Shown here: positions 1 to 64,000 of the stretch, piece by piece
Numbering within the stretch: position 1 is the stretch's first letter
Layout: the number at the start of each line of letters is the position of its first letter
Source of the DNA: Chromobacterium subtsugae
Lineage (GTDB): Bacteria; Pseudomonadota; Gammaproteobacteria; Burkholderiales; Chromobacteriaceae
Direction: 5' to 3'
Assembly (NCBI RefSeq): GCF_001676875.1
Contig: NZ_JYKA01000009.1
Location: 1-64,000 of the forward strand
DNA: 64,000 bases
The notes under the pieces: generated by a model
What the model saw: only the letters and a program-made list of their open reading frames with translations
Told to the model about the DNA's origin: nothing
Database searches by the model: none
Position numbers and translations under genes: made by a program

Positions 1-760
1 ATTGGGCGTCTCCGCCGCTTCGGCCAGCGACGAACTGCGCAGCGCCGCTACCCTGGCGGAAATCGCCGCCCTGCTGAGCGGCTACGCCGGCCAAACCGTC
101 ACAGCTCCGGCTCCGGCAATCGCGCCGGTTCAGGCTCAAGCGGTTCAAGCTCCAGCGGCTAGCCCGGCCGCCGCCGCCGCCCCGTCCGCCGACATCAGCC
201 AGCTGCTGCTGGCCACCGTCGCCGACAAGACCGGCTACCCGGTGGACATGCTGTCGCTGGACATGCGCCTGGAAGCCGACCTCGGCGTCGACTCCATCAA
301 GCGCGTCGAAATCCTCTCCAGCGTCCGCGACGCGCTGGGCGTCGCCTCCGCTTCGGCCAGCGACGAACTGCGCAGCGCCGCCACCCTGGCGGAAATCGCC
401 GCCCTGCTGAGCGGCTACGCCGGCCAGGCTGCCGCCGCGCCGGCTGTCGCTCCCGCAGCCGCGCCGATTCAAGCCCAAGCGGTTCAGCCTCCGGTGGCTG
501 CCCCGGCTGCGACTGCCGCGCCGTCGGCCGACATCAGCCAGTTGCTGCTGGCCACTGTCGCCGACAAGACCGGCTACCCGGTGGACATGCTGTCGCTGGA
601 CATGCGGCTGGAAGCCGACCTAGGCGTCGACTCCATCAAGCGCGTGGAAATCCTCTCCAGCGTCCGCGACGCGCTGGGCGTCTCCGCCGCCTCGGCCAGC
701 GACGAGCTGCGCAGCGCCGCCACCCTGGCGGAAATCGCCGCCCTGCTGGGCAACTACGCC
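1..760 (+). repeat. Tandem ACP-coding repeat (period 333-339 bp)
   Basis: Three copies of the carrier-domain DNA are visible, the first cut by the window edge. The codons for DELRS start at 29, 362 and 701, giving periods of 333 and 339 bp. The codons for DISQLL start at 191 and 530, again 339 bp apart. The copies are almost identical at nucleotide level, including third positions, and most variation lies in the Ala/Pro linkers. This suggests recent duplication or gene conversion. The total copy number is unknown because the array continues to the left. Confidence 0.9.
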
Positions 761-2434
761 AGCGAAGCCACTGCTCTCGCTCCGGCTCAAGCCCCGGCCG
801 CCGCGACGCAGGCTCCGGCGTCCCCCTGGCAGGCGCTGCCGGTGGTCGCTGTCCCGCTGCCTCCGCCCCAACCGAGCCATGACAGCCCTGCTGGCAAAGT
901 GGTGCTGGTGATCGGCGACGGCGGCGAGCTGGCGGCCGAAACCGTGGACCAGCTGGCGCGCGCCGGCTACCGCCCGGTCGCCCTGCACTGGAGCGGCTGG
1001 ATGCGCGCCGGCGCGGCCGTGCGCCCCGCCAGCCAAGCGCCGGTGGTGGAAGCCGGCCCGCAACAGCTGGCCGACGCGCTGGAAGCGATTGAAACCGCCA
1101 ACGGCGCGCCCAGCGCCATCGTGTTGCTGCAGGCGCAGGATCAAAGCCAGGCCAGCCGCCAACGCCTGGGCCAGGCCTTGCTCGCCGCCCGCCAAATGCT
1201 GCCCTGGCTGAACCAGCGCAGCGCGCTGCTGGCAGTCGCCCGCCTGGACGGCCGCCTGGGCACCGCGGGCGCCGCCCACGGCGACCCGGTGTCCGGCGGC
1301 CTCGCCGGCCTGGTCAAGACGCTGCGCCATGAAGTGCCGGGCGTGGCCGCCCGCTTCGTCGACCTGGCGCCGCAGCTGCCCCCGGCCCTGGCCGCGCAGC
1401 GCCTGCTGCAGGAATTGGCCGACGCCGACGGCGCGCCGGCGGAAACCGGCTGGGACGAACAAGGCCGCTGGACGCTGGACTGCGCCGCGCCCGGCGCCGA
1501 AGCCGCCTTCGCCGGCGCCGAGCTGGCGCCGCTGCGCGCCGGCGAGCTGGTGCTGGTCACCGGCGGCGCCCGCGGCGTCACCTCGCACTGCGTGCAGGCG
1601 CTGGCGCGCCAGGTGCCGGCCCATTTCGTGCTGATCGGCCGCACCGCGCTGCTGGAGAGCGACCCGGCCTGGGCGGCGGGCGTGGATGACAACGCCGCGC
1701 TGAAGAGCAAGGCGCTGCAGCATCTGCGCGCCTCCGGGCAAAACCCGACGCCGCGCCAGCTGGAAGACAGCTGCCGCGCGGTGCAGGCCGCCCGCGAAGT
1801 CCGCGCCACGCTGCAAACCCTGGCCGCCTCCGGCGCGCAGGCCACGTATCTGCCGCTGGATCTGGGCGACGTCGACGCCACCCGCGCCGCCATCCGCGAG
1901 CTGACCGCCCGCCACGGCCGCGTGGCCGCGCTGGTGCACGGCGCCGGCGCCCTGGCCGACCGCCGCATCGCCGACAAAACCGCCGCCGACATCGAAACCG
2001 TGTTCCGGCCCAAGCTGGACGGCTTCCTGACGCTGCTGGAGGCGCTGCGCGACGCGCCGCCCGCCCGCATCGCGCTGTTCTCGTCCACCGCCGGCTATTC
2101 CGGCAACTTCGGCCAGTCCGATTACGCGATGGCCAACGAGGCGCTCAGCAAGCTGGCCTTCCACCTGCCGCGCCAGACCGGCGGCCGCGTGGTGTCGCTG
2201 GCCTGGGGCCCGTGGGAGGGCGGCATGGTCACCCCGGCGCTGCGCCAGATGTTCGCCGAGCGCGGCGTCGGCCTGCTGCCCATCGCCGACGGCGCCGCGG
2301 TGTTCAGCGCCGCGCTGACCGGCAAACGCGCCGGCGGCTTCCAGTTCGTGGTGGGCGATGTGATGCCGGCCGACGACTCGACCACAGATCAACAGGCCGG
2401 CCACGGCCGCCGCGCCCCGGCCTACCCGGCTTGA
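2..2434 (+). CDS. pfaA: PfaA-like polyketide/PUFA synthase subunit, C-terminal part (tandem ACPs and KR)
   Basis: The reading frame is open from the left edge, so the N-terminal KS and AT expected of PfaA are outside the window. The visible 810 residues begin in one truncated acyl carrier domain. Two full ACP copies follow, each with the phosphopantetheine motif LGVDSIKRVEIL, joined by Ala/Pro-rich linkers. A long linker precedes a ketoreductase domain with the NADPH motif VTGGARGVT (around residue 520), catalytic SS and the tail YAMANEALSK. This ACP-array plus KR order is typical of the PfaA subunit of PUFA synthases and of related secondary lipid synthases. The protein holds the growing acyl chain and reduces the beta-keto group. 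The next gene starts 19 bp downstream behind a strong GGAG site, so both are in one operon. The final lipid cannot be read from the sequence. Confidence 0.88.
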   Translation: MGVSAASASDELRSAATLAEIAALLSGYAGQTVTAPAPAIAPVQAQAVQAPAASPAAAAAPSADISQLLLATVADKTGYPVDMLSLDMRLEADLGVDSIKRVEILSSVRDALGVASASASDELRSAATLAEIAALLSGYAGQAAAAPAVAPAAAPIQAQAVQPPVAAPAATAAPSADISQLLLATVADKTGYPVDMLSLDMRLEADLGVDSIKRVEILSSVRDALGVSAASASDELRSAATLAEIAALLGNYASEATALAPAQAPAAATQAPASPWQALPVVAVPLPPPQPSHDSPAGKVVLVIGDGGELAAETVDQLARAGYRPVALHWSGWMRAGAAVRPASQAPVVEAGPQQLADALEAIETANGAPSAIVLLQAQDQSQASRQRLGQALLAARQMLPWLNQRSALLAVARLDGRLGTAGAAHGDPVSGGLAGLVKTLRHEVPGVAARFVDLAPQLPPALAAQRLLQELADADGAPAETGWDEQGRWTLDCAAPGAEAAFAGAELAPLRAGELVLVTGGARGVTSHCVQALARQVPAHFVLIGRTALLESDPAWAAGVDDNAALKSKALQHLRASGQNPTPRQLEDSCRAVQAAREVRATLQTLAASGAQATYLPLDLGDVDATRAAIRELTARHGRVAALVHGAGALADRRIADKTAADIETVFRPKLDGFLTLLEALRDAPPARIALFSSTAGYSGNFGQSDYAMANEALSKLAFHLPRQTGGRVVSLAWGPWEGGMVTPALRQMFAERGVGLLPIADGAAVFSAALTGKRAGGFQFVVGDVMPADDSTTDQQAGHGRRAPAYPA

Positions 2435-2453
2435 GCGGACGCGAAAGGAGAGT

Positions 2454-5400
2454 ATGAAAATGATGTTCCCACTGGATATCACCGGCATCGCCTGCCTGGT
2501 GCCGGACGCCGACACCCTGGATGGATTCTGGCAAAACCTGCTGGCCGGCAAGCGCTCGATCCGCGACGCCGACACTGAAGACTGGGGCGTGGACCCCACC
2601 CGCTTCCTCGGCCCCGGCCGCGGCGTGGCCGACCAAAGCTCCAGCATCGAACTGGCCAAGCCGCGCGGCCATGACTTCGACGCCAGCGGCTTCCTGCTGC
2701 CGGCCGCGCTGCTGGGCGCGCAAGACCGCTGCATCCAATGGCCGCTGCAGGTCGGCCGCAACGCGCTGCGCGACGCCGGCCTATGGGGCGGCGACCTCAG
2801 CCGCGTCGGCATGGTGCTGGGCAGCTATGCCTGGGCCGCCAGCGCCGCCAGCGACGCCATCACCCGCCCGCTGTACGACGAGGCGCTGGCCAGCGCCTTC
2901 GCCGAGGCCGCGCCCGGCCATCCGCTGCGCCTGACCGCCGGCCGCCTCCAGAGCGGCACCCATCCGGAATCGGCGCGGGTGTCCGGCGGCATCACCACCC
3001 TCACCGCCCGCGCGCTGGGTTTGGGCGGCCCGCGCTACGCGATAGACGCCGCCTGCGCCACCTCGCTGTACGCCATCCACCTGGCGGCGATGCACATCGC
3101 CTCCGGCGAGGCGGACGCGATGCTGGTGGTGGCCGCCAACGGCTTCGACACCCTGTTCGCCAACTTCGGCTTCGCCGCCACCCAGGCGCTGCCCGACCGC
3201 ACCTCCAACCGCCCGTTCGACGCCGATTCCGACGGCGTGGCCCCGGCGGACGGCGCGATGGCGCTGGTGCTGCGCCGCCCGGACAGCCACCGCTCCACGG
3301 TGTACGGCACGCTGCGCGGCATGGGCCTGTCCAGCGACGGCCGCGGCCAAACCCTGACCGCGCCCAACCCCAAAGGCCAGAAACTGGCGTGCGACCGCGC
3401 CTACGAACAAACCGGCATTTCGCCGGACACCATCGCCTATGTCGAATGCCACGCCACCGGCACCAAGCTGGGCGACCGGGTGGAGCTGGAAACCGTGGCC
3501 CGGGTGTTCGGCGACAACCAGCCGGTGGGTTCGGTGAAGTCCAACGTCGGCCACCTGTTGACCGCCGCCGGCATCGCCGGCCTGGTCAAAACCCTGCTGG
3601 CGATGCGCCACGGCGTGATCCCGGCCACCGTCGGCATCGAAAAACCGCTGTCGCGCGACATCGCCGGCACGCCGGACATCATCACCCAGGCCACGCCCTG
3701 GCCGGCCGGGCACAAGCGGGCCGCGATCAACGCCTTCGGCTTCGGCGGCGTCAACGCCCACCTGATCGTGGACGGCCCCGGCCAGGCCGCGCCGGAAACC
3801 GCGCCTTCGCGCCGCCGCGGCGACGCCGCGCTGCTCACCGGCCTGGGCGCGGCGATAGGCGACTGCCCCGACCTCAACGCGGTGGCGCGGGCGCTGGCCG
3901 CCGGCCAGCCGCGCCTGCGGCCGCTGCCGGAAGGCCGCCACGCCGGCATGCCTTTCCCGGCGCCGCAGGGCGCCTACCTCGACCGCGTCGCCATCGACGC
4001 GCTCAAGCTGCGGGTGCCGCCCAACGACATCTCGCGCATGTACCCGCAACAGCTGCTGATGCTGTCGGTGGGCGACGCCGCGTTGCGCGACGCTGGCATC
4101 GCGCCGGGCAGCCGCACCGCCGTCATCATCGCCAGCGCCATGGACCACAGCGGCCACCGGCTGATGGCGCGCTGGGAATCCAGCTGGCGGCTGGAGGACA
4201 GCCTGGACGCCGCCGGCTTCGAACTGAGCGATGAAGAGCGCCGCAACCTGACCCAGGCGGTGCGCGAATCGCTGCACAACCCGGTGGACGCGGTGGTGAT
4301 GCTCAGCTACGTCGGCAGCCTGCTGGCCAGCCGCATCGCCGCCACCTGGGACTTCTCCGGCCCGGCCTTCATGCTGACCGGCGACGAAACCGGCGCGCTG
4401 CGGGCGCTGGAGCTGGGCCAGCGCCTGTTGGCCGAAGGCGAGGCAGACGCGGTGCTGGTCGGCGCCATCGACCTGGCCGGCGCGATTGAAAACCTGATGG
4501 TGCGCCAGGCCTGCGGCGCCGACATCTCCGCCCCGGTGGGCGAAGGCGCGTGCGCGCTGGTGCTGGAGCCGGCCGACGCGGTGCGCGCGCAAGGCCGCGC
4601 CGCCTACGCCGAATGGCGCGGCGCCGGCTTCGGCGAATCGGCACAGGCCGCTGCCGCATCCATCCGCGCCGGCATCGGCCAGGACGCCGCCAGCGCCGGG
4701 CTGGTGGAAAGCGCCGGCCCTCTGCCCGCCGCCGACCTGCTCGGCGGCCGCCCGGCGCTGTCCAGCGCCGCCGCCGTGTTCGGCCACACCCGGATGACCG
4801 CCCCGCTGCTGAGCGTGCTGCACGCCGCGCTCAGCCTGAGCGGCCGCAGCCTGCCGGCCTGGGCCGGCTGGAACGGCGCGCAGATACCCGCCGGCCTGGA
4901 AGAGGCGCACGCCTATGTGCCGACCGACGCCCGCCCCTGGTTCCGCCCGGCCGACGGCCGCCGCGTCGCCGCCGTGCTAGCGCGCGACGACGACGGCAGC
5001 TCGGCGCAGGCGCTGCTGGCGGAAACGCCGGCCGGCATCGCCAACAAGGCGGTGGCGCCGGCCCTGCCGCTGCTGCTGCCACTGGCCGCCGCCGACCGCG
5101 ATGCGCTGCTGGCCCAGCTGGCAGCCCACATCGCCGAGCTGGAAAAACCGGCCGCCGACGCCGCCGCGCTGTGCCGCGCCGCGGTGCTGGCCCACAACCC
5201 GCAGGCGCCGCTGGCGCTGGCGCTGGTGGCCGACGACGCCGCCGGCCTGCTGGAAGAGGCCCGCGCCGCGCTGGCGCAGCTGCCCAAGGCTCAGGCCGAC
5301 TGGCAATCGCCGCGCGGCAGCCGCTTCAGCCCCGCGCCGCTGGGCCGCGACGGCAAGGTGGCTTTCGTGTATTCCGCGCTGAACACCGCCTTCACCGGCC

Positions 5401-7928
5401 TCGCCAGCCGCGTCGCCCAACTAGAGCCGCTGGCCGGCGAGCGCCTGTCCGCCGCCCACCGCGACGCCGCCGCCACCATCCGCAGCGAACAGCTGTACCC
5501 GCGCCGGCTGGCGCCGCTGGACGCCGAAGGCCGCATGCAGGCGGAAGAGGCGCTGCTGCAGGACAATCCGGCGCTGATCAATGCCGGCATCCTGTCCGGC
5601 TGGCAATACGCCACCTTGCTGACCGAGCGCGTCGGCCTGGAGCCGGCGCTGCAATTCGGCCACAGCCTGGGACAGGCCACGATGATGTTCGCCAGCGGAG
5701 CCTGGACGCCGGGCGACGCCTGGCTGGCGCGGCTGCAGGAGCTGGACGGCTCGCTCACCCGCCTGTCCGGCGACAAGCAGGCGGTGCGCGAAGCCTGGCA
5801 ACTGGCCGACGGCCAGCCGGTGGACTGGGTCAACTACCTGGTGCTGGCGCCCGCCGCCGGCGTGGTGGAAGCCGCCAAACAGGAAACCCGCGCCTACGTC
5901 AGCCTGATCAACTCGCCGGACGAAGTGACGCTGGTGGGCGAGCGCGCCGCCTGCGACCGCATCCTGCAGCGCCTGGGCGCGGAAGCGGTGCCGGCGCCGG
6001 ACAGCCTGGCCATGCACTGCGCGCCGGCCGAGCGCGAGCGCGCCGCCATCGCCGAGCGCTTCACCGCCCAGCTCTCCGCCCAGCCGCAAGGTTTGCTGTT
6101 CGCCGGCGGCGCGCCCGCCGCCTGGACCCCGGAAGCGGTGGCCGAACGCGTCGCCGGCGACCTGGTGTCGCCGCTGGACTTCCCGGCGCTGGTGGACCAG
6201 GCCTATGCGCAAGGCGCGCGGCTGTTCCTGGAACTGGGGCCCGGCGGCAACTGCAGCCGCTGGATAGGCAAGACGCTGCGCGGCCGCCCGCACGCAACCT
6301 TCGCGCTGGCCCGCCGCGACCAGGACGACGCCGCGATGCTGGCCAAGCTGCTGGCGCTGCTGGTGGCCCAGCGCGTGCCGCTGGACCTGGCCGCCGCGCT
6401 GCGCGTCCAGCCTGAAGAGAAAAAACCGGCCCTGCTCAAGGACCTGTGCTTCTGCCGCCCGCCCATCGCCGCCACGCTGGTCGAGGCGCTGCGCAAGCAA
6501 GGCCTGGACCAGGCGCTGGCCCGTCCTTCCAAAATCCTTACCCTCAAACCCGCAACGCAAGACGCCATGACCGCCACCACCCAAACCACGCAGCACACAC
6601 TGGCTGAACAAGCCGAGCGCCACCGCGCCGAACTGGCCGCCAGCCACGCCTCGCTCGCCAGCCTGCTGGCCGGCAAGCCCGCCGCCGACCCGGCGGCCGC
6701 GCCCAAGCAGCCGCCGCTGTTCAACGAAGCCGACATCATGGAATTCGCCGAAGGCCGCGTCGCCAACGTGCTGGGGCCGAAATTCGCCGAAATCGACCGG
6801 CTGCCGCGCCGCGTGCGGGTGCCCGGCGCGCCGTTCATGGCGGTCAGCCGCGTCACCGCGCTGTCCGGCACTTACGGCAAGCTGGAAGACAGCCGCATCC
6901 GCACCGAATACGACATCCCGAAGCCGGCCTGGAACGCGGTGGACGGCCAGGTTTCCTACCTGTCGCTGGACGCCCAGGGCGTGCTGTTCCTGGTGGGCTG
7001 GCTGGGCATAGACTTTGAAAACCGCGGCAACCGCGCCTACCGCTGGCTGGACGCGCAGCTGACCTATCTGGACGTGATGCCGCAGGCCGGCCAGTGCGTG
7101 GAGTACGACATCCACATCACCCAGTCCTTCCGCAACGGCGACGCCACCCTGTTCAAGACCGACTTCCTGGCCAGCGTGGACGGCCGCCCGGCGCTGAAGA
7201 TCGACCACTGCACCGCCGGCTTCTTCACCTACGAGGAACTGAGCAAGGGCGCCGGCATCACCGACCAGCACCGCACGCCGCGCAAGGTGGCGCAAACCGC
7301 CTTCATCCCGCCGCTGGCGCCGCCGCGCCGCTCGCTGGACGGCGCCGACCTGCTGGCCATCTCGCGCGGCGAGATCGCCCAGGTGCTGTCGCCGGCCCAC
7401 GCCAGCGGCGGCCGCAACCCGTCGCTGCGCCTGCCGCCCGCCGCCATCCAGTTCATCGACCGCGTCACCAGCATCGAACCGGCCGGCGGCGCCCACGGCC
7501 TGGGCGGCTGCGAAGCCGAATTCCAGGTGAACCCGCAGCACTGGGCGATCCGCGCCCACTTCAAGGACGATCCGATTTTCCCCGGCCCGTGCATGATGGA
7601 AGGCGCGTTCCAGCTGCTGCAGGCCTACGCGCTGTCGCTGGGCCTGCAAACCGCCGTCACCGGCGCGCGCTTCCAGCCGCTGCCGCACCGCCCGTCGCTG
7701 GTGCGCTTCCGCGCTCAGGTGCTGCCGCAGAACCAGACCTTCACCTACCGCGCCGACATCGTCGAGATCGGCCTGACGCCGGAGCCCTACCTGATCGCCG
7801 ACATCGACTTGGTCGACAACGGCCGCGTGATGGGCCGGGTGGAAGGCCTGGGCATCCGCCTGACCGGCCAGCCGGCGCTGCCGCAAGCCGCGGCCGCCGC
7901 GGCGCAAACCCAGGGAGCGGCGCTATGA
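2454..7928 (+). CDS. pfaC: PfaC/HglC-like multidomain lipid synthase (KS-CLF-AT-DH-DH)
   Basis: This 1824-residue protein starts with ATG behind AAAGGAG. Residues 5-440 are a ketosynthase with the active-site Cys in DAACATS (about residue 200) and the His motifs ECHATGT and KSNVGHL. Residues 450-890 are a second KS fold whose active-site segment reads MLTGDETG, so the Cys is lost and it is a chain-length factor. Residues 970-1290 are an acyltransferase with the nucleophile motif GHSLG (about 1068). Two hot-dog dehydratase-like regions follow: one begins near 1450, and a FabA-like one has HFKDDPIFPG near 1702. The order KS-CLF-AT-DH-DH is that of the condensing and dehydrating subunit of PUFA-type synthases, with the PfaB-type AT fused in. 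It would elongate and dehydrate chains carried on the upstream ACP array. Its stop overlaps the next start (ATGA). Confidence 0.85.
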   Translation: MKMMFPLDITGIACLVPDADTLDGFWQNLLAGKRSIRDADTEDWGVDPTRFLGPGRGVADQSSSIELAKPRGHDFDASGFLLPAALLGAQDRCIQWPLQVGRNALRDAGLWGGDLSRVGMVLGSYAWAASAASDAITRPLYDEALASAFAEAAPGHPLRLTAGRLQSGTHPESARVSGGITTLTARALGLGGPRYAIDAACATSLYAIHLAAMHIASGEADAMLVVAANGFDTLFANFGFAATQALPDRTSNRPFDADSDGVAPADGAMALVLRRPDSHRSTVYGTLRGMGLSSDGRGQTLTAPNPKGQKLACDRAYEQTGISPDTIAYVECHATGTKLGDRVELETVARVFGDNQPVGSVKSNVGHLLTAAGIAGLVKTLLAMRHGVIPATVGIEKPLSRDIAGTPDIITQATPWPAGHKRAAINAFGFGGVNAHLIVDGPGQAAPETAPSRRRGDAALLTGLGAAIGDCPDLNAVARALAAGQPRLRPLPEGRHAGMPFPAPQGAYLDRVAIDALKLRVPPNDISRMYPQQLLMLSVGDAALRDAGIAPGSRTAVIIASAMDHSGHRLMARWESSWRLEDSLDAAGFELSDEERRNLTQAVRESLHNPVDAVVMLSYVGSLLASRIAATWDFSGPAFMLTGDETGALRALELGQRLLAEGEADAVLVGAIDLAGAIENLMVRQACGADISAPVGEGACALVLEPADAVRAQGRAAYAEWRGAGFGESAQAAAASIRAGIGQDAASAGLVESAGPLPAADLLGGRPALSSAAAVFGHTRMTAPLLSVLHAALSLSGRSLPAWAGWNGAQIPAGLEEAHAYVPTDARPWFRPADGRRVAAVLARDDDGSSAQALLAETPAGIANKAVAPALPLLLPLAAADRDALLAQLAAHIAELEKPAADAAALCRAAVLAHNPQAPLALALVADDAAGLLEEARAALAQLPKAQADWQSPRGSRFSPAPLGRDGKVAFVYSALNTAFTGLASRVAQLEPLAGERLSAAHRDAAATIRSEQLYPRRLAPLDAEGRMQAEEALLQDNPALINAGILSGWQYATLLTERVGLEPALQFGHSLGQATMMFASGAWTPGDAWLARLQELDGSLTRLSGDKQAVREAWQLADGQPVDWVNYLVLAPAAGVVEAAKQETRAYVSLINSPDEVTLVGERAACDRILQRLGAEAVPAPDSLAMHCAPAERERAAIAERFTAQLSAQPQGLLFAGGAPAAWTPEAVAERVAGDLVSPLDFPALVDQAYAQGARLFLELGPGGNCSRWIGKTLRGRPHATFALARRDQDDAAMLAKLLALLVAQRVPLDLAAALRVQPEEKKPALLKDLCFCRPPIAATLVEALRKQGLDQALARPSKILTLKPATQDAMTATTQTTQHTLAEQAERHRAELAASHASLASLLAGKPAADPAAAPKQPPLFNEADIMEFAEGRVANVLGPKFAEIDRLPRRVRVPGAPFMAVSRVTALSGTYGKLEDSRIRTEYDIPKPAWNAVDGQVSYLSLDAQGVLFLVGWLGIDFENRGNRAYRWLDAQLTYLDVMPQAGQCVEYDIHITQSFRNGDATLFKTDFLASVDGRPALKIDHCTAGFFTYEELSKGAGITDQHRTPRKVAQTAFIPPLAPPRRSLDGADLLAISRGEIAQVLSPAHASGGRNPSLRLPPAAIQFIDRVTSIEPAGGAHGLGGCEAEFQVNPQHWAIRAHFKDDPIFPGPCMMEGAFQLLQAYALSLGLQTAVTGARFQPLPHRPSLVRFRAQVLPQNQTFTYRADIVEIGLTPEPYLIADIDLVDNGRVMGRVEGLGIRLTGQPALPQAAAAAAQTQGAAL

Positions 7929-9637
7929 TCCAGGCCACCTCCTCCGCCCTCCGCGGCGCCGAGCAACTGGGCAGCGCCGCCTTCCGCCAACGCCACGGCC
8001 TGCGCCTGGCCTATATGGCCGGCGCCATGGCCAACGGCATCGCCGGCGAAGAGCTGGTGATCGCGCTGAGCCGCGCCGGCTGCCTGGCCAGCTTCGGCGC
8101 CGCCGGCCTCAGCCTGGAACGGGTCGACGCCGCCATCGCCCGACTGCGCGCCGAGCTGCCCGGCAAGCCGCTGTGCTTCAACCTGATCCACACTCCGGAC
8201 GATCCCGCGCTGGAGCGCGCGCTGGTGGACCTGTACCTGAGCCGGGGCGTGGAAACCATCGAGGCCTCGGCCTTCATGGCGCTCAGCCCGGCCATCGTAC
8301 TGTACCGCGCCAAGGGCGCCCGCCTGGATGGCGCCGGCGGCGCGGTGGCGCGCCAACGGGTGATCGCCAAGGTGTCGCGCCGCGAAGTGGCCGAGCCCTT
8401 CTTCCGTCCGGCGCCGGACGCCATCCTGGACGCGCTGCAGGCGGCCGGAGAGCTGACGGCGCAGGAAGCTGCGGCGGCGCGGCTGCTGCCGGTGGCCGAC
8501 GACGTCACCGTGGAAGCCGACTCCGGCGGCCACACCGACCGCCAGTCGCTGGTTTGCGCGCTGCCGGCGCTATCGCTGCTGCGCCGCCGCGTGACCGAAG
8601 TCTTTCCCGCCGCGGCGCGGGTCGGCCTGGGCGCGGCCGGCGGCATCAGCACCCCGGCGGCCATCGCCGCCGCCTTCGCCATGGGCGCCGATTACGTCGT
8701 CACCGGCTCGGTCAACCAGGCCTGCGTCGAATCCGCCACCTCGCCGGCGGTGCGCAAGCTGCTGGCCGCCGCCGACCTGGCCGACGTGACCATGGCCCCG
8801 GCCGCCGACATGTTCGAGCTGGGCGTGCAGGTGCAGGTGCTCAAGCGCGGCACGCTGTTCGCCGTGCGCGGCGCGCAGCTGGCCGAGCTGTACCGCGCCC
8901 ACCCGTCCTTGCAGGCCATACCGCGGGCCGAGCTGGCGCGGCTGGAGCAGCAGCTGTTCCGCCAGCCGCTGGCGGCGGTGGAGGCCGAAACGCTGGCTTT
9001 CTGGCAGCAGCGCAATCCAGCGCTGGCCGAGCAGGCCAGCCGCGACCCCAAGGTGCGGATGGGCCTGGTGTTCCGCTGGTATTTAGGCCAGTCCTCGCGC
9101 TGGGCGATACAGGGCGCGCCGGAGCGGACGCTGGACTACCAGGTGTGGTGCGGCCCGGCCATGGGCGCCTTCAACGCCTGGGCCGCCGGCACCCCGTTCG
9201 CCGACCCGGCCGCGCGCCGCGCCGCCGCGGTGGCCGACGCGCTGATGCAGGCCGCGGCGCAGCCGCTGCCGCAGCCTGCGACAGGCATGGAAGCCCCGCA
9301 AGCCCCGCCGCAGCAGGCTTTGCGGCCGGAACCGGCCCCGGCGGCCATGCCGCCGGCCTCGTTCGCCGCCGAGGACATCCAGGAGTGGCTGATGGAGCAG
9401 ATCGCCTCCCAGCTGGACCTGTCGCCCGACGACATCGACCCGCGCCGCACCTTCGAAAGCTACACGCTGGACTCCACCCGCGCGCTGCTGATCCTCACCC
9501 GGCTGGAAAAGCGGCTGGCGCTGAAGCTGTCGCCGACGCTGATCTGGAACTACCCGACCATAGAGACACTGGCGGCGCAATTATGCAAAATGGCATCAGT
9601 AAAGAAAATTGACATGCAAACAGCACAAACTACATAA
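7925..9637 (+). CDS. pfaD: PfaD-like trans enoyl reductase with an extra C-terminal ACP
   Basis: ATG at 7925 overlaps the upstream stop; the frame is open further 5' but that part lies inside the previous gene. The first roughly 450 of 570 residues match the PfaD/2-nitropropane dioxygenase TIM-barrel, the FMN enoyl reductase that works in trans on PUFA synthases (GLRLAYMAGAMANGIAGEEL near the start, VGLGAAGGIS and GADYVVTGSVNQ further on). An Ala/Pro-rich linker leads to a carrier domain at about 480-560 with YTLDSTRALLI, where Ser near 517 would take the phosphopantetheine arm. Classical PfaD has no ACP, so this fusion is unusual. The ACP is closer to standalone PKS carriers than to the repeat ACPs of the first gene, so it may hold a different intermediate or the finished acyl chain. 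Confidence 0.85.
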   Translation: MIQATSSALRGAEQLGSAAFRQRHGLRLAYMAGAMANGIAGEELVIALSRAGCLASFGAAGLSLERVDAAIARLRAELPGKPLCFNLIHTPDDPALERALVDLYLSRGVETIEASAFMALSPAIVLYRAKGARLDGAGGAVARQRVIAKVSRREVAEPFFRPAPDAILDALQAAGELTAQEAAAARLLPVADDVTVEADSGGHTDRQSLVCALPALSLLRRRVTEVFPAAARVGLGAAGGISTPAAIAAAFAMGADYVVTGSVNQACVESATSPAVRKLLAAADLADVTMAPAADMFELGVQVQVLKRGTLFAVRGAQLAELYRAHPSLQAIPRAELARLEQQLFRQPLAAVEAETLAFWQQRNPALAEQASRDPKVRMGLVFRWYLGQSSRWAIQGAPERTLDYQVWCGPAMGAFNAWAAGTPFADPAARRAAAVADALMQAAAQPLPQPATGMEAPQAPPQQALRPEPAPAAMPPASFAAEDIQEWLMEQIASQLDLSPDDIDPRRTFESYTLDSTRALLILTRLEKRLALKLSPTLIWNYPTIETLAAQLCKMASVKKIDMQTAQTT

Positions 9638-9641
9638 GGCC

Positions 9642-9678
9642 GCCGCCCCGGTCGGACTTCGCGCCGCGCCGGGGCGGC
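9642..9678. terminator. GC-rich hairpin between the pfaD-like gene and the thioesterase
   Basis: GCCGCCCCGG (9642-9651) and CCGGGGCGGC (9669-9678) form a perfect 10-bp stem with a 17-nt loop just after the pfaD-like stop. There is no T-run, so a strong intrinsic terminator is doubtful. It could attenuate transcription or stabilise the upstream mRNA 3' end. Confidence 0.45.
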
Positions 9679-9715
9679 TTGAGCACAGATTCAGACCGAA
9701 CCAGGAATCCGCATC

Positions 9716-10510
9716 ATGATCACAACCCATCAGACCGCGTCATCGCTCCCGCCGGGCCTGCACGACACCGGCAACTGGCTGATCTTCCGCAAACCGCGCC
9801 CCAGGGCCGAAGTGCGGCTGCTCTGCTTCCACCACGCCGGCGGCGCGGCGCTGGCCTATCGCAGTTGGACCGATCGCATGCCGGATTTCATCGACGTCTG
9901 CCCGGTGCAGCTGCCGGGACGCGGCACGCGCTACGGCGAAGACGCCTATACCCGCGTGGAACGCCTGGTTCCGTCGCTATTGCGGGCGATCCGCCCGCTG
10001 CTGGACCGCCCGGTGGCGCTGTTCGGCCACAGCATGGGCGCGGCGCTGGCCTTCGCCACCGCCCAGGCGCTGGAGCGCAGCCAGGCGCAGGTGCTGCACC
10101 TGTTCGCCTCCGGCCGCCGGCCGCCGCTGCCGGAATACCGCACCCAGTTGCACCGGATGGGCGACGCCGACCTCACCGCCTACCTGCGCCAGCTGGGCGG
10201 CACCCCGGAAATCGTGTTCCAGGAGGAAGAGCTGAAGCACGCGGTGTTTTCGCTGCTGCGCGCCGACCTGGAAATGAACGACCACTTCCAGGCCTCGTCG
10301 CCGCTGTTGAACGTGCCCATCACCGCGCTGGGCGGCGACGACGACGACCACGTGCCAGTGGCCGCGCTGGAAGACTGGCGGCGCCTGACCCATTCCCGCT
10401 TCTGCCGCCAGCTGTTCAGCGGCGGGCACTTCTTCGTCCGCGACATGGAAACCGCCGTGATCCAGCACGTGGCCTCCACGCTGTCCGCCAGCGTGGCCTG
10501 CCCGCTGTGA
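9716..10510 (+). CDS. Type II thioesterase of the lipid-synthase operon
   Basis: The 264-residue protein is an alpha/beta hydrolase of the GrsT/RifR type II thioesterase family. The N-terminal block LLCFHHAGGAALAYRSW, the PGRG motif, the nucleophile elbow GHSMG near residue 105 and a late GGHFF with the catalytic His are all in place. Such enzymes clear stalled or wrong acyl groups from carrier domains, and in systems without a terminal TE they can release product. None of the PUFA-like proteins visible here ends in a TE, so product release is possible. A 78-bp gap with a GC-rich hairpin separates it from the pfaD-like gene. Its stop overlaps the GTG of the next gene. Confidence 0.85.
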   Translation: MITTHQTASSLPPGLHDTGNWLIFRKPRPRAEVRLLCFHHAGGAALAYRSWTDRMPDFIDVCPVQLPGRGTRYGEDAYTRVERLVPSLLRAIRPLLDRPVALFGHSMGAALAFATAQALERSQAQVLHLFASGRRPPLPEYRTQLHRMGDADLTAYLRQLGGTPEIVFQEEELKHAVFSLLRADLEMNDHFQASSPLLNVPITALGGDDDDHVPVAALEDWRRLTHSRFCRQLFSGGHFFVRDMETAVIQHVASTLSASVACPL

Positions 10511-11217
10511 GCGCGTTGCGGCAAGCGCTGGCCTCGCCCGGCGCGGCGATAGACGTGATCTCCATCCCGCTGGACGGCCCGCCCTGCCCGGACGCGCTGT
10601 CGCCGGACGAGCGCCTGCGCGCGGCGCGGTTCATCCGCCCGCGCGACGGCGCCCGCTACGCCGCCGCCCACAACGCGCTGCGCCAGCTGCTGGCCGCCGC
10701 GCTGGGCGCCGACCCGGCCGCGCTGGACTTCGCCGCGGAAAGCGCCGGCAAGCCCTGGCTGCCGGCTTATCCTGAGCTGGGCTTCAACCTCAGCCACTCC
10801 GGCGACGCCGCGCTGGTGGCGCTGGCGCGCGGCGCGCGGCTGGGCGTGGACCTGGAACAAGCCCAGCGCGACGGCCGCGAGCTGGACTGGCAAGGCATCG
10901 CCGAATCCTACTTCAGCGCGGGCGAAAGGCTGGCGCTGGGCGACGCCGACGACGGCGCGCGGCGCTTCCTGCGGATGTGGACCGCCAAGGAAGCGGTGCT
11001 CAAGGCGATGGGCAGCGGCCTGTCCGGCCTGGCCGACGTGGAAATCGCGCTGGACGAGGCCGGCCGGCCGCGGCTCGTGTCGGCTCATGGCGACAGCTGG
11101 CGGCTGCACGCGCTGGAAACCGAAGACGGCCACGCCGCCGCGCTGGCCCACGATGGCGCGCCGCGCCCGCTGCGCCTATGGCGCGCGCAAGATTTCACCT
11201 TATCCTTCCCCACCTGA
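10507..11217 (+). CDS. Sfp-type 4'-phosphopantetheinyl transferase
   Basis: Translation most likely starts at GTG 10507, which overlaps the thioesterase stop (GTGA); the frame is open upstream but that would run through the thioesterase gene. The 236-residue protein has the hallmarks of Sfp/EntD PPTases: FNLSHSGD, the Mg-binding LGVDLEQ near residue 114 and WTAKEAVLKA near 158. It transfers phosphopantetheine from CoA to the Ser of carrier domains. The clear clients are the ACP array and the PfaD-fused ACP. PUFA operons commonly include a PPTase (PfaE). It may also activate the NRPS/PKS carriers at the far end of the window, since no other PPTase is seen. Confidence 0.9.
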   Translation: MSALRQALASPGAAIDVISIPLDGPPCPDALSPDERLRAARFIRPRDGARYAAAHNALRQLLAAALGADPAALDFAAESAGKPWLPAYPELGFNLSHSGDAALVALARGARLGVDLEQAQRDGRELDWQGIAESYFSAGERLALGDADDGARRFLRMWTAKEAVLKAMGSGLSGLADVEIALDEAGRPRLVSAHGDSWRLHALETEDGHAAALAHDGAPRPLRLWRAQDFTLSFPT

Positions 11218-11230
11218 GAGGACTCGACCC

Positions 11231-12664
11231 ATGTCCAAGCTGCTTGAAGCGTTTCTGGCGTCCAACGCCTCCTATCCGGTGTTGTACAGCCAATTGACCG
11301 AACTGATAGGCGAAGCCGCCCACCTGCCGCCGCCGGCGCGCGAAGCCGGCAGCCCGCTGCGGCTGCTGTTCGCCGGCTACGCCGGCGGCGGCAACACCGG
11401 CTCCGACGTGCGGGTGGCGGAAATGATCCGCCAGGTGCGCGCCATCCTGGGCCGCGACCGGGTGCAAATCGGCCTGGTCGGCACCGGCGTGGACCTGCCG
11501 GAAGACCTGCAAGACGACGTCAAGCTGGAGCTGGTGCAGGACTACTTCCCGGAATTCCTGATCCGCACCATCCGCGAGTACGACGGCGTGATCGCCTGCG
11601 ACGGCTCCATGTTCAAGTCCAATCTGTGCTGCATGCTGTCGGCGATGCTGGGCGGCGCGCTGGGCATGGCCGTCGCCAGCGGCCGGCTGGCGGTGGGCTA
11701 CGGCGCCGAGGCCGGCAAGATGGAGCCGGAACTGTCGGCCTTCATTTCCAGCCTGGGCAGCGGCCCGCTGATCCTGTGCCGCAACGAAGAGTCCAAAGCC
11801 GTGCTGCAGCCGCTGGGCCTGCGCGCCACCGGCGGCGCCGACACCGCCTGGACCTACCGCGCCGAGCCGGCCGATTCGGTGCGCGAGCGGCTGGTGCGGC
11901 TGGGCCTGGCCGACTTCCCGCTGCTGGCGGTATGTCCGATGAACCCCTTCTGGTGGCCGGTGAAGCCCGACCTGGTGAAAGCCCAGGAAATGGCCGAAAC
12001 CGGCGCGCACAGCGAACTGTTCTTCGGCAGCATCCTGTTCCACCCGGACAACGAATCCATCCGCAGCCGCTATGCCGCCTATCTGGACGCGCTGGCCCAC
12101 GCCGCCAAACAATGGCAGCAGGACACGGGCGGCGGCGTGCTGATCATCGGCATGGACAAGGTGGACCGCGCCGCCTGCAACGACCTGGCCGCGCGCTTCG
12201 AACAAGCGCCGCCCATCGTCGCCAGCGGCGACATGCCGCCGCGCGCCATCGTCGGCCTGCTGCGCGCCGCCGACCTGCTGCTCAGCTCGCGCTTCCACGC
12301 CATCGTCACCAGCATGGAAGCCGGCGTGCCGGCGGTGGGCGTGAGCATGGACGAACGCATCGCCAACCTGCTGGGCAAGGACGAAATCGGCCGCCGCCTG
12401 CTGAAGGTGGACGCGCCGGACCTGGCGGACAAGCTGGTGGACTCGCTGCGCCACGCCGAGGCCAACCGACTGGACATCTCGCGCCAGACCCGCCAGTCGG
12501 TGGCCGGCCACCTGCGTGAAATGGCCGAGATGGGCCGCCGCTTCGCCCAGGAAGTGCGCCGCTTCCATCCCGACATCGACACTCCGGCCGACGGCGCGCA
12601 CTGGACCGCCTTCCTGCCGGAAATCAGCCCCGAGCTGCAAAGCCTGATCGCCCAGCACAACTAA
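11231..12664 (+). CDS. Polysaccharide pyruvyl transferase family protein
   Basis: The 477-residue protein starts at ATG 11231 behind GAGAGGA, 13 bp after the PPTase. The N-terminal LLFAGYAGGGNTGSD block and the later SSRFHAIV and GVPAVGVS segments match the polysaccharide pyruvyl transferase family (CsaB/WcaK type), which puts pyruvyl ketals on sugars; some members have other roles. Its place as last gene of the lipid-synthase operon suggests it modifies the lipid or a lipid-linked sugar, which is inference. No signal peptide or membrane segment is visible, so a cytoplasmic location is likely. A weak inverted repeat, CCTGT/ACAGG (12683-12700), lies after the stop. Confidence 0.75.
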   Translation: MSKLLEAFLASNASYPVLYSQLTELIGEAAHLPPPAREAGSPLRLLFAGYAGGGNTGSDVRVAEMIRQVRAILGRDRVQIGLVGTGVDLPEDLQDDVKLELVQDYFPEFLIRTIREYDGVIACDGSMFKSNLCCMLSAMLGGALGMAVASGRLAVGYGAEAGKMEPELSAFISSLGSGPLILCRNEESKAVLQPLGLRATGGADTAWTYRAEPADSVRERLVRLGLADFPLLAVCPMNPFWWPVKPDLVKAQEMAETGAHSELFFGSILFHPDNESIRSRYAAYLDALAHAAKQWQQDTGGGVLIIGMDKVDRAACNDLAARFEQAPPIVASGDMPPRAIVGLLRAADLLLSSRFHAIVTSMEAGVPAVGVSMDERIANLLGKDEIGRRLLKVDAPDLADKLVDSLRHAEANRLDISRQTRQSVAGHLREMAEMGRRFAQEVRRFHPDIDTPADGAHWTAFLPEISPELQSLIAQHN

Positions 12665-12776
12665 AGCGGCAAACCAGCGACACCTGTTCCAATTGACAGG
12701 GGGCGGCACCCAAGCGCGTCCAGACAATCAACATATTGCTACCGCGGCGCGCAAGCGCCCCCCGTCAACCCCACCC

Positions 12777-12798
12777 CATCGCCTTCCCACAGGCGATG
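12777..12798 (+). promoter_or_regulatory. Hairpin in the leader of the lipoprotein gene
   Basis: CATCGCC and GGCGATG form a perfect 7-bp inverted repeat with an 8-nt loop, ending 25 bp before the lipoprotein ATG. It could be the end of the upstream operon or a leader structure; no T-run follows directly. Confidence 0.3.
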
Positions 12799-12823
12799 GA
12801 GCCGTTTTCATCCGGAGATTTCC

Positions 12824-13438
12824 ATGGCGCACCCCAGCCCCATACCCGCCATCCGCGCGCCGCGCCGCAGCCGTGCTGCGTTGCCGGCGCTGCTTGTCAT
12901 CGCCGCCCTCGCCGCCTGCTCCACGCCCAATCCCAACGAAAGGGTGACCGGCGACGGCGGCAGCCGGCTGCTGAAACTCAGCTCCAAACAAGTCACCGTG
13001 GATCTGACCCCGGCCGAGCAGCAGACGCTGGCCCAGATCCAGGACAAGACCTACCAGCGCGTGCAGCCTCCCTCCGCCGTCAACGCCAGCAGCTCCGCGC
13101 TGCAGGCGATGGGCTTCAAGCCGGTGAAGGCCGACCAGGAAACCATGCTGGTGGAAGGCGAACTCAACCGCGTGATCGGCGTGCGCTGGCGCGAAGCCAT
13201 CCGCGCCATCTTCAAGGCCAAGGGCATTCCGCTGCAGGCCAAGCCCGACCACGAAAGCGTCAGCGCGCTGGTGACGGTGCGCCCCGACCAGGATGGCGAA
13301 ACGCTGGTGCGCGCCCGCTTCAAGGTCACCATCTGGGACACCAACGGCGACTCCAAAACCTCCACCGTGACCGACCCCAAGATGTACGACCACTTCTTCT
13401 CGCTGGTGCAGGACTCCCTGTCCGGCAAAACCTCCTGA
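12824..13438 (+). CDS. Putative outer-membrane lipoprotein
   Basis: This 204-residue protein has a basic N-terminus, a hydrophobic stretch and a lipobox LAAC, so mature Cys32 would be lipidated. The start at ATG 12824 has CGGAG about 8 bp upstream. The mature part is mostly polar, with two related alpha/beta-looking blocks (around 75-130 and 135-200; for example ETMLVEGELNRVIGVRWREA). This layout recalls small envelope lipoproteins with BamC/NlpB-like folds, but I cannot assign it with confidence. It is a single gene between the lipid operon and a long intergenic region. Confidence 0.7.
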   Translation: MAHPSPIPAIRAPRRSRAALPALLVIAALAACSTPNPNERVTGDGGSRLLKLSSKQVTVDLTPAEQQTLAQIQDKTYQRVQPPSAVNASSSALQAMGFKPVKADQETMLVEGELNRVIGVRWREAIRAIFKAKGIPLQAKPDHESVSALVTVRPDQDGETLVRARFKVTIWDTNGDSKTSTVTDPKMYDHFFSLVQDSLSGKTS

Positions 13439-13842
13439 CCCGCCGGCGCGGCGAAGCCGGCTTGCAATCCGGTTTCGCCTCCGGTAGCCTCGCACCCTTC
13501 GGCCGCAGCCTGCCGCGCGCCGAAGGGCCGTCTTGGCCCGGCCCTCGGGCCCGGGCGCGCATATGCGAAAAAACAACGCCGCCCGTTTCCGGCCAAAGCG
13601 CCGCCCGCGCCGGGCCGCCAACCACAAGCTATGCCGCCGCCGGCCGCACACCACCACAAATTTCACTAGATATTGTAGAAATTCACATCTAATACACCAG
13701 ATATGCTAACCTTGAAGCACTGAGAAAACAGTCTGAACACGGATGGCATGCGCCGCGCAAAGCCTGATTCCACAAGGGTTTGCCGACCATCCCCCCGTGG
13801 AATGACGCGCCGCCCGGCCCCATCACCGCGACGAAACCGACC
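13439..13842. other. 404-bp intergenic region with NrdR-like boxes
   Basis: The first 200 bp are GC-rich without a supported gene. From about 13660 the DNA becomes AT-rich and looks like a promoter region; the paired NrdR-like sites sit there. An in-frame TTG at 13780 would lengthen the next protein by 21 residues but has no ribosome site. Confidence 0.6.
13663..13709. promoter_or_regulatory. Pair of NrdR-box-like sites, 31 bp apart
   Basis: TCACTAGATATTGTAG (13663-13678) and ACACCAGATATGCTAA (13694-13709) agree at 11 of 16 positions and share the core CAC-AGATAT. The offset is exactly 31 bp, about three helical turns. NrdR represses ribonucleotide reductase genes through paired 16-bp boxes (roughly acaCwAtATaTwGtgt) with this spacing. 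I count about 12 and 10 matches to that consensus. nrdB lies 1.3 kb downstream after three small co-directional genes. Confidence 0.5.
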
Positions 13843-14241
13843 ATGAGCCTGGAAGCCTTTTTCAAACAATACCAGCACAGCTATTCGCAGCTGGACACGG
13901 CCGGCGTGACCCATCACTTCACCGTGCCGTTCACCGCCATCCACCATGGCGACCTGGCCTGCTGGCCCGACATGGCCGCGCTGGAAGCCACCACCGCCTC
14001 GCTGCTGGCGTGGTACCGCAGCCAGGGTTTCCTCAGCGCCAGCCACCGGCTGGAAAGCGTGCAGGCGATGGGCGCCAACGCCGCCAGCGCGGTAGTGGCC
14101 TGGACCGTGGAGCGCAGCGGCCAGTCCGCCTGGCATTACCACACCGGCTACCACCTGAAACGGGTGGACGGCCACTGGAAGATCTACGGCGTGGTGCAGT
14201 ACGACACCGCGCCGGAACAGGAAACGCCAATGATGGCCTAG
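13843..14241 (+). CDS. NTF2/SnoaL-like small protein
   Basis: ATG 13843 gives a 132-residue protein; the upstream TTG at 13780 is less likely. The pattern of an N-terminal helix (LEAFFKQYQHSYSQLD), a middle HFTVPF strand and the late sheet WHYHTGYHLKRVDGHWKIYGV is typical of the NTF2-like/SnoaL fold, a cone that binds small molecules. The family includes isomerases, cyclases and many proteins of unknown role, so no reaction can be named. It is the first gene after the NrdR-like boxes and precedes the small genes leading to nrdB. Confidence 0.6.
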   Translation: MSLEAFFKQYQHSYSQLDTAGVTHHFTVPFTAIHHGDLACWPDMAALEATTASLLAWYRSQGFLSASHRLESVQAMGANAASAVVAWTVERSGQSAWHYHTGYHLKRVDGHWKIYGVVQYDTAPEQETPMMA

Positions 14242-14348
14242 CCATCGCATCCTCAAGCCGTTTGGCGACAGACGGCTTCGGGATGGACCGCAGGGGCCGC
14301 GGCAAGGCGCCCCGCGCACGGCAACTGGCAGCGCCTTGGGAGGACAAG

Positions 14349-14744
14349 ATGCAGACATTTGAAAACATCGGCATTACCGGCTTTTGCGAAGACAAATCCC
14401 ACAATCCGGACAAGCAGTTCCTGCTGTTCAACCTGTACCTGCAGCTCAACCTGGCGCCGCCCAACGAATGGAAGGACTACTTCCAGGAATCGCGCCGCGT
14501 CCCGCGCGCCCAGCGCTGGCGCAAAGCCTGGATAGAAGGCGACACCCTGGTGGTGTACTGCCAGCCCGAAGAGCTGCAGCAGGAAATCGAAACCCTGAAG
14601 CACGACATCGCCGCCGCCAACCAGCAATACCGCCAGCTGCGGCAGCTGCGCGCGGCGCGCAACCGGCTGCAGGAGCAGCTGGAGCAGGAGGAAGCGCGCG
14701 AACGCGTGCTGATCCGCCAACTGGCCCAGCAACTGCGCTTCTAA
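14349..14744 (+). CDS. Small coiled-coil protein, unknown function
   Basis: The 131-residue protein starts at ATG 14349 behind GGGAGGA. Residues 1-75 look globular (GITGFCEDKSHNPDKQFLLF, then NEWKDYF and DTLVVYCQPEELQ). Residues 75-128 form a long charged helix with heptad-like Leu, Gln and Glu, consistent with a coiled coil. I recognise no named family. Its place 13 bp before another small ORF and shortly before nrdB suggests co-transcription with them. Confidence 0.6.
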   Translation: MQTFENIGITGFCEDKSHNPDKQFLLFNLYLQLNLAPPNEWKDYFQESRRVPRAQRWRKAWIEGDTLVVYCQPEELQQEIETLKHDIAAANQQYRQLRQLRAARNRLQEQLEQEEARERVLIRQLAQQLRF

Positions 14745-14757
14745 GCCGGGAGAGCCC

Positions 14758-14967
14758 ATGAGCACCACCGCCTATTACCTGCTGCGCAAAAGCGTGGCCG
14801 GCCGCCGCCCCGCCATGGTGAATGCCGGCGCCCACGCCGCCATCGTGCCGGCGCCGCAGCCGGAGCCCGCCGCGGCGCCGGGCGAGGTCCGCATCATCCA
14901 GCATTGTCAGCTGCAGCCGGCGCAAGCCGCGCAACAACGCAGAGAACACGTAGTAAAATCCGCATAG
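14758..14967 (+). CDS. Hypothetical 69-residue protein upstream of nrdB
   Basis: ATG 14758 has GGGAGAG just upstream and follows the coiled-coil gene by 13 bp. The product has a basic start ([13 protein letters not shown]), an Ala/Pro-rich middle and a polar, basic end, with no motif I know. The ribosome site and spacing support translation, but the low-complexity composition leaves doubt. It ends 50 bp before nrdB. Confidence 0.4.
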
Positions 14968-15017
14968 AACCGCCGCCGCGCCCCCGCGCGGCAACCGAAG
15001 ACGATACAGGAGCACCC

Positions 15018-16100
15018 ATGCTGAACTTTGAAGACACCCTCCCCTCCACGCCGTCCGCAGCCGCCAATGCCGCCAGCCACGGCAGCGGCCGCGTAAACGC
15101 GGTGGACAAGAAGGTGATCAATGGCACCACCGACGTCAACCAACTGGTGCCGTTCAAGCACAAATGGGCCTGGGAAAAATACCTGGCGCAGTGCGCCAAC
15201 CACTGGATGCCGCAAGAAGTGAACATGCAGCGCGACATCGAACAGTGGAAAACCGGCCAGCTGACCGAAGACGAAATGCGCATCGTCAAGCGCAACCTGG
15301 GCTTCTTCGTCACCGCCGACTCCCTGGCCGCCAACAACATCGTGCTGGGCACCTACCGCCAGATCACCAGCCCGGAATGCCGCCAGTTCCTGCTGCGCCA
15401 GGCCTTCGACGAAGCCATCCACACCCACGCCTACCAGTACATCGTGGAAAGCCTGGGCCTGGACGAAGGCGAAGTGTTCAACGCCTACAACGAAATCAAA
15501 TCCATCCGCGACAAGGATGAATTCCTGATTCCGTTCATCGACGTGCTGTGCGACCCGGCCTTCAAGACCGGCACCCTGGAAAACGACCAGAAGCTGCTCA
15601 AATCGCTGATCGTGTTCGCCTGCATCATGGAAGGCCTGTTCTTCTACGTCGGCTTCGTGCAAATCCTGGCGCTGGGCCGCCAGAACAAGATGACCGGCGC
15701 CGCCGAGCAGTACCAGTACATCCTGCGCGACGAGTCCATGCACTGCAACTTCGGCATCGACCTGATCAACACCATCAAGCTGGAACAACCGGAAATCTGG
15801 ACCGAAAGCTTCAAGGCCGAAGTGACCGAGCTGTTCAAGCACGCGGTGGAGCTGGAATACGCGTACGCCGAAGACACCATGCCGCGCGGCGTGCTGGGCC
15901 TGAACGCCAGCATGTTCAAGGAATACCTGCGCTTCATCGCCAACCGCCGCATGCAGCAGATCGGCCTGGATCAGCTGTTCCCGGGCGTGAACAACCCCTT
16001 CCCGTGGATGAGCGAGATGATCGACTTGAAGAAGGAGAAGAACTTCTTCGAGACGCGGGTTACCGAGTATCAGACTGGCGGGGCGTTGAGCTGGGATTGA
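15018..16100 (+). CDS. nrdB: Ribonucleoside-diphosphate reductase class Ia small subunit
   Basis: ATG 15018 (CAGGAG upstream) gives 360 residues. This is the diiron-tyrosyl radical subunit that, with NrdA, makes deoxyribonucleotides. Visible ligands include Asp101 ([12 protein letters not shown]), Glu132 and His135 ([10 protein letters not shown]), and Glu/His in [10 protein letters not shown]. Tyr139 sits seven residues after Glu132, the same spacing as E115-Y122 in E. coli NrdB, so the radical Tyr is kept. The C-terminus [11 protein letters not shown] is the tail expected to bind the large subunit. No nrdA is present in the window, which is unusual because the two genes are usually adjacent. 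A strong intrinsic terminator follows. Confidence 0.95.
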
Positions 16101-16135
16101 TTTGACATAGATTATTGACAGGATTTTATACAAAA

Positions 16136-16162
16136 GGCACACTTTCGAGTGTGTCTTTTTTT
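16136..16162 (+). terminator. Intrinsic terminator of nrdB
   Basis: GGCACACT, loop TTCG, AGTGTGTC (one G-T pair) followed by seven T form a classic rho-independent terminator 35 bp after the nrdB stop. Confidence 0.9.
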
Positions 16163-16174
16163 CTGGAGTTAATC

Positions 16175-17700
16175 ATGGGAATATTTAATAACATAAAAAA
16201 TAATACTGGCAATACTAAACAAACAGCACCCATTAAACATCGTACCACAAAGAATTTTTTCCTTGGCTACCCCGAAGCAGAAGCCGAAGCGCATAATAAC
16301 TCCCAAATCCCATTCACAACCCTCTATACCAACATAAATCTAATCGAGAATCTAGATGACTCCAGGTTTATACTTGTTGGAAAAAAAGGGACGGGGAAAT
16401 CTGCCTTTGCAAAATACATTGAATCTAATAATATAGCGAATTTTTTCTGCAAAACATTAAGAAAAAATGATTTAGATATTGATGGAATTGTTTCAGCCTG
16501 CGGAAAAGACTTTGACTACGAAAGTGTATCAAGATGGGTGCTGAGTGTTCAAATGTTAAAATTAATAAGCAATAGTCAATCTCTAGACCATAAGGAACAA
16601 GAAAATATAAAAAAATTTCTAGAAATAAACTCAGGATATGTTGATTTTGACAAATACAGCATAAAAGCAATAAGCAATCAGAAAGATATTAAGATTGACA
16701 TCTCTCCCTTAAAAAGCATATTAAAGATTATAGGTGGGGAACAAAAAAAGCTAGACCAAGAAAAGCCATCATTTTTACAAGTACTTCCCTCACTTGAGGA
16801 ACTTTTAAGTAAAATTTTAACAGAAGAAAAATGTAGAGAATCTCAAAACTCGTATTTAATTATCTTGGATGACCTTGATCATGGTTTCAATGCAAAAAAC
16901 TCAACACATATAGCAAATGGATATTCATTAATAACCGCGGCGCGAAATTTTAACAATGAGATATGCCGCGAAGGAAATGCCAAAACTATATTACTAATGC
17001 GAGATGATATCATAAGAAGAATAGAAAGCCATGAAGCTGGAAGCGCAAAGGCAATATCCTCATATGCATATAAAATAAAATGGCACGATAATAACTTAAA
17101 AGGCGAGGCAGAAAAATTCAACAAGCTAAATGAATTCATAGAAAAAAGATTAAAACACAATTTTGTAAAAAATAATATCCAAAAAATAATAAAACCAGCA
17201 GTTATCTAGAAGAGTTCTTAAGCATAAGCTTTCCGTTTAAGTACCTCTTGGACCGATCCTTTCACAAACCAAGAGACTTTCTACTTATGTTTTTAGATAT
17301 TGGAGAGACACCGTTTGCATTACCAATGGACAAATACAGACTAGATAAAATATTGAAAAAGTACAAGTCTGAAATGATAAAAGAAATAAAAAATGAATTA
17401 ATTGCCCACCTACCCAGAAGCGTGGTAGATGATGCCATAACAATTATCACCAGAAATAACAAAGAGATTGGAATAGAATACTCTGACTTTCAGAATTACA
17501 TAAGAAAAGTAATCCCTCCCGAATCAGAATTAACTGTTGATATGGTAATTGAAAGACTCTATGACTCATCAATAATTGGGCAAATAAAAGATGGAAGAAA
17601 CTTCTTTAAATACAGACAAGGGGAGAGAGAGGAAGAAGCCCATCTCCATGATTTCGAAATCGGCCAAAAAATCCTCGCTCATAACATAGCTCGGCTTTAA
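16175..17700 (+). pseudogene. P-loop ATPase (Sll1717-like family), frameshifted
   Basis: ATG 16175 has GGAG eight bases upstream. The first frame runs to a stop at 17209 and shows Walker A GKKGTGKSA (about residue 70) and Walker B LIILDDLD. The second part continues in another frame from 17176 to 17700, reading SSYLEEFLS, FKYLLDRSFHKPRDFL and a C-terminal EIGQKILAHN. Both frames are open between 17176 and 17209, so a single indel near the A-run at 17180-17185 explains the break. Joined, it would be about 508 residues, a usual length for the STAND-like Sll1717 ATPases, some of which sit in defence islands. The DNA is far more AT-rich than its surroundings, pointing to horizontal gain. A sequencing error in the A-run would restore the gene. 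Confidence 0.7.
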
Positions 17701-18192
17701 GTACTGCACCGCGCGACATCGCAAGCTGCTCAATCTTTTTGAAGCTCACGTTTAAGTAACTTTTAACCATCATCCCAGCGGACCTCCTTCGGAGGCTGTT
17801 GAACTCTGCTGTTGGACATTAAGCACGGTAGGTTGGGCTGAACTTGTGAAGCCCAACGTTTACCGCGCAACAGGGGTACCCAATTGGGATGGTAAGATCA
17901 CATTTTTGGAATCCGCTTCGCGGATAATGTTTGATATGCCGGTTCCGCCCGGCAAACGGGCAAGGAGATTGCGCGGCCAATCCGCTTGCAACCCCAGGCC
18001 ACCCCTACAGCGCTGCGAAACCCCATCTTTCAAACCAGACTCGGGGAGCTGCCGGAACTAGCGGTGTGCTACCGTCGCGCCGAGTCGAACAAGCGGCAGC
18101 TTAAAGCCTTGGGACTGGTTATAAAACTGGTCAGTGCTAAAAATAAGTGTATTCTCACTAAAATAAAATCCATAAAAGATGGAGCAGCATAA
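17701..18192. other. 492-bp region without a supported gene; contains a REP-like palindrome
   Basis: Short frames at 17846-18061 and 17986-18192 start inside or next to the repeat, lack ribosome sites and look like chance. A small hairpin CCTCC-TTC-GGAGG lies near 17790. The base composition swings between AT-rich and GC-rich, as in a patchwork of insertions. Confidence 0.5.
17823..17863. repeat. REP-like palindromic repeat, copy 1
   Basis: This 41-bp unit has GTAG followed by GTTGGGCT, a 10-nt loop and AGCCCAAC, a perfect 8-bp stem. The same 41 bases recur at 18525-18565. A 5' GTAG next to a hairpin is the format of REP elements mobilised by REP-associated tyrosine transposases (RAYTs); no such transposase is in the window. 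Confidence 0.75.
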
Positions 18193-18543
18193 ATGCAATT
18201 TCTGCCTGAAGAAAACTATTCAAAAGAAGAAGCCAAAGTCATTTCAAAATCAGATGACAAATTCCTTATTTGCAAAATGCTAACCAGCCTATCCAGCATC
18301 GATGACTTCGAGTGGACTCAAACCTTTCTACTGACACATATCGGCGATGAAGATTTAGATATAAATAGATGCGCTATTTATGGACTTGCAGGAGTAGCAC
18401 GCAATTTTGGCAAGATTGATAAGATGAAATTTCAGCAAGCAATATTAGACATTCCAGCCAAACACGCGGAAGAACTTGCAGGCGTCATTCAAGATGCTCT
18501 TGATGACTTCACCATTTACACTCAGCACGGTAGGTTGGGCTGA
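18193..18543 (+). CDS. Hypothetical protein with HEAT-like helices; 3' end inside a repeat
   Basis: The 116-residue, acidic protein is almost all helical (LICKMLTSLSSIDDFEW, INRCAIYGLAGVARNFG, FQQAILDIPAKHAEELAGV), with a rhythm like two or three HEAT-type repeats. Small proteins of this look often serve as immunity or adaptor proteins in accessory islands, but nothing here proves it. The last codons (QHGRLG and stop) are read from the second REP-like repeat, so the natural C-terminus may have been replaced by the insertion. There is no strong ribosome site before ATG 18193. The DNA is AT-rich like its neighbours. Confidence 0.5.
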   Translation: MQFLPEENYSKEEAKVISKSDDKFLICKMLTSLSSIDDFEWTQTFLLTHIGDEDLDINRCAIYGLAGVARNFGKIDKMKFQQAILDIPAKHAEELAGVIQDALDDFTIYTQHGRLG

Positions 18544-18565
18544 ACTTGTGAAGCCCAACGTTTAC
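18525..18565. repeat. REP-like palindromic repeat, copy 2
   Basis: Identical to the 41-bp unit at 17823-17863, including the GTAG start and the GTTGGGCT/AGCCCAAC stem. It covers the stop codon of the gene ending at 18543. Confidence 0.75.
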
Positions 18566-18615
18566 TGAAAAGTTGAAGCACCCATTAAGATGACCATTTA
18601 GAGAGATGTTACGAA

Positions 18616-18948
18616 ATGCCGTGGGAAAAAATCTTACCAGCATTCTTCATCGCACCATTATTAATTTACGGCATATCACTCGAAAACAAGCGTCGTGAAA
18701 ACATCGCTCGAGACATGGCAAAGGATTGGTTACAGAAAAATTACACTGGCTGCTATATCCGATCTATGCAATCCTCAAAAAACCGTTGGCCTGTCGTAAT
18801 CATCATGAAGGTTTATACATCAAAAGATGAGGATTTTGAAATCAAGCTGAAAATTGGATCATTCTTTGGTGGAGTATTTAATGACAAAATTCGCATTATT
18901 TACATTAGAAAAATCAAAAAATCTCCAAGTGACAAATCTTCAGCGTAG
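18616..18948 (+). CDS. Hypothetical protein with one N-terminal membrane segment
   Basis: The 110-residue protein starts at ATG 18616, with a weak GAGAGA site upstream. Residues 6-20 (LPAFFIAPLLIYGIS) form a hydrophobic helix likely to anchor it in the inner membrane, followed by a basic, Lys-rich body with beta-strand character (WPVVIIMKVYT, FEIKLKIGSFF, DKIRIIYIRKIKK). I recognise no family. It is an AT-rich orphan in the accessory island, flanked by REP-like repeats. Confidence 0.45.
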   Translation: MPWEKILPAFFIAPLLIYGISLENKRRENIARDMAKDWLQKNYTGCYIRSMQSSKNRWPVVIIMKVYTSKDEDFEIKLKIGSFFGGVFNDKIRIIYIRKIKKSPSDKSSA

Positions 18949-18963
18949 CAAAGCAATAGCGTA

Positions 18964-19004
18964 GCACGGTGGGGGTGGTGGGATTTTCAAAGCCAAGCGC
19001 TTAC
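18964..19004. repeat. Degenerate third REP-like copy
   Basis: GCACGGT at 18964 and the later AAGCC and TTAC keep the order and spacing of the two exact copies, but the stem is broken by substitutions. It looks like an older, decayed insertion. Confidence 0.4.
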
Positions 19005-19232
19005 CACGCGATAGAATAAAATGGTCAAACCCCGCCAGAAATTACCGAATTCACGCCGCGCTAACCTCGTGGCACTCAAACAAGTAGAAGCTTAAACCCG
19101 AGCGCATTATTTTGAACAAATCGCGACACAGGACATTTATTCGTCACTGAAGTTCTAAATTTCGAAATAGCTCTGTTAAAACATGACAGACAATGGCACA
19201 ATTGACATATACAAAAATGATCTCGCTCGGCC

Positions 19233-19604
19233 ATGACTTCAGAACATAACCTCCTCCACGCCTGCGCTCATTGCAAAGGGTCAGGCACCTGCAACAGCGG
19301 GCCGGATGGCTCCAGCTGCAAAGTCTGCGAAACCAAAAATGAACTTAAAAAAGGCCCTTACTACGGTCTTGCCTGTGGCACATGCGGAGGACTCGGTAAA
19401 ACAGACACGATGACTTATCGGCTTAACCACAGAACAAAACCTGTTCTTTCATTAATATTGGTATTGATTTCTACTGTTCTAATACTGCTATTTGGCATAT
19501 TCCGTAACGAATACTTTCACGAAGTGCTAACCTTCTGCACTACCATTTTAGGCAGTGTTGTCGGCTATTATTTCTCAACAAAGGGAAATGAAGAAGGAGC
19601 ATAG
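19233..19604 (+). CDS. Membrane protein with DnaJ-type zinc-finger motifs
   Basis: This 123-residue protein has an N-terminal cysteine region with CAHCKGSGTC, CKVC and CGTCGGLG, resembling the CxxCxGxG repeats of the DnaJ cysteine-rich domain, so it probably binds one or two zinc ions. Two hydrophobic helices follow (VLSLILVLISTVLILLFGIF and FCTTILGSVVGYYF), giving a membrane hairpin with the zinc domain on one side. No J-domain is present. The role is unknown; small proteins of this build occur in accessory islands. Composition is intermediate between the AT-rich island and the GC-rich flank. Confidence 0.55.
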   Translation: MTSEHNLLHACAHCKGSGTCNSGPDGSSCKVCETKNELKKGPYYGLACGTCGGLGKTDTMTYRLNHRTKPVLSLILVLISTVLILLFGIFRNEYFHEVLTFCTTILGSVVGYYFSTKGNEEGA

Positions 19605-19924
19605 CCCATAAGGAACAGCGCAAACAGGATATATTTTGCTTCACCTCGCGCTGACATTTCCATATCGTTCTCGATTAGAATCAATCGCATTACCATGGCA
19701 TCCTCACTTCTATCAAATTTTATGCTGTCCAAGCTACCTGCCCCGTACTTGGCGGATTGACCCCAAGCAGCGTCACTGTTAAATTGACCGCTGGTGCTCA
19801 ACACACCACTCCGTCAGCGGTTTAGCCCGCGCCCGTAAGTCGTGGCTTTTTTGCGTCCATAGGTTTCCTGTCGTGCCGCTCACTCGGCGCGTCCAAAGCT
19901 TATGGCCGGGTAGCGTGCAGCCAT
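19605..19924. other. 320-bp region without a supported gene
   Basis: A 78-residue antisense frame (19568-19804) overlaps the end of the zinc-finger gene and has no homologous look. From about 19840 the DNA turns GC-rich and leads into the structured RNA region. This is the likely junction between the AT-rich island and phage-derived DNA; I see no clear direct repeats. Confidence 0.4.
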
Positions 19925-20030
19925 ACAATACCCCGGCAACGGGGGAAATCTGCGGGCCGTCTGACGGCGGTGTTGAAGTACCCGGCCGCCCCTCTCAACA
20001 GGGGGCGCTTTAGACAAAACCGTCAGGAGT
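19925..20030 (+). ncRNA. Candidate C4-like antisense RNA / structured leader
   Basis: Three hairpins follow each other: CCCCG-GCAA-CGGGG (19931-19944, GNRA-type loop), GCCGTC-T-GACGGC (19956-19968) and CCCCT-ctcaac-AGGGG (19989-20004). An alternative long-range stem pairs GCGG(G)CCG (19952-19959) with CGGCCGC (19983-19989). CTGACGG (19961-19967) is the exact complement of CCGTCAG (20020-20026), which abuts the AGGAG ribosome site of the leader ORF. In phages P1 and P7 the C4 RNA blocks translation of icd and so of the coupled antirepressor gene ant. Position and complementarity fit that scheme; I could not run a covariance model. Confidence 0.45.
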
Positions 20031-20032
20031 CC

Positions 20033-20194
20033 ATGATCATGGATGCTCGTCTTGTATTTGTCGTTTCTCTTTCCCCTCCCCTTATTCGCCCTCCCCGCCA
20101 CGTATCGCGTGCATCGTTACGCCTACGCGCCGCATATCGCCTTGCGTTTTTGGCGGCGCAGTTTGCGCGTTGGATTGGGGAGGCCCGGCCATGA
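20033..20194 (+). CDS. 53-residue leader peptide coupled to the antirepressor (icd-like)
   Basis: ATG 20033 lies behind CAGGAG and encodes 53 residues, basic with an Arg-rich centre (RPPRHVSRASLRLRAAYR) and a short hydrophobic stretch (FLAAQFA). Its TGA overlaps the ATG of the next gene as ATGA, the classic sign of translational coupling. In P1/P7, the icd frame couples translation to ant in the same way. The peptide itself may have no function beyond opening the downstream start. Confidence 0.5.
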   Translation: MIMDARLVFVVSLSPPLIRPPRHVSRASLRLRAAYRLAFLAAQFARWIGEARP

Positions 20195-20859
20195 ATGCGG
20201 CTATCGATCAACAGGTGAACACGCCGTTGCGGCTGGATTTCGCCAAGGGCTTGGCCATGCGGGTGGTGCGGCGGCCGGAGGGGTTTTGGCTGGTGGCGGC
20301 GGAGGTGGCCGCGTGCATGAAGCTGGAGGTAAAGGATTTGCTGAAGGCGCTGGGCGAGCCGCTGGGCCGGCCCTTGCGGCTGGTGGATGAGGCGGAGCCG
20401 GTGTTGTGCCTGTCCGAAGGCGAGCTGGACGAAGTGTTTCGCCGCATCAAGAAACCGGGCGCGCGGCGGCTGCGGCGCTGGTGGCTGGAGGCCACCCGCC
20501 CGTCCTTGCTGCAGGAGGCCGGCGCGGCCCATACGGCGGAAACCCTGCACCTGGCGCTGGCCCTCGCCGCGGAGGCGGCGCAGCAGGTTAGCCGCGCGGT
20601 GATGGAGGCGGTGCTAAGCGAACCCGGCACCTGGCAGCATTCGCGCTGGGTGGTGGCGCTGGATTACGCGCCCAACAACAAGCAGCGCTGGCCGCACGGC
20701 AGGCTGATCGGCCTGAGCAGCAGCGTCTCCACGCTCAGCGGCATGGCGGAGTTGATCGCCCCGCCCGGCCAAATGCCGGCCACCAGCGCGGAGCTGCTCA
20801 AGCTGGCCACCGCTTGCCAGCTGCGGCTGGCGCAGCGGCTGGATAAGTTCGCCAGCTGA
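20191..20859 (+). CDS. BRO-N domain protein, probable phage antirepressor
   Basis: ATG 20191 (GGGGAGG upstream) gives 222 residues; a TTG 21 bp earlier is less likely. Residues 14-112 match the BRO-N/antirepressor pattern: AMRVVRRPEGFWLVAAEVAACM, then VLCLSEGELDEVFRRIKKPGARRLRRWWLEATRPSLL. The rest is helical and holds no named DNA-binding domain. BRO-N proteins in phages antagonise repressors or regulate lysogeny. No integrase, capsid or other phage gene lies nearby, so this is a remnant or a self-contained regulatory unit. The upstream leader and structured RNA support antisense control of its translation. An 11-bp-stem terminator follows. Confidence 0.7.
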   Translation: MNAAIDQQVNTPLRLDFAKGLAMRVVRRPEGFWLVAAEVAACMKLEVKDLLKALGEPLGRPLRLVDEAEPVLCLSEGELDEVFRRIKKPGARRLRRWWLEATRPSLLQEAGAAHTAETLHLALALAAEAAQQVSRAVMEAVLSEPGTWQHSRWVVALDYAPNNKQRWPHGRLIGLSSSVSTLSGMAELIAPPGQMPATSAELLKLATACQLRLAQRLDKFAS

Positions 20860-20876
20860 CCGCGCAGCACAATAAA

Positions 20877-20911
20877 AAAACACCGCTTCAGCGTGGCGAA
20901 GCGGTGTTTTC
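20877..20911. terminator. Intrinsic terminator after the BRO-N gene (bidirectional)
   Basis: AACACCGCTTC and GAAGCGGTGTT form a perfect 11-bp stem with an 8-nt loop, with A-run before and T-run after. It can serve the + strand gene and also the - strand gene ending at 20961. Confidence 0.92.
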
Positions 20912-20960
20912 ATTTCAACGGCCGCACTCCAGCTGGAATCCGCCTGTTGTCAAACCATGC

Positions 20961-22205
20961 CTAGTAGTTCAAAGGAATCTTGCCGCTCGGCTTCTTTCTC
21001 AAGGTATTCACCTGAATATGGGGCCAGCGCGTCACCTGGCCATTTGAGCCGAACATGAATTCAAAGAACAGCACTTGCTCGTATTGCAGCTGCAATACCT
21101 CGCAACCATCGCTGTCTATCACGGTTTGTATCCATAAATTCAGGCTCATTTCCGTCACATTGGCGAAGGTGCTGACAAACGGGGTATTCAAAATCCCGCC
21201 TTGCGGGCCGCCGTTGTGTTTGCTGGTGAGCTGAATCAACGTGTATTTTTCCATGCGCTGATCCTTGATCGCGTCACGCAATCGCAAATTCGGGCGAACG
21301 GAATACGGATAGTTGGGATGCGCGACAATGCGTTGGAAATAAGTCAGATTGCTGTCGGGCTGGGTGGTAGGCAAGGACTTATCAAACGCCCATGCCAGCG
21401 CGGGCGCGTCGAGATTGAGCGGCGCCGGCGGCGAGCCATCCCCTACCGACAACAAGGCGGCTGCGCCCATGCTGGGTGAAATGGCGAGCGGCGAACCCGC
21501 CAAGGGCACGGGATTGGCCGCAATGGCTGCCGGCACGATGGTATCGTCTTCCGGCGGCGGCGTAGTCGGCCACGATTGGGTGAAAGGCTGGGTCCAGCAA
21601 TCGGCGCCGGCAGGATAGTCCGGTTTGCCGGGGATATCCGCCTGAAAGCCGCCGGTAATCATGATCGCGCTGCCATGGGGTATCGTCCCGCTGCGCGCAA
21701 TGGAATACGGCGGCACATAGTTTGGCCCGCTGGCGCCGGCGCCGATGGCAATGCCGGGGAAGCCGTTGTCTGAAATAACGGATTCTTCCGTAGCCGCATG
21801 GTTGTACATAGGATTCATCCAAAGATACATCCCATCTTCTTCGTGAATCCCAACGCCGTCGCTGACACGCTGTATGCTTTGGTTGTATTTCACCGCGCCG
21901 GCAAACTGTTCGTTTGTGCCGCCGCGATTACGCACGCCGCCATCCACCAGGGAAAACGTCAGTTCCTCGGTATAGTTTTCACAGAGGAAATGGAATATGC
22001 CAAAAATGGTTTCTGAATTGGTCCCCGGCGACGGCATACAGGTGGTATGCAGCCCCCACCCAACATCTTTCTTGTCCGGATTGTAATTCACCCATGTGCC
22101 TTCCAGCTGCTTCAGCACGCCATAGTCAGCCGGCTGACTCAATAGCTCATCCGAATATTCCGGATAGGGAGGGATTGGGGTTTGAGCAATTTTCTTTTCA
22201 GACAT
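20961..22205 (-). CDS. Uncharacterised 414-residue soluble protein with nitrobindin-like start
   Basis: ATG 22205 (GAGG upstream on the minus strand) gives 414 residues and no signal peptide. The segment LKQLEGTWVNYNPD followed by GWGLHTTCMPSPG resembles the opening of small beta-barrel heme or ligand-binding proteins (nitrobindin/THAP4-type, LxGTWxG). Later strands (ENYTEELTFSLVDGG, YEQVLFFEFMFG) are also beta-like. The middle has a Pro/Ala-rich insertion (about 205-265). The similarity is weak, so binding of heme or a lipid is only a suggestion. It is the last of three minus-strand genes that share a region with a secreted multicopper oxidase and a tyrosinase. Confidence 0.5.
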   Translation of the reverse strand: MSEKKIAQTPIPPYPEYSDELLSQPADYGVLKQLEGTWVNYNPDKKDVGWGLHTTCMPSPGTNSETIFGIFHFLCENYTEELTFSLVDGGVRNRGGTNEQFAGAVKYNQSIQRVSDGVGIHEEDGMYLWMNPMYNHAATEESVISDNGFPGIAIGAGASGPNYVPPYSIARSGTIPHGSAIMITGGFQADIPGKPDYPAGADCWTQPFTQSWPTTPPPEDDTIVPAAIAANPVPLAGSPLAISPSMGAAALLSVGDGSPPAPLNLDAPALAWAFDKSLPTTQPDSNLTYFQRIVAHPNYPYSVRPNLRLRDAIKDQRMEKYTLIQLTSKHNGGPQGGILNTPFVSTFANVTEMSLNLWIQTVIDSDGCEVLQLQYEQVLFFEFMFGSNGQVTRWPHIQVNTLRKKPSGKIPLNY

Positions 22206-22746
22206 GGAAACCTCGCGTGGTTATTCATTTGTAGAAAAGCGACACGGCGGGAAAGCAATGCAAAAAACAGTCTGAATCAGATAATGACGGCCCTTCAACA
22301 AGGCTGAATTTGCGATGCGGCAGTCTGCTGCAAATCACCAACTTATAAACGAAATGAATTTCGCCTATACAAAAAACATAGCACCGAAAATGACATTATC
22401 AAGGCGAATTATTTGATAACCATTATTATTATGATGGAGGAAGGCCTTGATTATTCCAAACTTCCTGAGATTCACCCTCTTGAAAGAATGCGTCTCCAGA
22501 AAATGGTTAAAGGCAAAACTAAAGAAAAGGGAAATTGCAGCCGAACTTATCCCTGAAAATCCATGACATAAGGGTATCTGACAGGGTCAGAATTGGAATG
22601 GACTGCCATCCATTTGAATTCATCCGCTGGATCCAACCAAGATCACATCCGACTTTCATTTTGCTACACGATGATCTTCATTTCATTCTGCAGCCCCCAC
22701 CCCGGCATTGCTAAGCGGTGCTTTCTTTACAAATCCAGCGCCAATC
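22206..22746. other. 541-bp AT-rich intergenic region
   Basis: It holds the promoter of the 414-residue gene on its left side, one possible 41-residue frame at 22431-22556 and a small palindrome CTGAC-AGG-GTCAG (22578-22590). No other structure is evident. Confidence 0.5.
22431..22556 (+). CDS. Possible 41-residue peptide
   Basis: ATGATG at 22431 opens a 41-codon frame with a protein-like composition (EEGLDYSKLPEIHPLERM, then Lys-rich). There is no clear ribosome site, so it could be a fragment of a lost gene or chance. Confidence 0.2.
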   Translation: MMEEGLDYSKLPEIHPLERMRLQKMVKGKTKEKGNCSRTYP

Positions 22747-23169
22747 TCAGCGATTGCCTTGGTAAGCTTTCAGAGCCTCAAGCCCGCTGCGTTCGGCGCG
22801 CACCTGAGCCAAAGTGCCAAATGCCTTGCTGCTTTCCATCAGGCTTTGCGTGTCGGCCAGCAAGTCAAACCGCTCTGCTTGCGGCGGGCCCTGCTGCTCA
22901 TTGAGCAGCCGGATATAAATCGTCGGCATCAGGTTCTGGAACTCTTCCGAACTCAATTTTCCGGTATTGGCCAAACCCGACAGCACATCATAAGCCTCCT
23001 CCGTGGTGACGCTTTTCAGATTGAGCTGCGCCGGGGGATTGGCTTGAGCGGGTAAGAAGCGAGTAGACTTTGCCGCATCCAGCTGTTGAGAAAAGCTGGC
23101 CGCCTGCCCAACCTCAAGCGAAGCTCGCATCACAGTGCTTCGGTGCCCTGATGTCGCAAATATCAGCAT
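22747..23169 (-). CDS. Hypothetical protein, 140 residues
   Basis: ATG 23169 is chosen because GGAGGG lies four to five bases upstream; a start five codons earlier lacks it. The protein is polar and mainly helical, with no signal peptide or membrane segment (SVTTEEAYDVLSGLANTG, FQNLMPTIYIRLLNEQQ). The calm N-terminus with many Ser, Ala and Gln recalls secreted or effector-like small proteins, but I recognise no family. It lies between the multicopper oxidase and the 414-residue gene. Confidence 0.5.
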   Translation of the reverse strand: MLIFATSGHRSTVMRASLEVGQAASFSQQLDAAKSTRFLPAQANPPAQLNLKSVTTEEAYDVLSGLANTGKLSSEEFQNLMPTIYIRLLNEQQGPPQAERFDLLADTQSLMESSKAFGTLAQVRAERSGLEALKAYQGNR

Positions 23170-23286
23170 TTTTCCCTCCGTCACGAGTGCGGGTTAATAG
23201 TGTTTCTAATCTCGTCTGCAAACATGGCACAGCGCGCAACTGGGCGGAGCTGCATGACTCCCCGAGTCGTCAGCTGGAAACTCCCC

Positions 23287-23333
23287 GGCAACGTTGCCAC
23301 GGCCCCGCCAACCTGGCCCGGCGACGGGCCAGG
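23287..23333. terminator. Two GC-rich palindromes after the multicopper oxidase gene
   Basis: CCTGGCCCG-GCGA-CGGGCCAGG (23312-23333) is a 9-bp stem with a GNRA-type loop, starting 16 bp after the oxidase stop on the minus strand. GGCAACGTTGCC (23287-23298) is a second perfect palindrome. No T-run follows, so termination efficiency is uncertain. Confidence 0.45.
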
Positions 23334-23349
23334 CAAAGCCACGGATGCT

Positions 23350-25458
23350 TCAATGATGCCCGCTGGTCGGATTGCCCTTTTCGTCCGGCAGCGCGATGCG
23401 CACGTTCTGCATCATGCCCTGGTCCTCATGGTCCAGGATGTGGCAGTGCAGGACGAAATCGCCGATGTAGCGCTCGTAGCGGGTGCGCACGATGAAGGTG
23501 TACTTGCCCGTATCCTTGTTCAGACTGGAATTAGGATCGCCGGAGTAGAGGTTCTTGATCCACAAGGTATCCTTCCACATCCCCTTCATGCCGCGGTACT
23601 GCTCATCGTCCTCATCGGCGCCCGGCACCCCTTGGGGATCGCTGACATCCCGGCCTTTGTTATCCAGAATTTTGACTATCTGGAACGGATTGACGTGGAT
23701 ATGAAAAGGGTGGCTGACAAAGTCCGATGTCAGCGTCCATTCATCCACGCCTCCAAGCGGCAATACGCGATCCATCCGCGATCCATCGTAAGGTTTGCCG
23801 TCTACTTGATAAAACGACGCCCCCGGCACCGAAGTGGTATCGATATTGAACGCCAGCCTCTGGCGACCGGTCACCTCATTCGCCAGGATATCCGCGTGGG
23901 GCACGAAGCGGGTCAGCTTTATGTCCCGCTCCAGATCCGCCACAACCAGCTTAGCTACCGCGCTCGGATAGTTTCTGCGCGCCGCCTTGATCAACTGCGC
24001 TTTCACATGGCGCTCAATCGCGGCGGGCGAGCCATCCATATTGCCTGCGGCAGCCGGCTTGACATGAACGATGCCCAGCAAACGCGTATAGGGCGTCACC
24101 CGGTCCACGTTGGAACTTTGCACTCGGTTGATCAGACAGTAATCCCCCGACTTCGGGAAAACCATCAACGCATCCCAACGATAGCCTGGCTGGAAAACCA
24201 CCCGCGTTTTCTGCATCGCCTGCCCTAAAGTGAGGCCATCCGCCGCCACCAGGGTGAGCGGCAGCGGATCGCCCGTGCACTCTTGCGCGACATAGTCCTG
24301 GCTCTTCTCCGCCGTCAGGCCGGCAAGCGTCCTGGCCGGATGCGGCCGGCGCAGGCGGAGCTCCAGCGCGATGGTATCGCGCACTCCGCCATGGATCATG
24401 CGCCAGCGCTGCACCTGGCCCACGGTGGCATCCGGCAGTTTTCCCATGACCATGCCATTGATGCTGGTATAACGACCGGACTTTTCCCACTGGCCGGGAC
24501 CGAATAAATCATAGCCGTCGATTTTGCCGACATCGCCCGCATCGCATCGATAACGCTTGTCCGGATAGGTTTTGACCTTGCCGTCTTGATCGCGGCACGC
24601 GTACTGGATTTGCTGGAACACCAGCGTGCGTTCCTGGAACGCCCCACCCTTGACAGGCTTCAACAGGGTATCCAGATCGCCGTGGCCATTTTCGCCCCCG
24701 CCGGCCTGAGGCTGCCTATCGCCGCGGATGATCAAGGCGCCGGCCATGCCGCTGGAGACCTGCAGCGCGGTAGAGCCATGCACATGCGTGTGATACCAGT
24801 AAGTGCCCGCCGGGTGCTCCTGCGGGATGTTGTATTCGTACTGGAAGGCAACGCCAGGTTGAATGTTAATCATCACGTTGTCGCTGTTGCCTGCCGGGTT
24901 CACCCACAAGCCGTGCGTGTGCAGATTGCTGCCGTTGAAGCAGTGCGGCGTGTTGGCGCTGCCGCCTTGCGATACGCAGCTGGGATCGTCAGGCAGATTG
25001 TTATGCAACGTGACCCGCACCGTCTGGCCCGGTCTGGCTTCAATCCTGGGCGCGACAAACTGCGGCGTCTCGGCTGCGTCGTTGCGCTGCGGGCAGCTTT
25101 TCTTATCCGGATCGCACCACTGGCGATAGCCGCGCAATCGCACATGGTCCTCGCCTTGCTCCGCCGACGGATTGCGCATGACGCCGTCCAGATAGCGGAT
25201 TTCCAAGTCCATATTGACCGTTTGCCGCGGCCGGGACGGCCGATCGGGCTGAACTGGCAGCGCCATGAAGTTTTGCAACTGCAAAGGCCCATGCTTGGGC
25301 TTGGCCGCCGCCTCACTGGAGGGCGACAACAAGGGCGGCTGCGAGGGTATCGCCGGCAATTCCTCCGCCGCCGCGCATACTCCCCAGCTTAACAACGCCG
25401 CGCCTTGCGCCGCGGCAAACAGCCGGGCGAAGGCCGGCTTGAACCCTTGATATCGCAT
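23350..25458 (-). CDS. Secreted multicopper oxidase
   Basis: The 702-residue protein has an N-terminal segment typical of a signal peptide, with Ala-rich core and cleavage near CAAAEELPA, so it acts in the periplasm or outside. The four copper motifs are complete: NLHTHGLW, YWYHTHVHG, HPFHIHVNPF and HCHILDHEDQGMM, whose last Met is the axial type 1 ligand. It is longer than CueO-type enzymes, with extra sequence after the second motif. Laccase-like oxidases take electrons from phenols or metals and reduce oxygen to water. A divergent tyrosinase starts 352 bp away with a CviR-type box between them, so both copper enzymes may be quorum-controlled. The substrate is unknown. Confidence 0.88.
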   Translation of the reverse strand: MRYQGFKPAFARLFAAAQGAALLSWGVCAAAEELPAIPSQPPLLSPSSEAAAKPKHGPLQLQNFMALPVQPDRPSRPRQTVNMDLEIRYLDGVMRNPSAEQGEDHVRLRGYRQWCDPDKKSCPQRNDAAETPQFVAPRIEARPGQTVRVTLHNNLPDDPSCVSQGGSANTPHCFNGSNLHTHGLWVNPAGNSDNVMINIQPGVAFQYEYNIPQEHPAGTYWYHTHVHGSTALQVSSGMAGALIIRGDRQPQAGGGENGHGDLDTLLKPVKGGAFQERTLVFQQIQYACRDQDGKVKTYPDKRYRCDAGDVGKIDGYDLFGPGQWEKSGRYTSINGMVMGKLPDATVGQVQRWRMIHGGVRDTIALELRLRRPHPARTLAGLTAEKSQDYVAQECTGDPLPLTLVAADGLTLGQAMQKTRVVFQPGYRWDALMVFPKSGDYCLINRVQSSNVDRVTPYTRLLGIVHVKPAAAGNMDGSPAAIERHVKAQLIKAARRNYPSAVAKLVVADLERDIKLTRFVPHADILANEVTGRQRLAFNIDTTSVPGASFYQVDGKPYDGSRMDRVLPLGGVDEWTLTSDFVSHPFHIHVNPFQIVKILDNKGRDVSDPQGVPGADEDDEQYRGMKGMWKDTLWIKNLYSGDPNSSLNKDTGKYTFIVRTRYERYIGDFVLHCHILDHEDQGMMQNVRIALPDEKGNPTSGHH

Positions 25459-25810
25459 TCACATCTCCTTGGCTGATATCGGCGAAACCTTGCATAGCGC
25501 TATCCGTCGTTCATCGATTGACTCGCCATGAAGTTCGCCGCCATTCGTAATGAGCAGCAAATTCACTCATAACAATGCGCCAAAAGAAATGCCAAAAGCA
25601 TTACACCCCTGTCCCTTAGGACAGGTCATCAGCGGCGAGAACACGCGCATTGCCCAGGAAAAGTGCCCGTCAAGCAAGGCTGGCGGGAGGGATAGCTCAA
25701 TTGCAACACTGAAAAGTATTTAAATTACATATTGCATATTCAATGCCAAAACCCTACAACGCATCTGCAATATTTGTTTTCCATAACTTAAACAAAACAA
25801 AGGAAATGAG
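25459..25810. other. 352-bp divergent promoter region between two copper oxidases
   Basis: The region carries the CviR-type box at 25609-25624 and AT-rich stretches on the tyrosinase side (25690-25810). No confident -35/-10 pair can be fixed by eye. Confidence 0.6.
25609..25624. promoter_or_regulatory. CviR/LuxR-type quorum-sensing box
   Basis: CTGTCCCTTAGGACAG is a perfect palindrome (extended to CCTGTCC-CTTA-GGACAGG) and fits CTGNCCNNNNGGNCAG, the CviR consensus I recall for Chromobacterium violaceum, at every fixed position. It is 151 bp before the oxidase start and 187 bp before the tyrosinase start. Confidence 0.7.
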
Positions 25811-27361
25811 ATGACGTATGAGCGCAAGAGCGTGATGCAATTGGACGGCGTCTGGAACGACACCATGCTGTGGTATGCCAAAGCCGTCCGCGAGATGATG
25901 CGCCGCCCGATCACGGATCCGACCAGCTGGCGCTTTCAAGCCGCCATGCATGGCTTCGACCGCGCCTTATGGGAGGATGCCGGCTATCTGGAGCCCGACG
26001 AAAAGCTTCCGCACCAAACCCATTGGAACCAGTGCCAACATCAAAGCTGGTATTTCCTGCCCTGGCATCGCGGCTACATCGCGGCCTTTGAAGCCATCGT
26101 CCGCGATGCCATCGTCAAGCTAGGTGGGCCGGCCGACTGGGCGCTGCCGTACTGGAACTACAGCGACGACGACAACGATTTCACCCGGATGCTGCCGCAG
26201 TGTTTCAGCCAGCGCACGCTGCCGGATGGGGCGCCCAATCCGCTTTGGGTAGAGCGCCGGTACGGAGAATATACCGTTGAGGGACGCATCGTTCTGCGCC
26301 GCGACCTGGTGAATCTGCAAGCCTTGGATGACGCGATGTTCACCAGCCCCAGCGGAAAAGAGTCTGTGCTCAGCGGATTCGGCGGACCGTGCTCCAAATT
26401 CCGCCATAGCCGGCGCGGCTGGAGCGGCGGGCTGGAAAACAAGCCTCACAACGGAGTGCACAACGCCATCGGCGGCACCAACCCCGCCAATAACCATATC
26501 GCCGGTTTGATGAGTTCCCCCATCACCGCGGCCCTGGACCCCGTATTCTGGATCCACCATGCGAACATCGACCGCTTATGGCAAGTCTGGCTGGACATGA
26601 AAGACCGCGGCCACCATAACCCCGAAGACGACAACTGGCTGTATGGCCCGCCGCAAAAATCCGATCATAAAACCTTCGTGATGTACCAGCCGGATGGCAG
26701 CCACTATCTGTTCGCCCCCCATGACATGGTCGACCTGGCATCGCCCCGCCTGGACTACACCTACCAGAAATCCCACGATCCCATTCCCCCGGACAGGCTG
26801 CAGCGGCGCAGCAAGCAGTTGCGCGTCCGCGCAAGCCAGCTTGAATCGACCCAAGCAAACGCAGCGGCGTCGGTCGAATTGCTGGGCGCCAGCCAAACGG
26901 AACTGCAGTTGTCCGGGCAATCGCACCAGGCTACCGTCCGGATCGACCCGCCAAGCCATGCCAAAATGGCGCAATCCTACTTGGCTTTGGAGCAAGTTTC
27001 TGGACAAGCGTTGACGCAAGACGAGCCTGACCGCGCCTTCCTGCGACTGGATGGCATCCGCACCCGGCGCAGCGATGTATTGCTGCGTGTCTTCCTCGAG
27101 CATCCGGTCGACGGCAGCCATCTGCAAGTCGGCGTGTTCTCGTTGTTCGGCGCCAATGCCGCGGCTCACGACGCGGCTGACCACGGCGATGACGGGGTCA
27201 GCGAAGTTTTCGAAATCACCGACGCCATCGATCAATGGCATCTGGACGGCCATGCCGACCTGGCAGAGCTGCGCGTGCATATCGAAAGCAACCGCCCGCT
27301 GTCCGCCGCGGAAGATGTCCGCATCGAACACATCCGGCTCTACCGGCTGGGCGGCAATTGA
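25811..27361 (+). CDS. Tyrosinase (type 3 copper monooxygenase) with C-terminal domain
   Basis: ATG 25811 (AAGGAAATGAG upstream) gives 516 residues without a signal peptide. The CuA His are seen at 47, 77 and 86 (AAMHGF, QCQHQSWYFLPWHRGY). CuB shows HNGVHN and FWIHHANIDRLW. These six His bind the copper pair that hydroxylates phenols and oxidises catechols to quinones. After about residue 330 a separate C-terminal domain follows, beta-rich and ending with a helix pair; such domains can shield the active site until maturation. Cys75 near His77 could form a thioether bridge, as in fungal tyrosinases. The stop overlaps the next ATG by one base. Confidence 0.88.
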   Translation: MTYERKSVMQLDGVWNDTMLWYAKAVREMMRRPITDPTSWRFQAAMHGFDRALWEDAGYLEPDEKLPHQTHWNQCQHQSWYFLPWHRGYIAAFEAIVRDAIVKLGGPADWALPYWNYSDDDNDFTRMLPQCFSQRTLPDGAPNPLWVERRYGEYTVEGRIVLRRDLVNLQALDDAMFTSPSGKESVLSGFGGPCSKFRHSRRGWSGGLENKPHNGVHNAIGGTNPANNHIAGLMSSPITAALDPVFWIHHANIDRLWQVWLDMKDRGHHNPEDDNWLYGPPQKSDHKTFVMYQPDGSHYLFAPHDMVDLASPRLDYTYQKSHDPIPPDRLQRRSKQLRVRASQLESTQANAAASVELLGASQTELQLSGQSHQATVRIDPPSHAKMAQSYLALEQVSGQALTQDEPDRAFLRLDGIRTRRSDVLLRVFLEHPVDGSHLQVGVFSLFGANAAAHDAADHGDDGVSEVFEITDAIDQWHLDGHADLAELRVHIESNRPLSAAEDVRIEHIRLYRLGGN

Positions 27362-28179
27362 TGGCAAGAATGCTGCCGGACTCTCTGTTCCGCCTGCCCT
27401 GGCCGGCTCGGCTGGCCATGGCGGCCGGCTGGCTGGGCTTGCTGTGGCGGCCGCGCGGCATGGCGGACCCCGGCTTGTGCTTTTCCAGCCCAAGCCCCGG
27501 CGCGGGCTGGCTCAGCCTGCGCGCCGCCTGGGAATTCAACTCCGCCACCGCGCTGGCGGCATCCTGGCTTTGCATGCTGTTGGCCATGATGCCGCCCTTG
27601 CTCGGCGATGCCATGGATTGGCTGAAAAGCCGGACGCTGTCCCGCCACCTCCAGCCAGCCCGCGCCGTTTTTCTATCCGCCTATCTCGCCGCATGGATGG
27701 CGGCCGGCGCGGCGATCTGCGCATTGGCGATGTTGTTGCAAGCCTTTTCTCCCGCCGGTGGCCCGCTTTTCCTTGCAGCTGCGGCGACACTGGCATGGCA
27801 GGCGTCGCCAGCCAAACGTCTCAGTCTGGCCCAATGCCACCGCCCGCCGCCACTCGCCACTTTCGGCATCCGCGCGTATGCCAGTTGGACGCACTATGGC
27901 TTCCGCCATGGATTTTGGTGCGTGGCTTCGTGTTGGACGTGGATGCTGTTGCCCATGACCCACGCCTACCTCCACTGGCCGTTGATGCTGTTCGCCGCGC
28001 TTTTTGTCTGGCGCGAAAGGCTGGCTCCGCTCCCCGCGCCGGGCTGGCGCTGGCCACTGGCGTTAAGGCCGCGCCGCGCCGCCGCCATTCCGCGCCTGAG
28101 TCAGCTGCAGCCGCCCGATCCGAAACCCTTTCCTCGGGAAGATCAGCGGATGTCGCCTCCGCGCCCCGCCCTGCGTTAG
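27361..28179 (+). CDS. DUF2182 integral membrane protein
   Basis: ATG 27361 shares a base with the tyrosinase stop (TGATG), giving 272 residues with six or so hydrophobic helices. The segment SWLCMLLAMMPPLLGDAMDWL carries the W-M-AM-P signature of DUF2182, a family called predicted metal-binding membrane proteins. Later helices hold HYGFRHGFWCVASCWTWMLLPM, with His and Cys that could bind a metal. Direct coupling to the tyrosinase suggests it helps copper supply or assembly of that enzyme, which is inference. The C-terminal 40 residues are polar and probably cytoplasmic. Confidence 0.7.
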   Translation: MARMLPDSLFRLPWPARLAMAAGWLGLLWRPRGMADPGLCFSSPSPGAGWLSLRAAWEFNSATALAASWLCMLLAMMPPLLGDAMDWLKSRTLSRHLQPARAVFLSAYLAAWMAAGAAICALAMLLQAFSPAGGPLFLAAAATLAWQASPAKRLSLAQCHRPPPLATFGIRAYASWTHYGFRHGFWCVASCWTWMLLPMTHAYLHWPLMLFAALFVWRERLAPLPAPGWRWPLALRPRRAAAIPRLSQLQPPDPKPFPREDQRMSPPRPALR

Positions 28180-28242
28180 TATGCCGAGGTATCGCCGCGC
28201 GGCGGGCGTCCGCCGCGCGCATCCATCCAGGAGGAGCAAACG

Positions 28243-28665
28243 ATGAGCCTCTTCTCCGCTTCGCGCGAAATCGCCGCCGGCGTGGACCAGGTATTCGCCG
28301 CCATCAGCGCGCCGGAACGGCTGGCGCGCTGGTGGGGCCCGGACGGGTTCAGCAACCGTTTCGAGACATGCGACTTCCGGCCCGGCGGCCGCTGGGTTTT
28401 CACCATGCACGGCCCGGACGGCAAGCATTACCCCAATGAAAACGTGTTCGTGGAAATCGATGCGCCGCGCAAAGTGGTGGTGGAGCACGTCGGCCAGCCG
28501 AAATACCGGCTGACGCTGACCCTGACGCCCACGCCGGCCGGCACGCGGGTGAACTGGGCGCAGCAGTTTGAAAGCGCGGAGCTGGCCGAACGCATGGCGC
28601 CCATAGTCATCCCCGCCAACGAGCAAAACCTGGACCGGCTCCAGGCCGAAGTTCTGCGTTCCTGA
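28243..28665 (+). CDS. SRPBCC (AHSA1-like) domain protein
   Basis: ATG 28243 lies behind AGGAGGAG. The 140-residue protein is a single START/Bet v1-like domain of the AHSA1 subfamily, with the opening SREIAAGVDQVFAAISAPERLARWWGPDGF, the GGRWVFTMHGPDG turn and the late helix EQNLDRLQAEVL. These domains form a deep ligand-binding cavity; many are stress or solvent-related proteins of unknown ligand. It stands alone between the copper gene pair and the acylphosphatase-like gene, 63 bp after DUF2182. Confidence 0.8.
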   Translation: MSLFSASREIAAGVDQVFAAISAPERLARWWGPDGFSNRFETCDFRPGGRWVFTMHGPDGKHYPNENVFVEIDAPRKVVVEHVGQPKYRLTLTLTPTPAGTRVNWAQQFESAELAERMAPIVIPANEQNLDRLQAEVLRS

Positions 28666-28695
28666 TCCCCCTCACCCCCGCCATAGGAAACCGAT

Positions 28696-29214
28696 ATGAA
28701 GCTCATCGCCCGCGCCCTTGTTCCTTCCCTGCTCCTGGCCGCCCTTGCCGGCTCCGCCCAGGCCGCGCCATTGCAGGCCATAGACGGCACCGCCAGCGGC
28801 AAGGTGCAAAAAGTGGGCTTTCGCGCGATGATCCTCAAGCAGGCCATCCAAGACAATCTGGCCGGCAGCGCGAAAAACACCGATGCCGGCACCGTCCTGT
28901 TCAGCCTGCAAGGCAAGGACAGCCGGCTGCAGGACGCGCTGAAACGCATAGCGCAAGGCACGGCCAAATCGGCGGACGTGAAGATTGCCACCACGGACGG
29001 CAAGCCGGTTCCCGGCCTGCGCTCCTTCACGGTGGTGGGCTGGACCTCCACCAGCCGCGGCATCAGCAAGCCCTACAACCTGGTGTTCACGCTGCGCGAC
29101 GACGACAAGAAAGTGTCGAAAAAAGAAGCGAAGCGCGAGTTCTACCATATTCTGCAAACCACGCTGGACCCGCAGGACTGGCAAAAAGCCGAAGCCGGCT
29201 GCCAGGGCAACTAA
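28696..29214 (+). CDS. Periplasmic acylphosphatase-like protein
   Basis: The 172-residue protein has a clear signal peptide (LVPSLLLAALAGSAQA) and then an acylphosphatase-like fold. GKVQKVGFR matches the family motif GxVQGVGFR with the catalytic Arg, and the Asn in AKNTDAGTV takes the place of the catalytic Asn. Normal acylphosphatases are 90-residue cytosolic enzymes that split acyl phosphates. Export, the Lys in place of Gly in the loop and a C-terminal extension of about 80 residues (VVGWTSTSRG, EFYHILQTTLDPQDW) are unusual. It might be a binding protein rather than an enzyme. Confidence 0.65.
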   Translation: MKLIARALVPSLLLAALAGSAQAAPLQAIDGTASGKVQKVGFRAMILKQAIQDNLAGSAKNTDAGTVLFSLQGKDSRLQDALKRIAQGTAKSADVKIATTDGKPVPGLRSFTVVGWTSTSRGISKPYNLVFTLRDDDKKVSKKEAKREFYHILQTTLDPQDWQKAEAGCQGN

Positions 29215-29295
29215 GCGGATGCGGCTCCGCTATCTGAACACTTCGGTCCCCGGCCTTCGGGCAAACGGAACGCCTCGGCGCACGAAAGCCGCGCC

Positions 29296-30138
29296 ATGAA
29301 AGCGCCGTATCGCAAGGGTATCCGCATCGCCGCGCTGCTGGCCTTGCTTTGGCTGGGATGGCAGGTGGCGCAGCGGCTGGTGATCCTACAGCCCTCGCGA
29401 CAGGTAAGCGTCACCCCGCGCGACTACGGCGTGCCGTTCAGCGAAAGCTGGCTGGATGCGCCAGCCGGCGGCGCCACCCGCGCCGGCCGGGTGCATGTCT
29501 GGTGGCTGCCCGCTCCCAGCGCCGCGGCGCCGGCGGTGCTGTATCTGCACGGCAATGAAAGCACGCTGTCCACCGACATCGGGCTGATCCTCAGCCTGCG
29601 CCAGGCCGGCTTCGCGGTGATGGCGATAGACTACCGCGGCTACGGCCAGGGCGCGCTGCGCCTGCCCAGCGAAACCTCGGTCTATATCGACGCCCGGCTG
29701 GCCTGGGCCCACTTCCTGTCGCAAACGCCGCAGGCCTCGCGCCGCCTGCTGTACGGCCATTCTATGGGCAGCGCCATCGCGATAGAACTGGCGCGCGAAG
29801 CGCCGCGCCTGGATGCGCTGGTGGTGGACGGCGCCTTCACCTCCGCCGCCGACGTCGCCCGCTACATGACTTCGGACTGGCTGCCGTTCTCCCGCCTGCT
29901 GCGCCAGCAGTTTCTGTCCCAAGACAAGATAGAAGAACTGAAAATGCCGCAGTTGTTCATCCACTGCACGGCGGACGAGGTCATTCCGGTGGCGCTGGGC
30001 ATGCGCCTGTACGGCCTGAGCACCGCGCCCAAGCGGCAGCTGCTGATCGAGGGCGGCGACCACGACCATTGCTACCGCGCCGCGCCCGAACGCTGGCGCA
30101 AGGCGCTGCGGCAAATCGGCGGGCTGGAGGCGGGCTGA
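29296..30138 (+). CDS. Membrane-anchored alpha/beta hydrolase
   Basis: The 280-residue protein has an N-terminal hydrophobic anchor (IAALLALLWLGWQVAQRLVIL) followed by an alpha/beta hydrolase domain. LYLHGNEST forms the oxyanion region, GHSMGSA holds the nucleophile Ser, and the Asp in HCTADEVIP and His in GGDHDHCY complete the triad. This resembles BEM46/YtmA-type serine hydrolases that face the periplasm. The substrate is unknown. It follows the acylphosphatase-like gene by 81 bp and may be co-transcribed with it. Confidence 0.8.
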   Translation: MKAPYRKGIRIAALLALLWLGWQVAQRLVILQPSRQVSVTPRDYGVPFSESWLDAPAGGATRAGRVHVWWLPAPSAAAPAVLYLHGNESTLSTDIGLILSLRQAGFAVMAIDYRGYGQGALRLPSETSVYIDARLAWAHFLSQTPQASRRLLYGHSMGSAIAIELAREAPRLDALVVDGAFTSAADVARYMTSDWLPFSRLLRQQFLSQDKIEELKMPQLFIHCTADEVIPVALGMRLYGLSTAPKRQLLIEGGDHDHCYRAAPERWRKALRQIGGLEAG

Positions 30139-30213
30139 ACTCGCTCTCCAGCAGCCGGCGGCAAGCCACCGCGCACCTTGGCCTGCGACCCGCCGAACGT
30201 GACCATCCACTGG

Positions 30214-30242
30214 CAGGAATTGACAGCTTAATGTCATTCCTG
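30214..30242. promoter_or_regulatory. Operator-like palindrome upstream of the DJ-1 lipoprotein gene
   Basis: CAGGAATTGACA and TGTCATTCCTG are inverted copies around GCTTAA, with one extra T in the left arm. The site ends 52 bp before the start codon, in a promoter position. The AraC-type regulator two genes away is a candidate binder. Confidence 0.5.
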
Positions 30243-30250
30243 TCTGATCC

Positions 30251-30285
30251 TCCGGCATCGATAATGCAAATGTTATCGATCCGGA
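30251..30285 (+). promoter_or_regulatory. Long palindrome covering the ribosome site of the DJ-1 lipoprotein gene
   Basis: TCCGGCATCGATAA and TTATCGATCCGGA form 13 paired bases with one bulged C and an 8-nt loop. The right arm ends in the GGAG ribosome site before ATG 30295, so the RNA hairpin would hide it. It could also be a protein operator. Confidence 0.5.
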
Positions 30286-30294
30286 GAATCCGAC

Positions 30295-31440
30295 ATGTCC
30301 ACTCCCGCCCCCCGTTCCGGCCTCGGCGCATGGGTTGCCGCCCTTGCCCTGCTAGGCGGCTGCGCGTCCGCGCCGCAGGCTTCAAACGGTTTCGCCGACG
30401 CGGACGGCAAGCTGCCGTCCTATCAGCCCCGCCCTGGACATGAGCGGCCGCTGATCGCGGTTTTCGGCGAAAACAGCGGCACGGAACTCAGCGATTTCAC
30501 GGTGCCTTACGGCGTGCTGTCCGAATCCGGCGCCGCCGACGTGGTGGCGGTATCCACGCGGCCGGGGCCGATCGCCACCTTCACCGACATGGGCAAGCCC
30601 GGTTTCCGCATCTTGGGGCAGGCGACGCTGGCGGCATTCGACGCCAGCCACCCGGACGGCGCCGACTACGTCATCGTCCCGGCCCTGCGCGAAACGCCGG
30701 AAGCGCTCAGTTGGCTGGCGCTTCAGGCCGGCAAGGGCGCAACCCTGGTCAGCATCTGCAACGGCGGCATGGTCGTGGCCGATACCGGCCTGATGGCCGG
30801 CAGGCGCGCCACCGCGCATTGGTCCACCGAGGCGCACCGGCTGGAGCATCACGCCGCCGTGCGCTGGGTGAGAAACGCGCGCTATGTGGCCGACGGCAAC
30901 TGGATTTCGACCGCCGGCGTCAGCGCCGCCCTGCCCGCCTCGCTGGCGCTGGTGGAAGCCATCGCCGGAACGGAGCGCGCGCAGGCCCTGGCGCGCCAGC
31001 TGGGAAGCGGCGGCTGGAGCGCCAGGCACGACAGCGACGCATTCCATCCCCAGCCCGGCGTGAATCTGCTGCCGCTGGCCCAGGTGGCCTATCTCAATCG
31101 CTGGCTGCACGCGGGCGATGCCTACGCGCTGCCCGCCGCCGACGGCGCGGACGAAACCACCCTGGCGCTGACGCTGGACGCGTATTCGTCCACCGGCCGC
31201 AGCCGCGCCTACCTGACGGCGGCGGCCGACACCCCGCTGCGCACGCGGCATGGCCTCTTCGTTTTGCCCGACCGCGTCCAGGGCGCGGCCGACGCTCCCG
31301 CCAGCGCCCTGCCCGCCATCGACGGACTACCGCCGGGCCAGGCGCTGGACCGGGCGCTGGACGGCATCGCCGCGCGCTATGGCCGCGCCACCGCGCGCGG
31401 CGTCGCGCTGGTATTCGAGTACCCCGACTTTCAGGAGTGA
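30295..31440 (+). CDS. DJ-1/PfpI-like lipoprotein
   Basis: The 381-residue protein has a signal sequence ending in the lipobox LLGGC, so it is probably anchored in the envelope. Residues 50-230 form a DJ-1/PfpI (class I glutaminase amidotransferase-like) domain with the nucleophile elbow VSICNGGMV (Cys about 154) and the later TAHWSTEAHRLE and STAGVSA blocks. It is closest to the ligand-sensing half of GlxA-type regulators rather than to proteases. The last 130 residues are a second, mixed region. It comes just before a GlxA-type AraC regulator (10-bp gap), which suggests that the two form a sensor pair. Confidence 0.8.
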   Translation: MSTPAPRSGLGAWVAALALLGGCASAPQASNGFADADGKLPSYQPRPGHERPLIAVFGENSGTELSDFTVPYGVLSESGAADVVAVSTRPGPIATFTDMGKPGFRILGQATLAAFDASHPDGADYVIVPALRETPEALSWLALQAGKGATLVSICNGGMVVADTGLMAGRRATAHWSTEAHRLEHHAAVRWVRNARYVADGNWISTAGVSAALPASLALVEAIAGTERAQALARQLGSGGWSARHDSDAFHPQPGVNLLPLAQVAYLNRWLHAGDAYALPAADGADETTLALTLDAYSSTGRSRAYLTAAADTPLRTRHGLFVLPDRVQGAADAPASALPAIDGLPPGQALDRALDGIAARYGRATARGVALVFEYPDFQE

Positions 31441-31450
31441 GCTGCCAACC

Positions 31451-32461
31451 ATGATCCATCCGCCCACCTCTTTGCGCGTTGTCGTGCTGGCGCACGACGA
31501 TATGAATCTGCTCGATCTGACCGGGCCGGTGCAAACGCTGTTCACCGCCAGCCGGCGCCGCGGCGACGGCCCGCCCTTGTACGAGGTGATAACCGCTTCC
31601 GAGCACGGCGGCCTGATCGCCACCAGCTCCGGCCTCCAGGTGATGACGACGGCGCTGGCCGCGCTGGACGACATGCCTATCGACACCTTGATCGCGCCCG
31701 GCGGCTGCAAGGGCCGGGAATACCGGGCGTCTCCCGGGCTGGTCGAATGGGTGCGCCTGCGCGCCGGCTCGGCGCGGCGGCTGTGCTCGGTGTGCACCGG
31801 CGCCTTTTTGCTCGCCGAAGCGGGCTTGCTGGACGGGCGGCGGGTGGCCACGCATTGGGAATGGGCCGGACGCCTGCAGGAGCGGCATCCGGCGCTGCGC
31901 GTCGATCCGGACAAGATCTTCATCCGCGACGGCTCGGTCTGGACCTCGGCCGGGGTGACGGCCGGCATCGACCTGACGCTGGCCTTGATAGAAGAGGACT
32001 ACGGCCACCAGGCGGCGATAGAGACCGCGCGCCAGCTGGTGATGTTCATCAAGCGTTCCGGCGGCCAGTCGCAGTTCAGCGCGCCCTTCGCGGCCCAGGC
32101 GGCCGCCTGCGGCCGTTTCGCCGAACTGCACGCCTGGGTGGCGGCCAATCTTGCCGCGGACTTGCGGGTGGAACGCCTGGCCGCGGCCGCCGGCATGTCG
32201 CCGCGCACCTTCGCCCGCGTCTACGCCGCCCAAACCGGGCAGACGCCGGCCAAGATGGTGGAGGCCATCCGCCTGGAAGCCGCCTGCCGCTCCCTGGAGG
32301 AAACCGCCTTGCCGCTCAAACGCGTCGCCGCGCTGAGCGGCCATGTGGACGAACAGAACCTGCGGCGAGTGCTGTTGCGGCGGCTGGGCATCACGCCCAG
32401 CCAGTACCGCAGCCGCTTTTCCGCCCACGGCGCCCCCGCCCCGGCCGGCGACGCGCCCTGA
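31451..32461 (+). CDS. GlxA-family AraC-type transcriptional regulator
   Basis: ATG 31451 (10 bp after the lipoprotein stop) gives 336 residues. Residues 5-185 are a DJ-1-like domain with Cys in LCSVCTGAFLLAEAGLLDGRR and STAGVTAGIDL-type elements. Residues 225-325 are the AraC DNA-binding domain with two helix-turn-helix units (LAAAAGMSPRTFARVYA and VAALSGHVDEQNLRRVL, then GITPSQYR). Such regulators sense small amines or unknown ligands. It probably controls the lipoprotein gene in front of it and itself, through the palindromes at 30214-30285. Confidence 0.88.
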   Translation: MIHPPTSLRVVVLAHDDMNLLDLTGPVQTLFTASRRRGDGPPLYEVITASEHGGLIATSSGLQVMTTALAALDDMPIDTLIAPGGCKGREYRASPGLVEWVRLRAGSARRLCSVCTGAFLLAEAGLLDGRRVATHWEWAGRLQERHPALRVDPDKIFIRDGSVWTSAGVTAGIDLTLALIEEDYGHQAAIETARQLVMFIKRSGGQSQFSAPFAAQAAACGRFAELHAWVAANLAADLRVERLAAAAGMSPRTFARVYAAQTGQTPAKMVEAIRLEAACRSLEETALPLKRVAALSGHVDEQNLRRVLLRRLGITPSQYRSRFSAHGAPAPAGDAP

Positions 32462-32485
32462 GTCGCCAACCGGGGCGCCGCGCGC

Positions 32486-33337
32486 TCAGTAGGTGTAAAA
32501 GCCCTTGCCCGACTTGCGGCCCAGATGGCCGGCATCCACCATGCTCCGCATCAACGGGCATACCCGGTATTTCGAATCCTGGAATACCTGGTAGAGCACG
32601 TCCAGCGAGTTCACCACCGTGTCGACGCCGATCAGATCGGCGGTTTCCAGCGGACCCATCTTGTGGCCGAAGCACTCCCTGAAAATGGCGTCCACATCGG
32701 CCGGACGGGCGATGCCGTCCTGGATGGAAAACGCCGCCTCGTTCATGAACAGATGGGAAATCCGGTTGGAGACGAAACCGGGGCCGTCCTTCACCACCAC
32801 TGATTTCTTGCCCAGCAGCGCCAGCATTTCCAGGCAGCGGTCCCGGGTTTGCTCGGTGGTGTTGAGGCCGACGATGACCTCGACGGTGTGCTTCATGTAA
32901 ACCGGGTTCATGAAGTGCACGCCTATCACCTGCTCCGGCGTCTTGTGGAAGGAGCCCAGCTTGGTGATGGGAATGCAGGAGGTGTTGGCGGCCAGCACCG
33001 CGTGGGGCGCGATGAAATCGGCCATGCGCTGGTACAGCGCCTGCTTCAGCTCGATGTTCTCCGGGATGTTTTCCACCACGAAGTCGCAGCCGGACAACGC
33101 CTCCAGTTCCGTCGACCAGGTGATGGCGGCCAGGATGTCATCCGGCTTCCGGCCCTTGGCCAGCGGGCTGAACAGGGGCGCGTAGCCGGCGGTTTCCCGC
33201 ACCCGGGCCTGGCTCTGCTCGCAAGATGGCAAGTCTTTCTCTATCACCACCACGTCCTGGCCGCGCAGCGCGCAATCGAAAGCCAGGCTGGAGCCGATGT
33301 TGCCGCCGCCGACCACGGCCACTTTAAGCTTTGTCAT
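32486..33337 (-). CDS. 3-hydroxyacyl-CoA dehydrogenase family protein of the NRPS-PKS cluster
   Basis: The start at 33337 (MTKLK) is preferred because AAGGA lies about 7 bp upstream; the frame is open further. The 283 residues hold an NAD site (VAVVGGGNIGSSLAF), VVENIPENIELKQAL, the ANTSCIPITKL block, GVHFMNPVYMKHTVEVI and GPGFVSNRI, as in 3-hydroxybutyryl-CoA dehydrogenases. In zwittermicin, colibactin and FK520-type clusters, close relatives (ZmaD, ClbD, FkbK) oxidise ACP-bound glyceryl or seryl units to make hydroxymalonyl- or aminomalonyl-ACP extenders. A similar role is possible here, but no dedicated ACP or acyl-CoA dehydrogenase is visible in the window. It is the last gene of the cluster and ends opposite the AraC regulator. 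Confidence 0.8.
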   Translation of the reverse strand: MTKLKVAVVGGGNIGSSLAFDCALRGQDVVVIEKDLPSCEQSQARVRETAGYAPLFSPLAKGRKPDDILAAITWSTELEALSGCDFVVENIPENIELKQALYQRMADFIAPHAVLAANTSCIPITKLGSFHKTPEQVIGVHFMNPVYMKHTVEVIVGLNTTEQTRDRCLEMLALLGKKSVVVKDGPGFVSNRISHLFMNEAAFSIQDGIARPADVDAIFRECFGHKMGPLETADLIGVDTVVNSLDVLYQVFQDSKYRVCPLMRSMVDAGHLGRKSGKGFYTY

Positions 33338-33383
33338 AATCATGTCCTTATTGCTGTGTTTGAGAAGCGTGCGCAACGGCCGC

Positions 33384-34112
33384 TCATTCGGCGGCATCGG
33401 GGGAAATCACTTCCCACTTGCCGAACAGGCGCAAACCGGCCGCCTTGGCCAGCGCGACGGAAGCCTGGTTGTCCAGCTGGCAACGGTACTGCGGCTCATG
33501 GCCCTGCTCGCAAGCGTGCCGGCTGATGGCGCGCACCACTGCGCGGGCATGGCCGCGCGAGCGGAACGGCGGCAGCGTCAGCACGCCCAGATCGGCGACG
33601 CGGGCATTGCTCCACGGATACATGCTGGCGGCGCAGGTCAGCCGGCCTTGTTCGATGGCGCCGAACACCGCCCAGTGATCCAGCTCCACATAGGCGTCGT
33701 CCAGATCCTGCTCCGACGCGGACGCCTGGAACTCGGCGAACGCCGCTTCGTCCCGCTCCGTCAGCCGGCGCACCTCAAGCGCCGGGGCGTCATCGGCCAG
33801 CGCGGCCTTGTCCGCTTGCGGAAAATAGAAGATGTAATCCGCGCCGTGCAAAGCCAGGCCGGCATCGCGCAAGATGCGGCGCAGCTGCGGCTCGGACAAC
33901 TGGGGCTGGCTGCGCAAGGCCAGCCTGTCGGCCAGCGCCGGCGTCATGACCGCCATCACGCGGCCTTCGGCGGTTTCCAGCACCATCAGCCGGCGATCCT
34001 CGCTCAGGCCCGGCTGGATCGCGACCGTGAAGTCGCCGTTGCGGCACAGCACTTCGCCGCCCAGAAAGGTTGTCAGCCAAAAATCGGCAATCGCTGGTGA
34101 AAATTCAGACAT
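33384..34112 (-). CDS. GNAT N-acetyltransferase, possible self-resistance enzyme
   Basis: The 242-residue protein has a C-terminal GNAT domain (about 112-235) with the acetyl-CoA loop FRSRGHARAVV and the strand RVADLGVLTLPP before it. The first 110 residues look like a worn second GNAT-type half (NGDFTVAIQP, GADYIFYFP). Tandem or extended GNATs of this kind give self-resistance by acetylating peptide antibiotics (ZmaR for zwittermicin, PamZ for paenilamicin). Its place inside the biosynthetic operon, 7 bp from the type II thioesterase gene, fits resistance or a tailoring acetylation. Confidence 0.75.
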   Translation of the reverse strand: MSEFSPAIADFWLTTFLGGEVLCRNGDFTVAIQPGLSEDRRLMVLETAEGRVMAVMTPALADRLALRSQPQLSEPQLRRILRDAGLALHGADYIFYFPQADKAALADDAPALEVRRLTERDEAAFAEFQASASEQDLDDAYVELDHWAVFGAIEQGRLTCAASMYPWSNARVADLGVLTLPPFRSRGHARAVVRAISRHACEQGHEPQYRCQLDNQASVALAKAAGLRLFGKWEVISPDAAE

Positions 34113-34118
34113 GTTTCT

Positions 34119-34940
34119 TTACTCGACTGGGTTATAGCCTGCGAGCGCGGGGGAATGCCGCTCGGCCGAATCGCCCGCCGGCGGATATTCCGCCAGTTCC
34201 CGGGCCCGTTCTTCAATCCACGGAATCACTTCCTCGCTGGCGAACAGGTAAAAGTGTCCGCCAGCGAAAATCTTTTGCCGCGCCGGCGCCGCAAACGCCC
34301 CGCGCCATCCGGCCAGGCGGGCCAGCGGCACGCGGCTGTCGGCGTCGCCGCCGGCCAGGTGAGCGTCGACATCCAGCGCCGGCTTGGGCAGGCGGGACAG
34401 GCTCGCCAGCAGCGCCAGGTCGTTGCGCATCACGCCTATCACATACTTTCTCATTTCGGGGTCGGCCAATACCTCCGGCGGCGTACCTTCGTATTGCTCC
34501 AGCAGTTGCAGAATGTCGGCGTCCGACAGCGCCTCGCCCGGCTGCGCGGCCATACTGTCCGGATCGACAAAGCCGCGGGCGGAAAGAACCAGCCCAAGCT
34601 TCAGCCGCGGCGCGCGCCGCCGCAGCCGGTGCGCCAGCTGATAGGCAAGCTCGCCGCCCAGGCTGTGGCCGAACAGCAGCAGCGGCTTGCGCCGTCCCAG
34701 CTGCAGCCGCTCGATCGCGGCGAGCGCCTCCTCCAGCGTCCGCTCGGCATCCGCCTGGAACGGTTCCATGAAGCGCCCGCCTCTGCCCGCCAATTCCAGG
34801 CAGAACGCCTCTATCGATCCGGACAACTGCTGCGCCAGTTGCAAGTAGGGATAGCTGGAGCCGCCGGCGTGATGCAGGAACAGCAATTGCACCGCCGCGT
34901 CGGGCCGGCTCCGGGCCAAGGACAATATGGCGTCAGACAA
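34119..34940 (-). CDS. Type II thioesterase of the NRPS-PKS cluster
   Basis: TTG 34940 is the likely start: GGGAG lies about 8 bp upstream and the start overlaps the end of the oxygenase gene by 8 bp. The frame is open further but would run deep into that gene. The 273 residues show the type II thioesterase pattern LLFLHHAGGSSYPYLQL, the GRGGRF loop, the nucleophile elbow GHSLGGE and a late GGHFYLF with catalytic His. It would clear stalled acyl or wrong aminoacyl groups from the carrier domains of this assembly line. It is distinct from the thioesterase at 9716-10510. Confidence 0.85.
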   Translation of the reverse strand: MSDAILSLARSRPDAAVQLLFLHHAGGSSYPYLQLAQQLSGSIEAFCLELAGRGGRFMEPFQADAERTLEEALAAIERLQLGRRKPLLLFGHSLGGELAYQLAHRLRRRAPRLKLGLVLSARGFVDPDSMAAQPGEALSDADILQLLEQYEGTPPEVLADPEMRKYVIGVMRNDLALLASLSRLPKPALDVDAHLAGGDADSRVPLARLAGWRGAFAAPARQKIFAGGHFYLFASEEVIPWIEERARELAEYPPAGDSAERHSPALAGYNPVE

Positions 34941-36030
34941 GATGAGGCTCCCTGCTGGCGGCGCGCGGCGTGGCGCCGCGATACACGCGCTCGAACGCCG
35001 GCGCCGCGGAGATGGGCGCGCCGGCGATCCAGCCCGGGCCGCGTTCGCTCTTGAAGCGCAGGTAGTCCGGATATTCCGCATCGGTGACGAAGTTGTACGT
35101 CAGCGAAATGCTGGGCGACAGCGTATGCACCTCATGCGTCAGCCCCTTGGGAATCAGCATGATCTCGCCCGGCCCCAGGTCGAAGCGCCAGATGCGGTCC
35201 GCCTGGCCGCCCAGGCCGCGCCCGGCGGCGGACGGCGCGCGAGTGGCGCGGCCCTCGGCCGCGCTGCGGGCCGCGTCCTCCAGCGATGCGGAAAAAATCC
35301 AGCCGGCCTTATGGCCCGCCGCCTGGCACAACACCGCGTTGCTGCGCATGCCGTCCACATGCAGCCGGGTGCACGCGCCCGGCGCGGAGAAATACAGCCC
35401 CCAGTCCTGGCACATCCGCAGATTGGGCCGCAGCTCCCCCGCCTGCACCCAGGGAATCCGGTAGCCGCCGGCCGGCAGGAAATAAGGCCTGCGCCAATGG
35501 TCGCGGATGCGCTGGAACGCCAGAAAGCTGAACGAGCGGGTGCGCACCAGGTGGCCGAAGCCCCAGGTGAACAGCAGGTGCTTGAAAAACGAATCATAGG
35601 TGTAGCGCAGGTAATCCAGGTCGCGCCCCGCCTCGCCCAATTCCACGGCCGGCAGCGAGGCGATGCCGCGCAGATAGGCGTGCAGTTCCACCTCGCTCCT
35701 GGGCTTGAAGCCGGCGTCCTGCAGCCGCACCGGCATATCGCCGAACTCGCGGCAGAAGTAGTCGAAGCCCCAGATATCCCGCGCCGGCCAATCGCGCAAA
35801 CCGTCGCTGACGATGACCGGCTCGTTGCGCATCAGGTAGCGCTCGGCGAAGTCGGCGGCGGAAATATCCGCCACCCGCGCCACATCGCGGTAGTCGGCCG
35901 CCCGCAAGCGCTCCGCCGCGTCGCCGTGCGCCGGCTGCGCCGGCCACTTGCGGCGGTAGATGCTCGCCTCTTCGTAGGCCCATTGCCCGACATCGCCCAG
36001 CGCATTCCATGCATTGCCGAAAAAACCCAT
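34933..36030 (-). CDS. JmjC/cupin-like Fe(II)/2-oxoglutarate oxygenase
   Basis: The 365-residue protein has the build of cupin-like JmjC hydroxylases. The N-terminal YLMRNEPVIVSDGLRDWPA is the family opening, RLHVDGMRSNAV gives the HxD pair that binds iron, and THEVHTLSPSISLTYNFV supplies the distal His and substrate-side strand. Such enzymes hydroxylate amino-acid side chains, free or on carrier proteins. It lies 13 bp after the PKS stop and overlaps the thioesterase start, so it probably tailors a building block or the peptide. A beta-hydroxy amino acid in the product is the simplest inference. Confidence 0.75.
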   Translation of the reverse strand: MGFFGNAWNALGDVGQWAYEEASIYRRKWPAQPAHGDAAERLRAADYRDVARVADISAADFAERYLMRNEPVIVSDGLRDWPARDIWGFDYFCREFGDMPVRLQDAGFKPRSEVELHAYLRGIASLPAVELGEAGRDLDYLRYTYDSFFKHLLFTWGFGHLVRTRSFSFLAFQRIRDHWRRPYFLPAGGYRIPWVQAGELRPNLRMCQDWGLYFSAPGACTRLHVDGMRSNAVLCQAAGHKAGWIFSASLEDAARSAAEGRATRAPSAAGRGLGGQADRIWRFDLGPGEIMLIPKGLTHEVHTLSPSISLTYNFVTDAEYPDYLRFKSERGPGWIAGAPISAAPAFERVYRGATPRAASREPHLV

Positions 36031-36043
36031 TTTCCGCCCCTTC

Positions 36044-39000
36044 TCAAAAATCGAATTCCAGATCCACGTCGCGCTGATCCGCCTGGCTGGACGCCCCCGC
36101 GACCGCTGGCGCGTCCAGGCCCGGCAGCAGGCTGCCCACTTCCGCCTCGGGATCCGCCAGCACTGCGTCTATCAAGCCGAAGTAGTAATCGAACAAAGCG
36201 GCGATGGTGGACTCAGCGAACAGGCGCTCGCGGTACTGGATCGTGCAATCGAAAGCCTCGCCGGTTTCGGACACCTCTACCGCCAGATCGAATTTGGCGG
36301 TGTCCGACGCCAGCTCCAGCCGGACGAAATCGCCGCCGCTCTCTTCGGCGCCGTTCAGGCTGAAAGGCAGATAGCCGAACACCACGTCGAACAGCGGATG
36401 CCTGCCCTGGCGCCCCTGGCAGTAGTCTTCGCCGCTCAAATCATCCAGCAGCGCGCTCATCGGATAGCCTTGGTGCGGCGCGCTCTCCAACCATTGGGCA
36501 TTCAGATCCAGCAGGTATTCCGCCACCGGGAAATCCGGTTCCGGCTCGATCTTCATCGCCCGCATATTGACCAGATACCCCACCAGCGCCAGCTCCTGCG
36601 CCTGCGCCCGCCCGGTCACAGGCACGCCCAGCAGGAAGGATTCGGCATGGGCGATCTTGCTCATCAGCACGCCGAAAGCGCCGAGGAAGAAGCTGAACGT
36701 GGAGACGCCCAGCTCGCCGCACAGGCGCTTTACCGCCTCGCTGGCCGGCGCAGACAGACTGCGGACCCGCGTCGCCCCCTGATGGCCGTCGCGGCTGTCA
36801 TGCCCATCCAGCGTCGGCAGCGCCAGCGGCGCCGGCAAGGGCAGCAGATTGCCCAGCCAGTAGGCCTTGTCCTTGCGCGTCTGCTCCGCGTTTTCCGCGC
36901 TCTGCCGCTGGCGGCGGTAGGCAGCGAAACTGTATTCCGGCGCCGGCAGATCGCGCCCGGCGAGCAGGTTTTGGAAATCGTCGGCCAGGATGCCCAGCGA
37001 CACCGCGTCGCATACGATGTGATGCACCACGATCAGCACCTGGTGCGGCTGCCCGGCCCCCTTGGCCGCCACCATCATGGCGCGCATCGGCAGTTCCGCG
37101 TGCAGATCGAAGGGCTGGCCGGCGAACGCTTCCAGCCGGGCGCGGTCCTCGTCCGTTTCCGCCGCGGCCTCGAACGTCCGCAGCCCCACGCGGGCGTCGA
37201 GCTGCGGCAGCATCAGCAGATCGGCGCCCCGCCGCTCGAACAGGCACTTCAGCACCGGGTGCCTGTCGGCCACCCGCTCGATGGCGTCGGCGATGGCGTC
37301 CGCGCCGTATGCGCCCGGACACTGGAACGCCACCGGCATGTTGTAGCTGGCGTCGCGGAACGTGGTCTGGTGGATGTACAGCAGCTCCTGGTCGGCGCTG
37401 GCGACAATCGGCGCCGCCGGGTCGACCGCCGGCAGCCCGGCATCTTCGGCCGCCGACTCCAGCAGGCATTGGCGTTCGATCTCGCGAATGGTGGGCTGGG
37501 CGAAGAAGTCCTGTATCGCGATCCGCTTGCCAAGCTTCTTGTACACTTTCTCCGCCATCACGATGGTCTTCAGGCTATCGCCGCCCAATTCCATGAAACG
37601 GTCGTCCGCGCCCACGCCTTCCACGCCGAGAATCCCGCTCCAGATGGCGGCGATGTCGCGCTGCATCGCGGTTTCCGGCGCCAGGTAAGCCGTGGCCAGC
37701 GCCTCCGGCCTTGGCTTCAGCCTGACGCCGACGACGGCCGCCTGCTCGCGGCCGCCGGCCGCCGCGCGCCGCCCGCCCCAGGCATACAAGCGCTCAACGA
37801 AACGTCCGGCGGAGAAGATCTTCTGGTTTTCGCGGTCGTATTCGCGCAGGCTGCGCTCGAACCAGGCGGGAAATTCGGCGCCGGACAGCGCCTCTTCATT
37901 GGCCCCCCAAGCCTGCGCGTCGCCGCGGCCATCCGCGTCGAAATGCACGGTCTCCCAGTTCACCACCACCCAGCGCGGCGCGCCGGGACGGCGGTTCTGC
38001 ACTTGTCCCCAGCCATCCAGGAACAGATTGGCGGCCGCGTACGGCGCATGGGCGATGCCGCCGAAGAACGCCGACATCGAAGACGTCGCGAAGCAGTAGC
38101 GCACCGGCACGATTTCGAACACCCGCGCCAGCGTCTGCGCCGCCCGGGCCTTGGGGCCCAGCTGCGCCAAGTAGGCGCCGGCGTCCAGTTGCGCCAGCGC
38201 GCGGAAGGAATCGCCGTCGGTGACGCCCGCCGCGTGGATCATCGCGAAGATATCGCCCAGGCGGCCGCGGATGGACTGGAACAGGGACAAGGCCTCGGCT
38301 TCGGATTCCAGCGCGTACGGGAATACCTCCACCGCCGCCGCGCCGGCCGCTTCCAATTCCCGGCGCAGACTCAGCATGGCCGGCGAATCGGCCGCTTGCC
38401 GGCTGATCAGCGCCAGCTTGCCGCGGAAGCGCCGGGCGATGGCCAGCGCCATCTCCCGGGCCATCCGGCCGCCGGCGCCGCTGATCGCATAGGTCTTGCC
38501 GGCGAAGTCGGCCTCGTCCAGCGTTTCGTTCTCTTCCGCATCCGGGCAGCGGAAGTCCTCAGCGAACAGGCCGTCCCCGGTCAAGCGCAGCGGGCCGGAC
38601 ATGGGCGCGCGCAACAGGGCGGCGAGCGCGGCCGGCTCGGGGTCGCGGATGCTCAAAAACGCGCAATCGATGCCGGGGATTTCCTGCGGCGCCACCAGCG
38701 CCAGCGACTTCAGCGCCGCGGCGGTCAAGACGTGCTCGGCGGCGGCCTCTCTCGCCTCGGGAACCAGCAGGTAGATATGCGCCGAGGCGAAAGCGGAGAA
38801 ATCGGCCTCGGCCAGCGCCCTGCCCAGTCCGGCCAGCGCCTGGAGCGACGCCTCCGCGAAGGAGAAGCCGGCGGCGGGAAACGCCAATGTCAGGGACAGC
38901 GCCTGCGCCGGGTCCGCCGCGGCCGACAGCCGCGCCAGCGCCGCGCCGAGCTGTTCCGGGCACAGCAGGTTCAAGCTGACGGTTTCCACGCCGCCAGCCG

Positions 39001-40936
39001 CCGCCTGCGCGGCCAGGCCGTCCAGCGCGGAATCGGCCAGCAGCACCGCGCGGACGGCGGCGCCAGCCGCCGGCACTCTCACCGGTTTCCAGAACGGGGT
39101 CAGCATCCCCGGCGCGTTTCTCGACGCGTTGCGTCCCTCCGGCGCGGCGATGATGCCGGCGATCTGCGCCCAGGTACGGTCGGCGATGTGCCCGGCGCCA
39201 TGTTCGTCGCGCGCGAAAACGTAGCCGGGCACGTCCAGCAAGGCGGGGCCGTCGAAACTGCCCAGCAATCCGGCCCCGGCCTCCTTGGTTTTGCCGGACA
39301 GCCAGTCGGCGATGGCCTCCCGCTTGCCGGACCAGCCGTCTTCCCGCTCAAACAGCGCCAATGGATCGGCATCGTCGTCCAGGGCCAGGTAGCGCTCGAT
39401 CGCGCGCATCAGCGCGAAGCGGGAGTCCGCCGCCAGCATCGCCCGGCAAGGCAAGCCGCGGCGCTGCCCCAGCGTGTGGGACAAGGCCCGCAGGTCCAGG
39501 CCGGACTGCGACACCAGCCACTGCGACATCGCCTCCAGCTGCCGCCGCAAGGCCGGCCGGTTTCTGGCGGAAAACGGCAACAGGCAAACCTGCTCCGCGC
39601 CGTCGCCGCCCGGCGCCGGATGCGCAGGCAGATATTGCTGCAGCACCGCGTGCGCATTGGTGCCGCCGATGCCGAAGCTGCTGACGCCGCCGGTGCGCGG
39701 CCGGCCCGCGCGCGCCGGCCAGGGCTGCGCGCGGGTATTGACGTAAAAAGGCGAGCCGTCGAAGTCCAGCTGCGGATTGGGCCGCTGGAAATGCAGGGTC
39801 GGCGGGATCACGCCATGGCGGAGCGCCAGCACCATCTTGATGAAGCCGGCGACGCCGGCGGCCGAATCCAGATGGCCGATATTGCTTTTCACCGCGCCCA
39901 GCGCGCACTGGTTCGGCGCGCCGCCGCCGCCGAACGCTTGCTGCAGCGCCATGAATTCGATGCTGTCGCCCAGCGCCGTCGCCGTGCCATGGCATTCGAT
40001 GAAGTCCAGATCGGCGGCCTCGACCTCAGCCACCTCCCAGGCGGCGCGGATCGCCTGCGCCTGCCCCTTGACGCTGGGCGCGGTGTAGCCGACCTTGCGG
40101 GCGCCGTCGTTGTTGATCGCCGACCCCTTCAGAATGGCCCAGATCGGGTCGTTGTCGGCGATGGCGTCGCCGGCCCGCCGCAGCACCACCGCGCCGAGGC
40201 CGCTGCCGAACACGCTGCCGCTGGCGTCGGCGTCGAAGGCGCGGGTTTTGCCGTCGCGGGAAAACAGCATGCCTTCCTGATAGGTATGGCCGTTCTGCTG
40301 CGGCAGGAGCAGGCTGGCGCCGCCAGCGACGGCGAAGTCGCACTCGCCGCACAGCAGGCTCTGCGCCGCCTGATGAATGCTCACCAGGCTGGTGGAACAC
40401 GCCGTCTGCAAGGTGAAGCTCGGGCCTTCCAGCCCCAGCTTCCACGAAATCAAGGTGCTCATCGCATCCTTGTTGGACAACTGCGACGCCAGAAAGCCGC
40501 CGACATTCTCCACCTGGCCGGACAGCATCGCCTGCATGGTCCATTGCACCGTGCTGCGCGCCCCCAGGAACAGGCCGATATTGCGGCCGCGCCGCTCCGG
40601 GTCGACGCCGGCGTTTTCCAGCGCGTGCCAAACGCACTGCAGCATCAGGCGGGTTTGCGGGTCCATCAGCGCCGCTTCCGCCTGGCTGTAGCCGAAGAAT
40701 TCCGCGTCGAAGCACTGCGCGTCGGGCAGCGCGCCGTTGACCGGCACGAAATCGCGGTTGCGGATCTTGGCCGGGTCGTGCCCGGCTTGCAGCAGCGCCT
40801 CCTCGCTGAAGCGGGTGGTGCAATCGATGCCCATCAGCAGATTGCGCCAGTACGCGTCGCAATTTTCCGCGCCGGGAAACCGGCCCGACAAGCCGATGAC
40901 GGCGATATCCAGATCTTCTCTTATTTCTGCGCTCAT
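36044..40936 (-). CDS. AT-less PKS-NRPS hybrid (KS-KR-ACP-C)
   Basis: ATG 40936 (AAGG upstream) gives 1630 residues. Residues 9-435 are a KS with Cys180 in TACSTSL and the His motifs ECHGTAT and KSNIGHL. A linker with VPGYVFAR follows where an AT would normally be; no GHSxG AT is present, so malonyl must come from an AT in trans. The KR spans about 620-1000, with SGAGGRMA near 815 and S/YAAAN catalytic residues near 965. An ACP with GGDSLK (Ser about 1118) leads to a C domain with HHIVCDAVS near 1305. The C domain is last, so the acceptor A-T must be on another protein; the NRPS that begins with an A domain (47309-53674) fits. Confidence 0.9.
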   Translation of the reverse strand: MSAEIREDLDIAVIGLSGRFPGAENCDAYWRNLLMGIDCTTRFSEEALLQAGHDPAKIRNRDFVPVNGALPDAQCFDAEFFGYSQAEAALMDPQTRLMLQCVWHALENAGVDPERRGRNIGLFLGARSTVQWTMQAMLSGQVENVGGFLASQLSNKDAMSTLISWKLGLEGPSFTLQTACSTSLVSIHQAAQSLLCGECDFAVAGGASLLLPQQNGHTYQEGMLFSRDGKTRAFDADASGSVFGSGLGAVVLRRAGDAIADNDPIWAILKGSAINNDGARKVGYTAPSVKGQAQAIRAAWEVAEVEAADLDFIECHGTATALGDSIEFMALQQAFGGGGAPNQCALGAVKSNIGHLDSAAGVAGFIKMVLALRHGVIPPTLHFQRPNPQLDFDGSPFYVNTRAQPWPARAGRPRTGGVSSFGIGGTNAHAVLQQYLPAHPAPGGDGAEQVCLLPFSARNRPALRRQLEAMSQWLVSQSGLDLRALSHTLGQRRGLPCRAMLAADSRFALMRAIERYLALDDDADPLALFEREDGWSGKREAIADWLSGKTKEAGAGLLGSFDGPALLDVPGYVFARDEHGAGHIADRTWAQIAGIIAAPEGRNASRNAPGMLTPFWKPVRVPAAGAAVRAVLLADSALDGLAAQAAAGGVETVSLNLLCPEQLGAALARLSAAADPAQALSLTLAFPAAGFSFAEASLQALAGLGRALAEADFSAFASAHIYLLVPEAREAAAEHVLTAAALKSLALVAPQEIPGIDCAFLSIRDPEPAALAALLRAPMSGPLRLTGDGLFAEDFRCPDAEENETLDEADFAGKTYAISGAGGRMAREMALAIARRFRGKLALISRQAADSPAMLSLRRELEAAGAAAVEVFPYALESEAEALSLFQSIRGRLGDIFAMIHAAGVTDGDSFRALAQLDAGAYLAQLGPKARAAQTLARVFEIVPVRYCFATSSMSAFFGGIAHAPYAAANLFLDGWGQVQNRRPGAPRWVVVNWETVHFDADGRGDAQAWGANEEALSGAEFPAWFERSLREYDRENQKIFSAGRFVERLYAWGGRRAAAGGREQAAVVGVRLKPRPEALATAYLAPETAMQRDIAAIWSGILGVEGVGADDRFMELGGDSLKTIVMAEKVYKKLGKRIAIQDFFAQPTIREIERQCLLESAAEDAGLPAVDPAAPIVASADQELLYIHQTTFRDASYNMPVAFQCPGAYGADAIADAIERVADRHPVLKCLFERRGADLLMLPQLDARVGLRTFEAAAETDEDRARLEAFAGQPFDLHAELPMRAMMVAAKGAGQPHQVLIVVHHIVCDAVSLGILADDFQNLLAGRDLPAPEYSFAAYRRQRQSAENAEQTRKDKAYWLGNLLPLPAPLALPTLDGHDSRDGHQGATRVRSLSAPASEAVKRLCGELGVSTFSFFLGAFGVLMSKIAHAESFLLGVPVTGRAQAQELALVGYLVNMRAMKIEPEPDFPVAEYLLDLNAQWLESAPHQGYPMSALLDDLSGEDYCQGRQGRHPLFDVVFGYLPFSLNGAEESGGDFVRLELASDTAKFDLAVEVSETGEAFDCTIQYRERLFAESTIAALFDYYFGLIDAVLADPEAEVGSLLPGLDAPAVAGASSQADQRDVDLEFDF

Positions 40937-40958
40937 GATTTTTTACCTTGTTAAGCTT

Positions 40959-43900
40959 TCAGGCAATGCCTTCGCGGATAGGGGTTCCGGCGCCGCGCGC
41001 CTCGGCCGCGCCGGCGTCCAGGCCGGGGAAGTCCGCGGCGGCCAGTCTGGCGAAAAAGCCGGCGTGGCCGCCGCGGACGCGGCGGATGGCGGCGCGCCCG
41101 TCCAGCGCCCCCTCCAGCGCGGCCACTTCCCGGCCATCGGCGTCGTCGGAGAAAAACAGCGTCGCGGCCAGGCCGCCGTCAAGCAGCGCAAGCGCCCGCG
41201 CCGTGAAGGTTCTGCCGCTCAGGAAACGGTGCTGCAGCCGGTAATGCAGCCACTCCCGGTGCAAGGCCGGAGACGCGGCGCGCAAGGCTTCCTCATCCGC
41301 CGCCGGGCCGGACAGCTGCCCCAGCTCGCTGAAGAAATCGCGGAAACCGGCGTACAGCGCCGGCCCGTCGAACACGCGGGTTTGCAGATTGGGGTCGAGG
41401 AACACCAGTCTGGCGACGCCCTGCGCGGCTTGCGGCTGTCTTTCCAGCAGCGCCGCCAGCATCTCCGCGCCCAGCGAGTAGCCGCCCAGCCACAGCGGAC
41501 GGGCGAGATCGCCGGCATGCGGCCGCAATGCTTCCAGCAAAGCGCGCTCCAGTTCGGCCGGAGACAGCGCGTCGAGCGATGCATGCTCCAGCGTCAGCGC
41601 CGAAACCGTCACCCGTCCCGCCAGCCGGCCGGCCAGGGCCTGCAGCTCCACCAGCCCGCCCAGCGCCGGCGGCAGCAACAGCAGCCTGGGCGTCCCCGGC
41701 ACGTCGGCGTTCAACCGGCGCTCGCGCACGATGGCGCCGGCGCCGCCGCCGGCGCGGCGCGCCTCGATCAACGCCCATTGCGCGCCTACCGTGGCGTTGC
41801 GGAACACGTCGACCGGACTGAAGTCGACGCCGAAGCGCGCCTCCAGCTGGCTGGCCAGCCGCACGGCGCTCAGCGACGAGCCCGACACCAGGAAGAAATC
41901 GGAATCCGCCGCCAGCGCGCCCTGGTATGCCAGGCAGTCTCGCCAGCAAGCGACCAGTTGGCGCATACCATCGTCCAGTGCCGCGTCCTGCCCCGCCGCC
42001 GCCGGCAGGCTTTCGCGCCAGGCATGGAACAGCGCCACGATCCTGGCCCGGTCCAGCTTGCCGATATCGGTGCGCGGCAGGCCGGCCACCGGAAAAATGG
42101 CGGATGGCAGGTGCGAGCGCGCGTAATGGCCCGCCAGGTGCCCGCGCAGGCCGGACAGACTGCTCGGCTCGCCCTCCACCGCCAGCACCAGGCACGCTTC
42201 CGGCGTGCCGGCGAACGCCACCGCGGCCCCCGCGGCGGCCACGCCCGGATATTGCCCGGCCCGGCTCTCCAGCTCGCCCAGCCCGATGAAGTTGCCGCGC
42301 ACCTTGCAGCTGTCGTCCATGCGCCCCTTCAAATAGAACAGGCCGTCTCTGTCCGCCATCGCGCAATCGCCGGTGCGGAAGAAGCTGCCCTGCTCGTCGC
42401 GGCCGAACTTGGCCGCGCTCAGCGCCGGGTCGTCCAGATAGCCATGCCGTTCGAAATCGCCATAGATCGCCAGCTCGCCCCATTGGCCGGGGCGCAGCCG
42501 CCGGCCATCGGCGTCCAGCACCGCGAAGGCGACGTGCGCGAACGGCCTGCCTATCGGCAGCGTCGGCCCCGACGCCGCCGCCGCGCAATCCACCATGGCG
42601 GCGGCGATGCAGGTTTCCGTCGGACCGTAGCTGTTCCAGATCCGCATGCGGCCCAGCAGGCGGCCGATGTCGCCGGGCGCGAGGAAGTCCCCGCCGCTGA
42701 TGCACACTTCCGGCAGCGGCTGCAGCCCCTCCATCCGGTTCCAGGCGGCCAGCAAGGCCGGCGCGGCGGAGATCACGTCGGGACGCCGGCTTGCCAGGAA
42801 CGCCTGCGCCCGGCGCTCGTCCAGCAGGCTGTAGCGGTCCGCCACCACGCTGGCGCCGCCCAGCGCCCAGGCCAGCAGCACTTCCTCGAGGTAGCCGTCG
42901 AAACTGGGGGAAAACTGCTGCGTCACCCGCATGCCCGGCCGCAGCTTCAAGGTGTCGACCAGGGAGTCCAGATACTGGGCCGCAGTCGCGGCCGCGACGC
43001 AGATGCCCTTGGGCCGGCCGGTGGTGCCGGAGCTGTACAGTATCCAGGCGATGGGATTGTCGGCCCGGGCCTTCTCGCTGCGGAAAGCGCGCCAGTCGGC
43101 ATCGGCCGGCGCCGGGGCATCGTCGGCGTCAAGCGCCAGATCCGGGGCCGCGTGGCGGATCACTTCGTCGATGCGCGCCTGCGGCGTGCCGCGCTCCAGC
43201 GCCAGATAGGTGGTGCGCGTCAGGAAGCAGGCCGCCAGGAACGCCTGCATCCGCCGCCCCGGCAAGCCGACCATCAGCGCGCGCCTGACCTCGCGGCGGT
43301 TCAGCCGCTGCGCGTAGGTGGCGACAAGGGCGGAGAAGCCGTCCCAAGAGAGCTCGCCCTCGTCGTCTATCACCGCCGGACGGCCGCCCAGCTCGGCGAA
43401 GCCGCGCAGCAGCAGATCATCGATCTGCGCGTAGGCGGCGCGCCGCCGCGCCGGCCGGAACGCCCGCGCGGCCGCGGCGGCGTCGGCCAGCATCTCGTCC
43501 AGCGGCAGTTCGGCGGGCGCGCGGCCCAAGGCCAGCGCCAGTGCCGCCCGATAGCTGGAGGCGATGGCGGCGACCCTTTCGCCGGCGAATACGGCAGGCT
43601 GGTACTCCAGCGCGAAGCCGCAGCCTTGCCCGCCATCGCTGACCGCCAGGCTGAGCGGCCCATGCGCCTCGATGGCCAAACCGGCCTCACCGGCGCCGTC
43701 CTCCTCATCCTCCGCATAGGCATAGGCGACGTTCAGCAGCGGATTGCTGCCGAAACGGCGCGGGTCCTCGTTCAACAAGGGGAACACTTCCTCCACCGGG
43801 AAAAACAGCTGCTCGGCCGCCCGCCATTGCTGGTCCGCCAGCGCCTTGACGTAGTCGGCGAAGGTTCCGCGCGGCTGCCCCAGGCGGAACGCGCAGGGCG

Positions 43901-46900
43901 CCAGCGACACGAACATGCCGACGGTGGCCTGGACCTGCCGCGGGCGCAGCGCGTTCGCCACCGAAATGGAAAAATCGCCGCTTCGCCCTTCGCGCGCCAC
44001 CGCCAGGCCCCACAAGGCCAGGAAGAACACCGCCGGCGTCACGCTCAGCTGCGCGCACAGGCGCTTGACTTGCGCTTGCTCGGCCGCCGGCAGGCGCCAG
44101 CGGAGCGCGTCGCCGCGGTCGTCGCCCAGCGCCGCGCCATGGCCGAAAGGATCGAAATCCAGCCCGTTCAGGCAATCTTGCCAATAGTCTTGCGCCCGGC
44201 TCCACAGCGGATGCCGGCGCGCGCCGGCCAGCGCCGCCGCATAGCCGCGATAGCTCAGCTCCGCCGCCGGCGGCGCCTCTCCGCGGGACAGTTGCGCGAA
44301 CTCGCGCTGCAGCTGCTCCAACGCCGGCTTGTCGACCAGAATGTGGTGGATTTGCAGGCGCAGCCGGGCCCGTTCCGTGCCCATCTCCAGCAGGCAGCCG
44401 CGCAGCAGCGGCCCCTGGTCCAGCGCGAAGGCCCGCGCGCTCGCCCGCTCCCAATCCTCGCCGGCGTCCAGCAATACCCGCTCTACCGGCAAGGCCGGCA
44501 AGATGTCGGCGCAGGGCTCGCCCCGGGCATCAAGCCGGTAGCGGGTGCGCAGGATGTCGTGCCGCGCCAGCAAGGCTTGCAGCGCCTGCCGCGCCGCGCT
44601 GGCGGACACTTCGCGGGCCAGCGGCATCTCCATCGCCAGCACATAGGCCATCGAATCCGGATGCAGCCGGTATTGCGCATACAGGCGGGCTTCCTGCGCG
44701 GACAGCGGCCCCGGCCCATCCGCCGCTGACGCCTCGGCGAGCAGGATGGAAAACGCGTCCGCGCCCGCGCCGCCGGCTTGCGCCGACTTGGCGTCGACCA
44801 GCTCCGCCAGCGCGGCTATCGTTTCGTGCTGGAAGAATTCGAGCAGGGACACCTCCAGGCCGAAGCGCTGCCTCAGCTCCGCCAGCACGCGCGCCGCCCG
44901 CAGCGAATGGCCGCCCAGCGCGAAAAAGCTCTTGTCCGCCGGCACCGCGTCCGCGTCCAGCTCCAGGTGGCGCGCCCAGCACGCTGCCAGCCACGTTTGG
45001 GTGGCGCCGAGCGGCCGCGCGGCGGCGCCGTTGCCGGCTTCGCTCAGCAGCCGCTTCAACTGCAGCCGGTCCAGCTTGCCGTTGCGGGTCTGCGGCAGCC
45101 GCGCGGCCAGCGCGATCTGCCCAGGCACCATATAGGCCGGCAAGCGGGCCAGCAAAGCCTCGCGGATGGCCCGCTCGTCCAGCCCGTCGTCCGCCGCCGC
45201 GACCAGCGCCGCCAGCCGCGCGTGCCCCAACCGGTCTTCCACGCCGATCACCGCGGCCTGGGCGACGCCCGGCAGCGCCAACAGGCTTTTCTCCACGGCG
45301 TCCAGCTCGACGCGGAAGCCGTTGACCTTCAGCTGGCGGTCGCGCCGCCCCAGCACTTCGATATCGCCGCCGGCGTCCCAGCAGCCCAGGTCGCCGCTGC
45401 GGTAAAAGCGGCCGCTCAGCCGCTCCGTCTCCAGTTCGATGAACGCCTTGGCGGTCAGGTCCGGACGGTTGAGATAGCCGGCGCCCACGCACACCCCGCC
45501 GATCAGCAACTCGCCCGCCACGCCGATGGGGCAAGGCTCCAGGGTGCCGGGAAACGCCACCACGCACCGGCAGCCGCGAATGGGCTTGCCGACGGTGATC
45601 TGCCGGATGCCGACCGCCATGCGCAGGCAGGTCGCGAATACGCCGGTTTCGCTGGGGCCGTACACATTGAACAGCTCGTAATTGTTTTGCCTATGGCTGC
45701 GCAGGCTTTCGCCGCCGAAGTACAGCTGGCTCAAGCCGGGGATGTCGCCCAGCGCCATCAACTCCTCCGCCAGCACCGTCGTGGCGAACGCCACATCGAT
45801 GCGGTTTGCCGCGAGGAAGGCCGCGTATTTCTCCGCGTCGACGCGGACATCGTCCGGCACCAGCACCAGCACGACGTCTTGCGTCAGCGCCTCCACGCAA
45901 TCCAGCAGGAAATAATCGAAAGTGTGGTTCGCCGCGGAGGCGACCCTGAGCCGGCCAGCCGGACTGAGCGCGCGCTTTTCCCGGCTCAGGTTGAGCAGCG
46001 CCCGATGCGTGTTGACGCTGCCCTTGGGCTTGCCCTCGCTGCCGGAGGTCATCACCACGCACAAGGCATCGTCGGGACTGGCGGCCTCGCCCATGTGCAG
46101 CCATTGCGCCAGCTGGGGCGCCGGCGCCGCGGCGGAGGCGTCCCAGCGCGGCAAGACCACCGTCTGGCAGCCGCGGGCATGGAAAAACGGCTCCCAATGG
46201 CGGCAATCGTCCGGCAGCAAGGCCACCTTGCTGCCATGCAAGGCGACGATGTCGGCCATCTGCTCGGCCGGCAATTCGTGCGACTGCAGGCAAAACGGCT
46301 TGCCTATGCGCATGCATGCCATCGCCGCCAACGCGAGCTCCAGGCTTTTCGGCCCGACGATCAGCACGCAATCGCCCATTTCCTGCCACTGCGGCCAAGC
46401 GGGGTCGCTCAGCAGCGCGGCGGAATAACGCTCCAGCTGGGCGAAGCTGACGCTGTCGCCGCCGCGCTCCAGAAACGTCGCGTCCGGCCTGTCGCGCAGC
46501 GCCGCGGCGATGGCCTGGGCCAGGTTGGGCCAGGCCAGCGGCCAGGCCGGCGCCTGGGCGGACAGCGCGTCGATGCGCTCCCTTTCCGCCTGCGGGATCC
46601 ACGGCATCGCCGCAAGCGGCGCGCCCGGATCGAAGGCCATCGCCCCCAGCAGCAAGCTCAGGCGCTCCAGCAACAGCGACGCCAGCTCGGCATCCACGCG
46701 GCCGGCGTCGAAGCGCATGTGCAGCCGGGTCTGCGCCGGACTGGCCTGGACCCAGATGCCCAGCGCGCAAGCCGACAAATCCGCGCCCTCGAACGGCGAG
46801 CGCGTCTCCGAATAACCGATCAGCACCTGGGGCGGCGCGCCGCCCATTTCCGTCTGCGGCGGCAATCCGGCCGTCAGCGCGGCGGTCTGCTTCCACAGCG

Positions 46901-47291
46901 CCAACTCGGCGCCGAACAGGCTCTTGACCGGCTGCGCCAGCGTTTCCGCCGTCACCCGCCAGGCCGCCGGCAACTGGTGGGCGCCGGCCGCATCCGCGTC
47001 CAGCGACCAGGCCAGCACGCCTTCCTCCTCGCGGCAATGCAAATAGGCGAGCAGCTTGAGGCAGGCTGAGAACAGCGCTTGCCGATGCAGCGCCGACGCC
47101 GACGCCATGGCGAAAATCCGCTCGTTGAGCGCCGGCGCCAGCTCGACAGCCGCCGCCGACATCGCGCCGGATGCCGGCCGGGAGACCGCGAAGAACGGGC
47201 AGCCCCGGTATTCCGCGGCCGCCTGCCGCTGCGCATAGTCCTTGAGCGCCTGCTTCCGGGCGTTCAAGGCGATGGGATCATTAATCAGCAT
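40959..47291 (-). CDS. NRPS, terminal: half-C - A - T - C - A - T - TE
   Basis: ATG 47291 (CAGGAAAC and GGAA upstream) gives 2110 residues; an upstream extension overlaps the previous gene. Residues 1-235 look like only the C-terminal lobe of a condensation domain, without HHxxxDG. The first A domain (240-740, TSGSEGKPKG, YRSGDLG, NGKLDR) is followed by T (GGHSLRA, Ser about 792). A complete C domain follows (HHILVDK, about 982). The second A domain (about 1280-1760, YSSGTTGRPKG) precedes T (SGSSLSA, Ser about 1801). The C-terminal thioesterase has GYSLGA near 1937 and a late GGHAGFF His. The TE makes this the final module pair, adding two residues and releasing the chain. The specificity pockets are unusual and I cannot name the amino acids. 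Confidence 0.88.
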   Translation of the reverse strand: MLINDPIALNARKQALKDYAQRQAAAEYRGCPFFAVSRPASGAMSAAAVELAPALNERIFAMASASALHRQALFSACLKLLAYLHCREEEGVLAWSLDADAAGAHQLPAAWRVTAETLAQPVKSLFGAELALWKQTAALTAGLPPQTEMGGAPPQVLIGYSETRSPFEGADLSACALGIWVQASPAQTRLHMRFDAGRVDAELASLLLERLSLLLGAMAFDPGAPLAAMPWIPQAERERIDALSAQAPAWPLAWPNLAQAIAAALRDRPDATFLERGGDSVSFAQLERYSAALLSDPAWPQWQEMGDCVLIVGPKSLELALAAMACMRIGKPFCLQSHELPAEQMADIVALHGSKVALLPDDCRHWEPFFHARGCQTVVLPRWDASAAAPAPQLAQWLHMGEAASPDDALCVVMTSGSEGKPKGSVNTHRALLNLSREKRALSPAGRLRVASAANHTFDYFLLDCVEALTQDVVLVLVPDDVRVDAEKYAAFLAANRIDVAFATTVLAEELMALGDIPGLSQLYFGGESLRSHRQNNYELFNVYGPSETGVFATCLRMAVGIRQITVGKPIRGCRCVVAFPGTLEPCPIGVAGELLIGGVCVGAGYLNRPDLTAKAFIELETERLSGRFYRSGDLGCWDAGGDIEVLGRRDRQLKVNGFRVELDAVEKSLLALPGVAQAAVIGVEDRLGHARLAALVAAADDGLDERAIREALLARLPAYMVPGQIALAARLPQTRNGKLDRLQLKRLLSEAGNGAAARPLGATQTWLAACWARHLELDADAVPADKSFFALGGHSLRAARVLAELRQRFGLEVSLLEFFQHETIAALAELVDAKSAQAGGAGADAFSILLAEASAADGPGPLSAQEARLYAQYRLHPDSMAYVLAMEMPLAREVSASAARQALQALLARHDILRTRYRLDARGEPCADILPALPVERVLLDAGEDWERASARAFALDQGPLLRGCLLEMGTERARLRLQIHHILVDKPALEQLQREFAQLSRGEAPPAAELSYRGYAAALAGARRHPLWSRAQDYWQDCLNGLDFDPFGHGAALGDDRGDALRWRLPAAEQAQVKRLCAQLSVTPAVFFLALWGLAVAREGRSGDFSISVANALRPRQVQATVGMFVSLAPCAFRLGQPRGTFADYVKALADQQWRAAEQLFFPVEEVFPLLNEDPRRFGSNPLLNVAYAYAEDEEDGAGEAGLAIEAHGPLSLAVSDGGQGCGFALEYQPAVFAGERVAAIASSYRAALALALGRAPAELPLDEMLADAAAAARAFRPARRRAAYAQIDDLLLRGFAELGGRPAVIDDEGELSWDGFSALVATYAQRLNRREVRRALMVGLPGRRMQAFLAACFLTRTTYLALERGTPQARIDEVIRHAAPDLALDADDAPAPADADWRAFRSEKARADNPIAWILYSSGTTGRPKGICVAAATAAQYLDSLVDTLKLRPGMRVTQQFSPSFDGYLEEVLLAWALGGASVVADRYSLLDERRAQAFLASRRPDVISAAPALLAAWNRMEGLQPLPEVCISGGDFLAPGDIGRLLGRMRIWNSYGPTETCIAAAMVDCAAAASGPTLPIGRPFAHVAFAVLDADGRRLRPGQWGELAIYGDFERHGYLDDPALSAAKFGRDEQGSFFRTGDCAMADRDGLFYLKGRMDDSCKVRGNFIGLGELESRAGQYPGVAAAGAAVAFAGTPEACLVLAVEGEPSSLSGLRGHLAGHYARSHLPSAIFPVAGLPRTDIGKLDRARIVALFHAWRESLPAAAGQDAALDDGMRQLVACWRDCLAYQGALAADSDFFLVSGSSLSAVRLASQLEARFGVDFSPVDVFRNATVGAQWALIEARRAGGGAGAIVRERRLNADVPGTPRLLLLPPALGGLVELQALAGRLAGRVTVSALTLEHASLDALSPAELERALLEALRPHAGDLARPLWLGGYSLGAEMLAALLERQPQAAQGVARLVFLDPNLQTRVFDGPALYAGFRDFFSELGQLSGPAADEEALRAASPALHREWLHYRLQHRFLSGRTFTARALALLDGGLAATLFFSDDADGREVAALEGALDGRAAIRRVRGGHAGFFARLAAADFPGLDAGAAEARGAGTPIREGIA

Positions 47292-47308
47292 TTCCAGAGT
47301 TTCCTGCT

Positions 47309-53663
<6,355 letters not shown>

Positions 53664-53674
<11 letters not shown>

Positions 53675-56600
53675 AGCTCTCTTCTTTCAACTCGATCAGT
53701 TGACCGTTTTTCATGATGATCAGCGCATCCGCTTCGGCGAAATACTCATCGTCATGGGTCACGACAAAAACAATGCGGCCCTGGGCTTTCAGCATGGGTA
53801 GCCACTCCTGGTAAAACCGGGCCTTGGCGCGGGGGTCCTGGTCGGCGGCCCACTCATCCAGCACCACCAGCGGGCTCGGGTCGGCCAGCAGCATCGCCAG
53901 CGACAGCCGTTTGCGCTGCCCGGTCGACAGCTTGATGCTGTCGAAGGCGCCGTCATCGCGCAGTTCGGTCTTGCCGGCCAGCCCCAGCAGCGCGATGTTG
54001 CGGTTGATCGCCTCGCGCGACTGCGCCAGCGCCGGGTCGTAGAGGCGTTTGAACAGCCAGTTGTCGCTGAAGATGGCTCGGGTCAGCTCCAGCAGCCGGC
54101 GGTGCGGAACCTCCGCGCCGTTCACCTTCACCGTGCCTTGCGACGGCGCGTACAGCCCGGCCAGAATCATCGCCAGCGTGCTCTTGCCCGAGCCGTTGCC
54201 GCCGGTCAGGAAGTAGGCCTTGCCGCTTTGCGCCGTCAGCGACAGCGGGCCCACGCCGAAGCGCTCGCCTTCGGCGCCGGAAGCCGGGTAATGGAAGCTC
54301 ACCGCCGACAATTCCAGGGTGTGCACCGCGGAGGGAGGCGACGCGTCCGCCGCCCGCGCGTCGGAGCGGATGGACTGGCAAAACGCCACCATATTGCGCA
54401 TCAGGCTTTGCAGCCGGATCAGCTCGGGCATCGCCGACATCACCGCGTTCAGCGGGCCGATCAGGTACAGCAGGATGATCAGGTATTCCTTCGACGTGTC
54501 GGCGTCGAAGCGCGGTATCAGCAGCGGGAACAGCAGCGCCACCGCCACCAACAGCACCGTGAGCAGCGATTCGCCGATGAAGAACGCGCCCAGGAAGCCG
54601 CGGTCGTACTGGATCCGCAAGGCTTTGAATCGGTCGGAAACCGCTTGCGCGTGGCGGTGGAAGCCTTGCTTCACCGCCTCGCGGCGCAATCCCTTGTAGC
54701 CTTTTTGCAAGTCCTCGACCGCGTCCATGAACTCGCTGCGGGTATCCAGCGCCTGGGGCATCAAGCGGTTGGCGCGCTGGGAGACGTAGTAATACAGCCC
54801 GACCATGGGCAGCACGCACGCCAGCAGCACCGAGGTGGCCGCCGCGGATTTGAATGCCATCAGGTAGGCGAACAGGAACACGATGGTCAGCAGGTTGGCG
54901 AAAAACGGCACGAAGGCCAGCACGCTCTTCGCCAACTCCTGGGAGTCTTCCCCCACCACCGACTGTATCTTCCCCGGCGACAGCCGCTCGACGCTCTGGT
55001 AGTCCGACGCCAGCAGCCTGCGGATGATCTCCATCCGCCAGCCCTGCACGAAGGCGTGGCCGAAACGCATGATCTGCTGCTCGGCGGCCTTGCGCGACGA
55101 GATATAGAAATAAATGCAGTTGAACAGCAGCGCGGCGCTGAACGCCAGGTGCGAGGCCGGGCTGCCTATGGTCTGGATGATGCACAGCACCAGCGCCGAG
55201 TTGAGCAGGCCGGAAATCACGGTCAGCCCCACCACTCTGGCGATCATCAGCGCGGAAAACGCCTTGCCGGAAAAATCGTCGCCGCGCCGCGCCGCCAGGA
55301 AGAAGAACAGGCTGACGGCATTGGCGAAGAAGACCAGCCCCGCGGCCGCCGCCGGCAAGCTGGCGGGGCCCCATACCAGCAGGCTAGTCCACCCCAGCCC
55401 GGCCAACAGCGGCGGCGCCGCCGCCAGCGCGGCCAACAACGCCGCGTTCTGCACCGCCAGCCGCGCCAGGAAGGCCCGCCAGCTGGCCGGTTCGGCCGAC
55501 TGCGCCAGGCTGTCGCGGATGATCGCGCCCTCCAGGCTGCGCGCGGGGGCGCCGGCGGCGGCGGCTCGCTTGCTCCAGCGCGCCCAGGCCGGCCAAAGCA
55601 GCAGGCCGCCCAGCCAGAACAGCGCCGCCGCCGCGGTGGACACCCAATCGCCGCTATCGGCGGCGAAGCTGGCCGGCAGGGTTTGCGGATCCGCGCCGCG
55701 CAGATGCTGGAAGACCGAGCGGCCCAGCTGGATCACCTGCGGGCTGTTGCTGTTGCCCAGCATGACCACGCCGACGCCGGCCGCCGGATCGAACGCCACA
55801 TAAGCGCCCGCATTCGGGTTCTGTCCCGGATGGCTCCAGCTGGAGGTTTTGCCGGCCTCCACATCCCAGCCGTAGGCGTAGCCGGCGTCGCCGCCCCCGC
55901 CATACGGCCGCTTCGCCTGCTGCAGCGCCGCGTACAGCGCGGCCTGGCTGGCGTCCGCGCCCGGCTTGGCTTCGCGCTGCAGCAAGAAGCGCAGCCAGGC
56001 GGCCATGTCCTCCGGCGTGCTCAGCACGTAACCGGCCGGCGCGTTTTGCAGATAACGCGGCGCCTGGTACGGCCGGGCAGCGGTGAAGCCCACCTTATAG
56101 CCGGGGATGCGCGCCAAGCCGGCGGGCGCCGCCGGATCGCCTTCGACGAAGGTGTGCCGCATGCCCAGCGGCAGGAAGATCTTCTCCCGCAGCAACACCG
56201 CGAACGGCTTGCCGCTTGCCCGTTCCGCCACCAGCCCCAGCAGGCTGTAGTTCAGCGTCGCGTATTCCTCCTTGCTGCCCACCGGATAGGCGAGCGGCAC
56301 ATCCTGCAGCAGCGCCGGCAGCCGCTCCAGCGCCTGGGGCCCGCCGTCGGGCCGCAGCAGGTCCAGCGTGTCTTCGGCTATGCCGCTGGTGTGGAACAGC
56401 AGGTTCTTGAGGCGGACGGCGGCATACCCCGACGAGGGCCTCCGCGCCAGCTCCGGCACCCAGCGGGTGAGCGCATCGTCCCGGCTCAGCGCGCCCTCGC
56501 GCTCCAATTCGGCGATCAGCAGCCCGGTAAAGGCCTTGGAGCACGAGGCCAGCTCGAACACGCCGGCCTCCTGCTTGCCCAGACGCATGGTCCGGGTCTG

Positions 56601-56780
56601 CCCGCCCGCCACCACGCTCAAGGCGCCGGTGGGAACCTGGCCGGCGTCCCAGCGCGCGCTCAGCTCGCCGAGCGCGCGTTGCAGATCCCCGCCGGGCGCC
56701 GCCGCATGCGCGCCGCCTCTCAGCGCCAGGCACAAGCAGGCCAGGGACAGCGCCAGGCGGAACCATCCGGACTTAGCCAT
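53664..56780 (-). CDS. S12 peptidase fused to a SyrD/PvdE-like ABC exporter
   Basis: The 1038-residue protein starts at ATG 56780, eight bases after GGAGGG, overlapping the PKS stop. A signal peptide (to about 28) leads to a beta-lactamase-like S12 domain (30-370) with SCSK (Ser79, Lys82), Tyr173 in YATLNYSLLG and HPGQNPN as third motif. Three membrane helices (about 375-500) follow. The rest is a full ABC half-exporter of the cyclic-peptide type: TMD, Walker A GGNGSGKST (about 862), LSTGQRKR and DEWAADQD. ClbP and XcnG share the peptidase plus three helices and cut an acyl-D-Asn leader from prodrugs in the periplasm; as I recall, the zwittermicin protein ZmaM adds an ABC exporter. Export and activation by one protein is the inferred role. 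Confidence 0.85.
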
Positions 56781-59700
56781 TGATTTCGCCCTCCTGCTTG
56801 GCGCCGCGCAGCTTGCGCTGCGCCAGCAAGGCCCGCCGCTTGTCTCCCGCGCCGGATGGGGGCGTCTGCGCGGACTCCGCCGCCGCCGCCGCGGGCGCCA
56901 GCTCCCGGCTCAGTTCGCGCAAGGAAGCCGCCTTGAACAGCAAAGCCACCGGCACTTCGCGTTCCAGCCTTTGCTCCAGCCGCTTGGCGAACTGGATCAG
57001 ATCCAGCGAGGTGGCGCCCAGCGCGAAGAAGCTGGCGTCCACGTCCAGGCCATCGGCGCCCAGGAACCCTTCCAGCATCTCGCGCATCGCCGGCAGCAAC
57101 GCGTCCGCGTCCGCGCCTTTCAGCGAGTCGCCGCCGGCCGCCTCCGCTCCCCCGGTTTTTGAACCCGCGCCAAACAACATCTGCTGCGTGCTCGACTGTT
57201 TCTCAAGCACCGCGCCGATCGGCAGCTTGGACACCGCCAGATACGCTGTCGGGCTCTGGCGAACCAAGGCCGCCATCGCCATGGCGATTTGCGTGCCCTC
57301 CGCGTCGCTCAGCCCTTCTTCGCGCAATTTGGCGGCGAAGCCGCGCGCCTCGCCGCGCTCTTCCATCGCGACGACGATCTTGCCGATATGCCGCCCCTGC
57401 GCCATGAACTGGAACGCGTCGGCGATATCCCTGGCCGGATAGGCCTTGGTCGGCAGAGGCCGCAGCGCCTCTTGCTCCAGCAACTGCACAACCTCGGCCC
57501 ACGCCTCGCGATAGGCCGGATGCTCCGCGCCGGCCTGCACCGCGTGGAAACTGCCGCCTTCGGCGAACAAGGCCAAGCCCAGCCGCCAGTTCTGCAAGAT
57601 GTCCCGCAGCCCCAGCTCCAGGAAACGGCCTTGCGGCGCCAGCAAGGACAGGCTTTCCTCCAGCAGCTCTCCGGCCAGCGCGTTGAGAATCACCGCAAAA
57701 GGCCGCTCGCCGAGCTGCCGGCGGAAAACCTCGCCGAACTCGCGCGTTCTGGAGTTCGCCGCCCCCTTGGCGCCCATGCCGATCAGCAGCTCGCGCTTTT
57801 CCTCGCTGCCGGCGGTCACCCAGACCTCAGCCCCCAGATAGAGCGCGATCTGCATGGCCGCCATGCCGACCCCGCCGGCCGCGGAATGGATCAGGATGCG
57901 CTCGCCGCGCTTCAAATTGGCCGCATGGCGCAAGGCGATCCACGCGGTGGTGAAGGCCACCGGCACGCCGGCCGCCTGCTGGAAGCCCAGCGTGCGCGGA
58001 ATCGGCGCCACCACGCGGCGGGGCATCAGCACGTGCTCCGCCAGGCAGCTGTGGCCAGCGCACATCACCCGGTCGCCGACGCGCACATCTTCGACCTCCC
58101 GCCCGACCCGGGTCACGACGCCAGCGGCTTCCTGGCCGAAGGTCATGCTGGGGTCGGTCGGGGCCGGCAGCACGCCCAGCGCGATCAGGACATCCTTGAA
58201 GTTGAGCCCGGCCGCCTTCACCCGGATCTCCACTTCCTGCGGGCCGGGCGCCCGGCGCGGCTCCTGCCGCGTATCGAAGGCGAAGCCCGCGCCGCCGTCC
58301 TCGCCGCCGCGCAGCCGCATCACGCCATGGCTGTCGGCGCCGCCATCCCGCAGCGCGGCGGACGCGTCCACCAGCAGCAGGTCGTCGATCGCCACCAGCA
58401 ACGCGCCGTCCTCGGAGAAAATTCTCACCTGCAACAGCTTGTTGGCGCCCAGTTCGCCGATCCGCACATGGCTGAGCACGCTGTCGCGCATCGGCGCGAA
58501 CTGGCTGAATCCGCCGATCGACACCGGCGCGAATTGGGCGTCGGCGTCCTCGGGCGAAGCGATCAGGGTGGCGGTGTCCAACAACGCGATATGCAGGCCG
58601 CACTCCGCCGCCTCGCCACGGAACGCCGCCGGCAGTTGCAGCCGGTTCAGCACTTCGCCGGCGCCGAGGCGATCGACGGCCACCACGTTGCGCCAGCGCG
58701 GTCCGAAGTCCAGCGCGCCTTGCGGGCTGACGCCCGCGCCGTCCCCGGCGCGGAACAAGGGTTCGCCGGACAAGCCCGGCAAGCCGGCGTCGGCCGCCGC
58801 GCGGGCGCCCACCTTGCCGCCCGCATGCTTGAGCCAGGTCGCGCGGGAAAACTCGCCCAAACCGGAGAAAATCTCAAAAGCGCCGAAATCAGCGGCGAAC
58901 GCCACCACGACATCGGTCTGGGCGGCGTCGGGCACCACCAGCGGCCGCTCGATGGCCACCCCTTGCAAGGAGAACGCCGCGCCGTCGGCGCGCGTCTGGG
59001 CCAGCGCGCGATGGACCAGGGCCAACATGCCCATGGCAGGCATCACCGCGGTGCCGGCGTCGAGACGATGCTCGTCCAGCCACCAGTCCCGCCGCGCATC
59101 CAGCCGGCTGCGCCAGACAACGCCGTCCGACTGCTCGGCCGGGCCGGACTGCAGCAGCGCCTGGTCCAATTGCCGCGCCGAACGGGTGGCCATGCCGGAC
59201 TCCGCCCAGTCGTCCCAGGCGATGGCCAGGGCCTTGCCGCCCTGGCTGCGCGCCTGCTCGGCGTAGGCTTCCAGGCAGGCGTTGGCGGCGACATACGCGA
59301 CCTGCCCCACTTTTTCCTTGGGCAGCAGATTGCCCAGGCTGGAGAACAGCAGCAGCGCCGGGTTCCCCAGCTGCGCCAGGCTGGCGCACAGGAAACGGCT
59401 GCCCGTCACCTTGGGCGCCAGCGTGGCCGCCGACTCCGCCTCGGTGCGCATCTGCATCATCGCGCCTTCGCCGCGGCCGGCGGTGTGGAACACGTAGTCC
59501 AAGCCCTCGCCCTGCGCCGCCAGCCGGAAAACCGGCTCGAACGCCTTGGCCAGCGACGCTTCGTCGCCCAGTTCCGCCTGCAGCAGGGTCACCCGGCTGC
59601 CCATGGCTTCCAAGCCGCCCACCCAATGCAAAAACGCCGCGTCGGGGCCGGCGCCGGCCATTGTCTCCGCCCATTCCCGGCGCGGCGGCAGCGCTTTGCG

Positions 59701-62700
59701 CGTCAGCAGCAGCAAATCGCAGTGATAGACCCGCGCCAGGTGCTCGGCGATGGCGGCGCCCATGCCGCCATTGGCGCCGGTGATCAGCACCCGGCTGTTG
59801 CGGCCGATGTCCGGCAAAACCCGGTTCAGCGGCTGCGACTGCGCGCGCGCGGTGACGCGCCGGCGCCAGAAGCCGCCGTCGCGCCGGCAATAGAATTGCC
59901 CGCCTTGCCAGCCTCTATCCAGCCAGAGCCGCAGCGCCTGGCCGATGTCCCGCGCGTCGTCGCCGGGGAAGTCCACGCCCAGGGCGGCGATGCCGGGGTA
60001 TTCCTCCGGCGCGATCAACAGCGGCCCCAGCAATTGGCTTTTCTCCGCGGCCAGCGTTTCGGTTCCGCTCCAGGCCGCCATCTGCGTGGCGGGGAACAGC
60101 AGCCGCAGCTTGGGCGCAGGCGTTTGCCCGGCGCTCCAGCGCGCCAGCGCCGTCGGCAGCCAGAATGCCCAGAACTGCGCCTGGCGCGCGTCCAGCGCGT
60201 CCAGCAAGCCGGTGGCGACGATGTCCATCGCCGCGGAAGGCTTCAGGCCTTGCCGCTCCAGCGCGGCCGGCAGTTCGGCGTGGATGCCGGCGAAGTCGCC
60301 GCTCCAGTCGCCGCATTCGATGAACGAGCAGGCGCCGTCGCCCCATCCCAGCGCGGCGGCCAGCGCGCGCTCTCTTTCCGTGACTTGCCGGCAAAGGATC
60401 CAGCCGGCCGGCGCGGCCTCTTCGCCGGCGGCGTCTCGCGCCGGCGCTTCCACCCGCTCCCACTCCATCCCGTAGTAGCGGGAGCCGAAAAACAGCTCGG
60501 ACGCCGTCAACGGCGCGGCGGCCCGCGGCGGCGGCGCGCAGACGCGCCGCTCGAACGCATGGCCGGGCAGATGCGCGCGCGCCGCGGCAGCCGGGCCGCG
60601 CAGGCGAGCCCATTCGATCGGCGCGCCATGCGTCCACGCCTGGCCGATGAACTGCAGCGCGGCGCTTTCCTCCTGCTCCGCCCCGCCCGTGCCCAGCGTG
60701 GGCGCCAATCGGCCGCCGCCCAGGCCCAGCCATTTGCGCGCGTTTTGCAGCAAATCGGCGCCGGCGCCGATCTGCGCGTACAGCGACGCCGGATGGGCGG
60801 CTTCGGCCTGCCGCAAGGCGGCGCCCAGCCGCACCTGGCCCAGCATTTGCTCCACCCAGTACTGCGGATCGCGCATCTCGTCGGCGGCCAGCTTCCGCCC
60901 CAGCGCGGTGGAATAGACCGCGCACTCGGCCGGGCGCAGCGCGTAAGCCTGCAGCAGTTCGCCGAAGGCGCGCGCCGCCGGTTCGATCAGCGGCGTATGG
61001 AAAGCATGGGACACCGCCACCCGCTTGTAGGAGAAGCCGCGCGCGGCCAGCCAGTCTTCCGCGTCTTGCGACCTGTCCTCGGCGGCGGCCAGCGTCCAGA
61101 CGCCGGGGCTGAGCTCCGACACCCGCCACAGCCAATCGGGCACTTCATCCAGGCCCTGGCGGCAATTGGCGGCGAATACCGCGCCCCGCGGCATGGCGTC
61201 CATCAGGCGCGCGCGCGCGACCACCAGCTCCATGCCTTCCTCCGGACTGAATACCCCGGCGACCGCCGCCGCGGCGAATTCGCCCAGGCTGAAGCCGCAC
61301 AGCGCGGCCGGCCGGCAGCCCAGCCGGCGCAGCCAGACGCCCAGCGCCGTTTGCGCGGCGTACAGAATGGGCTGCAAGCGCAGCGTGGACAGCTGCTCCG
61401 GCCGCTTCACGCTGTCGATCAGGGCCGAGGGCTCGATCGACAGCAACGCCGCCGCCTTGTCCAGCAAGCCTAGGTACAGGCCGCCGAACTCGGGATAGCG
61501 CTCCGCCAGGCGCAAGCCCATGGCGGCGGACTGCGTTCCCTGCCCCGGGAATAGCCAGACCTGCTCCGGCAGCGGCTCGCGCGCGCCGTCCAGCAGCGTC
61601 CAGCCATCCAGCTGGCGCTTCCAGCCTGCGCCGTCGGCGGCGACGAAAGCGGCGCGGCACGGGTATTCGGCGCGTCCCTCCTGCAGTTGGCCGGCGACAG
61701 CGCCCAGATCCAGCTGGGCGTCATGCAGCTCCAGATGGACGGAATAGGATGCGATCAGGCTGGCCAGCGCTGACGGCGAGCCGGCCGACAGCGGCAGAAT
61801 CTGGTCCGCGCCAGACTCCGGCGCTTGCTCGGCGGCAAGCGCGCGCGGCGGCTCTTCCAGCAGGACATGCACATTGGTGCCGCCGATGCCGAAGGAGCTG
61901 ACGCCGGCGCGCCGGATCGCTTGCGCCTGCGGCCACGCGGTCGCCTGCGTCGGCACCCAGAACGGCGTTTTGTCCAGTTCCAGGTGCGGGTTCGGCCGCT
62001 GAAAATGCAAGGATGGCGGGATCATGCCGAAGCGGACGCTCAAAGCCGCCTTGATCAGTCCGGCGATGCCGGCGGCGGCGTCGAGATGGCCCATATTGGA
62101 CTTGACGCTGCCGATGGCGCAGCGGAAGCGGGCAAGCTCGTCCGGCGCCAGCAATTCCGCGGCCACGCGGCTCAGCGCCTGGATTTCGATGGGGTCGCCC
62201 AGCGCGGTGGCGGTGCCGTGCGCCTCTATCATGCCCAGGCTGGAAAAGGGAATGTCCGCCAGCCGGTACACCTGCTCGATGACTTCGGCCTGCCCCCGCA
62301 CGCTGGGCGCCTCGAAGCTCACCTTCCGGTCGCCGTCGTTGTTCATGCCGGACTCCACGATAACGGCGTGGATCGGATCGCCGTCCGCCAGCGCGTTCTC
62401 CAGCAGCTTCAACAGCACCACCGCCGCGCCGTTGCCGTTCACCGTGCCCTGTCCTTCGTCGGAGAAGGTTTTGCAGTGGCCGTCCGGCGACAGGATCATG
62501 CCGTCGCGGTGCAGATAGCCGCCCGCCGCCGGGTCGGTGATGCACGCGCCGCCCGCCAGCGCCATCTCGCACTCTCCCGCCAGCAATGCCTTGCTGGCCA
62601 GGTGCACCGCGGACAGCGAGGTCGAGCAGGCGGTCTGCACATGCAGCGCCGGCCCATTCAGCTTCATCCGGTAGGCGATCTGCGTGGCGAACGAAGCCGG

Positions 62701-63159
62701 GTCGTTGTAATTGCCGACATCGAACATTTCCGCGATGTCCTGGCTGGCGCCGGCGAATTGCTCCAGCCGCTCCAGGTTCAAGGTGGAGCCGATGAACACG
62801 CCCGCGTTCAGGGTCGATTCGCCCGGGCGCAGGCCCGCGTCCAGAAAGGCGTTATGGCTGACTTCGTGCAGCACCCGCAGCTGCGGGTCCATTTTCTGCG
62901 CCTCCCGCTGCGAATAACCGAAGAATCCGTAGTCGAAGCATTCGGCGTCTTCCAGAAAGGCCTTGGCCGGGACGTAATGGGGCTGGTCTACCACCTCGGC
63001 GGGCACGCCGGCCGCCAGCGACTCTTCCCGCGAGAAAAACGACACCAGTTCGCGGCCCGCCAGCAGGTTGCGCCAGAAGACGCGCCAGTCGGGGCTCTGG
63101 GGGAATCGGCAGGACATGCCGATGATGGCGATTTCATTGCCGGTGTATTCGCGCTTCAT
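56773..63159 (-). CDS. Fully reducing PKS module (KS-AT-KR-DH-ER-ACP)
   Basis: ATG 63159 overlaps the upstream NRPS stop (ATGA), giving 2128 residues. The KS (8-430) has Cys178 in TACSTSL. The AT has GFSLGE (Ser about 622) and HAFH near 718, the malonyl-type motif. The KR (LITGANGGMG about 1125, YVAAN) comes before the DH (EHRLDAGTAVMP about 1365), and the ER (NFKDVLIALG about 1655, HSAAGGVGMA about 1760) precedes the ACP (GATSLD, Ser about 2049). KR before DH is not the usual cis-AT order (DH-ER-KR); I recall the same layout for ClbB of colibactin. One complete cycle would add a saturated two-carbon unit to the aminoacyl chain handed over by the A-T protein upstream. Confidence 0.9.
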   Translation of the reverse strand: MKREYTGNEIAIIGMSCRFPQSPDWRVFWRNLLAGRELVSFFSREESLAAGVPAEVVDQPHYVPAKAFLEDAECFDYGFFGYSQREAQKMDPQLRVLHEVSHNAFLDAGLRPGESTLNAGVFIGSTLNLERLEQFAGASQDIAEMFDVGNYNDPASFATQIAYRMKLNGPALHVQTACSTSLSAVHLASKALLAGECEMALAGGACITDPAAGGYLHRDGMILSPDGHCKTFSDEGQGTVNGNGAAVVLLKLLENALADGDPIHAVIVESGMNNDGDRKVSFEAPSVRGQAEVIEQVYRLADIPFSSLGMIEAHGTATALGDPIEIQALSRVAAELLAPDELARFRCAIGSVKSNMGHLDAAAGIAGLIKAALSVRFGMIPPSLHFQRPNPHLELDKTPFWVPTQATAWPQAQAIRRAGVSSFGIGGTNVHVLLEEPPRALAAEQAPESGADQILPLSAGSPSALASLIASYSVHLELHDAQLDLGAVAGQLQEGRAEYPCRAAFVAADGAGWKRQLDGWTLLDGAREPLPEQVWLFPGQGTQSAAMGLRLAERYPEFGGLYLGLLDKAAALLSIEPSALIDSVKRPEQLSTLRLQPILYAAQTALGVWLRRLGCRPAALCGFSLGEFAAAAVAGVFSPEEGMELVVARARLMDAMPRGAVFAANCRQGLDEVPDWLWRVSELSPGVWTLAAAEDRSQDAEDWLAARGFSYKRVAVSHAFHTPLIEPAARAFGELLQAYALRPAECAVYSTALGRKLAADEMRDPQYWVEQMLGQVRLGAALRQAEAAHPASLYAQIGAGADLLQNARKWLGLGGGRLAPTLGTGGAEQEESAALQFIGQAWTHGAPIEWARLRGPAAAARAHLPGHAFERRVCAPPPRAAAPLTASELFFGSRYYGMEWERVEAPARDAAGEEAAPAGWILCRQVTERERALAAALGWGDGACSFIECGDWSGDFAGIHAELPAALERQGLKPSAAMDIVATGLLDALDARQAQFWAFWLPTALARWSAGQTPAPKLRLLFPATQMAAWSGTETLAAEKSQLLGPLLIAPEEYPGIAALGVDFPGDDARDIGQALRLWLDRGWQGGQFYCRRDGGFWRRRVTARAQSQPLNRVLPDIGRNSRVLITGANGGMGAAIAEHLARVYHCDLLLLTRKALPPRREWAETMAGAGPDAAFLHWVGGLEAMGSRVTLLQAELGDEASLAKAFEPVFRLAAQGEGLDYVFHTAGRGEGAMMQMRTEAESAATLAPKVTGSRFLCASLAQLGNPALLLFSSLGNLLPKEKVGQVAYVAANACLEAYAEQARSQGGKALAIAWDDWAESGMATRSARQLDQALLQSGPAEQSDGVVWRSRLDARRDWWLDEHRLDAGTAVMPAMGMLALVHRALAQTRADGAAFSLQGVAIERPLVVPDAAQTDVVVAFAADFGAFEIFSGLGEFSRATWLKHAGGKVGARAAADAGLPGLSGEPLFRAGDGAGVSPQGALDFGPRWRNVVAVDRLGAGEVLNRLQLPAAFRGEAAECGLHIALLDTATLIASPEDADAQFAPVSIGGFSQFAPMRDSVLSHVRIGELGANKLLQVRIFSEDGALLVAIDDLLLVDASAALRDGGADSHGVMRLRGGEDGGAGFAFDTRQEPRRAPGPQEVEIRVKAAGLNFKDVLIALGVLPAPTDPSMTFGQEAAGVVTRVGREVEDVRVGDRVMCAGHSCLAEHVLMPRRVVAPIPRTLGFQQAAGVPVAFTTAWIALRHAANLKRGERILIHSAAGGVGMAAMQIALYLGAEVWVTAGSEEKRELLIGMGAKGAANSRTREFGEVFRRQLGERPFAVILNALAGELLEESLSLLAPQGRFLELGLRDILQNWRLGLALFAEGGSFHAVQAGAEHPAYREAWAEVVQLLEQEALRPLPTKAYPARDIADAFQFMAQGRHIGKIVVAMEERGEARGFAAKLREEGLSDAEGTQIAMAMAALVRQSPTAYLAVSKLPIGAVLEKQSSTQQMLFGAGSKTGGAEAAGGDSLKGADADALLPAMREMLEGFLGADGLDVDASFFALGATSLDLIQFAKRLEQRLEREVPVALLFKAASLRELSRELAPAAAAAESAQTPPSGAGDKRRALLAQRKLRGAKQEGEING

Positions 63160-64000
63160 GATGCGGAACTTCCTTTTGCTTTGCGGCGCCGGTCCGCCAG
63201 CCGGCTCTTGCCGGTCTGGGCGGATGACAGTTGGTGTTCGTGGGAAGACGAGGCGGCGGGCGCGCCGTCGCGCCGGATCCAGTCGGAGAAGGAGGCGATG
63301 GTCGGGTGCTCGAACAAGACCGCGACGCCGACCTCCCTATCGAAGGCCTGCCGCACGCCGGATTGCAGCGCGATGATCTTGATGGAGTCGCCGCCGGCGT
63401 CGAAGAAGTTGACATCGGTCGCAGCGGTGCGGCCGTCCAGCACCGCGCGCCACACCTGCTGCACCTTCGCCTCCACCGGATCGGTCGCCAACGCCGGGGC
63501 GGGCGCCGCCTGCTCCTGCAGCTCGGCGCGTTGCAGCAGGCGGTTGCGGTCTATCTTGCCGGTGAGCGTGCGCTCGAAACCATCCACCGCCACGATGCGC
63601 GCGGGCATCCAGGCCTCCGGCAGCTGGCTGCGGATGCGTTCGCGCACCAGGGGCAGCAGCGTCTCCGCCGCCATGCCGCTATCGACGAACAATCTCCATT
63701 GCCGCTTTCCTTCCGGCGTGGGCGCCGGCAGCAGGCTGCAGGCGCGGACTTCGGCCATCGCCTCCACCACCCGCTCCAGTTCGCGCGGCTCGATCCGCAC
63801 CCCGTTCACCTTCACCTGGTCGTCGATCCGCCCCAGGTATCTGAAACCCAAATCCGGCGCGAACGTCACCGCGTCGCCGGTGCGGTAGTAAGCCTGGCCG
63901 TCGCGCTCGACGAAGCTCTTGGCGGATTCGGCGGGATTGCCGGCATAGCCGCGCGCGATGGAGAGGCCGCCCACCCACAATTCGCCGCGCACCCCGGCCG
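63156..64000 (-). CDS. NRPS, C-terminal part (A - T), continues past the right edge
   Basis: The frame is open to the window end. It shows the late adenylation motifs (GELWVGG, YRTGDAV, GRIDDQVKVNGVRIEP, LTGKIDR), then a T domain with DAGGDSIKII, and a charged tail ending in a stop that overlaps the PKS start (ATGA). Only the last quarter of the A domain is present, so its amino acid and any C, starter or epimerase domains are hidden. It is the upstream partner of the reducing PKS. If the cluster follows the prodrug logic, the missing part or the gene before it should hold an acyl-starter C domain, an Asn A domain and an E domain. Confidence 0.9.
   Translation of the reverse strand, partial: AGVRGELWVGGLSIARGYAGNPAESAKSFVERDGQAYYRTGDAVTFAPDLGFRYLGRIDDQVKVNGVRIEPRELERVVEAMAEVRACSLLPAPTPEGKRQWRLFVDSGMAAETLLPLVRERIRSQLPEAWMPARIVAVDGFERTLTGKIDRNRLLQRAELQEQAAPAPALATDPVEAKVQQVWRAVLDGRTAATDVNFFDAGGDSIKIIALQSGVRQAFDREVGVAVLFEHPTIASFSDWIRRDGAPAASSSHEHQLSSAQTGKSRLADRRRKAKGSSAS

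Follow-up and report, generated by a model that had tools for sequence, protein, structure and literature searches.

In several bacteria, peptidases of the ClbP type have been described that carry their own exporter. This exporter-fused form has been published as type II, with PamJ, ZmaM and EdeA as members; as far as the excerpts of these papers go, it consists of a ClbP-like peptidase, membrane helices and an ABC half-transporter, spans ∼1,100 amino acids and is often annotated as a cyclic peptide transporter (PMC4234257, PMC9889268). ClbP itself, the colibactin peptidase, has no exporter half, and precolibactin has a separate transporter, ClbM, according to the same partial text (PMC9889268). 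There, ClbP residues E92, S/T188, H/N257 and N331 are tied to D-Asn recognition, and W460 and W466 of the membrane domain, described as strictly conserved, to contact with that domain (PMC9889268). A second body of work concerns the rhabdobranin (rdb) clusters of Xenorhabdus and Photorhabdus, for which the available part of the report describes an N-acyl-D-Asn cap with a peptidase gene, an aminomalonyl unit and a Pro-Ser dipeptide, as well as RdbH proteins with or without a first A domain and RdbI proteins with or without a thioesterase (TE) (PMC9177418). Deletion of rdb1P stopped the release of N-myristoyl-D-Asn and caused acyl-D-Asn-capped pre-rhabdobranins to accumulate (PMC9177418). Both the type II fusion and the rdb family have already been published; what is new here is Chromobacterium as a genus.

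Within the window (the whole analyzed stretch of 64,000 nucleotides from Chromobacterium subtsugae), positions 53664 to 56780 on the minus strand form one unbroken open reading frame with an ATG start and 1,038 codons for amino acids. On the combined evidence of domain and PDB matches, residue alignment, gene order and A-domain codes, we consider it quite probable that the encoded protein is the prodrug-activating peptidase of an rdb-type NRPS-PKS cluster, in the exporter-fused type II form, and propose it as the counterpart of the rdb peptidase. The original prediction had placed a signal peptide, an S12 peptidase with SCSK and Tyr173, three helices and a SyrD-like ABC exporter in one chain, and open reading frame, Pfam, motifs and hydropathy all agreed with it. 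The S12 domain (Beta-lactamase, PF00144, E 2.3e-60) covers amino acids 41 to 347 (55740..56660, minus strand), with SCSK at 79 to 82 and YAT at 173, yielding S79, K82 and Y173 as catalytic residues. A plain hydropathy scan, in which helix counts are approximate and the six exporter helices are not separated individually, revealed a signal-peptide-like start (residues 9 to 27), then a stretch at 380 to 398 and overlapping stretches at 436 to 469 and 466 to 498, and in the exporter half segments at 507 to 547, 616 to 667, 727 to 761 and 765 to 785. The three-helix membrane domain thereby falls at about residues 380 to 498 (55287..55643, minus strand).

The exporter half, residues 506 to 1038 (53667..55265, minus strand), comprises a membrane part and an ATPase (ABC_tran, PF00005, residues 845 to 978, E 2.2e-21) with a complete motif set: Walker A at 860, LSTGQ at 951, LVVLDE at 971 and VTHD at 1007. 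ABC_membrane scored 23 bits at residues 546 to 752, below its cutoff of 28, and the scores for the YojI-type model NF007813 (264.8 bits, cutoff 604) and the cyclic-peptide exporter model TIGR01194 (238.2 bits, cutoff 286.2) were likewise below cutoff. Judged by these models, the exporter half is a relative of the YojI-type and cyclic-peptide exporter families that lies outside both as named. Orthologs of the complete protein were found at 72 to 83% identity in four genomes, namely, two of Photorhabdus, one of a sister genus (G839) and that of C. sphagni (computed over 692 amino acids on its contig), and a further ortholog (G861) was 64% identical in the peptidase half and 80% in the exporter half. 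Because of these orthologs in other genomes, the fused gene is not a chance open reading frame. The hallmark of type II, an ABC half-transporter at the C-terminal end of the peptidase chain, is present, and by description the layout is that of ZmaM (zwittermicin), PamJ (paenilamicin) and EdeA (edeine), as far as the partial texts on these describe it. Those three, however, come from Firmicutes and the window protein from Proteobacteria; in further contrast to them, the window protein has exporter-less orthologs within its own operon family.

All genes of the operon lie on the minus strand; right of the window, positions continue the window numbering along the contig (C76). The series begins with a free-standing ACP (C76:74971-75222, named from sequence motifs), followed by genes identified by their domains as an acyl-CoA dehydrogenase (C76:73815-74978), a Ser-type A enzyme (C76:72076-73641, domain and code) and a C-A(Asn-type)-T-E loading protein (C76:67636-72072), then a trans-AT (C76:66401-67639, named from sequence motifs) and a C-A-T NRPS known from Pfam and cluster comparison (C76:63156-66398, of which 63156..64000 lies in the window). 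The peptidase gene had been placed between PKS and NRPS genes, and Pfam matches confirmed this arrangement: upstream is PKS1 (56773..63159; KS, AT, KR, DH, ER and ACP in Pfam order), and downstream is NRPS2 (47309..53674), whose gene shares 11 bases with the end of the peptidase gene. NRPS2 reads A(Pro-type)-T-C-A(Ser-type)-T with a further C-like end and would be the counterpart of RdbH. NRPS3 (40959..47372; two A, one C and two T domains) is the proposed counterpart of RdbI; no thioesterase was matched in it by Pfam at E 1e-3, and its end, read by eye, appears thioesterase-like, with GYSLG in the window protein and GYSLG or GYSIG at this end in 12/12 clusters. PKS2 (36044..40936; KS, KR, ACP and C) had no AT matched and is presumably served by the trans-AT. 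The operon continues with a cupin/JmjC-like protein with a putative tailoring role (34933..36030), a stand-alone thioesterase whose true start is uncertain (34119..35081) and a GNAT acetyltransferase (33384..34112), and it ends, as judged from domain and colinearity, with a 3-hydroxyacyl-CoA dehydrogenase (32486..33397). The ACP, the acyl-CoA dehydrogenase, the Ser-type A enzyme and the 3-hydroxyacyl-CoA dehydrogenase, all present in the operon, are what we take to be the aminomalonyl-ACP set of zwittermicin and colibactin.

These 15 genes, from the ACP to the 3-hydroxyacyl-CoA dehydrogenase (C76 32486-75222), were colinear in both Photorhabdus clusters. The Photorhabdus tasmaniensis operon was 59 to 87% identical over 15 rows, the TE row being short; in the second Photorhabdus genome the C-A-T protein was matched by place, not by sequence. 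In the sister genus to which G839 belongs (30 genomes; presumably Xenorhabdus), all nine clusters kept 13 or 14 of the 15 genes, i.e., 14 in seven clusters and 13 in two (G862 and G882), in which the cupin gene was not found. C. sphagni has three operon genes on a short contig.

Across the 13 clusters, the exporter half was present in six (the window, C. sphagni, both Photorhabdus genomes, G839 and G861) and absent from seven. C. sphagni was counted as fused because its contig breaks off within the peptidase gene only beyond the junction, at residue 692. In the seven unfused clusters, the same peptidase and its three-helix domain are encoded by exporter-less open reading frames of 516 to 586 amino acids. 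Exporter-half matches listed in these seven genomes at E 1e-40 were 25 to 33% identical, versus 80 to 82% in three fused controls, two of which also had a distant exporter match. A core tree of seven other proteins (6,094 columns; the 12 clusters other than C. sphagni) separated fused from unfused clusters with 100% bootstrap support, so that a single change is enough to explain the pattern. Across the junction, the sequence is SSGRY-TSKTF or similar in the Photorhabdus, G839 and G861 genes and RGDDFSGKAF in the window gene; the unfused genes end in SSGKY, PSGKY or SSSRY in 3/7 cases, and the remaining four stop close by with different endings. Directly behind the junction, unfused loci also keep the end of the fused gene, with 23 or 24 of 25 bases in five of the seven and 20 and 18 bases in the others. 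In fused genes the kept bases encode the exporter tail IELKE-SY, and the codons for I-E-L, or close variants of them, persist in the unfused loci upstream of the NRPS2 ribosome site.

Since the unfused loci keep these tail codons, the junction region modestly favors one loss of the exporter over a gain, as far as sequence comparison goes. We therefore lean toward a single origin of the exporter-less state: a clean deletion would have removed ∼1.6 kb and spared the final exporter codons, now visible as a scar, and the pathway would since have diversified without the exporter. The reverse course, in which an rdb-type peptidase acquired the exporter half through a fusion within the family, independently of the ZmaM type, is a possible but less probable account. 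It draws on a tree with ClbP and type I proteins as the outgroup, in which the fused proteins are nested among the unfused ones, and on a tree of the 3-hydroxyacyl-CoA and acyl-CoA dehydrogenases with the same nesting; the deciding branches of these rooted trees are weak (82 to 87% and 28 to 47%), and their outgroup branches exceed two changes per site. Some of the kept bases would also be retained in any case, since they belong to the region where NRPS2 starts. Against a gain stand the retained IELKE-SY bases, the IEL codons included, and the occurrence of an xEL end in two independent exporters: of the eight such exporters that were read, EL occurs in E. coli YojI (SEL) and in one encoded by the same genome as the window (L002, YEL), TEM or KEI in two others, and neither form in the last four. 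No account of exporter gain or loss within rdb was found in open-access text, although supplements to the rdb paper may show it.

The cluster itself was assigned from its genes, the order of its modules and its A-domain codes. The codes were obtained by alignment and interpreted against code tables, in which we take DLTK-GEVG to stand for Asn, DVWH-S-ID for Ser and DVQ-AHVV for Pro. An Asn-type loading module had been expected among the genes right of position 64000, and a C-A-T-E protein with the code DLTKVGEVG was indeed located there. All 12 clusters read have such a protein with DLTK(V/I)GEVG. Its E domain was called from the HHxxxDxxSW motif and had no match among the other C and E domains of a small comparison. 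The first C domain, whose best nonorthologous match, at 21% identity, was likewise a first C domain, in a loading protein found beside a type I peptidase, would be a starter C domain, judging from its place in the loading protein. As a control, the two Photorhabdus clusters with type I peptidases that were read carry, near the peptidase, a loading protein with the Asn-type code DLTKIGEVG and an HHxxxDG/SW motif. A closely similar string, DLTKIGEVGK, is mentioned in a section on Glu/Gln/Asp/Asn domains in the part of a published article that was available (PMC12283262). NRPS2 has Pro followed by Ser codes in the window and in 7/11 other clusters, Ser followed by Ser in 2/11, and no first A domain in the remaining two, those of Photorhabdus. 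In the Pro code, an alignment gap covers position 278, and the second NRPS2 code in the window is DVWHFSQID versus DVWHFSLID in the others. The C-A-T protein has the code DPENIGHVD in 9/12 clusters and differs by one letter in the remaining three.

Because gene content, module order and these codes fit the published rdb description, the cluster probably belongs to the rhabdobranin family, a specific match, though one of architecture and descriptions, not of sequences. The variable first A domain of NRPS2/RdbH and the Pro-Ser codes are likenesses to rdb as the excerpted report presents it; there, rdb is published from Xenorhabdus and Photorhabdus (PMC9177418), in contrast to the Chromobacterium cluster described here. 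The original prediction did not recognize the cluster as a known one, which on this comparison is probably wrong. In this strain, the product would be of the rhabdobranin type. It is unlikely that the ClbP-like peptidase instead serves an N-acyl-D-Asn cluster whose product has a new scaffold. Such divergence could be read from the C-A-T-E protein of the window, 51 to 60% identical to its 11 orthologs, from the long window branch (0.53) in the core tree, and from the stand-alone thioesterase, which was found here and in the two Photorhabdus clusters and not in the nine sister-genus clusters; it is opposed by the shared gene order, Pro-Ser codes and aminomalonyl-type gene set and by the near-constant C-A-T code. 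No report of this cluster from Chromobacterium was found in titles, abstract openings and open-access text. The solanimycin cluster was also considered and rejected: NRPS2 scored 1,407.5 bits against the SolG model (cutoff 2,200), the words peptidase and ABC transporter were not found in the main text of the solanimycin report, and its gene table, as far as it was available, lists another set.

Whether the peptidase is of the prodrug type was judged from its residues. Its best PDB match was ClbP (E 5.8e-40, 141 bits), the next molecule scoring 82 bits. We aligned 14 proteins: five fused ones including that of the window, ClbP (L041, which agrees with the PDB ClbP letters shown), five type I peptidases and three ordinary S12 proteins. 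Equivalents of ClbP E92, S95, K98, Y186, S/T188, H/N257, N331, D381, P451, W460, W466 and P468 were present in 11/11 prodrug-type rows. The window protein thus shares with ClbP the catalytic residues, the D-Asn pocket (E76 for E92, T175 for S188, N246 for H257 and N321 for N331) and, in the three-helix domain, W464, W470 and P472 (W460, W466 and P468 of ClbP). All three ordinary S12 rows have N at position 188 and are without E92, N331 and W466; W at 460 also occurs in two of them, though they have no such membrane domain. ClbP K235 corresponds to R224 of the window protein, a position occupied by K in all five type I rows but by R or G in each of the five fused proteins. ClbP D387 corresponds to A384 and is D only in ClbP, and within this 11-row set it appears not to be a defining residue of prodrug-type peptidases. 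The type I peptidases of three Photorhabdus genomes (L023 to L025) have the same pocket residues as the window protein but differ in their length of 470 to 475 amino acids, the lack of an exporter, their different operon and an identity to the window protein of only 29 to 34%. An alignment with named prodrug peptidases had been proposed as a check on the prediction; carried out with ClbP, it placed the peptidase with ClbP and the type I prodrug peptidases, apart from the three ordinary S12 proteins. That an ordinary S12 enzyme (a beta-lactamase or carboxypeptidase) was joined by accident to a transporter and has no part in maturation is highly improbable, for while the S12 catalytic motif is widespread and the Pfam label of the domain is Beta-lactamase, the pocket and W466 equivalents missing from the controls are kept, and the peptidase occupies one fixed operon position in 13/13 clusters (in C. 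sphagni, with only three genes on the contig).

Taken with the domains and codes, the prodrug-type reading suggests the following route. The first module, C-A-T-E, would join an acyl chain to Asn and epimerize it to D-Asn, as its domains and the code DLTKVGEVG imply. The assembly line would then extend the chain with further residues, with a polyketide unit in reduced form and with a Pro-Ser unit; an aminomalonyl unit, presumably made from Ser on the free ACP, would also be added. The ABC half, acting as a homodimer, may carry the capped precursor over the inner membrane, and the S12 domain in the periplasm, supported by the three-helix domain, would cut after D-Asn with S79, K82 and Y173. From the conserved ClbP residues and the rdb1P deletion in a relative, this cleavage is predicted to free acyl-D-Asn and a product with a free amine. 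The capped precursor would presumably be inactive and the cap a means of self-protection; the prodrug logic of the original prediction is supported by the upstream C-A-T-E protein and the ClbP-type peptidase, as a prediction from sequence.

The peptidase is patchily distributed (counts include the genome of the query where it belongs). It was found in 2/19 genomes of its own genus (E 1e-200), in 2/61 of its own family (E 1e-30) and in 1/398 of a phylum sample (E 1e-30, with at most three candidates scored per genome). Matches were present in 6/12 Photorhabdus genomes at E 1e-12, comprising two fused proteins, three of type I and one weak S12 match only. In the family of Photorhabdus, one sample gave 1/119 genomes at E 1e-30, and a larger one gave 6/392 at E 1e-25, three of them fused-type (at most three candidates per genome). 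The genus of G839 had 14/30 at E 1e-25, nine rdb-type and five type I only. Four weaker loci (L014 to L017) that match the ATPase part only were left out. On plasmids, tblastn with residues 1 to 520 found no relatives at E 1e-20. Residues 1 to 505 at E 1e-6 matched 693 plasmid records, the annotated ones among the best 40 being class C beta-lactamases or serine hydrolases, and with the full protein the best 20 of at least 5,000 records matched the exporter half only. The patchy occurrence in two distant groups suggests, on sequence grounds, that the peptidase cluster spread by gene transfer.

These findings extend a prodrug strategy of nematode symbionts to Chromobacterium, apparently via gene transfer, and predict a rhabdobranin-like product in this genus, C. 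sphagni included. If the exporter was indeed lost, peptidase and exporter would behave as modules that can be separated, and type II proteins could give rise to type I-like peptidases, not only the reverse. Clusters that differ in the exporter half but are otherwise colinear may offer a test of whether cutting is coupled to export and of which carrier takes the precursor out when the exporter is missing.

In NRPS2 of the two sister-genus genomes that carry the fused peptidase/exporter gene (G839 and G861), reading of the A-domain codes assigned an identical Ser-type code to both adenylation domains. Since the printed stretches of the two A domains in the G839 protein (G839:C517:15178-21717, loci L044/L045) differ by one letter only, a copy of the Ser-type domain seems, judged from sequence, to have taken the place of the Pro-type one.

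In another genome of this genus, G863, an ABC exporter of the cyclic-peptide type (541 aa, 27-28% identity; L068 4345-5970, equivalent to G863:C1:3459345-3460970) is encoded by a separate gene ∼0.6 kb past the last gene of the exporter-less cluster. Genes similar to this exporter gene sit elsewhere in other genomes of the same genus. Some related clusters look broken: PKS1 was split into three open reading frames (ORFs) and NRPS3 into two in G863 (L069/L070), and the Ser-type adenylation enzyme into two in G874 (L079); the splits may reflect either frameshifts or sequencing errors.

Within the window, a tyrosinase with a DUF7868 domain (25811-27361, plus strand) adjoins a multicopper oxidase encoded on the opposite strand (23350-25458, minus strand). 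At the left end, a second assembly line (2454-9637, plus strand, with 9716-10510) comprises a KS protein bearing a C-terminal FabA-like domain, a thioesterase, and another protein that combines a nitronate-monooxygenase domain with FabD-insert and carrier domains. These genes look like a PUFA-synthase-type cluster.
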